Shown here piece after piece: positions 1-64,000 of a stretch of 64,000 nt of DNA. Source of the stretch: Symbiodinium sp. CCMP2592 (taxonomy: Eukaryota > Sar > Dinophyceae > Suessiales > Symbiodiniaceae). The stretch's first letter is position 1. Every line of letters begins with the position of its first letter. A program made the translations under genes and the position numbers. The stretch is taken from the NCBI GenBank assembly GCA_905221615.1, contig CAJNDT010002824.1, forward strand, positions 679,501-743,500. Direction: 5' to 3'. The notes below the pieces were generated by a model. It ran no database searches. It was given only the letters and a program-made list of their open reading frames with translations, and was not told the DNA's origin.

Positions 1-1600
1 CCCACTGATGCGCGACTCGCCAGGTTGGCGTTGTGGTGGAGGCAGTGAATTTGTAACCTTGGGTGACTCCGCTTCTACTTACCAGTGCGTTTATTGCTGG
101 AGCCGAGCACACTTGCTGCGCAGATAGGCTAAAGTTTCATTCGTGCTGCTCCACTTGTGGCCGACCTTTGTTTGTAAGCCAAGCCAATCCAAGGCCTTTA
201 AAATCAGAACTCCTAGATTCTATCGAAACCTGTGTCAGAAAACAAGGTGTCAAAAGAATCTTTGCGCTGGAAGGTACATAGGCACGGAAATAGCAACTTG
301 TGGGGGATATCAAATTCACAAACATTTTTCTACATCGGCCTCAAGAGAGACTCGTGGATTGCACATGTGCAGACTCCACATGGGTCAGATGTAGGTGCTT
401 CCTTCGGGAAATCTGCGCATTCAGTGCGGCGGCTCCCTGCCCGTGTCTCAACGAAGTGACCTGTTGCGATTTCGTGCGTAGGGCCTATGCATATGCATCG
501 AGAACGGTTTGGCTGTTGGTGCTGGGTGCCGAGGCGGCCATACATCTATCCACCGGCATTGATTGCTGAGCATCTAAATGCACAAACTGGACCACCACTC
601 TTTGTGCTTGCGCCTTAGCACTGCCAGCGCTGCTGGACAGCCGCACCGTTGCGATTTGGGCATCTCAGGTTGGATCTTCACCCACATAGCCTGGTGCGGC
701 TAGATCACGGTGGCCACTGTGTAGCCAGCCCTGCATTTAATGGATGCGAACAAACTAGCAGTCATGATCAGCTTGTGCAAGTGTTCAGCGGAGTCGGGGG
801 GTTGCGCCAGACATCAGGCCGTGTGCAAACGCCCCTTTGAAGGGATCACAGAGGCCTCAGCCGCAGCCTCCTTGCGTCCTCTGCTGGAGCTCTGCCCGGC
901 AACTCGGCCAGGCCGAGAAAGAAAACAACGCGGCACCGGACGAGGACATGGCTTGTCTCTTCTGTTCAGAGTTAGGTAAGAAAGTACGAAAGCTCCCCAC
1001 ACCTGTGCAATGCATCGCGGACTGCAGAGACTTTTAGTTAGATCGCCTGGTGGCGCTAGAGGCTAGAGCTGCAGTCCAACATCCGTTGAGCCCTGAAGCA
1101 CAGGCCGCCGAAGATGCAGCACCCCAGGATCACGCAGTGCTCCCTGTGATGATTGATCGAAAGCTTGGGCAAACGTGTGCGCGGATTGCTTTCCATTGCC
1201 AGGCCATGGCAGCCTTCCTTTCAGGACCCGCAGCCAGAGGTGTGGATGCAAGTGCCGTGCCGATCGCCGTGAACTTGTAATGCCCAAGCGACAGGCGACA
1301 AAATTTGCGGCTTTGGCTGCGAAGCTGCTGAATTCTTCATGTGTGAGCTGTGCTGTCGGCAGGGAACTGAGGACACAGAGGGTGCATCTCATGCAAAACA
1401 GCAACTGCCGTACTTACAGAGTTAATGATTGTGCGAGCTTCACAATGCATGTAGAGTGGGGAGGAAGTCTTTTGTAGTATTTTGTAGTGTCGCTTGTCCG
1501 TTCTCCCTTGTTTGTCGAAACAAGCGAGTTCAAGTGCGCAAGTCGGGCAGCAAAGCGGCGTTCTTTGCTGTCCGGGCCTTGACATTCACGCACCCCAGAC
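1..1600. other. No gene supported
   Basis: Only ORFs under 115 codons are present on either strand, several overlapping antisense. None shows a motif I recognise or a convincing exon boundary. Small exons could be hidden here, but I cannot support any. Confidence 0.4.
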
Positions 1601-1610
1601 CAAAGGTTTC

Positions 1611-2130
1611 TAAACCTCGACAATCCTTCATGCTAAACCCAGACCCTGAATCCTGCTCTGAATCCCGAAACCTCACACCGCCCTGAACACCCGAAACCCT
1701 CCCAACACCTAAAACCCTCAACATCCCTGGAACCTGCGGAGCCCAGAACCCGAAAGCTCACTGCTTAAGCTTAAACTAACAAAAGAAAGCCCGTAGCCTT
1801 TGGACCCAAGCTCCCGAGATCCAAGACGGCACACCAAGCCAGAAAGCCCTCAACCCCCCCGTCGATCCGAAGCCCGAAACCCGCCTGAAACCCCCTAAAC
1901 CCCAGACCCCTGAACTCTTCAATCCTTGAACCACCCCATCCCAAATCCCTCATTCCTGCAAGTCTTTAACCCTGAACCCGAAACTAAACCCAGCAAGCCC
2001 TACACCCAACAAGATCCGAAATCTTCAAGTGACCTATAGAGCCCAAACCGCCCAAACCCTACCCAAAATCTCTGAGCCCTAAACCCTGAACGAAGAACCC
2101 CTATAAGCCCTGACCCTCACACAAACTCTC
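1611..2130 (+). repeat. Degenerate telomere-like CCCTAAA/CCCTGAA tract
   Basis: About 500 bp of plus strand is dominated by variants of AACCCTAAACCCC, CCCTGAACC and CCGAAACCC, with the C-rich strand on top throughout. The 7-bp step is irregular and units are diverged, so this is an interstitial decayed array, not a chromosome end. The TTTAGGG type is that of plants and dinoflagellates. Similar tracts recur near 24.2, 26.2, 27.1 and 59.3 kb. Confidence 0.6.
1791..1810 (+). other. Possible decayed dinoflagellate spliced-leader sequence
   Basis: The sequence CCGTAGCCTTTGGACCCAAG resembles the conserved dinoflagellate spliced leader (CCGTAGCCATTTTGGCTCAAG). It shares the first eight bases and the terminal CAAG, but has a two-base deletion and internal mismatches. 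Relict leaders are known in dinoflagellate genes that were reinserted from spliced mRNA. It lies inside a C-rich degenerate repeat, so chance similarity is quite possible. Confidence 0.2.
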
Positions 2131-2533
2131 CTGAAGCCCTAGACCAGAAACCTGCCGAGAAGCGAGGGTTTGCCAGCATTGCCAACAAAAGCGAGGCAAG
2201 TGACGTGCACAAAAGGACGCAAGTCAACCCAGACCCGTGTGCTGAGATGGGTGCAGACAGCGCCGAGGCCATACCAGTTAGAACCACTGCGGCAGCACCA
2301 GGACCTGGATGCAAGTGGTTCCGCCCTCAAGGTGCCCTTGTCTTTGAAATACGATTCAGCACACGTTTGCTGAGGCCAGGCTCTGGCAGTGGCCGAAGCG
2401 TCCTTGCGCCTGGGGGCCTTCTCCTCAGCTCATTCGGAAGCGCTCAAACTCGTGAGTGCGCGTCAGTCTCGAGTCTTGAGTCCTGAAGGCTCAGTGCAAA
2501 CTGCAGCATGGCCCTGGCAAGTGGCTAAACGCA

Positions 2534-2746
2534 GTGGTTGTGGAGACCCTGCCGAACTCAAAGGTTCGCGTGCACGTGCCTTGCCTCCAGGAGAAATCGC
2601 TCAGTAGCGAGTGGACTGCACGTCTCGTGTCTCAGGTTCCGATGGAAGAAGTTCCTGACCAAGAGCTGGAAGTGACCTCCCCAAAGCTGAAGCCGACCAG
2701 AACGGAGGCGTTGGCCGACAGCCCTCCAGTATATTTTATCGCTTGA
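2534..2746 (+). CDS. Unidentified candidate exon
   Basis: A 70-codon open frame ends at TGA. The peptide has ordinary composition (Glu/Pro/Lys/Val mixture), and upstream plus-strand frames from about 2380 also look protein-like. No domain is recognised. It could be a terminal exon of a multi-exon gene, but the splice sites are not resolved. Confidence 0.25.
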   Translation: MVVETLPNSKVRVHVPCLQEKSLSSEWTARLVSQVPMEEVPDQELEVTSPKLKPTRTEALADSPPVYFIA

Positions 2747-3192
2747 GCCGACGTGCTGTAGTTGGGCGTGTGTCCACCGATGTTGACCATTTCTGCGTGC
2801 CGATAGGCCGATAGGCCATCATGTTTCCGGGGGCTGAGCTGAGCAGATGACTGCGAGCCTGTCCGCAGGCCCTTGAGTTGTGCAGGCCCGCATGCTACCC
2901 AGAAGGCGGAGACACACGGCAAGACATTGTCACGAGGGACGGGGTAGGCGTTAGTCCTGAAGCGCCAGGATTGCACCGAGTGTGCTTTCCACATGGCTTG
3001 CGGGGTACGCTGTTTGGCGAGCGCGTACACTGCTCCTCAGATGACTGCATGACAGCTTCTCAGTGCATCCGAAGTGATTGCACTTGTGAACCTAGCAGCG
3101 TCGCGCTGTAACAGGCCTGGAGGCTGCAGGGGAGGCAAGTCGCAGGAGCCATGACAGAGACAATGAAGAAGGTTTGAGGTACATGTATCGTT

Positions 3193-3786
3193 TTGGTTTG
3201 CAGCATGAACTGTCTGGCAGGAGTCGAGCCGCGTGGTGGCATACTTCTGTCCCCGCACTGCTTTCCTGCTCTGCGAGACGTGCATACAGGCCAGTTTCTG
3301 CGCATGGAGGATGCACCTATGTTGACGGGTTGCAGGCACCCGATCTTGGACAAGTCACAGTGCCGAGCCCAATCTCTGGCATCGGCGCATGAGAAGCGCA
3401 TCACTTTGACACTGCCCACGATCACCCCATGGAACTCTGTCTGCCGCAAGGCTGAGACGTGCCAACAGGACATTCAAAAGCTCAAGGATCCGGAATCCTG
3501 CGCGGCAGCTTCATCTGCAATTTGGGGCAATCTGCATTCAAAGCCGGCAAAGCATTGCTCTCAAGTCTCAAGGTTGCTGCGAAGCGCATACTTGGACTTT
3601 GCAACCGGTCGCAGCAGGCAGTGCGACGGCTTTAGACTTGTGAAGTTACGCATGTGTCAGCACGAGGCTAGAATACTGTTCTTGGATGCTGGACTTTGCA
3701 CGGGAGCCTGGATTGCTCATTGCAGCCTTTCTAGACGAGGGTGGGATGTGGGAGGTAGGCCCTGCCCTAAGGCTCTCCAGATCTGA
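3193..3786 (+). CDS. Unidentified ORF (197 codons)
   Basis: A 594-bp plus-strand open frame with mixed composition and no recognised motif. A 137-codon frame opposes it on the minus strand (3060-3473), so coding direction is uncertain. It may contain one or more exons, and the stretch after about 3400 is the more protein-like part. Confidence 0.2.
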   Translation: MVCSMNCLAGVEPRGGILLSPHCFPALRDVHTGQFLRMEDAPMLTGCRHPILDKSQCRAQSLASAHEKRITLTLPTITPWNSVCRKAETCQQDIQKLKDPESCAAASSAIWGNLHSKPAKHCSQVSRLLRSAYLDFATGRSRQCDGFRLVKLRMCQHEARILFLDAGLCTGAWIAHCSLSRRGWDVGGRPCPKALQI

Positions 3787-3845
3787 ATTTCCGAGGTAGT
3801 GCCGTCGCGACTGCTGTTCATGCGGCTCGTGGCAGCTTCGACCTG

Positions 3846-4343
3846 GTGCAGTTCTCGTCCCTTGCGGGATCTCCGGGAGTCCAGGCAGATCCGTGCACGG
3901 AGAAGTCAGTTCCCCTGCTTCTTCTTCGTATCTGCTGCCACTTACAGGCTGATCCTGCTTTGGTTGCGAAGCATGCTAGCTGGGCTGAGCTGCAGGAAAA
4001 GCTAGATGAGACGCGTCGCTGCAACCTCGACAGTTTTCTGCACGCCTTCGCCCTTGCCCGAACTATTCTTCACATTACTCTTCCTCCAACCAGACGTCAA
4101 GCCACCTGCTTGCTTCATGCTGTTTTCCGCACTCTTCATTCCCTGCTTTCAATCCTGAGCCGACGGTTGCAGCGTCTCGAGGGTAGGCTGCCAAGTCTCG
4201 AGAGCCAGGAGTCCTCCTCTGGCGGCCAAGGCAAGATGCGGCAGCTGATGAGTTGTCGAATCCTTTGCAGACGGTCTGACCTGCCAGCTCTATTGCAACT
4301 CCTCACACGACTCGCTCAATGGCTCTATCTGGTGTGGGGCTAA
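3846..4343 (+). CDS. Unidentified alpha-helical exon or ORF
   Basis: A 165-codon frame rich in Leu, Ala, Arg and Gln. It contains an amphipathic stretch (ASWAELQEKLDETRRCNL) followed by leucine-rich helices, so it reads like a real soluble helical protein. The true boundaries are probably splice sites inside the open frame. No family recognised. Confidence 0.35.
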   Translation: MQFSSLAGSPGVQADPCTEKSVPLLLLRICCHLQADPALVAKHASWAELQEKLDETRRCNLDSFLHAFALARTILHITLPPTRRQATCLLHAVFRTLHSLLSILSRRLQRLEGRLPSLESQESSSGGQGKMRQLMSCRILCRRSDLPALLQLLTRLAQWLYLVWG

Positions 4344-4481
4344 GCACCATAGCACTGGAACCGGTGAGCTGACGCATGTTTGAGGCAGCTCCCTTGAAGA
4401 GGGGCAAGCTGGGGCGCTTGTTGGTCAACGTGCCTGTCGAGTCGCGCAGCCAGCTGGACGAGGCTCGCTACGTGGTGCCAG

Positions 4482-4830
4482 GAAAGGTCCAAATGATGCC
4501 AACAACAGCAACATGGCTAAGGAGAACTCTGATGCCTACTCCAGTGCGGCGCACTTGTACGAGGACTTCTGTGACACCCCGTGATGTGATAGTATTGACA
4601 GTCGCGGCGTCCAGCATTTCGCGCCTTTCGCCAGTTCTTGACTGGGCGCAGCAGAAAGCCGGAGCCAAGCGAAGAAGAAGAGGAAGACGATGTGCGGCCC
4701 CCATGTTTGCGAGGGTGAAGGTGACTTGCAACCAGCACTTTCCCAGGACTGGCGCGAAGCTGAACTGGTGGAAGACGAGCAGGAGGCGGGAGTGGGAGGT
4801 GACAATGTGGACCTAGCAACATGTGAATTC
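4482..4830 (+). CDS. Candidate small exons with an acidic patch
   Basis: Around 4482-4584 one frame reads as hydrophilic protein (NNSNMAKENSDAYSSAAHLY). A second frame at about 4650-4706 has a run of eight Glu/Asp residues. A third at 4725-4830 is Glu/Asp/Gly-rich. The frame changes suggest three short exons separated by introns; the junctions are not assigned and no function is evident. Confidence 0.25.
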
Positions 4831-5219
4831 AGAGCGGCAGTATCATGTCTTGCAGGAGGTGCAGGTGAAGATGCTCCACGGAGGCATCCGCCTTTCTGTG
4901 CCCAAGGCCAGCCAGCGAAAAGCACAATGTGTTTCAACATACAGCTCGTTTTCCTTATTTATTCGATGGGACAAGCACAGGATCTTCATTAACGACTGAA
5001 GGGCTGGATACATCCTTGCTGTAGCACTCGCGAATCGCAACCAGCACAATTCTCAAGGTAGGTGACAGGACAAGTTGATGAACCCAGATAAGTGGCTGCC
5101 GCCAACGAACCCCTTTGCATACTGGTACTCATGGTATCTGGTTTGTCGTCTTCTTGTGTCATGAATCATGATGGGTCGGTTTTGGACGAGTCGAGGCAAG
5201 CACGAATCGCGGGCCGGCC

Positions 5220-6083
5220 ATGATACTTCCGCCCGCTGCGCCACGTGGGCCGGCACCAGCTGGGCTGTTCCTGGAGAGGAAAGACGAGTTTGACGAGCGG
5301 CTTTTGGCGGCTGCCGACTTTGAGCCTGGCAGTTTGGTTCTTCGTGAGGAGTTCCTGCTGCGTGGGCCCGCAGAGCTTCCACCGCTGGGCATGTTCCGGC
5401 CCGTTCCGGCCGAAGTTGGGACGGTGGAGATCCAAGGGGAGCCAGGTTTTCCACGTGCTGTGATCTTTGATAACGAGCACATGAAGCTCCTGTTCGAGTT
5501 CTTAAACTCAGAGATCGAGGTCCAGCAAGAAGTGCTGGCAATGCAAGACTCGATGCACCCATCTTCTGAAACGATGCAGTCAACGAACAAAGTTGCAGAA
5601 TGGCTGATCAGCCAGGATCTTCCATGGCTGGAGGACTTGGATACTTCCTCACTGTCTCGGCTGTTGAGACTTTTCTGCGTCAACAGCCACCCTTGCAAAG
5701 CTGCGGGGAGTACCAGTGGCTTGCTGAAGTGGGGGACGATGATCAACCACTCTTGTATTCCTAATGTCGTTTATTCCTCGGTGGAAGCAGACGGGATCTT
5801 CGAGGGCCACTTTCGTGCTTGTCGTCCCATAAAAGCAGGTGATGTCTTGGGCGTCTCTTACATGAAACTCCAGGTGAGCTTGGCGCCCCTGGCGCTCCGC
5901 AGACGCATGCTCTGGTATTTGAAGGGATTCGTGTGCGAGTGCGACCGCTGCCGACACGAGGTCACGAACGGAGATCCAAGAAGCTGTGGCAGGGAACCTT
6001 CTGCCTCAGAAGTGGAGCTCGAAAAGGAGCTGTCGCATGCCGTGTTGGGTGCGCTCTGTGCACGAAACTCGTCTTCAACATAG
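5220..6083 (+). CDS. SET-domain protein lysine methyltransferase (SMYD-like, no MYND)
   Basis: A 287-codon ATG-started frame. The N-terminal SET half lies around residues 15-45 (ending FEPGSLVLREEFLLRG). The C-terminal SET half contains the hallmark NHSCIPN at residues 176-182, which forms the S-adenosylmethionine-binding pseudoknot. It is followed by IKAGDVLGVSYM and a post-SET cysteine cluster C-x-C-x2-C (Cys239, 241, 244). These are the motifs of SMYD-type methyltransferases acting on histone or other protein lysines. Unlike animal SMYD proteins, the 120-residue region between the SET halves has no cysteine-rich MYND finger. The last 40 residues lose family character, so the real frame probably leaves by splicing near 6040 to a downstream exon. 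Cellular location is not shown by the sequence. Confidence 0.8.
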   Translation: MILPPAAPRGPAPAGLFLERKDEFDERLLAAADFEPGSLVLREEFLLRGPAELPPLGMFRPVPAEVGTVEIQGEPGFPRAVIFDNEHMKLLFEFLNSEIEVQQEVLAMQDSMHPSSETMQSTNKVAEWLISQDLPWLEDLDTSSLSRLLRLFCVNSHPCKAAGSTSGLLKWGTMINHSCIPNVVYSSVEADGIFEGHFRACRPIKAGDVLGVSYMKLQVSLAPLALRRRMLWYLKGFVCECDRCRHEVTNGDPRSCGREPSASEVELEKELSHAVLGALCARNSSST

Positions 6084-6307
6084 TCCTAGTATGTCCTAGT
6101 CTCACCATATCTCAACTGGGTTTGAGCTGGCTGTAGGTTAATGGCTGGGCTTGGAGATCTTTTCTTCGAAAGGCCCAGGCTTGAAGCTCAAGGCTTGGCG
6201 GTTGACGACGGCAGCTGCGGATTTCGGACTTTTTGGGGAAGTTGTGGGAGCTGGTGCTGGTAACTACTTGTACTGGCTAGTACGGTAGGGCAGCTAGCCA
6301 CTCAGAA

Positions 6308-6517
6308 GTAATTGCTCGAGGCTGGTCTGGGTTTGCTCCGGCGAGAGCGGCTTTGGAGGATCTGCAGACGCAGGTGGTGAAGCTCCACAGCGGCTCTTTC
6401 GCTGTGCAGGGCCTCCGGCTCCTCTTCCTGGCGCTCCAGGCAGATGAGATCCTGTCGGGCAAGGGTGAACATGACGAGCAGGAATGGTTGTGCACCTTGG
6501 TCTCGGAAGTAGCTTGA
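6308..6517 (+). CDS. Probable 3' exon of the SET-domain gene
   Basis: An open frame ends at TGA 6515-6517 and reads as a leucine-rich helical segment (VQGLRLLFLALQADEILSGK and flanks) with a short acidic tail. It is on the same strand, about 230-270 bp downstream of the point where the SET ORF loses family character. Helical C-terminal tails are usual in SMYD proteins. The linking intron is inferred; its exact donor and acceptor are not determined. Confidence 0.4.
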   Translation, partial: VIARGWSGFAPARAALEDLQTQVVKLHSGSFAVQGLRLLFLALQADEILSGKGEHDEQEWLCTLVSEVA

Positions 6518-6519
6518 AC

Positions 6520-7730
6520 TCTAAATAAATTAGGAAGCCCGAGCCGAAGACCTAAACCACCAGCACCAGCACCACCAAACCACCACCAGACCACCACCTG
6601 CAAGTCAGGGCCTGGGCCTGGGAGGCCTAAGCCAGGGCCGTCCACTGGTTCTCTGCAGCCGAAGCCAAGGTGCTCTACGTGAGGTGAGTGGCTGGCAGGA
6701 GTCCATTCGACCTGGGCAGAGTGGAGATTTGCTCCTAATGCTATCCTTCAAGAGTGCCTAGGCAAAATAGGTTTTCGGGGTCCCACACAGCCGGCATCCT
6801 GTATGTCATGTAAGCTCCGCGAGAGGCCTGGCACCGACCCTTCGGAGGCTCCGAGAGCTCCAGGGTGATGCAGAAGGACCAGACCTGGCTTTGAACCGTT
6901 CTGCCTCCGTCGTGCTCGCCATGGACGATGCTTGGGACACAAGTTGATTCGGAGATGCTGAAGGCTAACGGACTCGGTCGACTCGGCGGAGCTTCGCAAG
7001 CCGCAAGCGTCCGCATCGCTGCTCGGACTCGAGCTCTGCGAGCTCTGATGCCCTGGCCGTGCGGCCGTGCTGCGGCTGTGCCTGGCGGCATCTGACACAG
7101 TTGCGACTTGAAACCTGCTCAAAGACAGAGACGGAGCACGTGCTCTGGCATCTGCAATCGTTTGCAAGGCTGTAATGACAATCGGCAATCGTCTTGATAC
7201 AACGTGGTGAGAAGAGCCCTCGTCAGCTCCTCGGATCGACGCCTCGAGCCCACTTACAAGTAGCAGGCTGACCTTCTGCGGCCTACAATGACTTACGCGA
7301 CACCGGCTCTGAGCTACCAGATCATCCACGCCACAATTCAGAGCGGAAACGGATGGAAAAGGCAATCACCTGGTAGTTTGCTGCATTTGGGACAGTTTTG
7401 GGACTCAGGCTCAGGCTTCACGTCACAGACGTTGAAAACATGCAGATACCTAAGCTTTCACTTCCCATATTCGAAGCGCCTCGCGCACTCTCAGTAATTG
7501 TAAACGTGCAACCCTGCACCTTGGAAGCTCTCATGCTTTGTGAGATGTAGCTGGGCTATCAGCCATAGGAATGATCTTACAAAGTCCTGCCAGGAAAGAG
7601 TGACGACGCTCACTCTGCCAGAGGTGCTTCCAGCTTGCGCGGGTGCCTCAGGATGGACATGGTGAGATGTCTCGTGCTGACTTGCTGCTTCAGTCTTTGC
7701 TACCGGTGCTTGCTGACCAAATTCATTCTG
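6520..7730. other. No gene supported; short ACC-rich run
   Basis: Short opposing ORFs (for example 6748-7365 minus) lack motifs or boundaries. A low-complexity ACC/CAC run occurs at about 6556-6600. Small exons of unknown genes may exist between 6800 and 7090, but I cannot support one. Confidence 0.3.
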
Positions 7731-7737
7731 CCAGCAG

Positions 7738-7972
7738 GTGCCTTTGCCCAAGCGGGCGAACCTACCATCCCCCATGGTCCTCACACAGGACTTGAGCATA
7801 GGATCATGCCATCAAGCCTCTGTCCCATTCGTGCCAGTGAAGGATTGGTTAATGAAGCATGCGCTGCCGCGCAACGACCTCTTCCTTGCGAAGAGGGTTC
7901 TTATGGCGAGGGTCTCGCCCGTTGCCACGGTGGGCCTGGTCGCAGACACCTGCTCAGGACAGAGCAGACCTG
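7738..7972 (+). CDS. Unidentified candidate exon upstream of ankyrin-like exons
   Basis: After a possible acceptor (CCAGCAG at 7731-7737), a frame reads as well-balanced protein (VPVKDWLMKHALPRNDLFLA and flanks) to about 7970. It lies 200 bp before ankyrin-like exons on the same strand and may belong to the same gene. No domain recognised. Confidence 0.35.
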
Positions 7973-8040
7973 ACCGCCTGCGACCGGCAAGGCGTGTTTG
8001 CAGCTTCTTGCGTGCTTATCATGTGCTCTGCACTCGCAGT

Positions 8041-8080
8041 GTGAGAGTGTGTGTGCCTGTGTGTGTGTGTGTGTGTGAGA
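8041..8080 (+). repeat. Interrupted (GT)n microsatellite
   Basis: A GTGTGTGT run broken by one CCT and ending in GAGACTGAGAG. Confidence 0.9.
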
Positions 8081-8165
8081 CTGAGAGCTCTCAAGTTGAT
8101 AACGTGGTCTGTCTGGCTCTCAAGGCAACAGTGTGCTTGCCGTGGCCGGCTCCTTATGACGGACC

Positions 8166-9090
8166 CGCGCAGCGGCTCCCGAAGACTGCTATGACCAGGC
8201 CGTAGAGCACCAGTGCTCACAAGAGATGGTGGAGCTTCTCTTGGAGCGTGGATGCCAGAACCACAAGTCTTTTCGCACCTCGCAGCGGTCCTTTCGCAGA
8301 GTTCCCTCGCCTCGCGGCTTTTCGTGAAAGGTCCGAGATCCTCCAAGGGACCTCTTGGACCTCCTCTTTCGATCGCAGCCCGAAGTGGCCGACTCGAGGC
8401 CAACGCCATACGCTCCACAGCTCCACACGCATGGAAAAGGCCGTTCGTGTCGAAGTCACGCGTGTTCTCAGGTTGTGCGGGTGCTCTTGGATTTCGGGTG
8501 CGACCCGTGTGAGATCGAGGCCGTCGTGTTCGATACTTGTAGCTTTAGCTTCCGTTTTGGTGCCGTTGGATTTTCCTACGGAGGCTTCTGGTAAGTTGTC
8601 CGAAGCCGCCAAGAATTTGCTGGGATACCTGGCCAGCCACTCGATAGCCGACGCCGCCATGTGCGACGGAAGGGCGGCTTTCCTCAGGTCCCGCTTCCCG
8701 ACCCGGTGCTCCGGAGAGGCAAAGAGGGCTCTCTGCCACTGCGGTGCTTGCGCCGACAGTTGGCAGTGGAGACCCTCTTGCCTTTGGTGCGCCCGGCAGC
8801 CTTTAAGTAAGCACCTGTCTGGCAGATGTCTTTGTAGATCAAGATGGCAGACCATCGCAGAGCATTGTGCGGCAGGCAAGCTCTATGCTGCCGTCCTTAC
8901 AGGGCGGTCAGCGGAACTTGGATGCTCAGCTGGTGCAGGCAGCAAAAGCTTCTCGATCTTGGTCGGAGAGCCGTGCTGTCTTTTTGGAAGGTTCTCGTTT
9001 TGGCATGCGAGCATGCGGCTCCCCTTCCGGCAGAAGCATTGGAAAGCCTCGTGCAAGTCTGCCGGAGTTTGCCTGGGCCCTGAGTGCAAG
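8166..9090 (+). CDS. Candidate multi-exon ankyrin-repeat gene
   Basis: Two short frames match the second-helix signature of ankyrin repeats. At 8166-8321 the peptide contains SQEMVELLLERGCQNHKS. At 8471-8555, right after a CTCAG acceptor, it contains VVRVLLDFGCDPCEIEAV. Further open segments at about 8570-8700 (KLSEAAKNLLGYLASHSIAD) and 8930-9080 (VLVLACEHAAPLPAEALESL) look like coding helices in other frames, consistent with exons in several phases. Ankyrin repeats bind protein partners; the partner and location are unknown. The boundaries are not solved, and the 220-codon minus-strand ORF over the same bases is judged a shadow. Confidence 0.45.
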
Positions 9091-9371
9091 CGGTAAGTCA
9101 TGGCGGTGTCCTTAGGCGTGGCTTTGTTTATCGCAAGGACCGCCGTCTGTTACTAGGCTATTGTCTTACTGTCTTCGGAGACCAGCAAACACCGAAGTTC
9201 CACTTGAGGCTGATGTCCTTCGAATCATCCTCGATGAACTTGGGCCTTCGCTTGGCCAGCTGCCTTTGCGAGGCGGGGGAGAAGCTGAAACGAAGCCAGT
9301 TTCGGTGACTGGGGACTAGGGGGGGTCTGGGGGAGAAGGACGAGGACAGTCCCTGTAAAGGCCGGCCAAGA

Positions 9372-9600
9372 TGGAGTCGAGAAGCTGCGTAGATACGGCA
9401 TCTTCAAAATGCCCGGAACTCGGGGCACCTTTCGCATTTCGCTTCCGAATCCGCCTTATGAGCCTCGTGGAAGTCGGCAGGCTGCCAGCCCTCGCGGCAG
9501 CACCAGAGCTACATCAGCCGTGCCTGTCCCAGTCACCATGGCTCAACCATCTCAGGCCCTCTGTTCCCGAAGAACAAGCAGGGAGCAGCAGAAACTGAGG
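9372..9600 (+). CDS. Unidentified candidate exon, Pro/Ser-rich end
   Basis: The frame starting in GVEKLRRYGIFKMPGTRGTF continues through a basic, then Pro/Ser/Ala-rich stretch to about 9590. The first 30 residues look structured and the rest disordered. No family is recognised, and the start lies inside an open frame without a clear acceptor. Confidence 0.3.
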
Positions 9601-10280
9601 GTCACCTGCCGACGATGCTCGAATTGCATAGTGATATAGAGAGGGGACGCCTTCTCAACTACCTTCGCATGTTCTTCCAACAGATATTTGCGGAAGAAGT
9701 CTGACCGGGAGTTGAAGGCACCAAGAAGAATTGATTGATGTACTGAACGTATCTCCGGGACAAAGCTCGGCAAGAGGACTCTCTAACTTCTCGGACTCAG
9801 GCCGCTGTAGGCAAGAGTCCCTTTGTGCAAAGGCCTTGTTGTGCTCCCAATGTGATGCAAAGGCCCAGGCCGCAGCACATACGCCAGGCTGCGGTGCTCG
9901 CCTTGGCAGTGATAGACTGACAGATAGGACCTAGGAGAAGCGAGATGAAGCGCGAAGATCTGCGAGCACCGAGGCGAAGATCCTAAGCCGATGGTCGGAG
10001 GAGGTGGCGAGATCGGAGCCTACTCCCTGCTTGGTCTCTGCCTCAGGATCTTTCAAGGCCACTCATCGCTTCGGGCTGTTGCCTGCACAGGCCAGCGCCG
10101 AGCGATGGCAGGAGCTCCAACATTTGACGCCGAGCGAACTAATCACGCTGAAGGCGGCCGGCGGGCAGGGCGGTTGTGGGCATCAGATTTCCAAAGAAGC
10201 TCAGAAAATTCGTAATTGCCGGCAAGATACAACTTCATGGAATCCGTAAAGTTCGAACTAGCAATACAGTTTCTGTTCCA
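9601..10280. other. No gene supported
   Basis: Only ORFs under 85 codons on both strands, without motifs. Nothing structural beyond short purine-rich stretches is visible. Confidence 0.35.
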
Positions 10281-10383
10281 GTGTGGGCCTGATAATCTAT
10301 GAATATCATTTCCCTTTTTCGCCTTCTGTTTACTTCGTCAATTTTTTGAGACTGTTGTTCCCCCAAAGTGAATCATGGAACTC

Positions 10384-10752
10384 AGATGAGCAACCTACCA
10401 AACGCGTGTTGTGTTTACGGCCGAGCGCACGAAAGGAATGGGAAGCACAGCAGCCCAGCACTGGCGAGGTGCCGCAGAAGCTTCTCCGGGACGCGGCGTT
10501 CCGCAGTGCCATGCCAAAGGAGCTGGCACCGATGCTTTTGCAGGCCGACAAGTCAGCTGATTTCGGCGCTTCTCTTGCTGCCTGGGATCTCTGGGCAGGT
10601 CGTTGAAGAAGAGGAGAAGTTTTCTGTGCACGTATATCGCGAACGGCAAGATGTCAGCCTTCGTGTTCTGACGGAGCCTTTCTGGCTATTTTGCCGGTCA
10701 GCCGGCTGCTCAGCTTTTGAGGGACCCTTTCTCTACAGCTTGTCGCTGCGCT
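10384..10752 (+). CDS. Two adjacent candidate exons, second weakly VPS13-like
   Basis: The first frame (about 10384-10600) reads as a soluble helical protein segment (PKELAPMLLQADKSADFGAS). From about 10597 a second frame continues with Glu-rich sequence, a beta-rich stretch (EKFSVHVYRERQDVSLRVL) and then TEPFWLF. The last motif recalls the PFW(I/L) lead-in of VPS13-type lipid-transfer proteins, but the match is a handful of residues and could be coincidence. A GCAG/GTCGTT junction near 10597 may be the donor. Confidence 0.3.
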
Positions 10753-10910
10753 GAATGCAGGCTGCCACCGGTATTTTACAGGGCTCCACGAAGGATGTTG
10801 CCAATGGTGGTGAATACGTGGCCGGCACTTCAGATATCTTGGCACACGACAGCTGCTGCTAACAGCTTGCGTTCCTGCTCGTCTGAGGTGCAAGCAGAAC
10901 CCTTAGTGAC

Positions 10911-11112
10911 TATGGGCAGTCTGGCGCGCTTGCTTCTGGTGGCCGGAGGTTTTCTGGCCATGCAGGAGATTTTAGCAATAGGAATAATTGGAATGCTGGC
11001 TACACAATTCTGGCTTGGCTTACTGCTCAAAGCATGCGGCCTGCAGGACTACCTCAAGCCGCACACTCAGTGCCTGTGCGCATACGCATTTCTTATTGAT
11101 AGTCTCCGATGA
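10911..11112 (+). CDS. Candidate membrane-protein exon
   Basis: From ATG 10911 the frame encodes 66 residues to TGA. Two strongly hydrophobic segments (LARLLLVAGGFLAMQEILAI and GIIGMLATQFWLGLLL) could be a signal anchor plus one membrane span. The tail is Cys-containing. It may be a short gene or an exon of a larger membrane protein. No family recognised. Confidence 0.35.
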
Positions 11113-11980
11113 TCTCAGCGGCCGTCTGCCTGACATGCCAGCCCCTCAACAAACTCAAAGTGCATGCTAGAAAGGGCAACGGCAGGATCGCAACACATCA
11201 AAACCATATCAGACAGGCGGGACATCCATTCTGAGCGCATAGCAGCATCATGGCACCATCGGCACAAATCCGCTTCCTCCCGCCTGTCAAACTTCTGCGC
11301 CAATCTTTCCCATTGCAAAGGTCTCGAAATGTGCAACGGAGATGTGGGAATGTTCTGCCATCACCTCTGATACAGTCAGGTTCTGCATCCGGCTTGTCGG
11401 CTGCAAAGTCTTCCAGGGCAACAGCATGTACCACGTGGAAGGGGTTGTAGCAGCAAGCTGAGAGTCCGTGCGGTGTGGAGACACCTGATGTTGCTCTCTC
11501 ACCTCTGTCGTGCTGAGGCACTGCCTCAAGTCGGCATCCCTGTACATCTGCTTCGGCCATGCTCCCCTGAGTGCCCCAAAGGCTCTTGCGACTGCTGCTA
11601 TTTCGAGAAGTGGTCAAGCTTGTGAACTACGCATGCCGGACCAGCATGCAGGTGACAACGGCTTTGCTCCTCATGTTCTGGCCTTGGGGGAATGGCGCTT
11701 TGAGGACTTGGAGGCCCTCCGACTCAAGTGCGAGCTGCACTAAGCCACTAAGCCGACACGCGAATTGCAAGTCCTCAGGAGTGTAGTGGTGCATCGAACG
11801 ACTCGATCGAGCGGAATGAGGACCTTTGGCCTTTGGTTTTATTCTGACAGCAGTTCATTCGTGCTGGTTGGCCTTCCGTCCAGGATGTGCAAGGTTTGGT
11901 GAGCGACTACAAGGAGGTGCCAGCCGAGGCATGCGATCAGGATGTCGCTTTTGTTGGAGGTTCAGTTCTGATGCGGAATT
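11113..11980. other. No gene supported
   Basis: Overlapping opposing ORFs of up to 139 codons without motifs. I see no repeat structure. Confidence 0.3.
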
Positions 11981-11984
11981 GCAG

Positions 11985-12165
11985 CCTGCAAAGGCAAAGG
12001 TATGGAAAACATCGACGCTACAGTTTGAGCCGGACGACGAGGCAGTCTGTTTCCGTGAGCTGGACTGGTGCAATGCAATGCGTATGCCAGAGGCGCTGTA
12101 CTTGGAGCTCCTCCGAATAGAGGCCAAGGCACGATACCTTCGGCCTGCAGATGTCATGTTTGCAC
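11985..12165 (+). CDS. Candidate exon with SWIRM-like helices
   Basis: The open frame includes FRELDWCNAMRMPEALYLEL followed by LRIEAKARYLRPADVM. The spacing of L..C....M.P..YL.L...E......L...D resembles the SWIRM domain at the end of ADA2-type transcriptional adaptors, chromatin proteins that bind DNA or nucleosomes. Only about 40 residues can be aligned by eye, and the ending basic helix is missing. A following exon at 12388 might continue the gene. SWIRM assignment is an inference of moderate-to-low strength. Confidence 0.35.
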
Positions 12166-12387
12166 ACGCCTGCACATCACGCAGCTGCTTTCCTACCCGC
12201 CGAGGCTGACGTGCGCGAGACGTTCGCGAAGCTTTGTGAGCAGTGCTGTGTGGCAGTGGTGTCGACAGAGGAAGGGTTGTTTCGGAGCATCTGAGTGAGC
12301 CAGCCTTTTCATTTGTTGCACTGTGGTATGTCCGTGCCATCATGAAGTCCTAGAAACCTAAACTACGTCGAGCGTCTTGGACTTTGC

Positions 12388-12483
12388 AGGACAACGAAAT
12401 TGTGGACGCCATTGACGGCACCCCAGCAGGGCGTGTGACAAAGCGACTTTTACAGTGCGTGCACATCTGGGGCCCGAACGGGT
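12388..12483 (+). CDS. Unidentified short terminal exon
   Basis: After a TTTGCAG acceptor, a 31-codon frame reads DNEIVDAIDGTPAGRVTKRL and ends at TGA. The EIV.AIDG.P pattern is reminiscent of a PDZ carboxylate-loop strand, but the segment is too short to decide. It could be the next exon of the SWIRM-like gene or a separate gene. Confidence 0.3.
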
Positions 12484-13060
12484 GAACGCAATTTCTTCAG
12501 GTTAGGCCCCGGATTGCGATCTGACGGACATGCACCTAGCTAACTCAGATGCCTGGATGGCACCTGAGGCACAGTCCGTCGACGGCATGCTGCTGCATGA
12601 GGCAGCCGTTCCGCTGCCCTCGTCTCAGCTGCTTCAGCAGACAGATCCAAGCGAGATCAAAGATTCAATCAAAGGCTGACGCAGTTCGGCTGGTGCCGCA
12701 GAGACATGGAGGAGCAAGATGATGCCTCCTTCACCCTGCGGTGGGCTAAGCTGAGCTCCTGTCTACATGACGCTTCTAGTCTGTAATCCTTCAAGCAATC
12801 TTCGGATCTCAGTTGGGATCCGCCAGACGCAGCTCCTGTCGACAACTTAGAAGAGTCGCATGGGGCATGATCTCTAAACCTTGCGTTTCGACATGAGCGC
12901 TCATGATCGCCTGCTGAGGTGCTTCCCGGATTCTTCCGCTTGTCCATACGACCTCCTCCGTCTTGGCTTCAGCTTGTGTCAGTTTTGCATAGCCCGAGCT
13001 TGGTGGCTGCGTGCTGGAGGCCAGATCCGCCAGGACTGACGGAGGCTCAGAAATGGCTTA
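12484..13060. other. No gene supported
   Basis: ORFs under 95 codons on both strands, with no recognised motif or repeat. Confidence 0.3.
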
Positions 13061-13066
13061 TGGAGA

Positions 13067-13312
13067 TTGAAGATAGCACCCTTCGACGTGCCAAGGGTAT
13101 TCACGTTCGCCGCTGTAACCAGAAATCCTAGACTTGCAGATGCGATGCTCAGAAAGGCAGCCAGGGAGATTCGGAGATTCGAAAACTGCGCCGCCTTTTG
13201 TTGTGTTTGTGCGAAAGCCAACGATCATGTGAATTCAGCTCCGGCTTGGGAGCTTCGGGCCTTGGAGCAGAGAGGACGACGGATGAGCCGCTTTTGCGAT
13301 CACAAACACCTG
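13067..13312 (+). CDS. Unidentified candidate exon
   Basis: A plus-strand frame of 81 codons contains a plausible helical segment (RLADAMLRKAAREIRRFENC) followed by Cys-containing sequence. An overlapping frame just upstream (GLTEAQKWLMEIEDSTLRRA) also looks coding and could be the preceding exon. No family recognised. Confidence 0.3.
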
Positions 13313-13698
13313 TAGAAAAATTATCAGGCCGCTGCGGGAAAGTGAGCAAAACAACGGCATGCTACTCAGCGCTCTCAAAGAGTCTTCCTGGAGAAAGTTC
13401 GATACCTCCTGTCCTGAACATCCTCAGCCACGGACTACCCAAGATGAAGAAAACCACAAGGACAGACTGGGAGACTGGCCGAATGCGGAGCAAGAAGCTT
13501 TTCATTTGTGCCACGACTAACAGCATGCCGTAAACGGCCCAAGCCTACCCGTACCAGAGCTCCATTCTTACCTACTCTTTGCCAGCCTATCGACTGTCGA
13601 GGAAAACGACATCCTTCGCGATTTGCGAGCATCTGTAGCTCCTTGTTGCGATGAGCCTCAGAGCTCTCAGAGCTCTTCGAGCTTATAGATGTTGTCGC

Positions 13699-14538
13699 TC
13701 ACGACCGAGAGTCGGACCGACCTGGAGCGGAGAAGATCATCAGACAGAAGATCATTAGCCACCAAGCCTTCAACAGTTGGCAATGCTTGTCGAAGAACTG
13801 GAGGTGAGATGTGAGAGTACATAGAGCGAGGAAGCTTGGTTGACATCCGGTCAAATTTGGCATGTGGAAGTCTGACAATCGCAACTGCTTGAGATTACAC
13901 TGCAGACTCGAAGGGAAAGGGGGAAGCATTGGCAAATCGGAGTGCATCGGGATCGAAACCATGACGGAGAGGCCTGCGCGCTCTGTATGCCCAGCCCAGG
14001 TCCGACACCGTGTGGTCAGCCGATTCCTCAGAGCCCTCGCTGCCAGAGCCTGAAGCTGGAGCCCAGAGCAAAGTAGGTCATCATATCCTTTGATGCAGAG
14101 CTGCCCTTCGAACTGGTCCACGGCTCGGTGGCTAACGCCGACGCTTAAATTGGGTCGGGCAGGAAGCTCCAATGTGTCAGAAGTTGAGGTCTGGCAGTCA
14201 GTCGAGCGGCAGACTCGGCAAATTTTGTCCAACAGGAGTGTAACATGTTGTTGCAATTTCGCCACTCGCCCAGAAGCTTGCAGATGCCCCAGGCTTGATG
14301 TGAAGAATGCATTCACAAGCGTCTCCAATAAATGGTCTGAGTCATGCTGGCGAATTGCGCGATCTGGATGGTGCTGATTTCTTTTTGCATCAGTGGGTCG
14401 AGAACAGGGGCCGAGATCATCCTTGTGTGCGATGCCGCCAGGATTGGCTGGCCTGGTGGAGAACAAGAGATGCTGGAAGTTGTGCACAAGGCCTCGGCCA
14501 GTCAACAAGTCCGCGATCCGCGAAAGCACCGGGTCCAC
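13699..14538 (-). CDS. Unidentified minus-strand ORF (279 codons)
   Basis: This is the longest open frame between the SET gene and the ABC transporter. The peptide is rich in Leu, Ser, Arg, His and Cys and includes helical stretches such as LLETLVNAFFTSSLGHLQ, but no known motif, membrane segment or signal peptide. The plus strand over the same bases carries short frames only. Codon quality is ambiguous, so it could be a real single-exon gene or a fortuitous opening. Confidence 0.3.
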   Translation of the reverse strand: MDPVLSRIADLLTGRGLVHNFQHLLFSTRPANPGGIAHKDDLGPCSRPTDAKRNQHHPDRAIRQHDSDHLLETLVNAFFTSSLGHLQASGRVAKLQQHVTLLLDKICRVCRSTDCQTSTSDTLELPARPNLSVGVSHRAVDQFEGQLCIKGYDDLLCSGLQLQALAARALRNRLTTRCRTWAGHTERAGLSVMVSIPMHSDLPMLPPFPSSLQCNLKQLRLSDFHMPNLTGCQPSFLALCTLTSHLQFFDKHCQLLKAWWLMIFCLMIFSAPGRSDSRS

Positions 14539-15390
14539 TTCTAATTAGGGAATCCGTGTTGCGATTTCGAAGCACGGACTTGGTTCCCTCGGCCAGCACG
14601 ACAAAACGAAGCTAGCTCATCGAATCTCCTTGTGGTTCTGTTGCCTTTAGGATTTGGAGTGCTTCGTCAGTCCCGGATGCACGGGTCCATAAGCCGTGCA
14701 CGGTGCCCGAGCATTGGGCTTAAGGAGGGGTTCGGGCCACTCCAATCCGCCTGTCGGGACGAGGGCAAATCTTTAACAATGATAGACATGACGAAACACA
14801 GACTCCTGGCCTTACAGCACTGAAAGCATCGAAGCGAACCGTTTGGCAAAAAGGTATTAGAGCTTTGGGAGTGTGTCTGACTCCCAGCTCCCTGGAACAG
14901 GCAGTGGCATCAAATGGCGAAGCCGCAGTTGCTCGAGGGCTGACCCACAGTCAGATCCTTGGCAATCCCTTGTCATCTTGACTGTTCCAAGCTGGCCAGC
15001 TGGTCTGCTGCCTGTAGTGAGATGGGTCAGCAGAAGGTGCTTCGTAGAGGCGGTTGAGACAGACAAGTCATCACAAGGCCCAGCGTAAGCTTTGTAATGA
15101 AGGCTCGGCCTCGCGCATCGCAGATCGGCTCATGGCCGCCGTCGCCTGCCGTGTGCCTGCCCTGAAAAAACTGCACCTGCGAAGCGCAAAGTCTGCATGG
15201 TCCAGGTAGTGGCTGAACCCGAAGCAGCACAAGCTCAAGGCAGGTTGCGCTCGACATCGCTCGATTAAAGATATAGAGTTTATTGCGATATGATTTTGCA
15301 GGCTCAGCCAGCCGCGGAAAGGCAGCCCCCATTGAAATTTCAGAAGTGCTGTGTTGATCGCGCCGTGAGACTGAGACCGTTCGCTGGCAG
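14539..15390. other. No gene supported
   Basis: Short opposing ORFs only. The minus-strand 15071-15505 frame overlaps a better plus-strand exon and is treated as a shadow. Confidence 0.3.
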
Positions 15391-15699
15391 TCACCATGGT
15401 CCAGTCTTGTAGACCATCTCGCAGAAGTGCAGGGCAATGCGAAGAGTGCACTTCGAGACCTCGTGGAGATAAAAATGCAAGATGCTTCCGACTCAGCACA
15501 CGCAAGTCTAGCAGTATTGATTACTTGGAACTTCCTTGCTCATTTGCCTGTTCTGAAGAAGGCATGGATGCCAGCAGTTGTCGTCCAAGAAGCTCCTCAG
15601 ACTTTGTATGTATCCCTTGCAACGGGGGCATTGGCCAAAGACTTGGCGCAGACGGTTTATCATCAACATCAAGCTGCAACAGCAAGGTTTTCATACTGA
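15391..15699 (+). CDS. Alpha-helical exon, possibly ARM/HEAT-like
   Basis: The exon opens directly after a CGCTGGCAG acceptor. It reads in one frame as amphipathic helices (SLVDHLAEVQGNAKSALRDL, then HASLAVLITWNFLAHLPVLK and LYVSLATGALAKDLAQTVYH). Alternating helices with small residues are typical of armadillo or HEAT solenoids, but no diagnostic repeat is complete. The 3' boundary is unclear; an AAG/GTTTTC donor at about 15684 is possible. The function is unknown, but the peptide makes coding status likely. Confidence 0.5.
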   Translation, partial: SPWSSLVDHLAEVQGNAKSALRDLVEIKMQDASDSAHASLAVLITWNFLAHLPVLKKAWMPAVVVQEAPQTLYVSLATGALAKDLAQTVYHQHQAATARFSY

Positions 15700-16423
15700 C
15701 ATGCATTGCCAAGGCCACTGGAAAGCATCGCAACATGCCTGGATTCGAGGGGCTGGTGCCTCAGATCCAGTTTTTTCTGTGCAGAAGCCCAGGGCTCAAA
15801 GAGTTCAGGCCACGATTGTACCCTGTTCCGCCGGTGGAGCCGCAAGTCCAGACCCGCGCAGTCCAGAGCCAAGAAAACATCGCAAAAGAGCTGGCTGAGA
15901 ATCCGTAGCATATTGCCATTTTCTCTTTGCCTTGTCTGTGATGGGCGAATCCACTCCTCGGAGGATCTCCAGGCGCTTGAGCCTGTGGCTTAGCTGGGGG
16001 GTACACGTATTTGCTGTTGTACGAGAGCCGGCAACTTTAAGCCTTTCGTCGAGGCGCGGAGCAGAGTCCTCGAGGGTCACACGTCGATTCAGTGTGAAAC
16101 TCAGCAAGGAAGCCGTTGTGCCATCCCGTGTCTAGTCTAAGCTAGAGTGCGAGACTTCGCATCTCTGCCCCAGATGTCGACGCGGAATGCCAAGAGGGCG
16201 CCCGGACGGAGGAGCCAGCGGCGCCCGCTGTAGCTCCTGTCCTGACGCGGGGCGCCTGGCTGCCCAAGCCAACCTTGGCCTGCCTGGCAAGCTTCACTCC
16301 ATTCCGAACCATGGCGTCGCCGGACGTCGTATGACGATGACAGGCATACGAACTCGGTGGGAGCTCGAGCAGCACGAGCCCACCTTCAGTCAGCACAGCT
16401 GGCACGATTAGTGCCTGTGCAGC

Positions 16424-17404
16424 ATGGCATCCAAGTCGCATGCCCGAAGTGAAAGACGGACAGGTCTGCTGCGAGGAAAAGAGGTTCGAGTCGACGGGTG
16501 CTCGTGGGTCTCGGCTTCATGGACTACGGTTGGTCTTCCAGAGCTCAACAGCAGTGGAAAGGCCATGACATTCCTGCAATGTGCAAGTGCAGCCGGCAGT
16601 GATGAAGACGATTTCTGCACGGCATACTCGGTGGAAAGGTGTACTATGAGCTGCACATCGAGTCGCATGACACCCCGCAGATAGGCCCCAAATCTGCCTT
16701 GTTCTCTTGACTCTTGATGTCTTTTGTTCTCGAGGCTGGGCCTCGGAGAAGTTTCGCTTCTTTGGGGACACCTGGCTTTACGGGGTTGGCAGCGACCTCG
16801 TCCTTCGCTCTTCGCTCTGCCGCACGCTTTCGCTTTCGCTACCTTTCGCTCCATGGTGTAGCCTGGTGAGGTGATGACCTTGAAAGTTGGGGAGTGGATG
16901 GCAAGCCACTGAGAGAAGTCGCTGAGATTCGTGACCCTGAGATGGACCGATTGCCTGTGAGGCGCGAGACAAAAGATTTGGCACGGCGGCGAGGCTCGCC
17001 CTAAATACCCATCATCTCGGCTGTCGCCAGCGACATGTGGACCTGTGGTAGCCAGAGACATATAGACACATATGTAGCAGGCCGGAAGCTATCCTTCTTC
17101 CTGGGCGAAAGAGGTGCGAAATAGCCTGCAAACGGCAAAGACATCTGCCGTGCAGAAAGCTCTGTGGGCAGCAGGTGGTTGTGGGCTGCGCAGCCGACGT
17201 GCCTGCCGGGATCTTGCAGTTCAGCACAGACGGTGTCTGGGTGACCCCTGCTACATTCACGGGTGTGCAGTGCGCCGGGACCCCGGCCACGGTCAAGTAA
17301 GAAAGCAACGTTGGACGATGCTCGCTATATGCAAGGCCTCCATCTATCCCGCGGTATCTGGGCAGATGACGGCAACTTTCAAGATCCGTCCGGAGGACAG
17401 TTAG
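16424..17404 (+). CDS. SPRY-domain protein gene, at least five exons
   Basis: Five short segments, in order, spell a SPRY domain, a protein-interaction beta-sandwich. They are GGKVYYELHIESHDTPQIG (ending 16684), WASEKFRFFGDTWLYGVGSD (16735-16796), RQKIWHGGEARPKYPSSRLS (about 16962-17040), VVVGCAADVPAGILQFSTDG and flanks (about 17172-17296) and ASIYPAVSGQMTATFKIRPE ending at TAG 17402-17404. The first junction is exact: intron 16685-16734 is 50 bp, begins GC, ends AG, and rejoins the glycine of PQIG to WAS. The GTAAGA at 17297 is a candidate donor, although GTCAAG five bases earlier preserves the frame better. The SWAFDG strand expected after GVGSD is not found, so a micro-exon may be missing. 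ATG 16424 (MASKSHARSERRTGLLRGKE) is a possible start. The partner protein is unknown. Confidence 0.75.
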
Positions 17405-18029
17405 ATTCTGTCGTGCTACCGCTACTGGTATCAAAGCTGCTACTACAGCCTGCCGACTTTCTTGTGCAGTAAATGCCCATTTCGAAGCAGGAATGGCTCC
17501 ATGGCCCACCGGATGACTCGTTTGCCGCATTGTCTGCTTGTGCATTGAGCCCAGCCATGCCCAGATGCAACCATGGCACAGCTTGAGCTCCAGCCTCACA
17601 TAAGGTCCGAAGCCCGCAATCTCTGTCTGCTCCATTGCGCTTCCCACCGGAATGGGTCGCAGCCTCTTCTGATTTTGAATCAGACTGGTAATTAGTATCC
17701 TCGCAACATTGCAACATCCTGGAATGTAGACGATCCGCTTCGTTCGGTCTAGGCCAGGAAAGAACGAGATTAGACAAACGAAGAGTTCAGCGAGCAAGGA
17801 AGAAACTCCCAAGAAGGGGCTTATTGAGCATTGCGGCGGCTCTTTGCCAAAGCATTCGATGCAACGAGGAACTGACTCTTTGACTAGTCAAGACATTCCA
17901 AATGACCGGAGGGAATCGGTACTGTATCTGTCTGCATGCGCAAATAGATATGGTGCATAGTCACACCGAGAAGTCGCACTGAAATGCCGGCAGCTGACAC
18001 GACTCCACGGGAACGATTTCTGAAGCGGC
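17405..18029. other. No gene supported
   Basis: Minus-strand ORFs over this stretch (17012-17812 and 17379-17777) overlap the SPRY exons and lack motifs. Nothing else is visible. Confidence 0.3.
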
Positions 18030-18922
18030 ATGTCAGGGGAGGCTCAAGCGAACCTTAAGGTCCTCGAAGGCCCCGAGTAGAGGATCAGATCAACTTCGCA
18101 TTCAATGCTCCGAGCTTTGAGGCTCTCGCAAAGGGCTTGCAGCATCTGGCAGAGCGCCAGAAGGCGGCTTCTCGTTCGATGGGGTGCCAGGGTACCAGAA
18201 TGTCGACAAAGCTCAATTCCAGGTGGACCTGCTGACGACACTGCGACTGTCCTGCTCAGTGGTTCTGCAGACAGCTTGGAGACTGAAGTGACTGACATCG
18301 TTTTCCCTCAGCTGTTCTTGTTTCAATACAGGCCAACTTTGGAAGACTTGTACGCTGCACAAACAAAGCGTCGATTGCCTAAGTTTCCGTGTACCTTGTC
18401 TTTGGCTTCGAGCTGCTCTGGTACCTTCGACAGACTGCGTGAGAGGTGACGACCAAGCATCACCGGCTGTGGAGGTCCGACACATGCACATGGATTGCAC
18501 TGGTGGCGATTGTGTTGTCCTCATCTTGGATCCAAACTCTCCAAAAGATCCACGCATCATTCCAAAAGACTTGCAGGATGCATCGGACGAGCTTTTCGAC
18601 TTCGTTCTCGATCAGGCACCTGCGGAAGTAGGTTATGGAGCTCAGCAGAAAATGTTCGAATTGCCAGGACGGACAGCCACGTGCCAGCGAGGCATGGGAG
18701 GAGACGCCAGCGGCTCAGGAACGCTTCGAAGAGTGCACAGTGCTAGCTTCGGCCGCGACTCCAGGCTGGACACGCTGGGCCTCTCAGCAGAGACGGCTGC
18801 TGGCGCAGCTTTGCGGCTGTCCCACCGGCATGTGCCAGTCATGTCACATGTCGTTGATGAACGGGGAGAGCAAGATCGCCCGAAACGGTATTCACACATC
18901 ATGTGCAGGTGAAGTGGCGTAG
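18030..18922 (+). CDS. Unidentified multi-exon gene
   Basis: A possible start at ATG 18030 (MSGEAQANLKVLEGPE) is followed by a clean helical exon at 18080-18235 (NAPSFEALAKGLQHLAERQK). A TTTCCCTCAG acceptor at about 18310 precedes LFLFQYRPTLEDLYAAQTKR. A longer open frame at 18439-18912 contains CVVLILDPNSPKDPRIIPKD and an acidic helix. The last 290 bp are open in two frames, one Cys-rich (CGCPTGMCQSCHMSL). No domain is recognised. The strand and gene-like nature look right, but the exon structure is only partly resolved. Confidence 0.45.
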
Positions 18923-18967
18923 GAAATGGTGGGACAGAGAGATGGTTTTGCAAACGTGTACCAGATG

Positions 18968-19022
18968 CGTTTACATTTAAATGCACTTTTTTGATACGTT
19001 TACAATTTAAATGCACTTTTTG
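18968..19022 (+). repeat. Short direct repeat around ATTTAAATGCAC
   Basis: Two tandem copies of a unit about 28 bp long (GTTTACATTTAAATGCACTT, then a T run; and GTTTACAATTTAAATGCAC, then a T run). The AT-rich units contain the palindrome ATTTAAAT and stand out in GC-rich DNA. Confidence 0.75.
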
Positions 19023-19029
19023 CCGGCTT

Positions 19030-20620
19030 CGGCTGCCACTGTGTCATCTGATTTATGCCACTTCCTGCCCGTTTTAATCATGCAGGTGGTCAGTCAGGGA
19101 ACTCACCGCTCTTGATCGACATGAAGCTGCTTGAGTCACGGGGTCGGACAGCTATGATGAGTGCAGATGATGGATGGAGGATGGAGGGGCCCCATTTTAC
19201 CAATCGAGTCTGTCATACCTTTATGTCACATGCATGTGTGCGTCTGTAGTTCCACATCGTCATATACCTTCGTAATCCGAAGCATTGCTTGCATGGTTTC
19301 AAGTTTCTGCCGTCTGTGTTCTTCAGCTTGACTGCCGAAAGCTGTGCTGCTGAGTGTATCATCGCTTCTTCGTTTCGCTAGCCTGCTTGAGACAGTACCT
19401 CTGCTGCCACTTCGGGCGAGCACATGGAGTGCCTCTACATGCTGAGACGCTTCCACGGGCAACTTGCTGTTCAGCATTTCAACATCGAGTCGTAAGTTTC
19501 GCTTTGCCTATAAAAGCGTGCATTGATGTGTGGAAGCCTGTCTGCGATTGTCTACTTGTCAGTCGGAAGTGTGCTCTTGCAGTGAGAGTTGCCCAAGCAG
19601 GCTGTGGCAAGCAGACGCAGACGTTCAGTCGACACGCTTGTCTGCCAAGCTGCAAGACCTTTGCTCCCACCAGGCCTGGCTGGAGTCAGTGTGAGAAAGA
19701 GGAAGGAACCGAGCTCTGGAGAAGAAAAAAGATCATGCCCAGTGAAAGAACGCAGAGAAAGACAGTAAGGGGGAGTTAGGTCCAGTTAGGTTTGGGGGTA
19801 GGCAGGTCTAGGCAGTGAGTTCCCGAAACGGAAGTGGGGGAAAGAAGTTCACAGAGCCCGAGCGTGTTCCTGTAAGTCTTGCACCTAGTGCCCCCTTCTC
19901 CAGTGCATCGCCGGAGTTTTTCTTCTTAGCAGCAGTTAGCAAGATTCTTTGGAAGCTTGTGATCGTGTTGCAGACTGTTCCGTCGAGGACGCCGGACTCA
20001 TGCGTGAGGGATCATGAGGGGGAGTTCACTCATCGGGGTTGCAGCGAGTCTTGGACTCTTCCGCAAAGAGAGAAGGAAGGGCACTCAGACAGTTGCATGG
20101 GGGGCGGGGGGCTCTGGCCTCTCTGCATGGGACTTTCCCTGTCCTCAGGAGGTCCACCATAACCAGCATCTATCTCAAAGCAGGCATCAACATACAGGAT
20201 CTTCCAGACTTTGAATACGTCTTTGATGCTGGCAGACTTATCACGGCTACCTAGAACCCTCACGGGGCGGTCGAACGGTCCCCTATGCTTGGGAGGGAAG
20301 ACGGGTGCCTGTAGAACGACGCGTAGTCAGTGCCTAGAGCAACGACAGCTTCTAGTCGAATTGAGACTTCCGGGTGCGGTCGGATGTCACGGGCTTGAAA
20401 GCAGCAGTTGAGTCTCTTGTCTTGTTTCATGCAGACCAACTCGAGATTTGACATGGTCGCGTGGAGGGGGGTGTCGGACTAGCTGCCTGTTCCGCTTAGA
20501 CCGGTGAAAGAAGGAGAGGAAGAGAGAGATACCCAAGAGCCACTTTCTGGCATAGGAGCCATGTTGCCTGTACGGGATTAATTAATTTCCCAAGCTGTCA
20601 TCGGCGACGCAGAGAGGCTT
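19030..20620. other. No gene supported
   Basis: ORFs of up to 141 codons (19354-19779 plus) lack motifs. There are purine-rich patches near 19690-19860 and 20060-20110. I see no exon I can defend. Confidence 0.3.
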
Positions 20621-20625
20621 AAGTG

Positions 20626-20657
20626 ATGCTGCTGCTGCTGCTGCTGCTGCTGCTGAT
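20626..20657 (+). repeat. (GCT)10 trinucleotide microsatellite
   Basis: Ten uninterrupted GCT/CTG units. No convincing coding frame passes through it. Confidence 0.95.
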
Positions 20658-21134
20658 GACTGACACCGACAGCCGTGCAGATTTCGGGCGGTCAATGCTG
20701 TATCGCGCGGGCAATCGTCGGTGCATACCCCGGAGACTGAGAATGCCAAGCCAGGAAAGGGGTGGCTCGGGCAAGCTGCCGGCCACCCTCTAGAAGACGT
20801 GCGTGCTCACAGGGTGAAGCACGACTGAGGGTGCACAAGAACAGGAGCAATCGGCACAGGGACCTCGGTCAGCATTCCCATATTGCGTTGTGTAAGAGAC
20901 CCCTCCCTGTGCTTTCCTACAACCCAGCGAGGAACCTGGCAACGGATCCCTGCAAAGGAGATTCCAGAAAACACAACCTTGAGATCCCAGCACTTATGTG
21001 GCCTTCTGGGCCGCCAAGAGAAGAGCAGTGAGATGCAGTGAGTATAGAAGACGCATAGAAGCATTCCTCGCAAGTGCCAAGTTTCTCTTTGCTACGCGCT
21101 GACAATTGTCCAGGTTGCTTTGGTCAGCGACAGC

Positions 21135-21395
21135 ATGCCTTCGTGGGTACTTCGACTTGGCACCCTGATGAGCCTCGTCTTTCTGGCCATGTGTGAAATT
21201 ACGCAAACTGGAACATTTGAGACCGAGGCCGCAGCTGTTCGATCGCCACTGCCGCGAAGTGCTGCTGAGGCTCTCCTTGACCTGCCTGGCACCTCAAACC
21301 TGCGCTACATCATTCGTAAGCTTACAGGCTCGCCAAGTTTTGGCAGTCGGGGTACATTAGCATGGCACAGAGAGCTCGTGGATGTCGTGTTCTAA
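21135..21395 (+). CDS. Candidate first exon of a secreted or membrane protein
   Basis: From ATG 21135 the frame begins MPSWVLRLGTLMSLVFLAMC, a good signal peptide (hydrophobic core, small residue near Ala18). It is followed by a polar, Ser/Pro/Ala-containing mature region to about residue 60. A GTAAGC donor-like site at about 21315 suggests that the exon ends there, with the remaining open frame to 21395 being intron. The function is unknown. Downstream frames at 21546-21938 may continue it. Confidence 0.4.
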   Translation: MPSWVLRLGTLMSLVFLAMCEITQTGTFETEAAAVRSPLPRSAAEALLDLPGTSNLRYIIRKLTGSPSFGSRGTLAWHRELVDVVF

Positions 21396-21545
21396 ATTCA
21401 CAACCAATCCCGCGGTGCCTGAGCCGTTCGTCCCTACTGTACCATCCGTCTGGCTGCATGCCTGTTTCTTGATGCGTTCATTTCACCAGCTTGCCGGGGA
21501 TTTGGTCTGCGATATTGGAGTAGAGTCCAGACATGGCCAGACTCG

Positions 21546-21938
21546 TTGGATTTTTGGACCCGTGGCCCCAGGGACGTGGGAACCGCAATGTCACTCCTCT
21601 TCCCGTTCGCTCCCCTTCACATCACGGCCAGGGGCCTCGCTGGAAAGACATCACAAGAAATTACAAACTCCGAACGCCCCTCCCAGAAGCCTACCAGTAC
21701 CTGGCAAATCATTCCTTTCCTTGCCCAACATAGCTTATCTTCCATTTCGTTGCGCCGTGGCGACATAGACATGGCCGGCGACGAGTTGCAAGCGATGACT
21801 CGCATTTTGTCATTGACGCCTCTGAGAGTCAACATCACAGAGATTAGAGATCGAAGATTTGTCCGGAATGGTGAGTTGCCGCTCCACTGCACCAGGGCCC
21901 TGTGGCCCTGGTGGGAAGTTTTCGTTTCAGCCACCTAG
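21546..21938 (+). CDS. Unidentified candidate exons
   Basis: The 130-codon frame includes GDELQAMTRILSLTPLRVNI and TEIRDRRFVRNG, which look coding. An overlapping frame (21533-21733) contains RWKDITRNYKLRTPLPEAYQ, also protein-like. The two frames suggest separate exons of one gene, possibly that of the signal-peptide exon at 21135. No family recognised. Confidence 0.3.
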   Translation: MDFWTRGPRDVGTAMSLLFPFAPLHITARGLAGKTSQEITNSERPSQKPTSTWQIIPFLAQHSLSSISLRRGDIDMAGDELQAMTRILSLTPLRVNITEIRDRRFVRNGELPLHCTRALWPWWEVFVSAT

Positions 21939-22546
21939 GAGGGGCTAGGCAGGCGGTCCCAAGGTGTGCACGTGCGATCCGGTGCTACACGCGAAGATCT
22001 CGACACGACACACAGTCTTCGAAGTCCCGGGACAGGTCATTAGCTTTCGGCTTACCTTTTGCGGTTCATGATCGCCAGACGCGCGAGGTGCTGCGGAGCG
22101 CTCTGCTGTATCTGCATGTCTCTGTGTCATGTGAAGCTCCACCAGGTGGACCGCAGGTACAGCGAGGCCGGCAGAAACCAGCGGTCCTGCGCGCATTTGC
22201 TTCGCGATGAGAGCTTCTGGAGGTCATGAAGGCTGCAGAGGGGCGGGTAGCACAAGCCAAGAACCTCGGAGATTCACGAGCACTGTCTGGCTCGCAGCAT
22301 CTCACAGTTCGTTGCTGCCGATGAGCAGCTTTTCCTGCCTGACAGCCCGCAAGGTCGCAAGCCTATGAGCATCTCTTTGAGTTAACGAAGCAGATCTCAC
22401 AGGACCCCGAGGTGCGATGAGACAGCACGAGTGTCTCCAGAAACCACCATCTTTCCCAGCTGAGCCCTGCAGGTGTGGATCGGATCTTTGACATCCGAAT
22501 TGGCCAAGGTGGACAGGCCGGGATCATGCAAGGGTAGTGGTATGCG

Positions 22547-23286
22547 GTGGTCCGGAGCCGTGTAGAACTGGATCTGCTGTGCTCATGGGCTTTCCGGAGA
22601 AGTGACACGAGCCGTGCCAGGGAGAGGATTTGGGATCAGGCCACAGCTTTGGCAGAGTGCTGCTTGGTGCGGGGCTTTGCAGTTGAATCAATGCACGTAC
22701 ACTTATGTCAAAGTACAGCAGAGAACATCCACATGCCTTGCGGCCGCCGAGTCATCTTCGGGCGTGGTGGAGGTCCAATTCAAGGTCTCCGATCCAGCTG
22801 TGTTGTGAAGGCTTCTTTGAAATCCGCGAAGTACTGGGCTGCAGATACGTCAGGACGAAACAGGATTTGGTCGGGGAGTCACCCAAGGCAAGGAGCGCAG
22901 GAATCTGCATCGTAATCAGGACAGACACTGTGACACCTGTGCAGGATTCTTTAGTGATGTTGCCAAAGAGCTGCAAAGAACCTCTCACAATAGCCACGTG
23001 CCCATGTGGGCCAGACACTCTGAGTCGTGCTTGTCACCTGTTCATACCTCTTCCAGCCACTTTCTCGGCCAAGGCCGAATGTTTGGAATCGGAGGGCGAG
23101 TTCCTGCGGAGTCGGCGTGGCCTCATGGCCGCCTGCCTTAAGTTTCATGCAGATCTCAAAGACTCAGCGCCCATGAGGAAGCTGAGCTTTGCCAGCTTAG
23201 ACTCGATAGAGTGGCTGCTAGGTAAGGACGAACAAGATGTGGGAGGATCAGAACCCGCCGATAGACGGCACCCACGGGAGATCTAA
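22547..23286 (+). CDS. Unidentified ORF(s), 193-codon frame ending at 23286
   Basis: Frame 22705-23286 has balanced composition. Its last 80 residues (ECLESEGEFLRSRRGLMAAC and KLSFASLDSIEWLLGKDEQD) look like a genuine C-terminus ending in TAA next to the low-complexity tract. A second frame (22547-22915) overlaps its start. No motif, signal or membrane segment is seen; the start is unclear and may be a splice acceptor. Confidence 0.4.
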
Positions 23287-23975
23287 TCATGCTAAATCAT
23301 TCATGTTGTACGCTCACTCACTCGATCAATCTATGAGCTAATATACAAAAATGAATGATGCATGCATTCATTTAGTCAGTCTGCCAGTCATGCGTTCATT
23401 CACCCATTAATTCCATTTCGTTCACTCGTACCTTGGTTTCAGAATTCCTTCCTTCCTTCAGCATGTCCTTCTTTCCTTCCTTGCTTCATACCTTCCTTCA
23501 TGCATTCATTCCTTTATCGATTATTGCATTGATTCCTTCCATCGCTCGTTGATTCATTCGTGCATGCATGCATACATTCAGTCTTTCATTCATTGTTGCA
23601 TTCATCATTGCATTCTTTCCGTCATTCGTGGGTGCGTTCATTCCTCCATTGATTTAGTATTGCATTCATTCCTTTATTCATGAATGCATGGACTTTTGGT
23701 TCGCTCATTCATTCAGTCAGTCAGTCAGCCAGTCAGTCAACTCATTCAACCATTCAGTCAGCCAGTCAGTCAACCGCTCAATCAACCATTCATTCATCCC
23801 TTCGTTCTTTCGTTCCTTCGGGGATTTCTTCGTTCATTCATTCATTCGGTCAGTCAATCGCTCAACTGTTTGACCATTCAACCAGCCAACCAACCAACCA
23901 ATCAGTGAGTAAACAAATAATAAACAATCAGTCAAGCAGTCAGTCAGTCAATGAATCAATCAGTCAAATCAACGA
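23287..23975 (+). repeat. Tetranucleotide-rich tract (CATT, CTTC, CAGT families)
   Basis: Nearly 700 bp made of shifting runs of CATTCATT, CCTTCCTT, TCAGTCAGTCAG and CCAACCAACCAA with point changes. Ser/Gln/His-rich open frames here (for example 23680-24039) are by-products of the repeat. The tract probably grew by slippage with successive unit conversions. Confidence 0.9.
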
Positions 23976-24159
23976 CAGGCCGCATGAACTGTGTTTTTGC
24001 CCCACGCTTATTCCTTCAGTATTAAGCCGTGCAATGTGAAAATTGTTTCGGCCGAAAAACACCTAGATGAGACTGTATGTGCGGAAGCTCGGCGGAAGCG
24101 GCTGGTCTGAGAAAAATCCGCGGAGGCTCAAGCTAAGCATAGGTTATATGCCTAGATAT

Positions 24160-24235
24160 CCCATAAGCCTTTCAGGGCTCCAGAGTGTTGGCCCGCCTCC
24201 CTAAAGAACCCTACAGCTCTAAACCCTAAGCACCC
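24160..24235 (+). repeat. Short telomere-like CCCTAA-containing patch
   Basis: Variants GAACCCTACAGC, TAAACCCTAAGC and TAAACCCTGACAG within 100 bp, C-rich strand on top. It resembles the 1.6-2.1 kb tract but is much shorter. Confidence 0.4.
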
Positions 24236-24240
24236 AAATT

Positions 24241-25050
24241 GGCCGAAGGCACGATGGTAAACCCTGACAGTAAACTCGAGAAGCTCACGGGATGCAGTCA
24301 GCTGAGCACAGGTACTGCACATGGATTGGGGAACCGACCCAGTGCCACACCAGTGCCACAATCAGCCAAAGTTCCCATTAGATCCCAGTAGCAAGAGACA
24401 CACGCTTATAACATTCGTGTATGTGACCGCAGACCTGTACGTTTATAGCTTATCATGGGCCAAGCCATTGCTTCATCTCCATAATGTTCAGCTAGGTAGG
24501 GAACGTGCACGGAAGCTCCGCGGAAGATGGGTGATCCCAAGCCCAGTCGTACTCAAACAGCAGTCATCGCAATAGCATGTGGTCGGCAAGCATTTCTTCT
24601 TAAGTGGCACTTCTGTAATTTTGGATGGGAACCTCAAAACAAGTTTCTCGGATGGGAGTTTGGAAGCCGCCGATTAGTACCGCAAAGGCCTTCAACCGAT
24701 GAACAGGACCCACTACCGATTTCCTCACCACGATGAACTTGAGACTTGTCGGTTGGTTTCAGACCGTCAAGAGTGGGTGTAGTGCTATACGCGAAGTTGC
24801 GGAAGCAAAGCCCGCAAACTCATGGAAAAGCCACGGTGGAGGGGCAACCGCTGCTTCTTGCATCCCAAACAGAAAGGAGTAAAGTGCAATCACTGCTGAC
24901 ATGGGCATGTGGGAATGTTGGGCTTGTGGTTGCAAACTCACAACAAAGACTGCCGTGAACATCTCCGGTTGATGGGTGTGACGAATCTCAAGTCCGGTAA
25001 TGAATGACCTGTTGTTCGGGATGTGAAAAAGCTCGAGAGCTCTACTTGAG
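24241..25050. other. No gene supported
   Basis: ORFs under 85 codons on the plus strand. The minus-strand frame at 24759-25262 overlaps better plus-strand sequence and shows no motif. Confidence 0.3.
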
Positions 25051-25470
25051 GTGCAGCCGCTTCGAGCGGAGGATCCCCGGCTCCCGGCCGTCTTGGCCCG
25101 TTTCCGCTCCCTAGGCCGCCCAAGGGCCGCCGGATGTGTCTTTCCGCTTTGCCGATTTACGGAGATCTCTGAGCTGCGCTTTGCGTTTTGGAGGTCGCCT
25201 GCTGGCCTTGGCGCTGCGGGAGTCCTTCGTCGTTCCTCTTCCACTCGCGGCACGCAGCTCAACTGTCAGCTGTCGTCACCGCCAGACCAGAGCCTCAACA
25301 ACGAGGCAACTGTCCTGCGACAGCTTCGTGGGGAAAAGGAGCGCCTGGCAGAGCTAGAAGCGACGCCGGTCAACCCACACTGGCGCGAAATAGGTTGGCT
25401 GCGAGCATCTGCCACAGCCTGGAGATGGACTTGCTGGAGAGTTCGTAGGAGCTTGTTGTGGCCTCAGTGA
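25051..25470 (+). CDS. Unidentified ORF with a short coiled-coil segment
   Basis: A 139-codon frame whose second half (SLNNEATVLRQLRGEKERLA and on to about residue 115) is a good amphipathic helix. It then turns Trp/Arg-rich, which is probably non-coding. The real exon may be about 25260-25390. The first half is Arg/Pro-rich and less convincing. Confidence 0.3.
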   Translation: MQPLRAEDPRLPAVLARFRSLGRPRAAGCVFPLCRFTEISELRFAFWRSPAGLGAAGVLRRSSSTRGTQLNCQLSSPPDQSLNNEATVLRQLRGEKERLAELEATPVNPHWREIGWLRASATAWRWTCWRVRRSLLWPQ

Positions 25471-26140
25471 GAAAGCATTTGGTTCGGATCGAAAAGTAAT
25501 ATGTGTAAGACTCTTGAGGTGCTCGCTTCCGTGCAGACATAGCTGAGCAGAGCCAGGAGCAAAGGCAGGCTGCATGTTTTGGCAAAGGCAGTTGTTCGCC
25601 GAACTTTGGGCACGCTTTGCCGAACGGATTTCCTTCTTTGACTCTGCGGCTGTTTGGCTTTCTGCCCCCTCAGCACCTATCCGACAATGTGGTGATGTGG
25701 CCCATGGCCCATCTCGGTCCGCTCTGTGCAGCAAGGGCCGCCTGCCACAAAGGGCTCTCTGTCGCGCAAGCTTGGTGGTCTCGGCTGAATGGGACTTCCC
25801 AGAACAAAGATCCTCGGACGGCAAGCAAAGTGCACAATCCAATAGCTTAGGATCCCACACACCCCACTAACAGTTAAATACAGGTTCCTTATATAACACA
25901 CAGGCAGAAATGAGCACCAGGGTTTGAAGGCCCCATTGGATAAAATCTTAGCAACCTGATCGCGCTTTCAGAAACATTCACTGTGGTACTGGCGTCGCTT
26001 GGGGCTTGGGCTTGGTCAGGGCTGATTTGGCTTCTGGAATGTGGGTCTCAGTGTTTGTGTGTTTCGGGCCAGGGGTTGGAGTTTGGGGCAAGCTTGTCAA
26101 GCTTGTCTCAGTGTCCGGATGTGGGGCTCAAGGTCTCGGG
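25471..26140. other. No gene supported
   Basis: Overlapping ORFs under 100 codons on both strands. Toward the end the composition drifts into the GGGTTT-type degenerate repeat. Confidence 0.3.
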
Positions 26141-26255
26141 CTCGGAGTTTAGAGTTTCGGCCCTGGGGTTTAGGGTTTAAGGCAAACCTGTCAGAGTCCG
26201 GATGCGGGGCCGAAGGTTTAGGGTTCGGAGTTTAGGCCTGGGGTTTCCGGGTCTG
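26140..26255 (+). repeat. Degenerate TTTAGGG telomere-like tract
   Basis: GTTTAGAGTTTCGG, GGGGTTTAGGGTTTAAGG and GTTTAGGGTTCGGAGTTTAGG occur in about 110 bp with the G-rich strand on top, opposite in orientation to the 1.6-2.1 kb tract. Confidence 0.55.
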
Positions 26256-26401
26256 TACGGAAGAAGCCTAGGCTAGGCCCGCAGGCTTCGCAAACTCGGG
26301 CTGTTTCGCTCTCGGTAGTTTGGGGCGGGGCGCACGGCTGCCGGGTCTGTCCAGACGAAGCACAGGCCGCAGCTTGGCAAGCGCGGGCTGCGCGTCGAAG
26401 C

Positions 26402-26735
26402 AGCGCGGAAGGACAATCATGAGCACAATCTTGAGCACCCAGAAAAAGCACAATCTTGAGCACCAGAAAAAGCACAATCATGAGCACAATCTCGCGCACC
26501 AGAACAAGCACAATCATGAGCACAATCTCGAGCACCAGAAAAAGCACAATCATGAGCACAATCTTGAGCACCAGAAAAGCACAATCATGAGCACAATCTT
26601 GAGCACCAGAAAAAGCGCAATCATGTGCACAATCTCGAGCACCAGAAAGAGCACAATCATTAGCACAATCTCGAGCACCAGAAAAAACTCAATCTCGAGC
26701 ACCAGAAAAAGCGCAAGGTTTGACATAAAGCTGTA
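26402..26735 (+). repeat. 36-bp minisatellite with an open Lys/His/Asn/Glu frame
   Basis: About nine imperfect units built from GAGCACAATC(T/A)TGAGC and ACCAGAAAAAGCACAATCAT. Indels are mostly in threes, so one plus-strand frame stays open through the array and reads as repeats of HNHEHNLEHQKK. The opposite strand gives a Leu/Val/Ile-rich frame. There is no flanking coding support, so I list it as a repeat. A low-complexity protein is possible. Confidence 0.85.
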
Positions 26736-26739
26736 ATGA

Positions 26740-27040
26740 CAAGCACAAGAAAGAGCAGCAGCGAAATTGGCCAAAAGATCCAAAAGTTTGATGGAGGCAG
26801 TGTGAGTAATTGAAACTGGACCAAACTGGCCAGGGTCCTGGCCGGGGAGCTCCGGCAGGCAGGCAACTCCAACAAAGCCTTTCAGCAACGCCCCTCAACA
26901 AAGATCTGCAGTAACAGGTTGGGGGCGTAAAACTCGTCGTTGCAGCCAATGCCTGGATCCTGACAGAAGCCGCCCAAGAGCGATGCATTCTGTGTTCTGT
27001 ACCAGATCCAGTCCAATGCAAGCATGCTATGACAGAGATC
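26740..27040. other. No gene supported between repeats
   Basis: Minus-strand frames here (26550-26888, 26689-27021) run out of the minisatellite and have no motif. Confidence 0.35.
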
Positions 27041-27044
27041 TGGC

Positions 27045-27140
27045 GATGGTTTAGAGCTTAGGGTGGGTTTCGGGTTTGGGGCTGAAAGCCTAGGGTTTTC
27101 CTGAGGGTTTAAGGCTTGGGGGTTGGGGTTCGGGGTTCCG
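27045..27140 (+). repeat. Degenerate TTTAGGG telomere-like patch
   Basis: GGTTTAGAGCTTAGGG, GGGTTTCGGGTTTGGGG, CTAGGGTTTTCC and GAGGGTTTAAGG within 95 bp, G-rich strand on top, about 900 bp from the previous patch. Confidence 0.5.
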
Positions 27141-27367
27141 CGCGAAGTTGATCGGATGCAACCAATGTTTCATTCATTCTATTCCCGAATTGGAGGTTGT
27201 GATCACTACCTAGTCTTGTTTTTGCGGCTTTGCTGGTGCTGTTTTTTGTGCTTCTGTTTGTGCTCACTGTTAGTAGGCCGGGTGGGATCCCAACCAATAG
27301 CCTTTAAACTTTAACCGTTTCAGTTGGCAGCCAGCATGTCATGTGGTAACTGCGTGAGACTTGGCAG

Positions 27368-28620
27368 GTGTTGCCACCGCCTGTGCAGCGACCACCCAGT
27401 GCCGAGGAATGGATGGGGCCGACTAAAACAGAAACTTGTCATAGCAATCGATGCCAGGAGCAGGTCAGCACCTTGACTGCGCAGATCAAAGCCGTGCGCG
27501 GCGAGACTGCAGCGCTGGCGGAAGTTATCCGCGTCAAGGACTCTGAAGTCTGAAGGATTTCTCCCAGCAGACAGCAAACATGCTTGTCTCTCATCAAATC
27601 ATATCTGTCATCAGAAATGGTCTACCGCGACTGGCACCTGTTCTGACTTCAGAGTTATGGACCAAAGATTGCAAAGCTCCATGCATCTATGCAACCCTTC
27701 CATGCCCCTGCCTGTCATTACGCCGCCATCCCATCCCACGCAGATGCAGGGCAACCATAAGAAACGCATCTTGACATAGCCATGCTGCTTCAGGACCTTC
27801 CCTTGACGATCGCGCAGAAACTGTCCCAGAATGAGCGGGAGGCGGGGCCGGTGTGAACTGGCTGAGAAGGGCGCTTGACTGTCCGCCAGGTGCAGAGCCA
27901 GGTCCTCAGAGCTGAGGCAGAGACGGAACGGGATGTTGCTTTAGCGAAGCTTGAGCTGCTGGACCATCACAGCCAGCGCGGCTGGGTCGTCAGCAAGACG
28001 GCACCCCGTCTGTCATGTCAAAGGCTTCGGAACTCCAAGTATGGGCTCAAGCACAGGCAAGGGCGTTCAGGGGACTCAAGGCCCTTCTTCGGCTGGGGAT
28101 TAGAAGAATGTTCTGCTAAGCTGCCGAGGAGTTCGAGAAACTGGAAAGTCTCTGGAGCGAATATTCCGAAGCGAAGTCTGGCAGAGCCGCCGCGATCGCC
28201 CACTCGGCAAGAAGCAGCAGTACCTGGAATGCTGCACAACTCTCTGAATATCTTCCGGAATTCTGGGTTTTACCATGGTGCTCAAAGATCGGCACCCAAA
28301 GAAGGAGCCTGGAGTCCCTGGAAACGTTCTTGAAAGAGTCGCTGACAGAGCTGCCATCAGCCGTTGCTAGGGGAGCCTTACCTGGACTCTGCCGAGAAGA
28401 TCCGTGGCAAGAGCAGTACCTGGGCGAGGTGGAGAACGTTCTTCGTGTCCTCGGCTGCCCTGAGGGCAAGGTCGCAGGGCGTGAGCCATTCCGCCGTCTC
28501 GCAGGTCTTTCAACGCTGGGTGTCTTGGCACGGGTCGTCTTTAAAGCTTGCCTCGATTACCTCGGGGCCTTGACGACAGCATCATGCGTTTGCGGTTGCT
28601 GTTACAATACTAGCCTGTAG
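27368..28620 (+). CDS. Candidate coiled-coil protein gene, about four exons
   Basis: Four plus-strand segments share a heptad-like, Glu/Lys/Leu-rich character. They are QEQVSTLTAQIKAVRGETAA (about 27455-27553), MLLQDLPLTIAQKLSQNERE (27782-27856), VQSQVLRAEAETERDVALAK (27890-about 27985, after CCGCCAG) and a long exon 28121-28620. The last opens after a TTCTGCTAAG acceptor with FEKLESLWSEYSEAKSGRAA and ends at TAG 28618-28620. The long exon turns Cys/Leu-rich at its end, so the true end may be a splice site before about 28500. Coiled-coil proteins are usually scaffolds or cytoskeletal; nothing here says which. Confidence 0.45.
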
Positions 28621-28769
28621 CATAGCAGAGCTGCGTAATGTGGTCTCCTGATTAGTAACCCCCCTGCCCCCCCGAGCATCCCGAATCGCATTGGTGGCGA
28701 GGGGGGGTCCGCCTCCTGATCATCTGATCATCTTTATTTGTTTGGGCCGGGGTCAAAGTTGCTTGGAGG

Positions 28770-28885
28770 CCGGGGCTCTCAGTAGTAGTACAGTAGTAGC
28801 GTAATGGTACAGTAGTACAGTAGCACAGTAGTAGTACGGTAGTAGAGCAGTAGAGTAGTAGTACAGTAGTAGTACAGTCCAGGGT
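28770..28885 (+). repeat. AGT/ACAGTAGT microsatellite
   Basis: Irregular runs of AGTAGTACAGTAGTAGC. The Thr/Leu/Cys-rich minus-strand frame over it is a repeat artefact. Confidence 0.9.
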
Positions 28886-29074
28886 GTCACTTCGTTGTAG
28901 GAGTGTTGATCCTTGGAAATTAAGAAAGCAAAAGGAACGGGAATTACGTTTATTGAGGGGGAGTTTATTATTACGTGCAGGCGAGTTCAGCTCTATTGAG
29001 GGGGCCTTTCCTGCCAGCACAACTAGTGACTAACCTAGTGGGAAGAATCTACAGTTATGCCTTGGAGATAACTC

Positions 29075-29800
29075 CTGAAGCTTTCAGCGCCAGGTGCCAA
29101 AGAAGCGGCATCACGCTGCGTGATCGACAAGGTGATGTTTCCCTTGTGTGCCGAGCTGGGCGTTGAAGTCACTCTGGAGGAGTACTTTCGGACTTCGCCA
29201 GTGCCTGTGAGTATATGCGACTATGTCCTGCGGAGAGGTGGCCAAGTGCTGGGCACTCTGGAGGCCAAACGCTGCTCAGACGGGCTGCTGGCGCAGGGAG
29301 CAGTGCAGTGCACCTTGCAGCTGCTGGCTCTGTGGGACGGGCGCATGCCGGCGTCTTAGATGGTGGCCCCAGCGACACTAGATTGAGAGTGATGGACGAT
29401 GTTGAAGCTAAGGACGAGGAAAAGGACTTCCCCCTTGCTAGGCATTGTCACGGACGGTCGCTATTGGCTGTGCATTCAACTGCATCAACGTTACCTGGCC
29501 ATCACCCCCTTATTGGATGCCTCCCATGAAGCCACGTGGCTGAAATCTATTCGAGTGCTGTCGCAAAATCTGGATGCTGCATGCCTGCTTCTCAGAGAGA
29601 TTTGGAGTGCAAGGAGCAGTTTTGGACGCTGCACGATCCTGAGCTGAGTGAGCAGGGCATGCATACCATGCACTCTTGGCTCTATCAAGACCGCGGTTGC
29701 TGCGAGTCTGTGAGGCTTAACTTCTTGGCAGTGAACCTGGGCCAGCCGCCGGTCCGACAACCTGCACGAGCACAGCCGAGATCAGGGCGAGAGGAATGAC
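29075..29800 (+). CDS. PD-(D/E)XK nuclease-like protein, at least two exons
   Basis: The first segment (about 29075-29360) carries DYVLRRGGQVLGTLEAKRC: Asp (codon 29219), 13 residues, then Glu-Ala-Lys (codons from 29261). This is the D-x(n)-E-x-K metal-binding core of PD-(D/E)XK nucleases. It is followed by an Ala/Gln helix (LLAQGAVQCTLQLLAL) as the fold expects. After a CTTGCTAG acceptor (exon from 29442) the frame reads IVTDGRYWLCIQLH, a strand pair often seen after the core in Crinkler-like and related eukaryotic nuclease domains. A third part (29600-29800, EQFWTLHDPELSEQGMHTMH) may end the gene. The donor of the inner intron is not fixed. The substrate is unknown, and a non-catalytic relative is possible. 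Confidence 0.55.
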
Positions 29801-30305
29801 CAAATTATGTTCGGCTAAGCCGGAACTCCACGGCCAATTGCACGCCTGAGCAGTCGCCGGTTTGTACAAAGCTTGAATGCTCATGCGGAGAATCCACTAA
29901 GCGCTCGGTGCAACGCGTGCTGGGAATGCTGGTCCGGGTTGGAATTGCAAAAACTCCGTCACAGTCATGTGTCGCTTCTGCGCTTGCTGCAGAGGCAGAG
30001 CTTGGCGAAGGATCCTGGTTGGGCAGCTCAGTACCTCGAGACTTCGGAGACCGTCGGCTCCTTCGAGGCCCGCCGGGTGGGGGCGGGGCAAAGAGTGGCT
30101 TCTTTCTCTCTAAGCGCTCTACTCGGCCCAGCCTTAGAGCCTTAGGAGTGGGCAAGCAACGCCGAGTTTCTGGCGACGGGCTTCAGTGGGCCATCGCTGC
30201 CCGCGCTTCGGCCCGAGACTTGCGAGTCGAGGCTTTTGCCCTCACTGATCACTTCACTTACTTCACTTCACTTCGCAGAAGGCCGGAGTCAAAGGACCAA
30301 GCAAG

Positions 30306-30915
30306 ATGCGTGAGCCTGGAGAGCCCCGAACTCAGATCCAAAAGGGAGCCCTACCGTATACTCCGGTTTGGCATTCGGCCAGTGCTGTGCGCGAGGGTCA
30401 ATACAGCAAAACCTGGCTTGCTGTGCAAGGCTTGGACGACTTTGTGGATGCTGCGTGCTCCTTCTGGCTGGATGTGGGTGTTCGAGAGCAGGTGCCAGTC
30501 ACTGTCAATGCTGTAAGAGGCAGCATGCAGGTAGTCAGCAGAGCCGCTTGTGAGCACTTCAGGTGCGTTCACTGCGCCGTGGTCTCCATGATGTTTTAGG
30601 CCCCAGAACGGGTGCCCTTTGGCTCTTCTCGCCTCTGGAGCCCGACGCTTAGTGCTTGGACGTCGCCATTCGTTAACACGATCTTACGATGCTGGTCTGG
30701 AGGCTGCGAGAGCTTTTCTGCGGCGTAGAGTCCGTTTCCTGGACCAGCCAGGACTTGTCTGGGAACTGTACTCCGTGCGATCGCAGGTCGTGCCTGCAGT
30801 CTTTGCGCTGAGCGGCAGGATCTGTACGACCACCTGCATCCGGCCGGCGGTTTGACTCGCGACGATGATGTCATGGCTTGGCTTCGTGACGAGCTCCTGG
30901 AAATGTCGCAGGCCT
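30306..30915 (+). CDS. Unidentified gene, two or three exons
   Basis: Frame 30306-30599 reads as a folded protein segment (GQYSKTWLAVQGLDDFVDAA, VPVTVNAVRGSMQVVSRAAC). A second frame (about 30680-30783) gives DAGLEAARAFLRRRVRFLDQ and PGLVWELYSVRSQ. After GAGCGGCAG at about 30819, a third frame DLYDHLHPAGGLTRDDDVMA continues to WLRDELLEMSQA and a stop. The frames fit successive exons ending 190 bp before the ABC transporter start. No domain recognised. Confidence 0.35.
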
Positions 30916-31107
30916 GACTGACATTTGCACAGTGGGAATTAGTGGGAATGTGATTTCTTCCAGTGCTCAACACACTACCGTGCGGTTCTCAGGGCTCGTA
31001 GCCGTTCAGCATGGTGGATTTATTCTTTGATTGACTGGCTCAAAGCTGCAGCACACTGCTCCGGACAAAGGACCGGGGTAGGCCGTGAGCTTGAAACACA
31101 AATCCGC

Positions 31108-33465
31108 ATGGGCCTAGATCGCACAGCAGTGTTGGCCAGTGCACTGCTGGCTCTGCTGTTGGCCTGTCTTACCGCCCAAACAGACGTATTGCCTGGAGCC
31201 TCGTTGCACAGCATCGGCAACTATCTCTTCGCTTTACATGACTTGAGCATCTTCTGTCCGGCAGTGCCAGTCATGTTTTCCAGAATGGTGGTGCATCCTG
31301 GAGAGTGTTTTCGGCAACGCGCGCTGGTCAGCTTGATCGTTGGCGCGGTGGCGACATTTAACAAGCACCTCCTGCTTCAGGGACAAAGTTCCAGTTACAG
31401 CTTGCTGATTGGCAGTCAAGTGGCTTCCTACATTGTCGCACTGAAATGGAGGACGGCATTGCAGTCCACGTTGTTCACAGGTCTCAGCCTCGCAGTGACC
31501 TTCTACATCATGGAAGCCAAGTGTTGGGTGGTGTCCGTACGCGCCATATGCATCTTAGCGGTACTTTGCACAATCCACTCAAAAAATTTCCAACCCGCTC
31601 TTGGTAGGCTGTCCTCGTCCCAAAAAGTGGTTGGTGGCACGGCAGGGCTGGCAATTGCCTTCATGCTGCCGCGCCTATTCAATCTGTGCTTGCCTGTTGA
31701 CGAAATCATGGTTGTGTATGCCACAGTATCGAGGATTGCAGATGCAGCTTTTGGGAACCTGGCCATTGAGATGCTCCTTGTTACGGCAAATGTGCAGATC
31801 TCTTTGGGGTATCAAAGCCTTCAATTTCTGAGGTCCGTACAGGACAGGCAAAACGCTTTGCTCACTGTGGGAGCAGGAACATCACTCTCAGCTAGAGGGT
31901 ATGCAGCCAGGGCACAGCAATGGGTGTTTTTCGTGTGTCTGCCGTATCTCCTATCGAAAACGGTCATGACAAGCGTCCAGATGCACCACTTCGGGCGCTT
32001 TCGACATTGGGCAGAGCGTAGGCTACGACTCCATAGTTTCTTTCCCGACGAAGGCATTGCGGGCACCATGCTGAAAGCAGCTGCTCTCTCCAATTTCACT
32101 GTGGAGCAATATGCAGATGCGATCAACGGAGCTCTGGAGATGAGTTTCGGGATCATTTCCACCAAGCTGTTCTCGCTCCCCAAATTGATGCTCCTGCCTG
32201 GCGTTGTCCTAGCTAAGCCTTGGCTGATGTTATCAGTTGTGCCCGCCAGTATGCTCTTGGACACTTGCAAAGCGGGGATCACAGCATACCTGACGGCAGA
32301 GGTGGAAATGCTACACCGCCATCTGCTTGAGCTTGCGAGTAAGAGGCGTCGCCTGGAGCTGCATGACATGAAAAACGAAGATCTGATGCAAAGGGCGCGC
32401 GCCTCTCGTTTCGCTCAAAGACAATGGCGAAGCATTGGGGATCAAATTGAGGATCATGGCATGCGCCTGAAGTCGCTTCAACTGCTGCATAGCACGGCGG
32501 ACCAGATGTACCGCCAGCTTCTTTTAGGACCTGGAATCGAATGCACACTGGCCTTCCTGATGGAGACGGGTTACATATGCAGCACAGACATCTACCTGTA
32601 CACGTCTGTGTTGGAGCACACGATAGACACTGTGCTGACTCGGCAGCGCGAGCAAGCAACCCTGGCAAGCATCCAGACCAAAATCTCTGTTCTGCGCCAG
32701 TTGATCGATCAGCAAGCCGCGCTTCATGCAGCAAAACGGCCGCAGTGCAGAACGACCAAGTTTAGCCAATTTGTGCACATAACCTCACTGGAGTATACAC
32801 GAGGGCAGGCCCATGTTGAAATCCCAAGCTTGGTTTTGCCCATGGGCCGCATCGTGGCAGTGACTGGTGCAAACGGATGCGGCAAGAGCACTGCCTTGGC
32901 ATATGTGGCTTCCTGTCGAGACGGCACTTGGGGTCCAGCAGGAGCTGAGCTTACGGCCGACACGATCATGGACCTGCCGTCAAGTGACATTGTAGAGATT
33001 GCACAGCAGTTCTATTGGCCAATGTTTGCCTCTCCAATGTCCTGGCTCTTGTTTCAGGACGGCCGGGACGGCGGCTCTGAGCTAGCTCTTCGAGCGCGAG
33101 CACAGCAAATGCTCAAGGAATTCGGTTTGATCCGGCCGATTGGCTTGGAAGCCACATCGGAGTTGTCTCTGGACAACGTCAGGGAGGACTGGTACAGTGA
33201 GCTTTCGGGCGGAGAGCGTTGCAAGGTTGAGTTCATCCAGAAAGTTTTTCTCAGAGACGAGTGCCCACCAATTCTATTGATCGACGAAGCCTTTGCTCCT
33301 TTAGATCCTGCATCTAGCCACCATCTCAAGCAAAAGTTAAAGCTATTCTGCTTCAAGTCTTTGGTGCTTGTCGTTGATCACGGCACTGGCACACTGGATG
33401 ATTCATTTTTCGACGACGAGCTGCAATTTGCCAACGGAACGGCAACTCTCCGGTCACTGCACTAG
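31108..33465 (+). CDS. ABC half-transporter (membrane domain plus ATPase), intronless
   Basis: A single 785-codon frame from ATG 31108 (the frame is open upstream without an ATG). Residues 1-30 form a signal-like hydrophobic helix. Several further hydrophobic segments span residues about 55-270, and another cluster lies at about 345-395. The ATPase at the C-terminus has Walker A GANGCGKST (about 587-595), signature LSGGE (699-703), Walker B ILLIDEAFAPLD with the Asp726-Glu727 pair, and the H-loop His758. All catalytic residues are present, so active ATP-driven transport is likely. One membrane and one ATPase domain mean that it must dimerise. The subfamily (ABCB- or ABCD-like) and substrate cannot be told by eye. 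The absence of introns in an intron-rich region suggests retroposition or lateral origin. Confidence 0.9.
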   Translation: MGLDRTAVLASALLALLLACLTAQTDVLPGASLHSIGNYLFALHDLSIFCPAVPVMFSRMVVHPGECFRQRALVSLIVGAVATFNKHLLLQGQSSSYSLLIGSQVASYIVALKWRTALQSTLFTGLSLAVTFYIMEAKCWVVSVRAICILAVLCTIHSKNFQPALGRLSSSQKVVGGTAGLAIAFMLPRLFNLCLPVDEIMVVYATVSRIADAAFGNLAIEMLLVTANVQISLGYQSLQFLRSVQDRQNALLTVGAGTSLSARGYAARAQQWVFFVCLPYLLSKTVMTSVQMHHFGRFRHWAERRLRLHSFFPDEGIAGTMLKAAALSNFTVEQYADAINGALEMSFGIISTKLFSLPKLMLLPGVVLAKPWLMLSVVPASMLLDTCKAGITAYLTAEVEMLHRHLLELASKRRRLELHDMKNEDLMQRARASRFAQRQWRSIGDQIEDHGMRLKSLQLLHSTADQMYRQLLLGPGIECTLAFLMETGYICSTDIYLYTSVLEHTIDTVLTRQREQATLASIQTKISVLRQLIDQQAALHAAKRPQCRTTKFSQFVHITSLEYTRGQAHVEIPSLVLPMGRIVAVTGANGCGKSTALAYVASCRDGTWGPAGAELTADTIMDLPSSDIVEIAQQFYWPMFASPMSWLLFQDGRDGGSELALRARAQQMLKEFGLIRPIGLEATSELSLDNVREDWYSELSGGERCKVEFIQKVFLRDECPPILLIDEAFAPLDPASSHHLKQKLKLFCFKSLVLVVDHGTGTLDDSFFDDELQFANGTATLRSLH

Positions 33466-33725
33466 ACTCACGGCACCGACTCCGATTTGCTTGGAAAATT
33501 TGGTTGAGGGGCTGAGCCGAAGGGTGGTTAAAGCTGTCAGATGTCGTGCGAAGGCATTGCGTGCCCGGTTCCTCGACTTCGCGACTTCGTGCCCGCGTTT
33601 GCCACCAGGAGGCTCTGCAGATAAAGTGTCTTTTGAAGCCGGCACAAGCTTTAAACGGCCTGCCGAGGCCTCGCTAGCCTGAAGTTGACGGCCTCCCCAG
33701 GAGCAGGCGCCCCCGCATTCCATGA

Positions 33726-33944
33726 ATGCTTGAATTAACTGGAGCTTGTTTCAGTTTGCAGGACGCTTCCCCCGAAGCCGCGCCTGTGCCAACCAGCTCT
33801 ACCTGCCAAAGTACGAGAGCAGACAGGCCGAACTTAGCAGTCACCGACTTTGTTTGCATTCTGCGCGCCAATTTGGAGGAACTGCACGAGAAGCTGACTG
33901 AAGCTCTGCTGGCCTGTGAGGGCCATCATGACGCTGATCACTAA
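33726..33944 (+). CDS. Unidentified terminal exon downstream of the ABC gene
   Basis: A frame following a TTTGCAG acceptor-like site (about 33756-33762) reads Pro/Ser/Thr-rich linker, then VCILRANLEELHEKLTEALL and CEGHHDADH to TAA. The amphipathic helix makes coding likely. No family recognised, and the upstream exon is not found. Confidence 0.35.
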   Translation: MLELTGACFSLQDASPEAAPVPTSSTCQSTRADRPNLAVTDFVCILRANLEELHEKLTEALLACEGHHDADH

Positions 33945-34099
33945 TCTGCCTAATCTTGGTTTCCCTTCAACATGTCGTGAATCTGTTGTCCATTGCATGC
34001 GACCTCTGTGCAAAGCACCACCTGCCTGTGTGCACATTGCTCCTGTGTTCCGAAATGCATCCGTCGCTGATTTTCCAAGTTTGCAGACGAAGACGTGCA

Positions 34100-34279
34100 A
34101 AATCTGACATGCTTTCGCACCTCAGCCACACAGCAAGAGAAGAGATACATGTACGCTCAACCGCTGAGATGCGAACGGAGACTGTCCATGGCACAATTGC
34201 GGAAGCCGTGCAGGAGCAAAACAAGGAGATGCCGAAGCGGATCAACTGCTTCTACTCATACTGGCCCCCTCTAGCCTAG
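34100..34279 (+). CDS. Unidentified short exon
   Basis: The frame reads REEIHVRSTAEMRTETVHGT, then IAEAVQEQNKEMPKRINCFY and a stop at 34279. It is hydrophilic and helical. The 92-codon minus-strand frame over it is less protein-like. It may be the next exon after 33726-33944. Confidence 0.3.
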   Translation, partial: KSDMLSHLSHTAREEIHVRSTAEMRTETVHGTIAEAVQEQNKEMPKRINCFYSYWPPLA

Positions 34280-37200
34280 GGCCTATAGGGGATGGGTGAT
34301 CTAGCGCTTCTTGTACATCTGTGCAACAAATGTCATTGGAAGATCGTATGAGACTACAGCTTAAGCACGACAAAGCAGGAATCCGCTTGGTGCACCAAAG
34401 ACTGAGGCCCAAGGCTGTTAAGTCGAGTCGAGGAGGCTTTGGATCCAACCCTCGTGCCCTCCGATCTACACCGGCTCTCAAGAGTCGAAACGGCTTCGGA
34501 ACCAACCATGCTCCGGCTGCTCCCCGGTGGAACGCAGGTACTCCGAACCACAGCATCGCCAGGCGCCAGGTCAGGTCTGCGCCGCCGGTTCCCACCCACA
34601 TCAAGCTGTGCTCCCGGTTAGAATGACAGAAACAGTTGCAAGACTGTCTCGCTGGCATTATTAGTCTCGGCGTTTGTTCACAATGCCGAGTTTCCTCAAG
34701 TGAACGGAGGACTGCACGATGGCGAAAGTTTATGTGCACGTGGCCCCGTGCAGACGGAACCCCCCTTTGCCTACCTCGGCGCTTAACGGTTTGACGACCG
34801 CGGCGCCCTGTCTCGTTCGGTATGCACTTGCGCTTGGGTGCCAGGATGTTCGCCTTCTTGCATCGGATTTGAATTTGCAGCTTCCAGGTGCAATCCAATC
34901 CTCCACCTCATCCCGCAAGCTCGCAGCCAAAAAAACAACGGCACTCGAACCCTTCTACAACCCAACAATCCCAAAATTGAAAGTGCTCCCCGGAACGATT
35001 CTGAAGCTCCGGCAGTGCCCCACATGCTTGTTAGTCTTATTGGCCGCCACGCAAAAATTAAACGAAGGCTGATTCAGTATTGGACGATGCACTGAAGTGG
35101 AGGCCAGGCTGACCCGCCAACTTTGCTTCAGCCTTGGCTCCACAACCTGCCGTTTGCGTGCTTCGCTGTTCCCCTCTGTGCTTTGCCACTGAGCAACATG
35201 GGCGCTTTGCAAGTTGGGATCTGGTCGTGCCAGTTTCGCAGCCGATCAAAGCTCGGCGCTATTTGATGTTTCGATCAGTCGCACTTCGAAGCCGCCCCTG
35301 GCCTTAGCGCATCTGACCATCGGTTTACCGAAATCCTTGAAGATCTTGCAGGGCTCTGCGTTGCAGAGGCCTGCTCGGGCTTTTGGCATTTGGACTCATC
35401 CTTGTTGCTGCAGAGCAGACCTGCCATGGGATCCCCAGTCGCCAGCGTTGCATCTGCATGCATCTGCAGCAGGCCCACGTTCCGGGGATCCATGCTTGTC
35501 GGGCTCCTTGCGCAGCCGGCGCTCCAAGCCCCGTTGTTTCACACCCGCAGCCCATGAGGCAGCAAGGAGAGGGCGGTGAAGAAGTGCTGGCCGTTTTACT
35601 CCGTCGCGCCGCACGAGGCCCTAATTTCCAAGCCCAACTCGTCCGGTCGGGAGCGGGGATGAAAGCGCTTCTTCCTGAGCGCTATCGGTTCACCGCTTAG
35701 ACGCGGCGTTAGCATCGAACTTTCACCGACCTCGATGCCGACACCAACGAGTCGGCGGTTGTGTGCGTCGCTGAGCTCACGGTAAGTGTTGCCGAGGTTG
35801 TGTCTGTCGACTGTGGCTACATAGATGGCCTGGGTAGATGACTAACCGCGAGCATATCCCTCCTCGAATTCCAGAAACGAGATCCTCGCGTGGACTGTAG
35901 CAAGGATGCCCACCTGCTCTCTTCGACGGGCTCCTTCAAGTCCTGGGAGCCATTCCACAAAAGTCACAAAGTTCATCAGACCCGGGCCTCCCGCCCTTGA
36001 GGCCACAGGCTTGGTCTGGTGGCCTGGTGGAGGTTCCAAAAAACACGTGCTGAGGACAGCAACTGCAAACACCTGTGTCAAGAAACGAATCTTTCCACGG
36101 CAGCCACTTGGGGTCGACTAGGGCCCGAAGAATTCCTGCTGAGGAGCACGTACAAGGGTCTAGACCTGCCGCTGAGTTATGCAAGCATGAGCCGAGAAGT
36201 CAAGCGGAACCCCGGGGACAGTCCACGGTCCTGCGACTGCTCACTGCTCACGAAGACCCAGGATGCAGCTGGTCCAGCCCAGCCCATCTGCGTGCGCTTG
36301 CCCGTGCCGCTTGGGTCGTCACTGAATAGCACTCTACCAGTTCAAAACGGAAAAAACGCCGTTCTGCCGTTCCCAATCATGTCGCAAAGAAGGCCGCGTT
36401 AGGACATGTGCTACCTCAATATGCTTGGCATCGGTTGTCTTCGGTTCTCTACGTACACGACAGCGCGAATTTGCAAAGTTATCCAAGGAGCATAGCAGGT
36501 ACCCTATTAACGAAATTTATTCTGGTGGGATTGAGTCCGCAAGACCGGGGCCCCGCGCGCACGGCTCAAACAGCTGCTGCAGCAAGTGTGCTTCATTTCT
36601 TCAAAAATGGATCCGTCCTGCATGCTTCCTTCCTTCTCTCAACAAGCAAAGCTGCTTACAGGAAATCCCTCTCTTCATCCGAGATCGATCCTTCCTGGTC
36701 CAAGAAGCAGAACTGCTTTCTATAGCAGGGCGTCTTCTCCAAAAGTTGAGGGATGCGGCAAGCTATAGGATTTCTACTTAGCCCGCTTATCAAAAGACAG
36801 ACTGTTTTTTTTTGAAGTTAAGCCAAGGACCGAGCACGGCAACACTCCGAGCCACAATCCCCAAAGGGACCACTTCAGAGATGGATCCCTTCTTCTCTCA
36901 AGCGCCACGTCATAGCCGATTGAACTACCAGGTGTGAAGCGGAGCTGGTTTCCGCACCGGTGCCTTTTCCACAACTTAAATAGGTGCTGCAGAAACTTGG
37001 GCGATCAACATCGGTTATGAGAGAATCATCCCTTCCTCAACACCCACTCGGACCATTTCGGACCTTTGCCCTGGCAGCACTCCGAACCACAATCCGGAAA
37101 ATGACCACGTTGCAAGCAGGCCGCCGACCCGGGGCCCGGCCGTGGGTTACAACACATCAGTGATGCCGCAGCGGCGCTGTAATTACGCAGGCTCGAAGCA

Positions 37201-37380
37201 GGGCGTTCTTCAAAAAGTCAGACGTGTTAACAACTGTTTACAAAGCCCTTGTTGCCTGGCAGCATCCGCCAGGGACTATATCATAGCACATCGCAAGCAA
37301 ACCGGCAGGCCCATTGCCCTGGGCCGCACACATTTTTTGAATTGCTTTAACTTGTTTTTGGGTTCTTGTTAGCATGAGGT
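34280..37380. other. Long stretch with no supported gene
   Basis: Many ORFs of 60-127 codons plus a 218-codon minus frame (34242-34898) are present. They are Arg/Pro/Ser-rich, overlap each other antisense and show no motifs. Short poly-A/T runs occur at 34929, 36813 and 37331. I see no mobile element. Small exons cannot be excluded. Confidence 0.35.
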
Positions 37381-37399
37381 AAAGAATGCACCTCCTCAA

Positions 37400-37698
37400 T
37401 ACTACCATTGCCTCTGCTGCTACCACTGCTCCTGCTGCTGCGACTGTTGCTCCACCTGCGCTGCTCCTGCTCGTCCCAACACCGCCGCCACCATCACGAC
37501 GACGACAAGTACCACTATTTCTGGTTTTGTTACTAGAACTACTTTTTCTACGCTTAGGCTCTCACGCATGATACTGCTTTTTGCTAATATGACAACTATT
37601 ACTACTTTACTACCACCACAACCGTACTACTACGACTGCTACGACTACTACTACGACGACGACAACGACGACGACTACGACGACGACGACGACGACTA

Positions 37699-37730
<32 letters not shown>

Positions 37731-37940
37731 GACCACGACTATTAATATTAGTACTACTAGTACGACTACTAGTGTTACTACTCCTACTACTACTACTACG
37801 ACTACTACGACTACTACGACTACTCCTACTACTACCACTACTTTGAGGACGCTTGCTTGCTCGCCTCATGGTACACCTACTACTATTACTGCTAGTGTTG
37901 GTACTAGTATTATAGTACTAGTACTACCAGTAGTACTAGT
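37400..37940 (+). repeat. ACT/ACG/CTG trinucleotide tract
   Basis: Weak CTGCTACCACTGCTCC runs lead into dense (CTACGA)n, (GACGAC)n and (TACTAC)n with TAGTACTAGTACGACTACTAG variants to about 37940. The Val-only minus-strand frame (37602-37838) is an artefact. Similar short patches recur near 49.3, 50.5, 50.7 and 52.3 kb around the retroelement cluster. Confidence 0.9.
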
Positions 37941-38082
37941 AGCAGTTAGCCTGCTGTCCTGGCATCTTACCGGCAGAGCTATCACCTCTGAGCGACATCC
38001 TCGGCCACTCGCCTTCCCAGCCCCCTCTCGCCAGCCATGTGGTGTGTTGGCCTTGGGCTTGTGCGCTGGGTCGTCGTGGTAG

Positions 38083-38140
38083 TGGTAGGTGGCACTAGTC
38101 GTAGTAGTCGTCGTCGTAGTTGTTGTTGTACTTGTTTTCG
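38083..38140 (+). repeat. GTAGTC/GTCGTC tract, complementary to the 37.6-37.9 kb tract
   Basis: GTAGTAGTCGTCGTCGTAGTTGTTGTTG is the reverse-complement type of the array 150 bp to the left, so the pair could fold into an imperfect hairpin. Confidence 0.85.
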
Positions 38141-38219
38141 TCGCACTGCCAGTGCCAATTACAATTACCGTGCTAATCCGTGCTAGCACGTGTGGCATTA
38201 GCATTAGTACCTCGTCCCG

Positions 38220-38990
38220 AGGGCTGCTGCTGTTCCAAGCTGGGTCTTTCGACTCCCGTGTCTTTGACGTCCCGTGCACGCGGGACGACGTTACAAGGTG
38301 AGCTGTTGCGCGTTCTTCTGCGGCGCCGCTTGCGGCTCCCATTGCAGCTCGCGCCGCGCAGCTGTGCAGCTGTCGGGGGCAGCTCGACTTCGGTGACCAC
38401 CGCTCCGCGTGCGCCTGCCCAGGGCTTGCCCTTCCAGCACGCCGTATCGTAAGTCTGCCGGGATCGAGGGCTCGCCCGCAACCTTCGGCCGGCATGAGTA
38501 GTGTGCATGTGGCGGCTGCCGATGCAAAGCGCAGCATCGGGGACCGACAAGTATACTGTGCAAGCTGGCATCCATACAGCGGCCGCCACCTCGCTTGCCC
38601 CCGCACGGGCCCGCAGCCCCGGCGTGGTTTCGTCGTTGAAGGGGCGTGGTTTCAGGTCGCTCGCGAGGCGGTCGGTCCGCACGGTCGGGTCGTGCCGCAA
38701 CAGTGGCTGTCGCGCACAACAGGGCCGCAGGTTCACTGCCTGGGTCGCGCGTTGGTCTGGCCTTCTCGCAGTCGCCGTGCAGCGCGCCCTGGCCGCCTCT
38801 CTCCTTGAGTTGCCTCCCGCCGGTGACCTGGGGGGCGGGCCCGAGCCAGAGCTGCACGAGCTCCTCGCTGAGGCGCGCTGACAGCCTCAGGCCGACTGCG
38901 TTGGGCCCTGCCGGCAGAGGTAGTCGTAGCACGCAGCTCACACCGGGACGTTTCGTACACTGCTGCTGTAAAAAGGTCCGGGAAAAACAA
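38220..38990 (+). pseudogene. Relic A: decayed retroelement C-terminal region
   Basis: Broken frames follow the order of a retroelement tail. LLRVLLRRRLRLPLQLAP is followed, one frame over, by a zinc-finger-like QLDFGDHRSACACP (about 38382-38423). Then TAWVARWSGLLAVAVQRALA and SLLELPPAG run to LHELLAEAR and a stop (38881). About 90 bp later comes an A-rich tail (AAAAAGG, then GAAAAACAAGG). Relics D and E share the RWS.LL......A.A.SLL motif. I recall this protein tail as common in Symbiodiniaceae gene sets. It has several frame breaks and cannot be functional. Confidence 0.6.
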
Positions 38991-39743
38991 GGAGGAGGAG
39001 GAAAGTGGCCCACAGATGTTACTGCGGCCGTCAACCCCCTTCCCCCCAAGCATCTCAGAGCAGCTCCGATGCCGTCATCGCCGCTCTCCGCGAGGGGTTC
39101 GAGAGGGCGGGTAAGTAAGCTAGCCAAGCTGCACAAAGTAGACAATACCGAAAATACTGAAACGACTCCCCTAGAGCCCGAGTGAAGGAGGAAGATGCTG
39201 TAACAATGTGTCGCACGGGAGTGACCCGAACCTAGTGCGCCGGAGCGATACACAACGACGGAAAGCGAAATGGAGAAGCGAACAGCAGTGCCGAGCTGCG
39301 AGGCGTGGCTGTACTGTAGGCCGCCACCCTACACAGCGGGGAAGAACCAAGCACGGTGGCAAGCCGCTTATCGCACGTGAGGGCCGCACCTACAACGGCG
39401 CAGATGGGGTGAATATGGTGCCGTGCTTGGAACGACACGGCAGTGGCTACCTCACGAGCCCACTGCAAGCCACACATTCATTTCTGGCCGGCCCAGACGT
39501 AGGAGGTTTAACGCAGAACAAGGCACTGAACCGAGTGTGGTAGGAAGGCACTATGGCGTGGCTACAAGCGGAAGGAAACTGGAGGTGGCGGGGGGGGGAT
39601 GGAAGCGGATGGGACAAGAAGCATGGGGACAGCAACAAAGGACAAAAAGCCGGACGGCCAGAAAACCGGACCGACAAGCAACCGAAAACGACAGGAGCAA
39701 CGAGCGACGATGCAAACAGCGTGCAAGATGCATAAACCCTCTT
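38991..39743. other. Between relic A and the LINE 3' end; probably LINE 3' untranslated
   Basis: Only short ORFs on both strands (Arg/Gly/Pro-rich). The position suggests the 3' untranslated region of the minus-strand LINE plus its junction. I could not find the element end or a target-site duplication by eye. Confidence 0.3.
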
Positions 39744-40091
39744 TTACGACTGGGGGCGAAACAGCTCGACTGCATCCCTACGGACCACTATGCGCCCCTC
39801 CGCACTTAAAGCGCGGATGGCCCTCGTCAGAACGATGGGAGGCCAGTCGTCAGCAACCGTGGGAGCCCAAGCTCGCAGTTCCTGGAGAAGAGAGTCGATG
39901 GAGATTAGATCGCGACCCTCCAACTGCCGGAGGAGCCACCGTCGCACTTTGCGAGTTGGGAGTGACGATGCCGCAGTTGCACCGGAGCCAGCCCCCGGGT
40001 TGCAGTGCAATGCAGAGTGGCATAGAGTGGCGCAGGTGCTGCAGAAGGTTTGCGCCCAGCGTAGGAGGGGGATGTCGACGTGGAGCTGCAG
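39744..40091 (-). CDS. LINE C-terminal module, possible winged helix (frame-shifted)
   Basis: The frame is open from 40091 to the stop at 39744. After a Cys/His-containing stretch (TFCSTCATLCHSALHC) it reads KVRRWLLRQLEGRDLISIDS, a helix, then IVLTRAIRALSAEGRIVVRR and a short strand. The helix-helix-strand-strand order (ALSAEGRIVVRRDAVEL) resembles a winged-helix end. It is out of frame with the RNase H ORF. A bridging frame with LCPVCWWAWASS lies between (about 40140-40100), so the original protein probably ran through here with two small frame changes. Confidence 0.45.
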   Translation of the reverse strand: MQLHVDIPLLRWAQTFCSTCATLCHSALHCNPGAGSGATAASSLPTRKVRRWLLRQLEGRDLISIDSLLQELRAWAPTVADDWPPIVLTRAIRALSAEGRIVVRRDAVELFRPQS

Positions 40092-40144
40092 CTAGACTTG
40101 AAGCCCACGCCCACCAACAGACAGGACAGAGACGGATGTTTACG

Positions 40145-42352
40145 TCACCCGCTGCAACGTAGGAAGGGTGCGCACCGGAGTTCCAGCGGCAGCTTCCCCG
40201 ATTGTGTACAACATTGTACAACCGTGTTGCATGAGGCACAGACTGGGCCAACCTGGCCACGACACCAAGGGCATGGGTTGGCCGGCGAGTCCCAGGAAGG
40301 GAGGCAAGCACCTCTACAGGTCCAGCAAGCTACTATGCAATCAAGGTGTGCAGGAGGTGAACAGCGGCAGGGCACTGCAAGGGCGGCGACTGCATCCGAC
40401 CAAGTTGGCCACGGTAGGCCCCAGTGAGCATTTCCGGCGACAAGGAAGGCCCCGCCGGAGTCCAGTAGCGCTTGCGCTAAGGCTGGTTCGCGCACACGCT
40501 GGCAGGGTGCTGCTGCTGCTGCTGCTCGCAGTCGTCGCACTGCCACTTCACAAGGATGGAGAGCCCAGCGGATTTCTCGCACGAGAGCAATGCCTGGAGG
40601 AGATGCTAGCCAGCGCTGCAAATCACGAGTAGGGGGGTGGATCTGTGCATGTGGAGCTTGATCCCCCTCTCCGGGAGGGGTTGGATCGGCGAGAGATATG
40701 CCTGCAAGATGGATGAACGCCGAAAGGCGTACCTGATAGGCACTCCGCACATATCGCAAGCCTAGCACAAGCCGCTGAGTGAATTGGATGGCCGGGAGCG
40801 CCCTACGCCTAGACACCGACAGGATGCGAAGCTCAGACTGGAGAGCCGACGATTGCCGCAGGGTGGCATGTTGCTCCAGCTCTTGATTGGCCATCGCTTC
40901 CAACTCGGGGGGGGACAGGTGGCAGATAGCAGCGCCCAAAGCTTTTGGGAAGATACCGCGGTAAACAAGATCGGACCCCGTCTCCCGAGAGCATGCGGTT
41001 GCACTGCTGCCGTTGACATCCTGGAAGAGCGCGGTTTCACGCTGCGGAATGGAGACGAACCAGCGCCAAGCCGTCAAGATTGGCCAACGTCGCGATGCTT
41101 CGGGGCCAGGGTCAGCGGGTATACCGCCTGGTGTGTGCCGCAGCGAAGCTCTCCACCGAGCCGCGGCTTGCTGGTGAGCATCCGGGCCTGCACCCGCTGC
41201 GAGCTCCGCTTCAATGTCATCCCGTAGGGAGTTGACAAGGGGGGATAGCGCTGGGCACCCCATGATAGCGTGCCTCGGAGTGCCAGGCGCAGATGCACAC
41301 AGTGGGCATGTGCGGGCAGAGGGCCATCCTGCTTGTTCCGCCCATGTGTTTGCCGTGAGTGATTCTGACTGGCTAACATGGAGCCTTTCCGTCCAGGCTC
41401 CACCGATGGCCCGGTGCAAGCGAAACGAAACAGCTGAAAGGTCTATGAGGAGGGGGTCGCCTGGAAGAGCCCATCGCAACCACGCAGGGGGGAAGGTGCA
41501 TTGAGTGTGAAGAGACGGGTCGAGTGAGGGAGTGAATACTTGGTTGGCCACTCGAGGCAACAGTCCCTGGACGGGACGCTCGCTCCAAGCGGCTTCACTT
41601 TGACCCCGTTGCACCTGGCGGACGCATTGGCGAATGGGGCCAGTAACCATGCGGCCATCCAGGTCAACCCATGCGAAGGATCCGCCTGTTGGCAACCGCA
41701 CGTCTGGTGGCGCAGTGCTGCGGGTATGCGCCGAACAGCCCGCATCCTGTGCTTCATTGCCCTGCGTTAACACAGGGAAGGGAAGTGAAGTGGCCGTCTG
41801 GTGGCTACGAATGTCTACACCTACGACACCATCTTCAGCGAATGCAATTTGAGAGAATACTCGCTGGTGGCCGTCAACCGGCAGTTGGATATTCCACTGG
41901 TGAGGAAAGCGCTGCTGATGCAGCTTCCAAGAAGGTGTGGGTGCAGAGCCCGACCAGGAGTGCCGGAGTTCTTCGAGAACGTGCTTGAGCAGCACCACCA
42001 AGGGAGAGCACTGCGAGGACAGAAGTCTGGAAACTGAACCGGCGACTGCGACCCGCATAGTGGAAAACAGAGCACTGCGGTCGAAAACTAGGAGGTGCCA
42101 CTGGTCTTTACGGCGAAAGCGTAACGCACAAACCAGGGAGAGCAGTTCGGCGGTGTGGATGGAGGTGGACTCCCATCCGAGGCGATGGGGGAGCTTGCAT
42201 GCTAATTGTGGGGACACCCAAGCTGAAGAGTCCCAGTACCCCCCCAGCCGCCCGAAGCTACGCGCTTGGCAAGCGAAAGTGGCACCGGATAGCTTTGAGT
42301 AGCCGCCATCGCCATAGAGAGCCTGGTCATCCGAATCCGCGGGTGTCGGCAA
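40145..42352 (-). CDS. LINE RNase H, zinc knuckle and cysteine-rich module
   Basis: It continues the RT frame after a single UAG; the first start-like codon is TTG, so it is not an independent gene. The RNase H acidic residues are visible: Asp15 in YGDGG, Glu69 in HTAELLSL, Asp91 in VFDRS and Asp180 in GVVGVDIRSHQ. RNase H removes the RNA template during second-strand synthesis. Residues 349-366 form a C-x2-C-x8-H-x4-C knuckle (CPLCASAPGTPRHAIMGC), usual near the end of LINE proteins. Near residues 650-715 lies a Cys-rich module with HLDCIVACWTCRGACLP and CPWCRGQVGPVCASC, probably a zinc-binding RING- or PHD-like fold. The ORF ends at TGA 40145-40147. Confidence 0.8.
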   Translation of the reverse strand: MPTPADSDDQALYGDGGYSKLSGATFACQARSFGRLGGYWDSSAWVSPQLACKLPHRLGWESTSIHTAELLSLVCALRFRRKDQWHLLVFDRSALFSTMRVAVAGSVSRLLSSQCSPLVVLLKHVLEELRHSWSGSAPTPSWKLHQQRFPHQWNIQLPVDGHQRVFSQIAFAEDGVVGVDIRSHQTATSLPFPVLTQGNEAQDAGCSAHTRSTAPPDVRLPTGGSFAWVDLDGRMVTGPIRQCVRQVQRGQSEAAWSERPVQGLLPRVANQVFTPSLDPSLHTQCTFPPAWLRWALPGDPLLIDLSAVSFRLHRAIGGAWTERLHVSQSESLTANTWAEQAGWPSARTCPLCASAPGTPRHAIMGCPALSPLVNSLRDDIEAELAAGAGPDAHQQAAARWRASLRHTPGGIPADPGPEASRRWPILTAWRWFVSIPQRETALFQDVNGSSATACSRETGSDLVYRGIFPKALGAAICHLSPPELEAMANQELEQHATLRQSSALQSELRILSVSRRRALPAIQFTQRLVLGLRYVRSAYQVRLSAFIHLAGISLADPTPPGEGDQAPHAQIHPPTRDLQRWLASPPGIALVREIRWALHPCEVAVRRLRAAAAAAPCQRVREPALAQALLDSGGAFLVAGNAHWGLPWPTWSDAVAALAVPCRCSPPAHLDCIVACWTCRGACLPSWDSPANPCPWCRGQVGPVCASCNTVVQCCTQSGKLPLELRCAPFLRCSG

Positions 42353-42394
42353 GATGGACAGCAGCAGGCGGGAGCGTGGGTCGCAGCGCCAGTT

Positions 42395-44236
42395 CTATGG
42401 GTCCTCCCATGCTTCTTCTGACCACTGCTCGGCGATGTAATCCGGAGGAGTGACGTGGAAAAGGGAACACTCCGTGGTCCAGTCTTGTTGAGACTGGGCA
42501 CAAGCAAGAGAGGCAGCTCTGGCACATTCAGCCGGAGAAATGGGAGCGTGCTGGGGCAAGGCGCGACTCCAGAGGGCAGGGTCGTGCCAAGCCGCATGCG
42601 GGCCGTGCTGGAGCAGGATATCCATCCAGGCGGAGCGTATTGAGTTAGCAAACAAGCCAAACCTACAATAACGAGCAGCAGCATCAAACATTGCGGGCAC
42701 GAAGCTGCCCACTAGTGACTGCGGCACTACAGTGTTGAGGTTGTCTAGCACACGGGCCACGAACCGGTCAGTGGCAAAACTAACGTAAAAACCATACCCT
42801 GCTTGAAACCTCATGGCATCGGTTAGGGTGCCAGCGTGTCTGGGCAGCTCCTCTGCCGAGCATACGAGGGCTTGACGAAGGGTGTCTCGCGCCACAAGAG
42901 AAGCAGGCGCCGTGCCGTTGAGCAAACTAACAAGATCCGCTGCCACTGCGGCTACGAGAAGGTCCGTTAGCAGGGGAGCCCCTAAACCACCCACTTTTCG
43001 CGATGCTGACACGCTGACGTGCTCAGCAGTGATGCGAGTGCCCAAACTGGACAGAAGCAGCCGGTGCAGAGCTGCATCCCCCTGATGGAGCGTTGTAGGA
43101 GGCGGTGTGCCTATGAGCGGAGCATAGCCAAGAATCCCGCCAATGATCATTTGGATCATGGCCAACCCTTCATCCCATGAACAACATTTGCAAGCGATGC
43201 GCTGTCGGACCGCCGCAAGCTTGTCAACGAGGTCTTGGGAAGCTAGGGAATGCCGGTCCATTGGTGTGCCTCTCTTGCCGAGTAGGACGTCTACTTGGTC
43301 GGCTTGGGAGCGAGGGAGATTGTAGCGCTGCACGCCTCCGGCCCAGATGTTCCAACTGGCTACGGACGCACCTGCTGCGTTCAAGCCTGGGTGTTGCAGA
43401 CGGGGTAAGGTATCGTCCCAGTCCGTCGCGAAAGCGGAGAACTTGGACCAAGCGAAACCAACACCTGTAACAGCGAGAGACTGCAGGATGGCTGGCAGAT
43501 CCTGAAGGCCATCCCCATAGTGCTCTATGTCATCAACATATCCAGCGGCAGGGACACGCCGGGCAGCGCTCGTGGTGTAAGCAGCACCGTCACATGCCCG
43601 GAGGCGGAGCAAGGGGTCTTGGGCAGTCCGCGAAAGTTCAGGCGAAGAGACTGCACCCTGCGGCACACCGCGGGTGACCTCGAGGGGCTGAGTAGGGCCT
43701 GAACGCGTGTCCAGCGTAACCCTTAGCTTGCCGAACAGCGAGCAATGGAGGCGGCGGACTGCATCCGGGATACCCCGTCCTTGCTGTACAGCGTCAATTT
43801 GCGGTAGATTGAGAGTGTTAAAGAACTTCTCATAGTCGGCAGGAATGCGGAGAAGGGGACGGTGGTGCCGACGAGCGTCCTCACACACTAACGAGTCCAA
43901 GTAGAGGACTTCTGTAGCAGCCGACACTCCCTTGGTGTAGGCCCGATTCAACACGGAGAAGGGGGTGTCCGTGGACCAACAAGTGCGAGACAGGGCCAAC
44001 CTTTCAACGACCGGGGCTTCGATGGCTTTCACGTGTTCCTCAATCATGGAGAGTGGGCGCCATCCGCCGGAAGGTTTAGGGAGGTGGAGCTGGTCTGCAC
44101 GCAGGAAAGTAGCAGAGACAACACCAGTCAGGCGCTGCAAATCCACAGCGTGCCAGAACCGCTTGGCCCTGGGCGGGAGTGACGAAAGCGAGAAGTGAGA
44201 GCTGCAGTCTCCGCGGGAGATGTGCGGCCCACTAGG
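42395..44236 (-). CDS. LINE reverse transcriptase (YVDD)
   Basis: The frame is open from 44236 and overlaps the endonuclease end by about 105 bp in the -1 frame. Family-like sequence (PPRAKRFWHAVDLQRLTGVV) precedes the first start-like codon, GTG 44146, so translation must arrive from the endonuclease frame. Numbered from that GTG: LPKPSGGWRPLSM (22-34), the catalytic Asp104 in DYEKFFNT, RGVPQGAVSSPE (159-170) and YVDD (203-206) are motifs 1, A, B and C. The thumb and connection follow. The frame stops at UAG 42397-42395 and the same frame stays open on the other side. It copies element RNA onto nicked target DNA. Confidence 0.88.
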   Translation of the reverse strand, partial: PSGPHISRGDCSSHFSLSSLPPRAKRFWHAVDLQRLTGVVSATFLRADQLHLPKPSGGWRPLSMIEEHVKAIEAPVVERLALSRTCWSTDTPFSVLNRAYTKGVSAATEVLYLDSLVCEDARRHHRPLLRIPADYEKFFNTLNLPQIDAVQQGRGIPDAVRRLHCSLFGKLRVTLDTRSGPTQPLEVTRGVPQGAVSSPELSRTAQDPLLRLRACDGAAYTTSAARRVPAAGYVDDIEHYGDGLQDLPAILQSLAVTGVGFAWSKFSAFATDWDDTLPRLQHPGLNAAGASVASWNIWAGGVQRYNLPRSQADQVDVLLGKRGTPMDRHSLASQDLVDKLAAVRQRIACKCCSWDEGLAMIQMIIGGILGYAPLIGTPPPTTLHQGDAALHRLLLSSLGTRITAEHVSVSASRKVGGLGAPLLTDLLVAAVAADLVSLLNGTAPASLVARDTLRQALVCSAEELPRHAGTLTDAMRFQAGYGFYVSFATDRFVARVLDNLNTVVPQSLVGSFVPAMFDAAARYCRFGLFANSIRSAWMDILLQHGPHAAWHDPALWSRALPQHAPISPAECARAASLACAQSQQDWTTECSLFHVTPPDYIAEQWSEEAWEDP

Positions 44237-46680
44237 TCATAAGCCGGGGGCTCCGCAATGCGCATCACCAGGAAACTGGAAGGAGGAGGCCAGCTGAGAT
44301 GATCTGGAGTGATGTGTGCTGCGGGGATGTCGCGCAAGGACATTACACGGAAGAGGCGGCCCGGGCAGGGCTGGGGACGAGATGCATACCAGCCGTCTGG
44401 CCTCCAGCATAGGACCCACTCCCCCACCCGCACGCAGTCCAGGCCCACAGTGAAGCCTACATCGGCGGCCTGGAAGTGCACCAAACGCCAAGGACCAGGT
44501 GAGAGGAGGGCTTGCCCCACGCGTTGAGTGTCATGACCGGTGGGCGCATCGCCTATGTTGACGAAATGCATGGCTCCGCGTGGTTGACAGCGGGAGTCAA
44601 GGAAGGGCATCAAGGAGGCATGATGCCATGCTAGAGGCGGCTCTTGCAATAGCTTCGCCCATTCCTGAGTGGCCCCGACTAGCACATCTGCAGCACTGCC
44701 GGGGCGATGGCGTGAGCCGTCACCGGCAGTCACCCACTCAGGAGAATACCGGGCCTGTGGCAAGGAGGGCGGTTTCATGCGAGAGGCCCAGGCTTTGGAA
44801 TCGCCACGCCTGAGTAGAGAGATGCGTTGTTGGCGAGAGGAGCGGATGCTCCTTCGGGTAGCCGCCGATTGACGGCTTGCGGCGTACGCGATGCAATTGT
44901 CTAGGAGTTGAATGCCTCCAGCTGGAGGGGCGGACGGTGGGAGTGAAGACCAGGACGGGGCTGATGGAGCCGGATCTGCGCGGGTTTCGCGGGTTCGTGA
45001 GGGGTGTGCTGTTGTTGGGGCGGATAGAGCGGCGATGGTAGGGGGAAAACCAAGGCGTGTGGCCCAAGCAACCCGAGCAGTGGAGAATCCGTCCCAGTCT
45101 GGAAGGGGGAACTCGGGCCGCGACGTTTCCGAGGCTTGCAGGTGGGCTTCCATGTCGGCAGCTTTTTGCCAGAGGCGGTGCCCTTCGTCAAGCGAGAAGC
45201 ACGACAAGATGAGGTCGTGGCCGAGGCGAGGGATGGCATCCCTGATGGCCTGCCGGACTCGTTTGAGTTCAAGGAGGCACGCATGCCATGCCGCAGCAGC
45301 GCGGCAGTCACGCCTGTTTACAGGGGGTGCCACGGGGGGGAGGCAAGAAAGGAGCACTGACATGACACCATCCACGGCACCGATTAAACGGTCCTGAAAA
45401 CAATCAGGCACCGTGAGAGCTGGGGCCCCTAAGAAACCGTCCAACCCTTCCGAAGCCGGTTGTTGGATCGTATGCCACTGGGACTCGAGAGCGTTCAACT
45501 CAGCTGCAAGCTGGGCAATTTGGTGTGAGTGCTCCTCGGCTCTCATTGCAACGGAGGTTGGAAGATCCCCATCCAGCCTACGGACTAAGCTGCGCCACGG
45601 TGGCGTAATAGATTGGGAGATCGCCGTCTCCGGCAGGTGCAATGCGAGGTCCACTAGCACCGGATCATGGTCAACTCTACGGTCCCACTGCCAAAGGATG
45701 GCTGCGTTGAGGAGCTGAACTTCTACTTGTGGGCAGGGCAGCCACCATATGGAATCAAGACGGCTGGCAGAGCCGGCTTGAGAGTAGAAGGTAAAAGCTC
45801 TCAGGCGGGGATGACGGGACCTGAACATGTCCTGAAGACCACATCCGACGCAGTGGGAGGCTATTGACTGGCGTACGAGATAATGTCCTCCCCAGCTGTC
45901 CAAATCAACATCGGCAAAGGAGTTGAGGTCACCTCCGACCACAAGCAGCTGTTGCAGCTCACCGGCTTTGTGCGCTTGTTGGTCTATGAAGTCTTTGAGG
46001 GCCTGTTCATCCGCAATGTGCTGCGGGCTTCCTACGCCGAATTGTGGGAGACAAGCACCGACAGGACCATAGAGCGCGAGAAACCGAACATCAATGCCAC
46101 TGTTAGTGTGCAGGACGGCCGAGACAGCCCGACCTGATGGGTCTTTGGCTACATCCGTCCAGCTACCCGAGTAACCTGAACGGACGGCGAGGATGACACC
46201 TGACCCAGCAGCTGCATAGTCTGCAGGGCCGTTGCGAGGACGTCCGTGACTGACAGCGTGGTAACCGCACGAGAGGAGGCCTTGGCAGGCCTGGGCATGT
46301 TGTGCATCTCCTTGGAGGGCAGTTTCCGACAGAATTCCGACATCAGCCCCCAGGGTGCGCAGACCTTGACCATGCCATAGGCCCCACTGGAATCGATCTC
46401 GACCCGTGCTGCCACACTGGATTGTCGCGATCCGAAGAGTTTTGGAGCCTTTCCACGTGATGTCATCCCCGAGGCATTGCCCGACGATGTCTGGCATGGG
46501 ATGGCGTTGCCCCACGTCGAGGCGCAAGCGCGCCTCAGCACCATCCACCTCGTGGCGAGGTGTGTCGGCGCCAGATGAGGAGGAGCTCCCGCCATCGTCA
46601 AGAAGATCCATGCTCGAGGAGTGGGTGCCCTGCTGCTGGGCGAGTTTGGAGCCTAAAGGCCCGCCGGACGGGCGCAGCAT
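44128..46680 (-). CDS. LINE APE-type endonuclease ORF (850 codons)
   Basis: Residues about 80-350 form an exonuclease-endonuclease-phosphatase domain. Visible motifs are ATIQCG (85-90), catalytic Glu119 in SETAL, Tyr204 in LYGPVG, GGDLNS with Asp251 and Asn253, SRLDS with Asp309, and the Asp337-His338 pair in VDHDP. All active-site positions are kept, so nicking activity is plausible. A Ser/Asp/Gly-rich leader of 80 residues precedes it. After residue 350 come helical and Pro/Ser-rich linkers leading to the RT. The frame ends at TGA 44130-44128 inside the start of the RT frame, which lies at -1. In most LINEs endonuclease and RT are one polyprotein. Confidence 0.88.
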   Translation of the reverse strand: MLRPSGGPLGSKLAQQQGTHSSSMDLLDDGGSSSSSGADTPRHEVDGAEARLRLDVGQRHPMPDIVGQCLGDDITWKGSKTLRIATIQCGSTGRDRFQWGLWHGQGLRTLGADVGILSETALQGDAQHAQACQGLLSCGYHAVSHGRPRNGPADYAAAGSGVILAVRSGYSGSWTDVAKDPSGRAVSAVLHTNSGIDVRFLALYGPVGACLPQFGVGSPQHIADEQALKDFIDQQAHKAGELQQLLVVGGDLNSFADVDLDSWGGHYLVRQSIASHCVGCGLQDMFRSRHPRLRAFTFYSQAGSASRLDSIWWLPCPQVEVQLLNAAILWQWDRRVDHDPVLVDLALHLPETAISQSITPPWRSLVRRLDGDLPTSVAMRAEEHSHQIAQLAAELNALESQWHTIQQPASEGLDGFLGAPALTVPDCFQDRLIGAVDGVMSVLLSCLPPVAPPVNRRDCRAAAAWHACLLELKRVRQAIRDAIPRLGHDLILSCFSLDEGHRLWQKAADMEAHLQASETSRPEFPLPDWDGFSTARVAWATRLGFPPTIAALSAPTTAHPSRTRETRADPAPSAPSWSSLPPSAPPAGGIQLLDNCIAYAASRQSAATRRSIRSSRQQRISLLRRGDSKAWASRMKPPSLPQARYSPEWVTAGDGSRHRPGSAADVLVGATQEWAKLLQEPPLAWHHASLMPFLDSRCQPRGAMHFVNIGDAPTGHDTQRVGQALLSPGPWRLVHFQAADVGFTVGLDCVRVGEWVLCWRPDGWYASRPQPCPGRLFRVMSLRDIPAAHITPDHLSWPPPSSFLVMRIAEPPAYDLVGRTSPAETAALTSRFRHSRPGPSGSGTLWICSA

Positions 46681-46893
46681 GCGCTACTACTGGTGCATAG
46701 AGGCATTGAAAACAGCACCGTTGCCTACGGAAGGCGGGCTACTGCGGAAGAACGCCTTTCTGCGGTAAGGACCTGCAATGCGGAGCGGGGTGAACCGAAA
46801 AAACAAATTGCGAGAGGCGGGAGAACCTATACAACTGCGGCCTCAAGTTTCTGAGAAAAGCCATGCTCGATGGCAGAGAGGGCCCGGCCGCAC
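46681..46893 (-). other. LINE inter-ORF gap
   Basis: Between the ORF1 stop (TGA) and the endonuclease start there are 213 bp with at least one further in-frame TGA. No hairpin or reinitiation signal is evident by eye. Confidence 0.6.
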
Positions 46894-47520
46894 TCAGAGC
46901 ACCATCTCACTACACTCCGGGCAACGGCCCCGAGAGCGAGGTGCTTCAAGCCAACGCTCGAGGCAGTCAGAGTGTACGACGTGGAGGCACTCCAGCCGCA
47001 CCAGCTTGTCACACGCGAGGATGTCACCCCGGCAACAAACACATGTCCAGCCCTCCTCCAATGTGCCCGCTGTGAACTCGACCAGGCGGAGTCCTTTGAA
47101 GATGGAAGGTCCAGAGCCGTCGGGTGGGTTGGGTTCCGTAGCTGGGCACGAAGAGGTTGGGTTGGTTGGGGCGACGTTCCCTGTCAGGTCGTCAATTGGG
47201 GCAGGTAGCGCTGGTGGCACGGCTTGCTGGGCGAGCGAAATTTTGAGGGTACCTACCGGAGAGGCCAGCTTGGTGCGACCTCGCTTATCCTTTCCCGCTG
47301 CTGGCTGGATCTCTTCCAAGATGCGGCCGGCAAGACCTGGTATGGCGAACGCGGCGTGCGACAGGAAGAACGCCGCGGTATCTTGTGGGAGCTTCGCCTG
47401 GTTTGTGCGAGCTGGAAGCTGGGCTCTAAACCAGCGAGTGAAGGCGAGAGCTCCGCCACATGGCTCAACAAGGCTTCCAGTTGGCTGAGGTTGGGGCGCC
47501 GGGGTAAGCCGACGATGTGT
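46894..47520 (-). CDS. LINE ORF1 C-terminal part with RING-H2 finger
   Basis: The frame is open from at least 47520 down to TGA 46896-46894. The first part reads like folded protein (WFRAQLPARTNQAKLPQDTA and AAFFLSHAAFAIPGLAGRIL). Then comes a Pro-rich linker, and the last 50 residues form a canonical RING-H2: C-x2-C-x14-C-x-H-x2-H-x2-C-x13-C-x2-C (from VCCRG to CPEC). RING-H2 fingers usually recruit E2 ubiquitin-conjugating enzymes; in retrotransposons zinc modules more often bind nucleic acid. The frame is -1 relative to the upstream Pro/Arg-rich ORF and the two overlap for about 270 bp. The same reading phase is used by the endonuclease ORF downstream. Confidence 0.7.
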   Translation of the reverse strand, partial: THRRLTPAPQPQPTGSLVEPCGGALAFTRWFRAQLPARTNQAKLPQDTAAFFLSHAAFAIPGLAGRILEEIQPAAGKDKRGRTKLASPVGTLKISLAQQAVPPALPAPIDDLTGNVAPTNPTSSCPATEPNPPDGSGPSIFKGLRLVEFTAGTLEEGWTCVCCRGDILACDKLVRLECLHVVHSDCLERWLEAPRSRGRCPECSEMVL

Positions 47521-48551
47521 AGCCCTGCCGGCAAGCGCAACTTGGGCGAGGCCGCAAACTGCACAGTGGCCGGCGAGGGAGGGCTAACCGAGGTGGTGTG
47601 AATCGCACGCTTTCCCTTGGCCTTGCCTTTGAGGGTCGTCCCGGCAGGTGCCGCATGTGACCGAAATACGGTGAGCGGTGCTGGCCGGCTTGGAGTGCCA
47701 GAATTCCGGGAAGCGTGGCCACCATTGGACGGGCGAGCCGCCCTCTTTGGCATCAGCCCTGGTTTGGAAGGTGTGGCCCTGGTGTTCGGTGTCCGGCGGA
47801 CACTGCGCGAGCGAGAGGGGCCACGGCCTCCACGCGAAAGCGAAGTGCGAGACGATGGCATACGGGACCGTGCCGGAGGTGGACCGGAGCCAGCTCGAGC
47901 ACGAGGTGATGGAGGACCACCAGCGATGTCCCGATTGATGCCGTCAAGCGTAGCTGCACCAATGGCTCCCGTAGCGAGTCTGGGAGGTGCAGGACGATAG
48001 CGGTCGGGATCAGCACGCACTGGGTGTGGATGCGGGACGGGACGAGCACGAGCAGAAGGATGCCCAGTGTGGGCGCTGGCCAGACCCGCCCGTGTTACTC
48101 CACGAACCCGAGCACGCTGAGGACGAACACGGAGAGGATTGCGGCTGTCAGCTCTACATACCGCTGGCCGTGGGCTGAGCCCCGGGTTGTCAGGCTCCAG
48201 TGGTGAAGGGGCCCGAACCGGCCAGCGTGGAGGGCGAGGAAGACCTGCTGGTGTTGAGGGGCGCAGGGCCTGCGGAGCTGACAATGGCGCTGCCGTGCCA
48301 GTAGATGGATGGCCGGCATCAGCCTCTGCAAGGCCGGCCGGAGGGACCGGGAGCAGCGCGTGGATGCTGCGCTCGGCAAGTAACAGCCCCATGCGCACCG
48401 CGCGGCGGGCATCCTCTTGCCAAGATGGGTCCATTGCGGCCACGGAGCGAAGTCGACGAAAAGTAAAAACGTGAGGCAATGTATCCAAGACTTGAGAAGG
48501 AAAGAGGATCCCGGTACGTGGGTTTGCGACTACAAGCTCCAGACAATGCAT
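47253..48551 (-). CDS. LINE ORF1 N-terminal part, Pro/Arg/Ser-rich
   Basis: A 432-codon frame. The first 80 residues contain SWQEDARRAVRMGLLLAERS, a helical stretch. Residues about 80-330 are extremely rich in Pro, Arg, Ser, Ala and Gly and presumably disordered and RNA-binding, as expected for an ORF1 nucleic-acid chaperone. No CCHC knuckle or RRM is seen. The last 60-70 residues in this frame lose protein character, and the better sequence there lies in the -1 frame that ends in the RING finger. So a frame change near 47445-47520 is likely. The upstream boundary and promoter are unknown. Confidence 0.6.
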   Translation of the reverse strand: MHCLELVVANPRTGILFPSQVLDTLPHVFTFRRLRSVAAMDPSWQEDARRAVRMGLLLAERSIHALLPVPPAGLAEADAGHPSTGTAAPLSAPQALRPSTPAGLPRPPRWPVRAPSPLEPDNPGLSPRPAVCRADSRNPLRVRPQRARVRGVTRAGLASAHTGHPSARARPVPHPHPVRADPDRYRPAPPRLATGAIGAATLDGINRDIAGGPPSPRARAGSGPPPARSRMPSSRTSLSRGGRGPSRSRSVRRTPNTRATPSKPGLMPKRAARPSNGGHASRNSGTPSRPAPLTVFRSHAAPAGTTLKGKAKGKRAIHTTSVSPPSPATVQFAASPKLRLPAGLHIVGLPRRPNLSQLEALLSHVAELSPSLAGLEPSFQLAQTRRSSHKIPRRSSCRTPRSPYQVLPAASWKRSSQQRERISEVAPSWPLR

Positions 48552-48894
48552 CAGGCACAGCGGTCAACATGTGCATGTCCGATCAAGACGAGATGACTGA
48601 CCTCACAGGACAACAGGGTGAGGAGGAGGAGGAGCGGGGGCACGAGCGAGCATGGCAATAGGGCAAGGCGAGGACGTGCGAATTGAATGAGCTAGTGAAC
48701 GAAGGAAGTGAAAGGAGGAGGATTAAGAGTAAGAATGAGGTGTGGCACTGTCGCCCTGACGGAAGGAATACGGGCGAGGGGGGGGTGCTCATCGGCGGAA
48801 GGTGCCTTAGTGCCGCCCCCGGTGTCCCGCCCACCTCGGCAAGACCCCGTAAACCTTGCACAAACCGTCAGAACCGGGGGATCTATCCGGGAAA
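48552..48894. other. Probable LINE 5' untranslated region; A11 run at its edge
   Basis: No ORF with support. A plus-strand run of eleven A at 48891-48901, preceded by CCGGG, looks like the A-rich tail of a plus-strand retrocopy and may mark the junction between the LINE 5' end and relic B. Confidence 0.4.
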
Positions 48895-49870
48895 AAAAAA
48901 AAGGTTCACGCCGACGACCTCGTAGTTTACGGAGCAACGGCGAAGCCTTGTGCTGCGACGCACTCCTCCCTGACTCATGCTGGCCGACCCGTCCCTGGTG
49001 CCGATTCTCTGCCAGGACGCGCCCCGCAAACTGCCACAGCGTCCGTAGTAGTGTATACGACGTTTCGACACGGACACTTTCGGGCAGACGTTTAAAAAAA
49101 TGTGTGGAAAACCACACTTAGTGGCAGTTGTAGCACCCGCTCAAAAGCAATGCGTTCGTGCGGCGACAGTTGGAGCTCAAGTGTGTTGAACACGGCATTC
49201 TCCTCGTGCTTCCTGTTGCCGCAGAAAAGGACAACAAAGACGGGACAAGAACGTCATTGTCGTTGTCGTCGTCGTTGTCGTAATAGTAGTTGTTGTATTG
49301 TCAGTGGTCGTAGTTGTTGTCGTCGCATGTCGTCGTTGGATGGAGTGTGTGGCAGCAACATATCTTCGCACGACGTTTCGGCCTGCCCGATGCGGGGCCC
49401 AACCCGGGCCCAGCGGCGTCGACCCATTGTATTTTAACTAGCCTAAGCAAGCCTACGGCCCGACCGTCGCCCGCGCAGTGGGAATCGGCGCGGCCATGCT
49501 GCTTGAGCGAAGTTGAACACACGGTCGCGCTAGGCCCTGTCGCTGGCGCATGGTGGCGCTAGCCGGGCCCGTTGAGACGCATGCCACGTCCAACTTGCCG
49601 CAGACAACGGAGCTGCGTCGTTCCATGGCCCCGATATCTGTAATGCGACGAACCTTCCTCCGCTCGAGCTATCGAAGTCGCACGGCGCCGCAAGCTCGCG
49701 CGGTACCCAGAACTCGCTCGGCACGGGCCGCAGCGCCTCGTGGTGCTGGCATGCGAGGTCGGCGGCCGCTGGTGCAACGAGGCCCACGACCTCCTCCACC
49801 GCCTCTTGCGAGCGCGGTCGATGCTTTGTGACATGCTGCGGGCTGCCGAGCAACGCAAGCGAGCCGCCCA
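48895..49870 (+). pseudogene. Relic B: decayed retroelement tail with intact KxxxxYPEL-EVGGRW block
   Basis: Two separated segments are visible. Near 48905-49030, in mixed frames: DDLVVYGAT, GEALCCDA and AGRPVPGADSLPGRA. At 49674-49860, in one clean frame: EVARRRKLARYPELARHGPQ, RLVVLACEVGGRWCNEAHDL and LHRLLRARS. The order D...K....YPEL...E.GGRW with beta strands between fits a restriction-like PD-(D/E)XK endonuclease. Between the segments lie a GTT/GTC microsatellite (about 49258-49325) and unrelated sequence. A T/A-rich TTTTTGTTTTTTTG run follows at 49889. The copy is broken and not functional. Confidence 0.6.
49256..49328 (+). repeat. GTT/GTC/GTA trinucleotide tract inside relic B
   Basis: TTGTCGTTGTCGTCGTCGTTG and related runs, the same family as the tracts at 37.6 and 38.1 kb. 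Confidence 0.85.
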
Positions 49871-49989
49871 CCAAGAGCTTAACTCAGTTTTTGTTTTTTT
49901 GTTCGCACCTTTTTCCGTCTGCGAAGAAGTGGTCAGGTCGGTCGGCTACTGTCGCTACGAGCGGCGCCGGGCGTGCAGTTACATACGGG

Positions 49990-50460
49990 GCACGCAGCGA
50001 CAGCAAGGAAGGTAGCGCAGGCTCGGCCAGCTCGAGGACTTCGCCGAGTGTCGGCTGCCCATCGCTACAGGTGCCACCCTACAGTGTGGATGCCAGGGCG
50101 CGCTGCTGCGCACAGCTCAAGAAGCCCCACCACCTGCGTCGCCAGCCTGCTGTGGCTCCTCGTCGTCGGCATCGAGGTTGGCGGCAGGTTCGGCACCGAA
50201 ACGGTGCAGCTCCTGCGCCTGCTCGCGCGACACCGGGCCAGTCTGTCCCCTACTCCGTCCAGACCGGCCGCTAGCACCGCCTGTTTTGCGCGCTGGTCCG
50301 GACTCCTGGGCCGTCGCAGTCCAGCGCTCAACTGACCCGTGCCCGACCTGCACGAAGTCCTCGCCGACGCCTCCCCGGACTGCGCCTCCCGTAGGAGCTC
50401 CTAGAGATGCGGACACTCTTGGCAGGTGCAAAAGGGTGAGAGGTGGAAAAAAATGCATCC
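49990..50460 (+). pseudogene. Relic C: decayed retroelement tail
   Basis: One frame at about 50140-50335 reads LLVVGIEVGGRFGTETVQLL, then RLLARHRASLSP and CFARWSGLLGRRSPAL, followed by a stop. Past the stop PDLHEVLADAS matches the end of relic A (ELHELLAEAR). A GGAAAAAAATG run at 50448 may be its A-rich tail. The upstream part is too broken to follow. It is collinear with relics A, B, D and E on the same strand. Confidence 0.55.
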
Positions 50461-50727
50461 ATGTTACTCGGTAGGTACACTACTTTCGTGACGCCATCAT
50501 CAATATTAGTACTGCTAGCACGACTAGTACTGCTGGTTTGGTCCTATATAATCAGTGTCGACCATCGTGCAACAAAGGTAAGGGTGCAGCCGTGATCAGC
50601 CGTGCATTCAGTGGGGTGGCACTGCGAGCAAGTGTCGATGCTACTGTTCCCTTGGTGTTTTCATCTGTATTACGACGACAACGACTACTACTAGTGGTAG
50701 GCTTAAGTCGTCCCATCTTGTGTAAAG

Positions 50728-51603
50728 TCGTCTCGCGCGGGCGTGCACATGGGGATAGCGCATACAGGCTCGTAAGAACCTGTAGTTGGAAGCCATCTCA
50801 CCCGGGCAAGCACATGGGGATTCCGAAGTACAGCCTGGGAGCCACTTGTGTGGCGACATTGAAGACCCAACCAAAACGCCAATCCCTACTCCAGATATGC
50901 ATGGACGTGTTTCTCAAAAGTCGTCTCGCGCAGGCGTGCACATGGGGATAGCGCATACAGGCTCGTAAGAACATGTAGTAGGAAGTCATCTCACCCGGGC
51001 AAGCACATGGGGATTCCGAAGTACAGCCTGGGAGCCACTTGTGTGGCGACATTGAAAACCCAACCAAAACGCCAATCCCTACTCCAGATATGCATGGACG
51101 TGTTTCTCAAAAGTCGTCTCGCGCGGGCGTGCACATGGGGATAGCGCATACAGGCTCGTAAGAACATGTAGTTGGAAGTCATCTCACCCGGGCAAGCACA
51201 TGGGGATTCCGAAGTACAGCCTGGGAGCCACTTGTGTGGCGACATTGAAAACCCAACCGAAACGCCAATCCCTACTCCAGATATGCATGGACGTGTTTCT
51301 CAAAAGTCGTCTCGCGCGGGCGTGCACATGGGGATAGCGCATACAGGCTCGTAAGAACATGTAGTTGGAAGTCATCTCACCCGGGCAAGCACATGGGGAT
51401 TCCGAAGTACAGCCTGGGAGCCACTTGTGTGGCGACATTGAAAACCCAACCGAAACGCCAATCCCTACTCCAGATATGCATGGACGTGTTTCTCAAAAGT
51501 CGTCTCGCGCGGGCGTGCACATGGGGATAGCGCATACAGGCTCGTAAGAACATGTAGTTGGGAGTCGTCTCACCCCGGCAAGCACATGGGGGTTCCGAAG
51601 TAA
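50728..51603 (+). repeat. 193-bp tandem satellite, about 4.5 units
   Basis: Units start with GTCGTCTCGCGCGGGCGTGC at 50728, 50920, 51113, 51306 and 51499 (spacing 192, 193, 193, 193). Copies differ at only a few positions; the first and last are the most diverged. Within each unit GTGCACATGGGGAT and GCACATGGGGATTC form a shorter internal repeat about 75 bp apart. Both strands carry 60-90 codon frames per unit, which are repeat artefacts. The high identity indicates recent amplification or gene conversion. Confidence 0.95.
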
Positions 51604-51880
51604 AGCTGTCAGGGAAGTAAATATCACGGGTTTACAGTTTAAAGCTGTTTGGGTAGTAAATCTATGCGTTTTGTAGGTGTAAAGCCTTTGGGGCAGTAAA
51701 CCTTCGCGTCTTACCTAGGGAAATACCGGGCTGCATAGGTTGTCTAGCGAAATACAGGGTTGAATAGGTTTTTAGAGAAATACAGAATTGAATAGGTTTT
51801 CTAGGGAAATACAGGGTTGAATAGGTTCTAGAGAGAAAATGCAGAGTTGAATAGATTTTTTACGAGGAAAATACGGCAAA
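51604..51880 (+). repeat. Two short-period arrays after the satellite
   Basis: At 51604-51710 three diverged units share AAAGC(T/C)(G/T)T...GGGCAGTAAA. At 51718-51860 five units of about 31 bp share GAAATACAGGGTTGAATAGG and a TTTTCTAG tail. Both are AT-richer than their surroundings. Confidence 0.8.
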
Positions 51881-52560
51881 TGCTTTACTGGTAGTCTCCA
51901 GGGTCGGACTGTAGCACTTGGGAGTAGTTTACACACCGTCAGCCGTGAACCCAAACCTGTGCATCCCCGAAGGTTGCAACCAATAGTGAGGGCGCGGTTT
52001 GCAACCATGATCCGACAAAGCTCCTTGAAACCCAGCGTGTACATGCAGTTTCCGCTCGTTCGAGGCTTGGATAGCTCCCACTAGAACGGGGCGTGCACTT
52101 GCAGTTCTCGTTTGTTTCAGTGCACGTTTGCTTCACTTTGTGCGAAGAGTCTCGTGCCACGCGCAGATTTGACATGTCGGGCTGTGCTCGTTCAAAACCG
52201 GCGTGCAATTGCGGATCCCAGTCTGTGGGTCGACTTTTCGCAGGATGGGTCGACTTCGCACGAATCGGGGCGTGAGCTTGGGGAGGGCCGACTTCACACA
52301 ACCTGGGTCGACTTAAGCCCAGTGCCTAGTACTACTACTGGGGTGCACTGGGATCGCGCTCGTACCGGTCGTGATAAGTGGGCAAAAACAAAAAAGTGCG
52401 GTTACCAGAGACACTCGGGGCAATCAATCGGTCAACGGCCTGTGTATTTTGATTGGATGTTCTTCTGCCTTTGCCGCTCGACGCTGCAGCCTGTCACAGC
52501 CGTCGTCCCGTTGACCCCTCGGTGCCCACCGCGCTGCTTGCCCCCGCTCCGGCATCCTGC
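51881..52560. other. No gene supported
   Basis: Short frames only. TGGGTCGACTT recurs three times at about 52225-52315, and a small AGTACTACTACTGG patch is at 52328. An AAAAACAAAAAAG run at 52384 may be another retrocopy tail. Confidence 0.35.
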
Positions 52561-52569
52561 GCTCCCAGG

Positions 52570-53250
52570 GCCTCCTCGACACCACCCCAGTGTCCGCTCC
52601 CGATTCCAGTGGAGCCCGGCGCCGGCACCAGCGACAGTGCCGTGGCGCCGCTTTGCGCTTTGCCCGCAGGATTAAGCAACGCACATTCAACGCACCTACC
52701 CCGAGCTGCTGCGCTTGCCAGGCGCTCGCAGAGGTGCCGGCTTGTTGTCCTTGCATTGGAGTTCCGAGGCTGCTCAGTTTGTTCGCCTCCTGGCTCGCTG
52801 CGGGGCCCGTGCGGTGGTTCGCCCATTGCGACCTGGCAACCATAGCAGCCTTCACCTCCCGATGGTCTGCCTTGCTCGCCTGTCCTGCCGCCAGAGCCTT
52901 CGGTGCCAGTCTGCTTGGTCTTTCCCTGGCCGGCACTGCAAATGCTGACGGCGACCAGCAGCTGCTCATATGTCCTCTCCTCGACTTGATTCGACGAGAC
53001 CCCAGCCCTAGCCAAGCCGTTTGCCCCCGCACCCTTGAACGAAAACTCCCGTGCCTACAAGCCCGCCTTGCCGCCGTAGGGTGTCGCCTTGGGTTTGGGC
53101 CTGCTGCGCTGGGACCGCATCGTGGATTGTCTACAAGGGTGCGCCCGAGCCGCCTCCCGCTGCGCTGAGCACGGGATACGCCCATCACAGTGGGCCGCAC
53201 GACCCCGTCACACGACTTTGCGCTGAATGCCTCTCCGGGAAAAAAGTTTC
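52570..53250 (+). pseudogene. Relic D: decayed retroelement tail
   Basis: The CTACCCCGAGCTGCTG at about 52694 encodes the YPELL motif. It is followed in shifting frames by RCRLVVLALEFRG, EAAQFVRLLARCGARAVV and AAFTSRWSALLACPAARAFG, then SLLGLSLAGTANADGD. The last matches relic E (SLRSLPLTGTANVDGE). At least three frame breaks are needed. A CGGGAAAAAAG run at 53237 lies downstream. Confidence 0.55.
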
Positions 53251-54299
53251 CTTACCGGTGCAGCGGCAGTGTAGCTGTCACGCATTGGGACCATGGACCT
53301 TTTCAGTCGCACAAATGATACAAAAGCCCGAGGAAAACAAAGAACAAATAATGTTTGCTTGCTTGAAGAAGCATGGCATAGCATGGCTCTTGCGTGAATT
53401 CCCCGTGCAGCCTGACCTGCAGTGCGCGTGGTTTCTCCTGCTGGCCATGTTTTGCCGTGCACTGGTTGCGCACCCTCCCACCCGACCGTTTCGCCGGCCA
53501 TGCGCGAGGCCGCGACGAAACCGTTTGGCAATGCTTTTTTCTAGTGCTGCTAGGTGCCGACGCCGACCATGCCGACCCTGACGTCGTTACTGCATGCGCG
53601 TTTGGAAGGTCTGGGGTTGCAGTGCCCGCTGCGGCAGCATACTGGGCCGACATTGCCCATCCTGCGAGCTTGTCGCCCCGATGCCACTGGGGGTCTCGCC
53701 GAGCGGGAGCTCGCTGCAGGTGCAGCTCCCGCTGCCGCCATCCTGCGAGCCGGTGTGCGGGGGCTGGAGGCTGACGCGACGGCGCAGTTCTTGGCAAGAC
53801 CTATTTGACGGCTACAGCTCACACGGCACAGTTGTGTGCCTACGGTGACCACCACGCCGCGTGCCCTCGAACCGAACTGCTTGCGAAGGGCAGGGGCTAC
53901 CCTCGCGAGTCAGAGGGGCCACGCATGTGAAGCGCAACAGAACGCCTCGCCAGGCGGTGTAGCGCGGTACACGACAAAATCAAGGCAGCGGCGACCAGCT
54001 GGGTCGACGTCAGAGGCGGACGTGCACGCCAACGTTGCGGGATTATCTGCCTCTGAAAAAACGAAGAACTGCAGACCAATTTTGCCCTTGGGTCCGACGG
54101 CCTCATGCGCGATGCGCACCCATGCATGCCCGAGGGGCTGCTGGACTGGACTGCTATGACAGCACGATGCAATCCCTCCTACCCCCAGCCTCCTTGGCCC
54201 GTAGTGCACAGGTTGCACGGGGACAGACGTTAGACAGGCGCGGTGTAAACAAAAAACAACACGCAATGACACGCAGCTGCTGCGTACTGGGCTTCCTGG
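53251..54299. other. Degenerate region between relics D and E
   Basis: Ala/Arg/Gly-rich frames (for example 53554-53808 plus, REL-A-GAAPAAAILRAG type) may be another remnant of the same element family, but I find none of its motifs. A-rich runs at 53326, 54052 and 54246 fit several retrocopy tails. No functional gene is supported. Confidence 0.3.
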
Positions 54300-54309
54300 G
54301 CCGATGCAT

Positions 54310-55345
54310 AGCGCGCCACTTGCCAACGAGATGACCCCCCTCGCCCGCAACATCGTTGGTTCCGTCGCCTCTGACCGCCCGCTGGCTGAAACCTTTGAGT
54401 CTTTGCGCACTGCCCGCGACTCATTGGCAGCCATCGGTTTCGAACCCCCTATCTGGGCAGAGCAGCTGCAGGCTGAGGTGCCGTCCCAGCCCGAGGAAGA
54501 CCCCTCCCTTGATCTCACCCGGCCTTGCTGGATGCACGCTGCACGTGTCCTCACCGCTTGCCCCACCCAGCCAAGAATTCACCCTTGCCTCCCCGCTCTT
54601 CCGAGCAATTGCCGTTGCTGTTCACTGCCGTGGAGACGACCTCGCGGCCTGCCCGCACTCGGGCCTGCTAAGGGCGAGGGGCCCAGTTGAGCGTGCGGCC
54701 GCACGGGTCTGCCGCAAGGCTGGTGCAACGGTGCAACGGTCGCCATCAAGGTGCTAGTGCGGGACCTCTAATGTCAACCGTGTCCGCCAAGACGACCGGC
54801 ACATTGAGGTCATCGCCAACGGCACTGCCGCTTTGGGGAGGGGCCCAGCTAGCTGTCGACAACTGGTGCCGCACTGCTCGCGGCACGACGAGCCAAAGAG
54901 AGCACCTACCCCGAGCTGTGCAGATCTAGCCCCTGCAGGCTCACGGTCCTTGCCATTGAAGTCGGCGGCCGCTGGAGTGCTGAGGCCGCCTTTGTTAGAC
55001 AGCTTGCACGGTGCAAGGCACGCTCAGCTCCGCCACCCTCGAAAGCTGCCGCCATCTCCGCGGTCACCCCCCGTGGTCTGCACTTGTATTGTCCTTTGCC
55101 GCAGCACGCTCCGTCGCAGCAAGCCTTCGGTCGCTCCCACTCACCGGCACCGCGAATGTCGATGGAGAGATGCCCCCATTGAGCGACATGCTCGCCGACT
55201 CTGCCTCACTTCCTCCTCTCGCCGTCTCGTGTGAGCGGCGCGCGCTGCGCCTGGCAGCCTGCCTGTATGCAGTGGCCTTTCGCCCTCAGGCTGCATCGCA
55301 CGTCGGACGGTGAAAAAGTTGCGCTGAAAAAAACAAAAAAGGCAA
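54310..55345 (+). pseudogene. Relic E: longest decayed retroelement tail
   Basis: Collinear pieces in different frames. RPLAETFESLRTARDSLAAI and GFEPPIWAEQL (about 54375-54470) are followed by a HSGLLRARGPVERAAARVCR block (54655-54715). Then DDRHIEVIANG with LPLWGGAQLAVDN (54795-54865), LTVLAIEVGGRWSAEAAFVR (about 54945-55005) and SALVLSFAAARSVAASLRSL with TGTANVDGEMPPLSDMLADS (55075-55200). The AVD, E-V-G-G-R-W and strand pattern suit a restriction-like endonuclease. A GAAAAAAACAAAAAAGG tail ends it at about 55325-55342. I see no RT palm motif. It is a pseudogene with many frame changes. Confidence 0.6.
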
Positions 55346-55474
55346 TTACAAAGGTCTGCATGTTTCGAGCCATGCAAAAGACAAACCTGAAGCTCAGAAC
55401 GCAAATGAATGACATGATTCATTAGATAAGTACTGGTTCAAGGACGTGGGCCAGTTAAACCGACATGATTCCGC

Positions 55475-55852
55475 ATGGGCACCTGCATGCTGTGGGTTTT
55501 TGTAGGAGACCGTTCATTCGAGCAGTCGTTAAAAGGTGGCAGATATGAATTTATGCATGCGATGAGCGCTGGCCCAGTCAGCGCAACAAGCCTGGATGCA
55601 ATGACGTCATGTCCTCAGCATGCGGACAGGCCCGTGCAAATGCAGCATTTCGAACATGTTCATGTCGCTGATGCTATGCAGGGTATGAGTACGGCAGACG
55701 AGGGGGAAGGTGATGACCCGGACTGGTCCGAGGCCACCTTGCGCGCATTCCAGAGGCATGTGAAAAAATGTATCTTGCTAAGCGTGCAAATGGACATCAC
55801 GCAAGCCTTTCCCAAAAGAGCTCAATACCAAAGTTCCAGTCGTGCCCGATGA
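55475..55852 (+). CDS. Unidentified candidate exon
   Basis: A frame of 125 codons, with an acidic stretch (STADEGEGDDPDWSEATLRA) followed by FQRHVKKCILLSVQMDITQA. The second half, after about 55640, looks coding. It lies in the normal-composition DNA that resumes right after relic E. No family recognised. Confidence 0.35.
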   Translation: MGTCMLWVFVGDRSFEQSLKGGRYEFMHAMSAGPVSATSLDAMTSCPQHADRPVQMQHFEHVHVADAMQGMSTADEGEGDDPDWSEATLRAFQRHVKKCILLSVQMDITQAFPKRAQYQSSSRAR

Positions 55853-56122
55853 ACTTTTCGATTTATCGTACCGTAGTTGTCTTGGTTTACTGCATGGGAT
55901 TCCAACTCGGACGCTGTTGTCCAAAGCATCCCTGCCAGTCGCTTGATGTGCAGGGCAGCCTCACCCCGAGATTGGAAGAGAACGCACTGGCCGAAGACAA
56001 CCACGGCAATGCGCTGAGACAGACTTATTTCATTCGGTGCGTGCAGGTTGTTTCTTGAGCCCGACACGAGGCAATGATGTCGACACCGGGATGCCGCTGG
56101 AGGAGCCAGTGCCATATTCAAA

Positions 56123-56667
56123 ATGCTTCAGGATATTCTTGTTGATGATAAGCAAAACGAGCTGGTGGCTGACCCGATTTGCATGATAAGGTTGCTTGCT
56201 CAACTCGGCGCGTCCACGGCTCAGATAAAGCACGAGATTGTGCAGGAGACGGGCAACGTGGCCACATTGCAGCTTCAGACCACTGTTGGTTCCAGGTGGG
56301 GTTCTGCCATGGCAGCTGCCTTAGCGAACCTGTTCGAAACTTCATGTTACGATCGAAGACCTGAGATGTTGGACCTTTGTTTACAGAGTGGCGGTGCAAT
56401 CCATTGCCGCCGACGACAAACAAAACATCTGGCAAGTGTAGGCGACATGAGGCGATGCTGAATTGCATTATTCACCGTTCCGAGGAAGAGAACATGCAGC
56501 AAAACATGTGGGAAAGTGCCTTGGAAGCCGAAAGGGTGGAGCAACAACTCCAGGACAGTCGACTGAACAATGCGAAACGTCCAGTGTATTCTGACCTTGC
56601 TCAACTGCCAGGAGCGACCGGTGCCTCCAGATATGTTCTTTGCCGGAACCTCATTCATAAGCAGTGA
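56123..56667 (+). CDS. Unidentified gene, two exons likely
   Basis: Frame 56123-56461 reads MLQDILVDDKQNELVADPIC, then helices with Gln/Leu. An overlapping frame 56377-56667 reads LNCIIHRSEEENMQQNMWES, ALEAERVEQQLQDSRLNNAK and a stop. Both are protein-like, so an intron between about 56330 and 56460 is probable. The first half has an all-helical look and the second is coiled-coil-like. No domain recognised. Confidence 0.4.
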
Positions 56668-57042
56668 ACACAGCGGCTTGGAGCCAGCAGGCAGGGTCAC
56701 AACTCAGGAGGTAACGACTCCACACGAGTCTGTACCAATCCTCGACTTGGGCGAGCCCGAGGCCAATTTGGTATGCACTCGGATCGGCTGGAAGTCAACT
56801 CATGAGAAACAACATATGCACAAGTCTCGGTACTTGTTGACTGCAGACGTTGTGGCTCTTGGGCACAAATATTGTAGGGGGGGTATCGGCCGCACCTCCG
56901 GCCGCCCTGTTCAACACTGTTCGCTTAGACTTAGACTTACGGCCTACGAGGCACACGCATGCCAGATAAGGGCGGTTTCTTCCGCAGCCATAAAATCCAG
57001 CCATGACCGATGCGACAGGGTTCGCACCTATGCGTCTTGCAT

Positions 57043-57336
57043 GCCGTAAATCAAGTGGAAGAGCAGCTCTTGCAGAACCAAAAGCCGAGAGGTGGCATTG
57101 TGTCGTCACTGAACATTTTGTTGCCGGACCCTTATTTTCGGTTCCCAGAGTTGCCTCTTGGAATGGGCGATTGGACTTTGCATGCATTTCTGTTCAGGCA
57201 GGCCAAGGCGCCCGTCAACACGTTGAGTTCCGAGCACAGACCTGCACTTACAGAAGCAGCTTTGAGTTTCGGATCGAAGCAGGCAGGGTGTTTGCATAGT
57301 TTTTCGTTTTTCGATCTGGCGGCATGCAGAGACTGA
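57043..57336 (+). CDS. Unidentified candidate exon
   Basis: The frame reads QVEEQLLQNQKPRGGIVSSL, then NILLPDPYFRFPELPLGMGD and WTLHAFLFRQAKAPVNT to TGA. It is aromatic- and Pro-rich and looks folded. It is probably an exon, with the last 30 codons intronic. No family recognised. Confidence 0.35.
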   Translation, partial: AVNQVEEQLLQNQKPRGGIVSSLNILLPDPYFRFPELPLGMGDWTLHAFLFRQAKAPVNTLSSEHRPALTEAALSFGSKQAGCLHSFSFFDLAACRD

Positions 57337-57734
57337 GATCTTCTTGCTGAATACTGCCACTGCTGCAATTTTTCTTGTTTGAAGCTTCGACCGAGGTCAA
57401 GCACCAATGGAGCACCACCTCAAAGTCTGGCCTTTCGCTTTTCCCAGGCACGAGAGAGCTCAAACTGATGTACGGTCGGCTCACACGATTGCAGGTGGAC
57501 CGGCTGCTGGGCCAGCTTGCGCAAATGAGCGAGCTTCGAGCCGCCGGGTTAGAGCCATGGCTCAGGAAGCTTCGATCGCTGGCCACTCGCTTCTGAGGAT
57601 GTGACACTGCCGCGTCTCCCGCCGAAGGCGAGCCCATGGATGCATGTCTTATGCGGCATTGTCTGTCGATCATGTCAGTGCAGGTCACGATTCGGTCCAC
57701 TTGGGCTGGCCGTTTTGATGAGACATTTCTGCAG

Positions 57735-57957
57735 GCCGCACCGGGTTCGCAAGCTCAAGCTGAAGACTCGTCAGTTGGAAAGCAATGGAGAGTTGTGCCA
57801 GGAACGGCAAGGTCTTTTAACGAGTTTTTTCGAAGAGCTGTGCACCGTTCTGAACGGAAAGTACTCGGCAGCTCGGAGCTTGGTTTGCAGAGGGAAGATG
57901 CGGAGAAATCGGAGAAGATCCAGAGAATCCTGGCCTTGGCTCACTTGGCTCCTCTAA
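57735..57957 (+). CDS. Unidentified helical exon
   Basis: The frame reads KLKLKTRQLESNGELCQERQ and GLLTSFFEELCTVLNGKYSA, then basic residues. A second frame over the same bases (57636-58136) is open for 166 codons but less regular. The helix with FFEELC looks like a conserved core I cannot name. Confidence 0.4.
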
Positions 57958-58294
57958 GGTCGGAAACGTTTTGGACCTCTGCGAACCCTTGGGCGAGCCT
58001 TGGGCCGAGAGTGAGAGCAGCGGCAACTCAGCGACTTAGACGACTTCGCCTTTCTCTGCTTCCGTTTGCCTGCAGTTTGCCTGTTCCCGTTCAGGTTTGT
58101 GGCCAGCGCGGCTTGTGCCTAAGAATTCGTCGGTGAAGCATTTAGACACGTCCGTAGTTTTCTCGAGCCGACGCAAGGCAAGAGCAGGGTCCACAGAGGA
58201 GCTGGCGGCAGCTTTGGCCTCACGTTCCTGTTGCATCCTGTTGCAGCGCCGTCGTTTTGGTGTAGCTTGTTGAAATTACCGGTGCAGCCTCGCC

Positions 58295-58625
58295 TTGCGA
58301 AGGTCGCAGCAGTGGAGGCCATCGAGAGAGACAGAATTTTTTTCAGCGTGTCTTTTCTGCTTGCTTGGCAGCTGTCCGGTCGAGGGCAAGCCTAGACCTC
58401 CCACATCCTCCCACACTACCTCAGTCACCCGGCACAGCCGCAACCGACTGGGCCCTGCGGCGTCGCAAGGTCGAGCACGCGCTCCAGGGGTTGCCGGCTC
58501 GCTGGGGTCAGGTGGAGAACAGTGGCTCGACCATTGACCATCCGGTGATTGCCGCGTTCCTTGGGGCGGGCGGGGCTCCCTGCGCACACACCCCAAAACG
58601 ACGTCTTGCTCGGCATGCTTTTTAG
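58295..58625 (+). CDS. Unidentified candidate exon
   Basis: In frame 58365-58625 the part from about 58460 (RRRKVEHALQGLPARWGQVE, then DHPVIAAFLGAGGAPCA) looks protein-like, although opposing minus frames are also open. Coding support is weak. Confidence 0.25.
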
Positions 58626-58639
58626 TTGTTTTCATCTGC

Positions 58640-59080
58640 TCGCAGCTTATGCTGCACGCTGCAACCCAAACTGTGACTATACGGTACGGCTACTGATGCC
58701 AAGAATCTCCGACATGCACTGCAGGCCGCCATCCGCAGGGAAGAAGACCGTCAGATAATTGCATCACAGGATGCAGAATATGAGGCCACTGGCTTGCCGG
58801 CGGTCGAGTTTTTCAAGCTTCCAGCTGTTACCTTGCGAGGAAAGCTTGCGACAGGATGAGCTTCGTCGAATAGCGCAGGCAGAGCAGGCCGCCTAAACTC
58901 CTAAACTGTTGTGTCTTTTCCTGTATCCGGCAACATACTCGAACGAACGTGCCCCTGGCCTTAACGACCTGCAGCCCTGTCTCCGGCAAGCCAGCCACGA
59001 AAGCACAAGGGCGCATTGCTGTCCGGGCCGAGACAAGCACACCCCCTGAACTCGGGATGTTGCTTGGCTTCCAAGCCAAA
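58640..59080. other. No gene supported
   Basis: Only ORFs under 90 codons and no motif. One frame at 58680-58860 has helical stretches (DEEDRQIIASQDAEYEATGL type) that could be a small exon, but I cannot fix it. Confidence 0.25.
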
Positions 59081-59084
59081 CCCA

Positions 59085-59550
59085 ATTTGTCCTCAAACCC
59101 TAAGCAACCAACAACCCGGAACGAAACGTGCAGAGTTTCACTTCGGAAGGCGGGTCAACCTGCCATCCTGTCGTCGGTGCTAGACCCCGAAATGATTGAA
59201 AACTGAACCATTCACATCTTAAACCCTGCACCCCGGACCTCCCTGAGTCTCTAAGTGTAACCCTCCGCCAACCCCAGAAGCCCGAATCCTAAAATTACTA
59301 AATCCTGAACCCCGGCACTGCTTTCACCCCGCCGAAAAGGCTTCGAGCTTGCATGGAAAGCGTGCGGTTTCCCCCCCATTTGTTGAACACAACAACGCCC
59401 GCAACCTGTAAGTTACGTTAAGCCCGCGCACCCTTAAGCCGGTGACCTTAAACATCCCTAATGGACTAAGCCCTTAGATTTCCTTAATCCTCAAACCCGT
59501 AATCCCTCACCCTTAACCTGAAACCTCGACCGCCTAAACCCTAAGCTTCC
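59085..59550 (+). repeat. Degenerate CCCTAAA/CCTTAAC telomere-like tract
   Basis: AAACCCTAAGC, TTAAACCCTGCACCCC, CCTTAATCC and CTAAACCCTAAGC recur irregularly over about 460 bp with the C-rich strand on top, as in the tract at 1.6-2.1 kb. No ORF crosses it. Confidence 0.5.
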
Positions 59551-59593
59551 ATCAACAAGCCGCAAAAATATACAAGCGACGCGAAAAATACGA

Positions 59594-60191
59594 GTGAACC
59601 TACACCCAAAACGACAGGCCGAAAAAGAGAGACTGGTGGCAGAGGAAGAGGCCACCGTACTCCTTCAGTCATTTGGGGGCAATGACTGCGAGAAGAGCAG
59701 GCAAGACAGCAAAAAGCTGCTGAGGAAGAGGCTGCGAGATTGCTGCACAGAGTTCTGGTCGAAATTGCTGCTTGCTTGAAAAGGCGGCCGCTCTTGTGGA
59801 GGAGCGAAGGCTTCGGCGAGAGACATTCGACATGCAGCACCCGCTGCCGGAAGTGCGACGCTTGGAAGTTCGCTTTTTGTTGGATGTTGGGAAAAAGCCA
59901 GTCGCCGCCTCTCTGCTCCAGGCCGGGATGCCGCAGGCCGCTCGCCAAAGCAAAGTGTCCCCAGCTTCTTTTCCGAGTCTCCGCGATGATTCAAGGCGAC
60001 CGTGCGATTTCGCGCAGCCAGTGGAGCTACCATCAAGCGTGCTTTTGCTGAAGATACGCAGGCAAAGTGCTGCGAATAGGCGCGCAATGGCGCATGTGCA
60101 CTTCGGTAGAGTTCCGATGGAAGGTTTCCGCCCTGTTCGAGTTTGCTGCAGTGGCGGACTGGGATGGACCAGCCTTGGGCGGGTCATTTGA
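59594..60191 (+). CDS. Candidate coiled-coil gene, frames unresolved
   Basis: Three overlapping plus frames look coding in turn: RQAEKERLVAEEEATVLLQS (from 59594), ARQQKAAEEEAARLLHRVLV (about 59697-59770) and LEKAAALVEERRLRRETFDM (from 59772). The last continues VRRLEVRFLLDVGKKPVAAS to a stop at 60191. Small introns or frame errors would join them into one coiled-coil protein. No family recognised. Confidence 0.4.
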
Positions 60192-60833
60192 TCTCAGGAG
60201 TTGGGCGAAGCACGCAACATGTATGAAACCTCTCTGAAGAAAATGCCTCCTCCATTCGCAGCAAGGACATCTTTCCCGATGATGAACCTGCAGGGAAAAG
60301 AATCACAGACGCTCAGGCAACACAGACCACATGCAGACAGAGCAACGAGTTTGGACAGCTATCCTATCGTCAGGGAAGCTGGACTCTGTCCTTCCACGAT
60401 GCTGCTCGTTGCGGAGCACGCCGTGGGCTTACCCACAGTGTCGCTCCTGCAGTAGGGATCGTTGCATACCATGATGGTGGGCCCAGGACGACTGACGCCT
60501 GCACAGTGGGATTGTCCCCCAGCCTCGTCAGTTCGATGTTCCGGTGTACAATGACGCAGGTATATTACACGGGTTCACACAATTAGTGAACATCTGCATT
60601 TCAGTTGAGGTGACAGGTTGCAGCGACCTAGATTCGCAAACCGTCTCACCCTTAGTCTGACTAAGCACTTAGCCCAGTCGTGCGTGTGATGTTTGGTTGC
60701 GCATACGGCTTGAATCAAAAAGTAGTACAGAGCCTCCTGCAATTCGTTGGGCGCGAGCGTCACCACAGCTGAACTTGTCTGTTGAAGGGAAACTGACCGG
60801 TAAACGCTTCTGGAGGAGGCCGCAACTGGCGAG

Positions 60834-61295
60834 GTGCCCTTGGAGCCGGCCCCTGGCAGCCTCGAAGAAGTCACTTCGTTCTTGTCCCGAATGGCAGCAG
60901 AGGCCATGTGTGAGCCCCGATGTTCCGTGCAAACCAAGTATATACACAACGGGAGAGAATCCAAGTTCAACCTGTTCGGCCAGGCGCGAGAAGCCTTGCA
61001 AGAGGAACGTGACAAACTGCTCAGCCAGAGCCAATTCGCCAATTGGGAGCGCGCTTCTGTGCCTCGGCTCTTGAGACCCAGGTCGCGATGGCAGACAGGC
61101 CGTCCTCGAGAACGCCTCAGCCTTGATGCAGAGCATTGGCAAGATGGCCCTGCATGCCAGACCGAATTTCTCCCAGGAGCAAAACGATCCGGGAATCCAG
61201 AGGAGCGCCGAGGCCGCCGTGAAGTTGATCCACCTTCAGCCTTCCAGCAACGAGCTTCTTACATATTCATCAGAACAGGCACCCGCCCTAGATGA
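60834..61295 (+). CDS. Unidentified gene, exons in two frames
   Basis: From 60834 the frame reads APGSLEEVTSFLSRMAAEAM, then YIHNGRESKFNLFGQAREAL and QEERDKLLSQSQFANWE, clearly protein-like up to about 61060. A second frame from about 61130 reads KMALHARPNFSQEQNDPGIQ and RSAEAAVKLIHLQPSSNELL. An intron between 61065 and 61125 would join them. No domain recognised. The opposing minus ORF (60669-61142) looks like a shadow. Confidence 0.45.
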   Translation: MPLEPAPGSLEEVTSFLSRMAAEAMCEPRCSVQTKYIHNGRESKFNLFGQAREALQEERDKLLSQSQFANWERASVPRLLRPRSRWQTGRPRERLSLDAEHWQDGPACQTEFLPGAKRSGNPEERRGRREVDPPSAFQQRASYIFIRTGTRPR

Positions 61296-61384
61296 TTCAG
61301 GTCACGCAGGCCAACGTACGCAGTCACCGTGGTGTGCACTCCCTGGCACGGCGCTCGTCCTGTGAGGCAGTGCTCGTCCGGAGA

Positions 61385-61978
61385 TCATGCCCTCTCCCTC
61401 TCCACCTTCACCGGAAGCGGGTTCACCAGCCGAAAGCCGTCTGGCTGTGCCCGATGCTGCCGAGGCCGTTTGGGCATTGTGATCTGATTGCGATCCATGA
61501 TTGGAGCATGATGTCGCAGAAACCACGGTGCCGCACCGACAAGGCTCTTCAGTGCATTGAAGAGGAGCGGATGGCATGCCTCAGCCTTAAGCCTGCAGCA
61601 ACACTGCGTTAAATGCTGCCAGCGATGCATACACAGGCTTCGCATTGTTGCATGCAGGTCTCGAAGAACTAGAGCGGCAACACGAGGAGCTACCTGTTTT
61701 CTGAAGTCGTCCATTGCTTGCTGCACCAAGCCTAAGCCTGAAAGGCCTTTGTGGAGGACATGCAGCAAGAAGCCGAAGACATCCGTCGAGAGGAGGCGCC
61801 CCTGTTGTCCCGTACACTCAACATGCAGGAACAAGGTGTGCTCAACGGACGTGAATCCTGAGGTTTGTTTCTTGGTGCTGGGACATGGATGTATCAAAAT
61901 GAAAGCTACGTCTCGGCTTCGAACGACCTCCACATGTCTGGGCTTACAGGGAGTCGACTTGTTCTCTATGCTCTGCAT
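61385..61978 (-). CDS. Unidentified minus-strand ORF (197 codons)
   Basis: An open frame with helical sequence (QQAMDDFRKQVAPRVAALVL, HPLLFNALKSLVGAAPWFLR) and scattered Cys/His. It is opposed by a 169-codon plus frame (61557-62066) of lower quality. If real, it is convergent with the 60.8-61.3 kb plus gene. No motif or signal recognised. Confidence 0.3.
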   Translation of the reverse strand: MQSIENKSTPCKPRHVEVVRSRDVAFILIHPCPSTKKQTSGFTSVEHTLFLHVECTGQQGRLLSTDVFGFLLHVLHKGLSGLGLVQQAMDDFRKQVAPRVAALVLRDLHATMRSLCMHRWQHLTQCCCRLKAEACHPLLFNALKSLVGAAPWFLRHHAPIMDRNQITMPKRPRQHRAQPDGFRLVNPLPVKVERERA

Positions 61979-62106
61979 GGGCGCGGCGTCCTACGTTGGA
62001 AGTGCTTGCAGATTCCAACTCCTATGTTCGAAGTGCAAGCCACATCGATTCACACTCTATCACTGAAAGGATCTGACCCTGTCGAACTGTTATCTGTTGA
62101 CGCGAG

Positions 62107-62466
62107 GTGTCTCTGTCTTGCCTCCTGAACGTTTCCATCGTTTACTTCACCTGCATCTCTCTGACGATGTTGTCTTTGCGAAGTTCCAGCTCCGATAAGC
62201 TTGCGAGTTTTTGTGATGGAGAATGCATGGTCCACATCGAAGACAGCGTCTTCGGCTGGGCCGTTCGGTTTCGTCGGCTTATTCCATACCGCCGTTTGAT
62301 GCGGACTTTCATGTGCATGTTGCATTCAGCGCGCAGGATACGCGCACAGTACAGTCTGGTCACCCCGGACCCCGACTGGGACAACTTCACTACCACTACC
62401 GTTTGTCGAGATCGTGCGATAAGAAGCAGCTATGGATGTTCTGACTCTTCAAGTTGCTTGTATTAA
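62107..62466 (+). CDS. Unidentified candidate exon
   Basis: The frame contains SSSDKLASFCDGECMVHIED, then SVFGWAVRFRRLIPYRRLMR and TPDPDWDNFTTTTVCRD to TAA. The middle looks folded. The start (Ser/Cys/Leu-rich) is probably non-coding. No family recognised. Confidence 0.35.
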   Translation: MSLSCLLNVSIVYFTCISLTMLSLRSSSSDKLASFCDGECMVHIEDSVFGWAVRFRRLIPYRRLMRTFMCMLHSARRIRAQYSLVTPDPDWDNFTTTTVCRDRAIRSSYGCSDSSSCLY

Positions 62467-62469
62467 CTG

Positions 62470-63220
62470 TAGTGCAGAAATCACATGCTTTGCGGTATGG
62501 CTGCGGCAGGTGCGTGTGCAAGAGGAGGTGCGGATGCATCGCGAGGCCGCCCCTGACTTTACCTCGTAGACTCAAGCCCAAGGCATCCCGACACCCATAA
62601 TGGATGCCATCACCAGCAGCAGTCACATGTCATGCAAGTGTTTTCGTTCACGGTTGGCCCGAGAGAACAGCACCTTCAAGCCTCAGTCCATACAGCCAGC
62701 CAACTCTTCCACCTTTGCTACGACACAAGAGGAGCGGATCTATCGGTGGCATAGTTGCGGCCCTTATAAGAGCACTGGAGAATAGCTCACCTAGCGCAAA
62801 GCGCACAGCTCCGTGAAAGATGCGACTGAGTTTGCCCAGGCCCCAGTATTAACCGCGATGCTGTGAATTTGCTGTAGCGGGGATTTCATTCTGTGTATCA
62901 CTCCGCACAGGTCATCCATAACGACGTTCTTGCTGATCTACGTTGCATGTGGAGGCTGTCGAAAGCCTCAATGGCTTTGCAGCGCTTATCTGTACATGCG
63001 CATACCCACCATACGCACTGCTGATACTGCAGGCATGCCAGCGGAGAAGCAAGAAGCCATGGGGGGCAAGGAGCGAGCAGAGGCTGGGACTACTTCGCAG
63101 AGGGCCACATGTCCGTCACGCAAATCTGCACGTGCCACATGACCGTAAAGCAGGCTAAGATGCTCAAAGCCTTCTGCTCCACAGCGCTGTAGACTACAGC
63201 ACTGAGCCACTCGTAATCGG
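62470..63220. other. No gene supported
   Basis: ORFs under 80 codons on the plus strand. A minus frame (62986-63504) of 172 codons is Arg/Ser/Ala-rich and overlaps better plus-strand frames. Confidence 0.3.
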
Positions 63221-63226
63221 AGTGCC

Positions 63227-63803
63227 ATGGCAGTGTGGCATCGCCATGTCGCTGGACGCACCTGTACGTGTTTGCTTGCCGCTTTGTGGTTACTTCCTCC
63301 GCGAAGTACGACTTGGTCTGCCGGATTCACCAACGCTTCAGTCGCCCCGGCTCGACCTTTGCTGCAGCGGCGGGCATCCGACTTGGAGGAGCGCAGGGCC
63401 AAGTGTCCTTTGAGCCAGGAGCAGCTAGAAAGTGACCATGGAGACAAGTGGGAAGATGTGCGGGATATTCTCGTCGGGCTTCGGGCATCAAGCCCTGAAG
63501 CCATTATGCGGGTTCCTTTGGAGCTTACTCAGAATCTAGTTCCCTACTGTCCTTTTCATGTTTGCCATGGTCTACGTGGGTTCTCGCAGAAAGCCGTTTT
63601 GTCAGTGCTGTGCATGGGAGGCTCGTTTCACTGCTCTCCGTTTTCAAGACCCCCAGTTCCTCGCAGCCACCGAGAAGGATGACAACCAGTCAATCAGAGA
63701 CCGTGCAAAGCAGTGGTCACTACTCCTGGGCTTAGAGGAGATGGGCATGTTCCTTGGCTCGGTGATTACTTTCCCTAATGCCCAGCAAAAGTCTAGTTTG
63801 TAG
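63227..63803 (+). CDS. Unidentified gene, two exons likely, near the window end
   Basis: Frame 63227-63682 contains LLQRRASDLEERRAKCPLSQ and EQLESDHGDKWEDVRDILVG, a hydrophilic helical stretch. Frame 63558-63803 contains FQDPQFLAATEKDDNQSIRD and RAKQWSLLLGLEEMGMFLGS to a stop. The two are in different frames, so an intron between about 63510 and 63640 is likely. No domain recognised. Confidence 0.4.
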
Positions 63804-64000
63804 AATGCCCACGGCCAGTTCCATGCAGCGCAGCTACGCCCTCATAGGCAAACAGGTCCACCACTGCGAGTGTGGAGAATATCAGAATGGGGACTAGTGG
63901 TTGGAAGTTTGAAAAAGGCGCAGCAATTCCGCCGACCTTGTGCTCCGACGTTGCCAAGACAGGTCCAGGTAGGTTGTGTGGAAGGCTTGTGGGCACTGAG
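63804..64000. other. No gene supported at the window end
   Basis: A 67-codon minus frame without motif. The window ends inside unassigned sequence. Confidence 0.3.

Follow-up and report, generated by a model that had tools for sequence, protein, structure and literature searches.

A degraded LINE of Symbiodinium with a RING-H2 finger at the end of ORF1

Does a RING-H2 finger encoded beside a reverse transcriptase in Symbiodinium belong to a LINE, and, if it does, could it connect the element with the ubiquitin system of its host? The question is raised by a locus in a window of 64,000 nucleotides, the whole stretch of DNA that was analysed, from Symbiodinium sp. CCMP2592 (contig CAJNDT010002824.1, positions 679,501 to 743,500). 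The minus strand of this window, from about 48.4 to 39.7 kb, contains a degraded LINE with two ORFs, the first of which ends in a RING-H2 finger. An earlier note, made from the sequence alone, had called the element a LINE, and this identity was borne out by a match to RVT_1, the presence of two ORFs, and the lack of long terminal repeats in the window. The named closest copies come from Symbiodinium. With respect to terminal repeats, a blastn comparison of 38001-50500 with the window returned the stretch itself and three simple-repeat matches. The copy in the window is a dead one, since ORF1 and ORF2 have each undergone a frame change (near 47380 and near 44160, respectively) and ORF2 is interrupted by an in-frame TAG at 42397-42395. 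One or two further frame changes are found after about 40300.

ORF1 occupies 46894-48434 of the minus strand, from the ATG at 48434 (MDPSWQ) to the TGA at 46896-46894, and comprises about 512 codons with the one frame change near 47380. The earlier note had placed its start at 48551; this was corrected to 48434, which is most likely the true start, as the database relative P0026 begins in the same way. In order, ORF1 consists of an N-terminal helix, a basic Pro/Arg-rich stretch, an RRM-like domain, a variable linker, and the RING-H2 finger. The N-terminal segment (48348-48434, minus strand) is a conserved run of 29 residues, 27 of which are identical between P0026 and the further relative P0030, and its letters are the same in P0028 and P0030 as judged by eye. 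A helix is predicted at residues 4-27 in the structure model, with a pLDDT of about 65. The Pro/Arg-rich stretch that follows (47541-48347, minus strand) has a net charge of +36 over 269 residues and, given its low pLDDT, is probably disordered. The RRM-like domain (47230-47537, minus strand), inside which the frame change falls, was assigned by fold match, the best-scoring match being the RRM of human LINE-1 ORF1p at 16% identity from a low-confidence model, so that the resemblance of the ORF1 middle domain to this RRM is held with low confidence. Mean pLDDT values of the structure models are 36 and 43.

The RING-H2 finger itself lies at 46912-47043 of the minus strand, measured from first to last ligand. 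Its ligands follow the pattern C-x2-C-x14-C-x-H-x2-H-x2-C-x13-C-x2-C, with all eight present at the end of ORF1. The canonical RING-H2 claimed by the earlier note thus stands, and the search of the ORF1 end against RING profiles that the note had proposed agrees with it. Against Pfam zf-RING_2, the window RING scores 26.6 bits (E 7.2e-6), which is 0.7 bit under the cut-off of 27.3, and against zf-ANAPC11 it scores 25.3 bits, above the cut-off of 25. Among the database relatives, P0001 passes the zf-RING_2 cut-off (31.4 vs 27.3), P0026, P0027, and P0028 score 26.0, 23.2, and 23.1 with zf-RING_2 and lie under every Pfam RING cut-off, P0030 is under all of these cut-offs, and P0029 gives no Pfam row. 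In P0001, P0026, P0027, P0028, and P0030, the Pfam rows with E up to 1 belong without exception to RING or RING-like families, and the PDB sequences nearest to the RING are mostly E3 ligases (ZNRF1, RLIM, RNF13, RNF38, APC11).

The scores of the window copy, P0027, and P0028 below the curated zf-RING_2 cut-off, together with the fit of the RING-deleted P0030 to a CCHC-like pattern, might be read as signs of a chance arrangement of Cys and His residues, or of another zinc finger (PHD, zinc knuckle) misread as a RING, but such a reading is very improbable in view of P0001, which passes the cut-off, the uniformly RING or RING-like Pfam rows, and the pattern counts. Across all six frames of the whole window there is a single match to the general RING-H2 pattern, compared with none in 190 Markov sequences (40 first-order copies of the window and 150 copies of 38000-50300), and a chance pattern was rejected. 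A PHD or CCHC identity of the ORF1 C-terminal module was likewise rejected. No CCHC-like pattern follows the RRM in the window ORF1, P0026, P0027, P0028, or P0001, that in P0030 being an accident of its RING deletion, and zf-CCHC rows are absent from the Pfam scans of the relatives. For PHD, there is no row in the Pfam scans of window and relatives, and none of the seven proteins contains a PHD-like pattern. The Pfam scans of the ORF1 relatives also contain no row at E up to 1 for Transposase_22 (PF02994) or DNA_methylase.

Whether the finger is part of the element can be judged from its relatives. A first protein search returned a single relative, P0001, and the RRM-to-RING part of the read-through ORF1 returned six, P0001 included. 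The closest, P0026, is a protein of 510 aa in one open frame from Symbiodinium sp. CCMP2592, and 503 of its 510 aligned residues are identical to the window ORF1 (98.6%). All eight RING ligands are found in one frame with the RRM-like part in four of the six: P0026, P0027, P0028 (a cluster of 10 member sequences), and P0001. Similarity upstream of ORF1 reaches 48834 in P0027. Of the remaining two, P0030 has lost part of the RING to an internal deletion and has frame-broken parts upstream, while P0029, from S. microadriaticum, comes from a spliced gene model in which the RING breaks off halfway and is followed by two pieces resembling the start of ORF2. The first piece has 20 residues at window 46656-46597 with 65% identity, including MDLLD, and the second has 16 residues at 46508-46461 with 75% identity, in a different frame from ORF2. 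Both together match the ORF2 start with an E of 0.025, a weak score, and their order and spacing would place a RING ORF directly before such an ORF2 in a second species. Neither viral contigs, scanned with the RT ORF and with alignments of ORF1 and of the RT, nor genome contigs, scanned with the RT alignment, yielded a relative.

The earlier note had been prepared to abandon its reading if other copies lacked the RING or if the RING proved to belong to a host gene next to the element. The first concern is largely answered by the four relatives with all eight ligands, alongside the damaged P0030 and the P0029 finger cut by its gene model. As to the second, the names and gene models of some relatives are mixed up, and could suggest a host gene or exon adjoining the element, or a one-off capture in the window copy: P0026 carries the source label ATP6V0A1, although it is a LINE ORF1 in which Pfam shows only RING families, and in P0024 an SPX domain is fused to a piece of an RT. 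This explanation has hardly any probability left and was rejected, given the open fusions of RRM-like part and RING in P0026, P0027, P0028, and P0001, the traces in P0029 and P0030, and the tie, weak by score, between the RING and an ORF2 start in P0029. Judged on these sequences, the RING belongs to ORF1 of the element and is not a neighbouring host gene, because the same ORF1 is intact in P0026 and four of the six relatives have all eight ligands.

Conservation within ORF1 was compared domain by domain in four of the six database proteins, P0029 and P0030 being left out because the former is a spliced gene model and the latter is frame-broken. Five of the pairs that can be drawn from P0026, P0027, P0028, and P0001 are informative. 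In these, 82-93% of residues agree in the RRM-like part and 87-89% in the RING, but the linker reaches only 58-64% identity, and the portion of the N-terminal Pro/Arg-rich stretch that all four copies share only 53-63%. The sixth pair, P0027-P0028, is 97-100% identical in all these parts and is uninformative. The difference between RING and linker gives Fisher p values of 0.0004 to 0.007 on protein identity, for pairs that share history and are not independent tests. Since the RRM-like and RING parts are conserved and the linker has diverged, the comparison points to selection on the ORF1 protein, RING included.

ORF2 begins at Met 46680 or 46611 and is spread over three stop-to-stop frames of the minus strand reaching 40145 (46683-44128, 44236-42395, and 42394-40145), joined at the frame change near 44160 and at the TAG at 42397-42395. 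Its first part (44128-46683) carries ExoIII/APE-like endonuclease motifs, which stand at the ORF2 front in the expected order, and a long spacer before the RT. Compared with the PDB, the ORF2 front gave three rows at E up to 10, all exodeoxyribonucleases (best 2jc5, a weak E of 0.055), and exoDNase_III (TIGR00195) matched the relative P0003 weakly (E 0.043). The second part (42395-44236) is the reverse transcriptase (RVT_1 E 6.4e-12) and ends at the TAG. Among the best 7997 candidates by shared words, the RT has at least 24 relatives with 41-66% identity, three of them from EukProt. Searched against the PDB, a profile built from the window RT together with nine relatives hit R2 retrotransposon proteins (E 6e-6), and only R2-type proteins appeared at E up to 1. 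NCBIfam returned only weak rows.

The spacer between endonuclease and RT (44160-45606, minus strand) is itself several hundred residues long and shows 27-44% identity over long stretches in relatives. It has no Pfam match in the window copy and is possibly an undescribed domain.

The third part of ORF2 begins with an RNase H-like region (41740-42394, minus strand), recognized by motifs and alignment only, with D, E, D, and D motifs at about 42316, 42157, 42085, and 41761. Zinc knuckles are common at the end of ORF2 in LINEs, and one with the pattern C-x2-C-x8-H-x4-C is found here at 41255-41308 of the minus strand. The same pattern is carried by P0013, the only relative that reaches this far, so that the knuckle that the earlier note had seen after RNase H is upheld by motif and alignment. 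No Pfam match above cut-off was obtained in ORF2 for endonuclease, RNase H, or zinc-knuckle families.

The earlier note had gone further, with several zinc modules after RNase H and a polyprotein ending in a Cys-rich and a helix-strand module. The knuckle, seen in P0013, is the part that held. The Cys-rich stretch (40229-40369, minus strand; CRC, CWTC, CPWC, CASC) and the helix-strand-like tail have no relative among the proteins found and no Pfam match above cut-off, the only Pfam row of the tail being zf-CCHC_4 at E 1.5, far under its cut-off. As for the polyprotein, the Cys-rich stretch does keep to the reading frame of the ORF2 part before it, whereas the tail, the last coding-like stretch (39744-40000, minus strand), is in another frame. 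By codon bias, phase 1 is the coding phase down to about 40300. Between about 40300 and about 40060 the signal is weak and undecided, after which phase 2 clearly prevails in the blocks 40000-39880 (+0.21 to +0.29), up to the TAA stop at 39744.

Direct repeats flanking the element are no better than chance or lie within simple repeats. One of 11 bases occurs at 48886 and 38977, and about 1.4 such repeats are estimated to be expected by chance over the stretches compared. GC-rich sequence lies on either side of the LINE (49400-50700 and 37880-39740), and the two flanks show a weak similarity to each other, with a local score of 147 where 20 simple shuffles reached 116 at best. Simple repeats of the TAC/GTT type occur at 37625-37842 and 49252-49336. 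The element may have inserted into a pre-existing repeat.

Other features were observed elsewhere in the window. About 2 kb upstream of the LINE, a tandem array at 50724-51606 contains 4.6 copies of a 193-bp unit with 98% matches. On the plus strand, an 840-aa open frame at 30943-33465 ends in an ABC transporter ATPase domain (PF00005 E 2.3e-9), and a 303-aa open frame at 5172-6083 contains a SET domain (PF00856 E 1.5e-6).

What the RING may do is a separate matter. Sequence comparison shows how ORF1 is built, that several copies share this build, and that the RING is conserved at the protein level. Chances are about even that these copies represent a LINE family of Symbiodinium whose ORF1p joins an RNA-binding front to a C-terminal RING-H2 that links to a host E2 and ubiquitin. 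In such a family, ORF1p would coat the element RNA through its basic tail and LINE-1-like RRM, and ORF2p would nick the target and reverse-transcribe, by analogy with other LINEs. The RING, which would sit where other LINEs have CCHC knuckles, a CTD, or a PHD finger in ORF1, would project from the RNP and bind a host E2, whereupon ubiquitin could be attached to ORF1p or to host proteins present at the RNP. Ubiquitination, in turn, may control RNP turnover or remove a restricting factor.

Active RING E3 ligases typically have a hydrophobic residue between ligands 1 and 2, a Trp, a Pro, and a basic linchpin. The element resembles the RING-H2 E3s ZNRF1, RLIM, RNF13, synoviolin, and APC11 in ligand order, in the Trp after the sixth ligand, and in CPxC, and it shares with APC11 a long loop between ligands 6 and 7. 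The Trp and the CPxC Pro are kept in all five complete copies, that in the window included, and with the E3-like spacing they favour E2 binding. The element differs from these E3s in being borne by a retrotransposon and at two positions. Two residues after the first ligand it has Cys, in contrast to Ile in ZNRF1, RNF13, and synoviolin, Val in RLIM, and Ser in APC11, and after the last ligand it has Asn in the four complete database copies and Ser in the window, in contrast to Arg or Lys in RLIM, RNF13, synoviolin, and APC11. Both substitutions would presumably weaken E2 binding or ubiquitin transfer, and they speak for a transfer that is weak or absent. APC11, an E3, likewise has no Ile or Val at the first of these positions. 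With these two atypical positions, E3 activity of the element RING is no more than plausible.

A purely structural role is the most serious alternative, with a probability somewhat short of even. The RING-H2 would then be a non-catalytic cross-brace zinc module for ORF1p oligomerisation, or for binding nucleic acid or a partner, and would stand in for CCHC, CTD, or PHD modules. Such a role agrees with the atypical E2-contact and post-C8 residues and with a RING conservation similar to that of the RRM, as would suit a shared structural role. It also has an analogy in ORF1 types I, II, and III, as far as the passages of PMC4120745 describe them, and a precedent in the C-terminal RING of Slx1, read in a passage of PMC1564403 as a protein or DNA contact module. 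However, the nearest RING-H2 sequences in the PDB are mostly E3s, and no complete copy has lost the Trp, the Pro, or the spacing. On balance, an E2-linked function is put slightly ahead of the structural one. The boldest version of the E2-linked reading, that the LINE encodes its own ubiquitin ligase, is unlikely, if conceivable. Here an RNA-bound ORF1p-E3 would tag host restriction factors, target-site chromatin proteins, or ORF1p with ubiquitin, as a counterpart of viral RING E3s, and so help the family to stay mobile. With P0026 there is a defined protein for asking if retrotransposons can encode an E3 of their own. Human LINE-1, whose ORF1p supplies the best fold match for the RRM-like part, is not known to carry a RING.

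A RING in LINE ORF1 was not found reported among the matches listed from the open-licence PMC literature, though an earlier description, for example in Repbase reports, is possible. Two hits for "ring finger" beside non-LTR were set aside: in the passage of PMC5678591 the term means part of the RT hand and not a RING domain, and in that of PMC1564403 it refers to Slx1. A review of dinoflagellate genomes (PMC11453091) yielded no passage on a RING domain among those retrieved.

Five ORF1 types are distinguished in the available part of PMC4120745, after Khazina and Weichenrieder: RRM with CCHC; coiled coil, RRM, and CTD; PHD with or without RRM; esterase; and unclassified. The text of PMC4120745 does not mention RING, and the combination of RRM and RING-H2 matches none of its types as described in that part. 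Like the element, LINEs with type I, II, or III ORF1 have an RRM-like domain in ORF1 ahead of an ORF2 with endonuclease and RT, and types I and III also pair the RRM with a zinc module. Their zinc module consists of CCHC knuckles or PHD, whereas that of the element is RING-H2, and the element gives no Transposase_22 match. Among them, CR1/L2 elements with PHD in ORF1 share with the element a cross-brace zinc finger in ORF1 and, in some, an RRM, but their finger is C4HC3, that of the element is C3H2C3, and they come from other hosts (PMC4120745, in part).

Judging from the passages at hand, accessory domains have been recruited to LINE ORF1 several times, including CCHC, PHD, and esterase (PMC4120745), a methyltransferase (PMC5890265), and helicases in insect LINEs (PMC5563155). 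To these, a RING-H2 conserved to much the same degree as the RNA-binding domain would add a direct route from the LINE RNP to host ubiquitin. The LINEs of Symbiodinium are described in a passage of PMC8045281 as likely remnants of an ancient expansion. The small differences between the window ORF1 and P0026 imply separate insertions, and if they are separate, two ORF1 copies this alike in protein would suggest that the RING-carrying family moved later than those old remnants.

The closest precedent, on the part of PMC5890265 seen, is SymbioLINE-Dnmt. PMC5890265 mentions neither RING nor zinc finger nor ubiquitin. Like the element described here, SymbioLINE-Dnmt is a Symbiodinium LINE with an extra domain in ORF1 and RT in ORF2, and its extra domain is under purifying selection. 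That domain is a DNA methyltransferase, for which the ORF1 of the element gives no match, its own addition being a RING-H2 finger.
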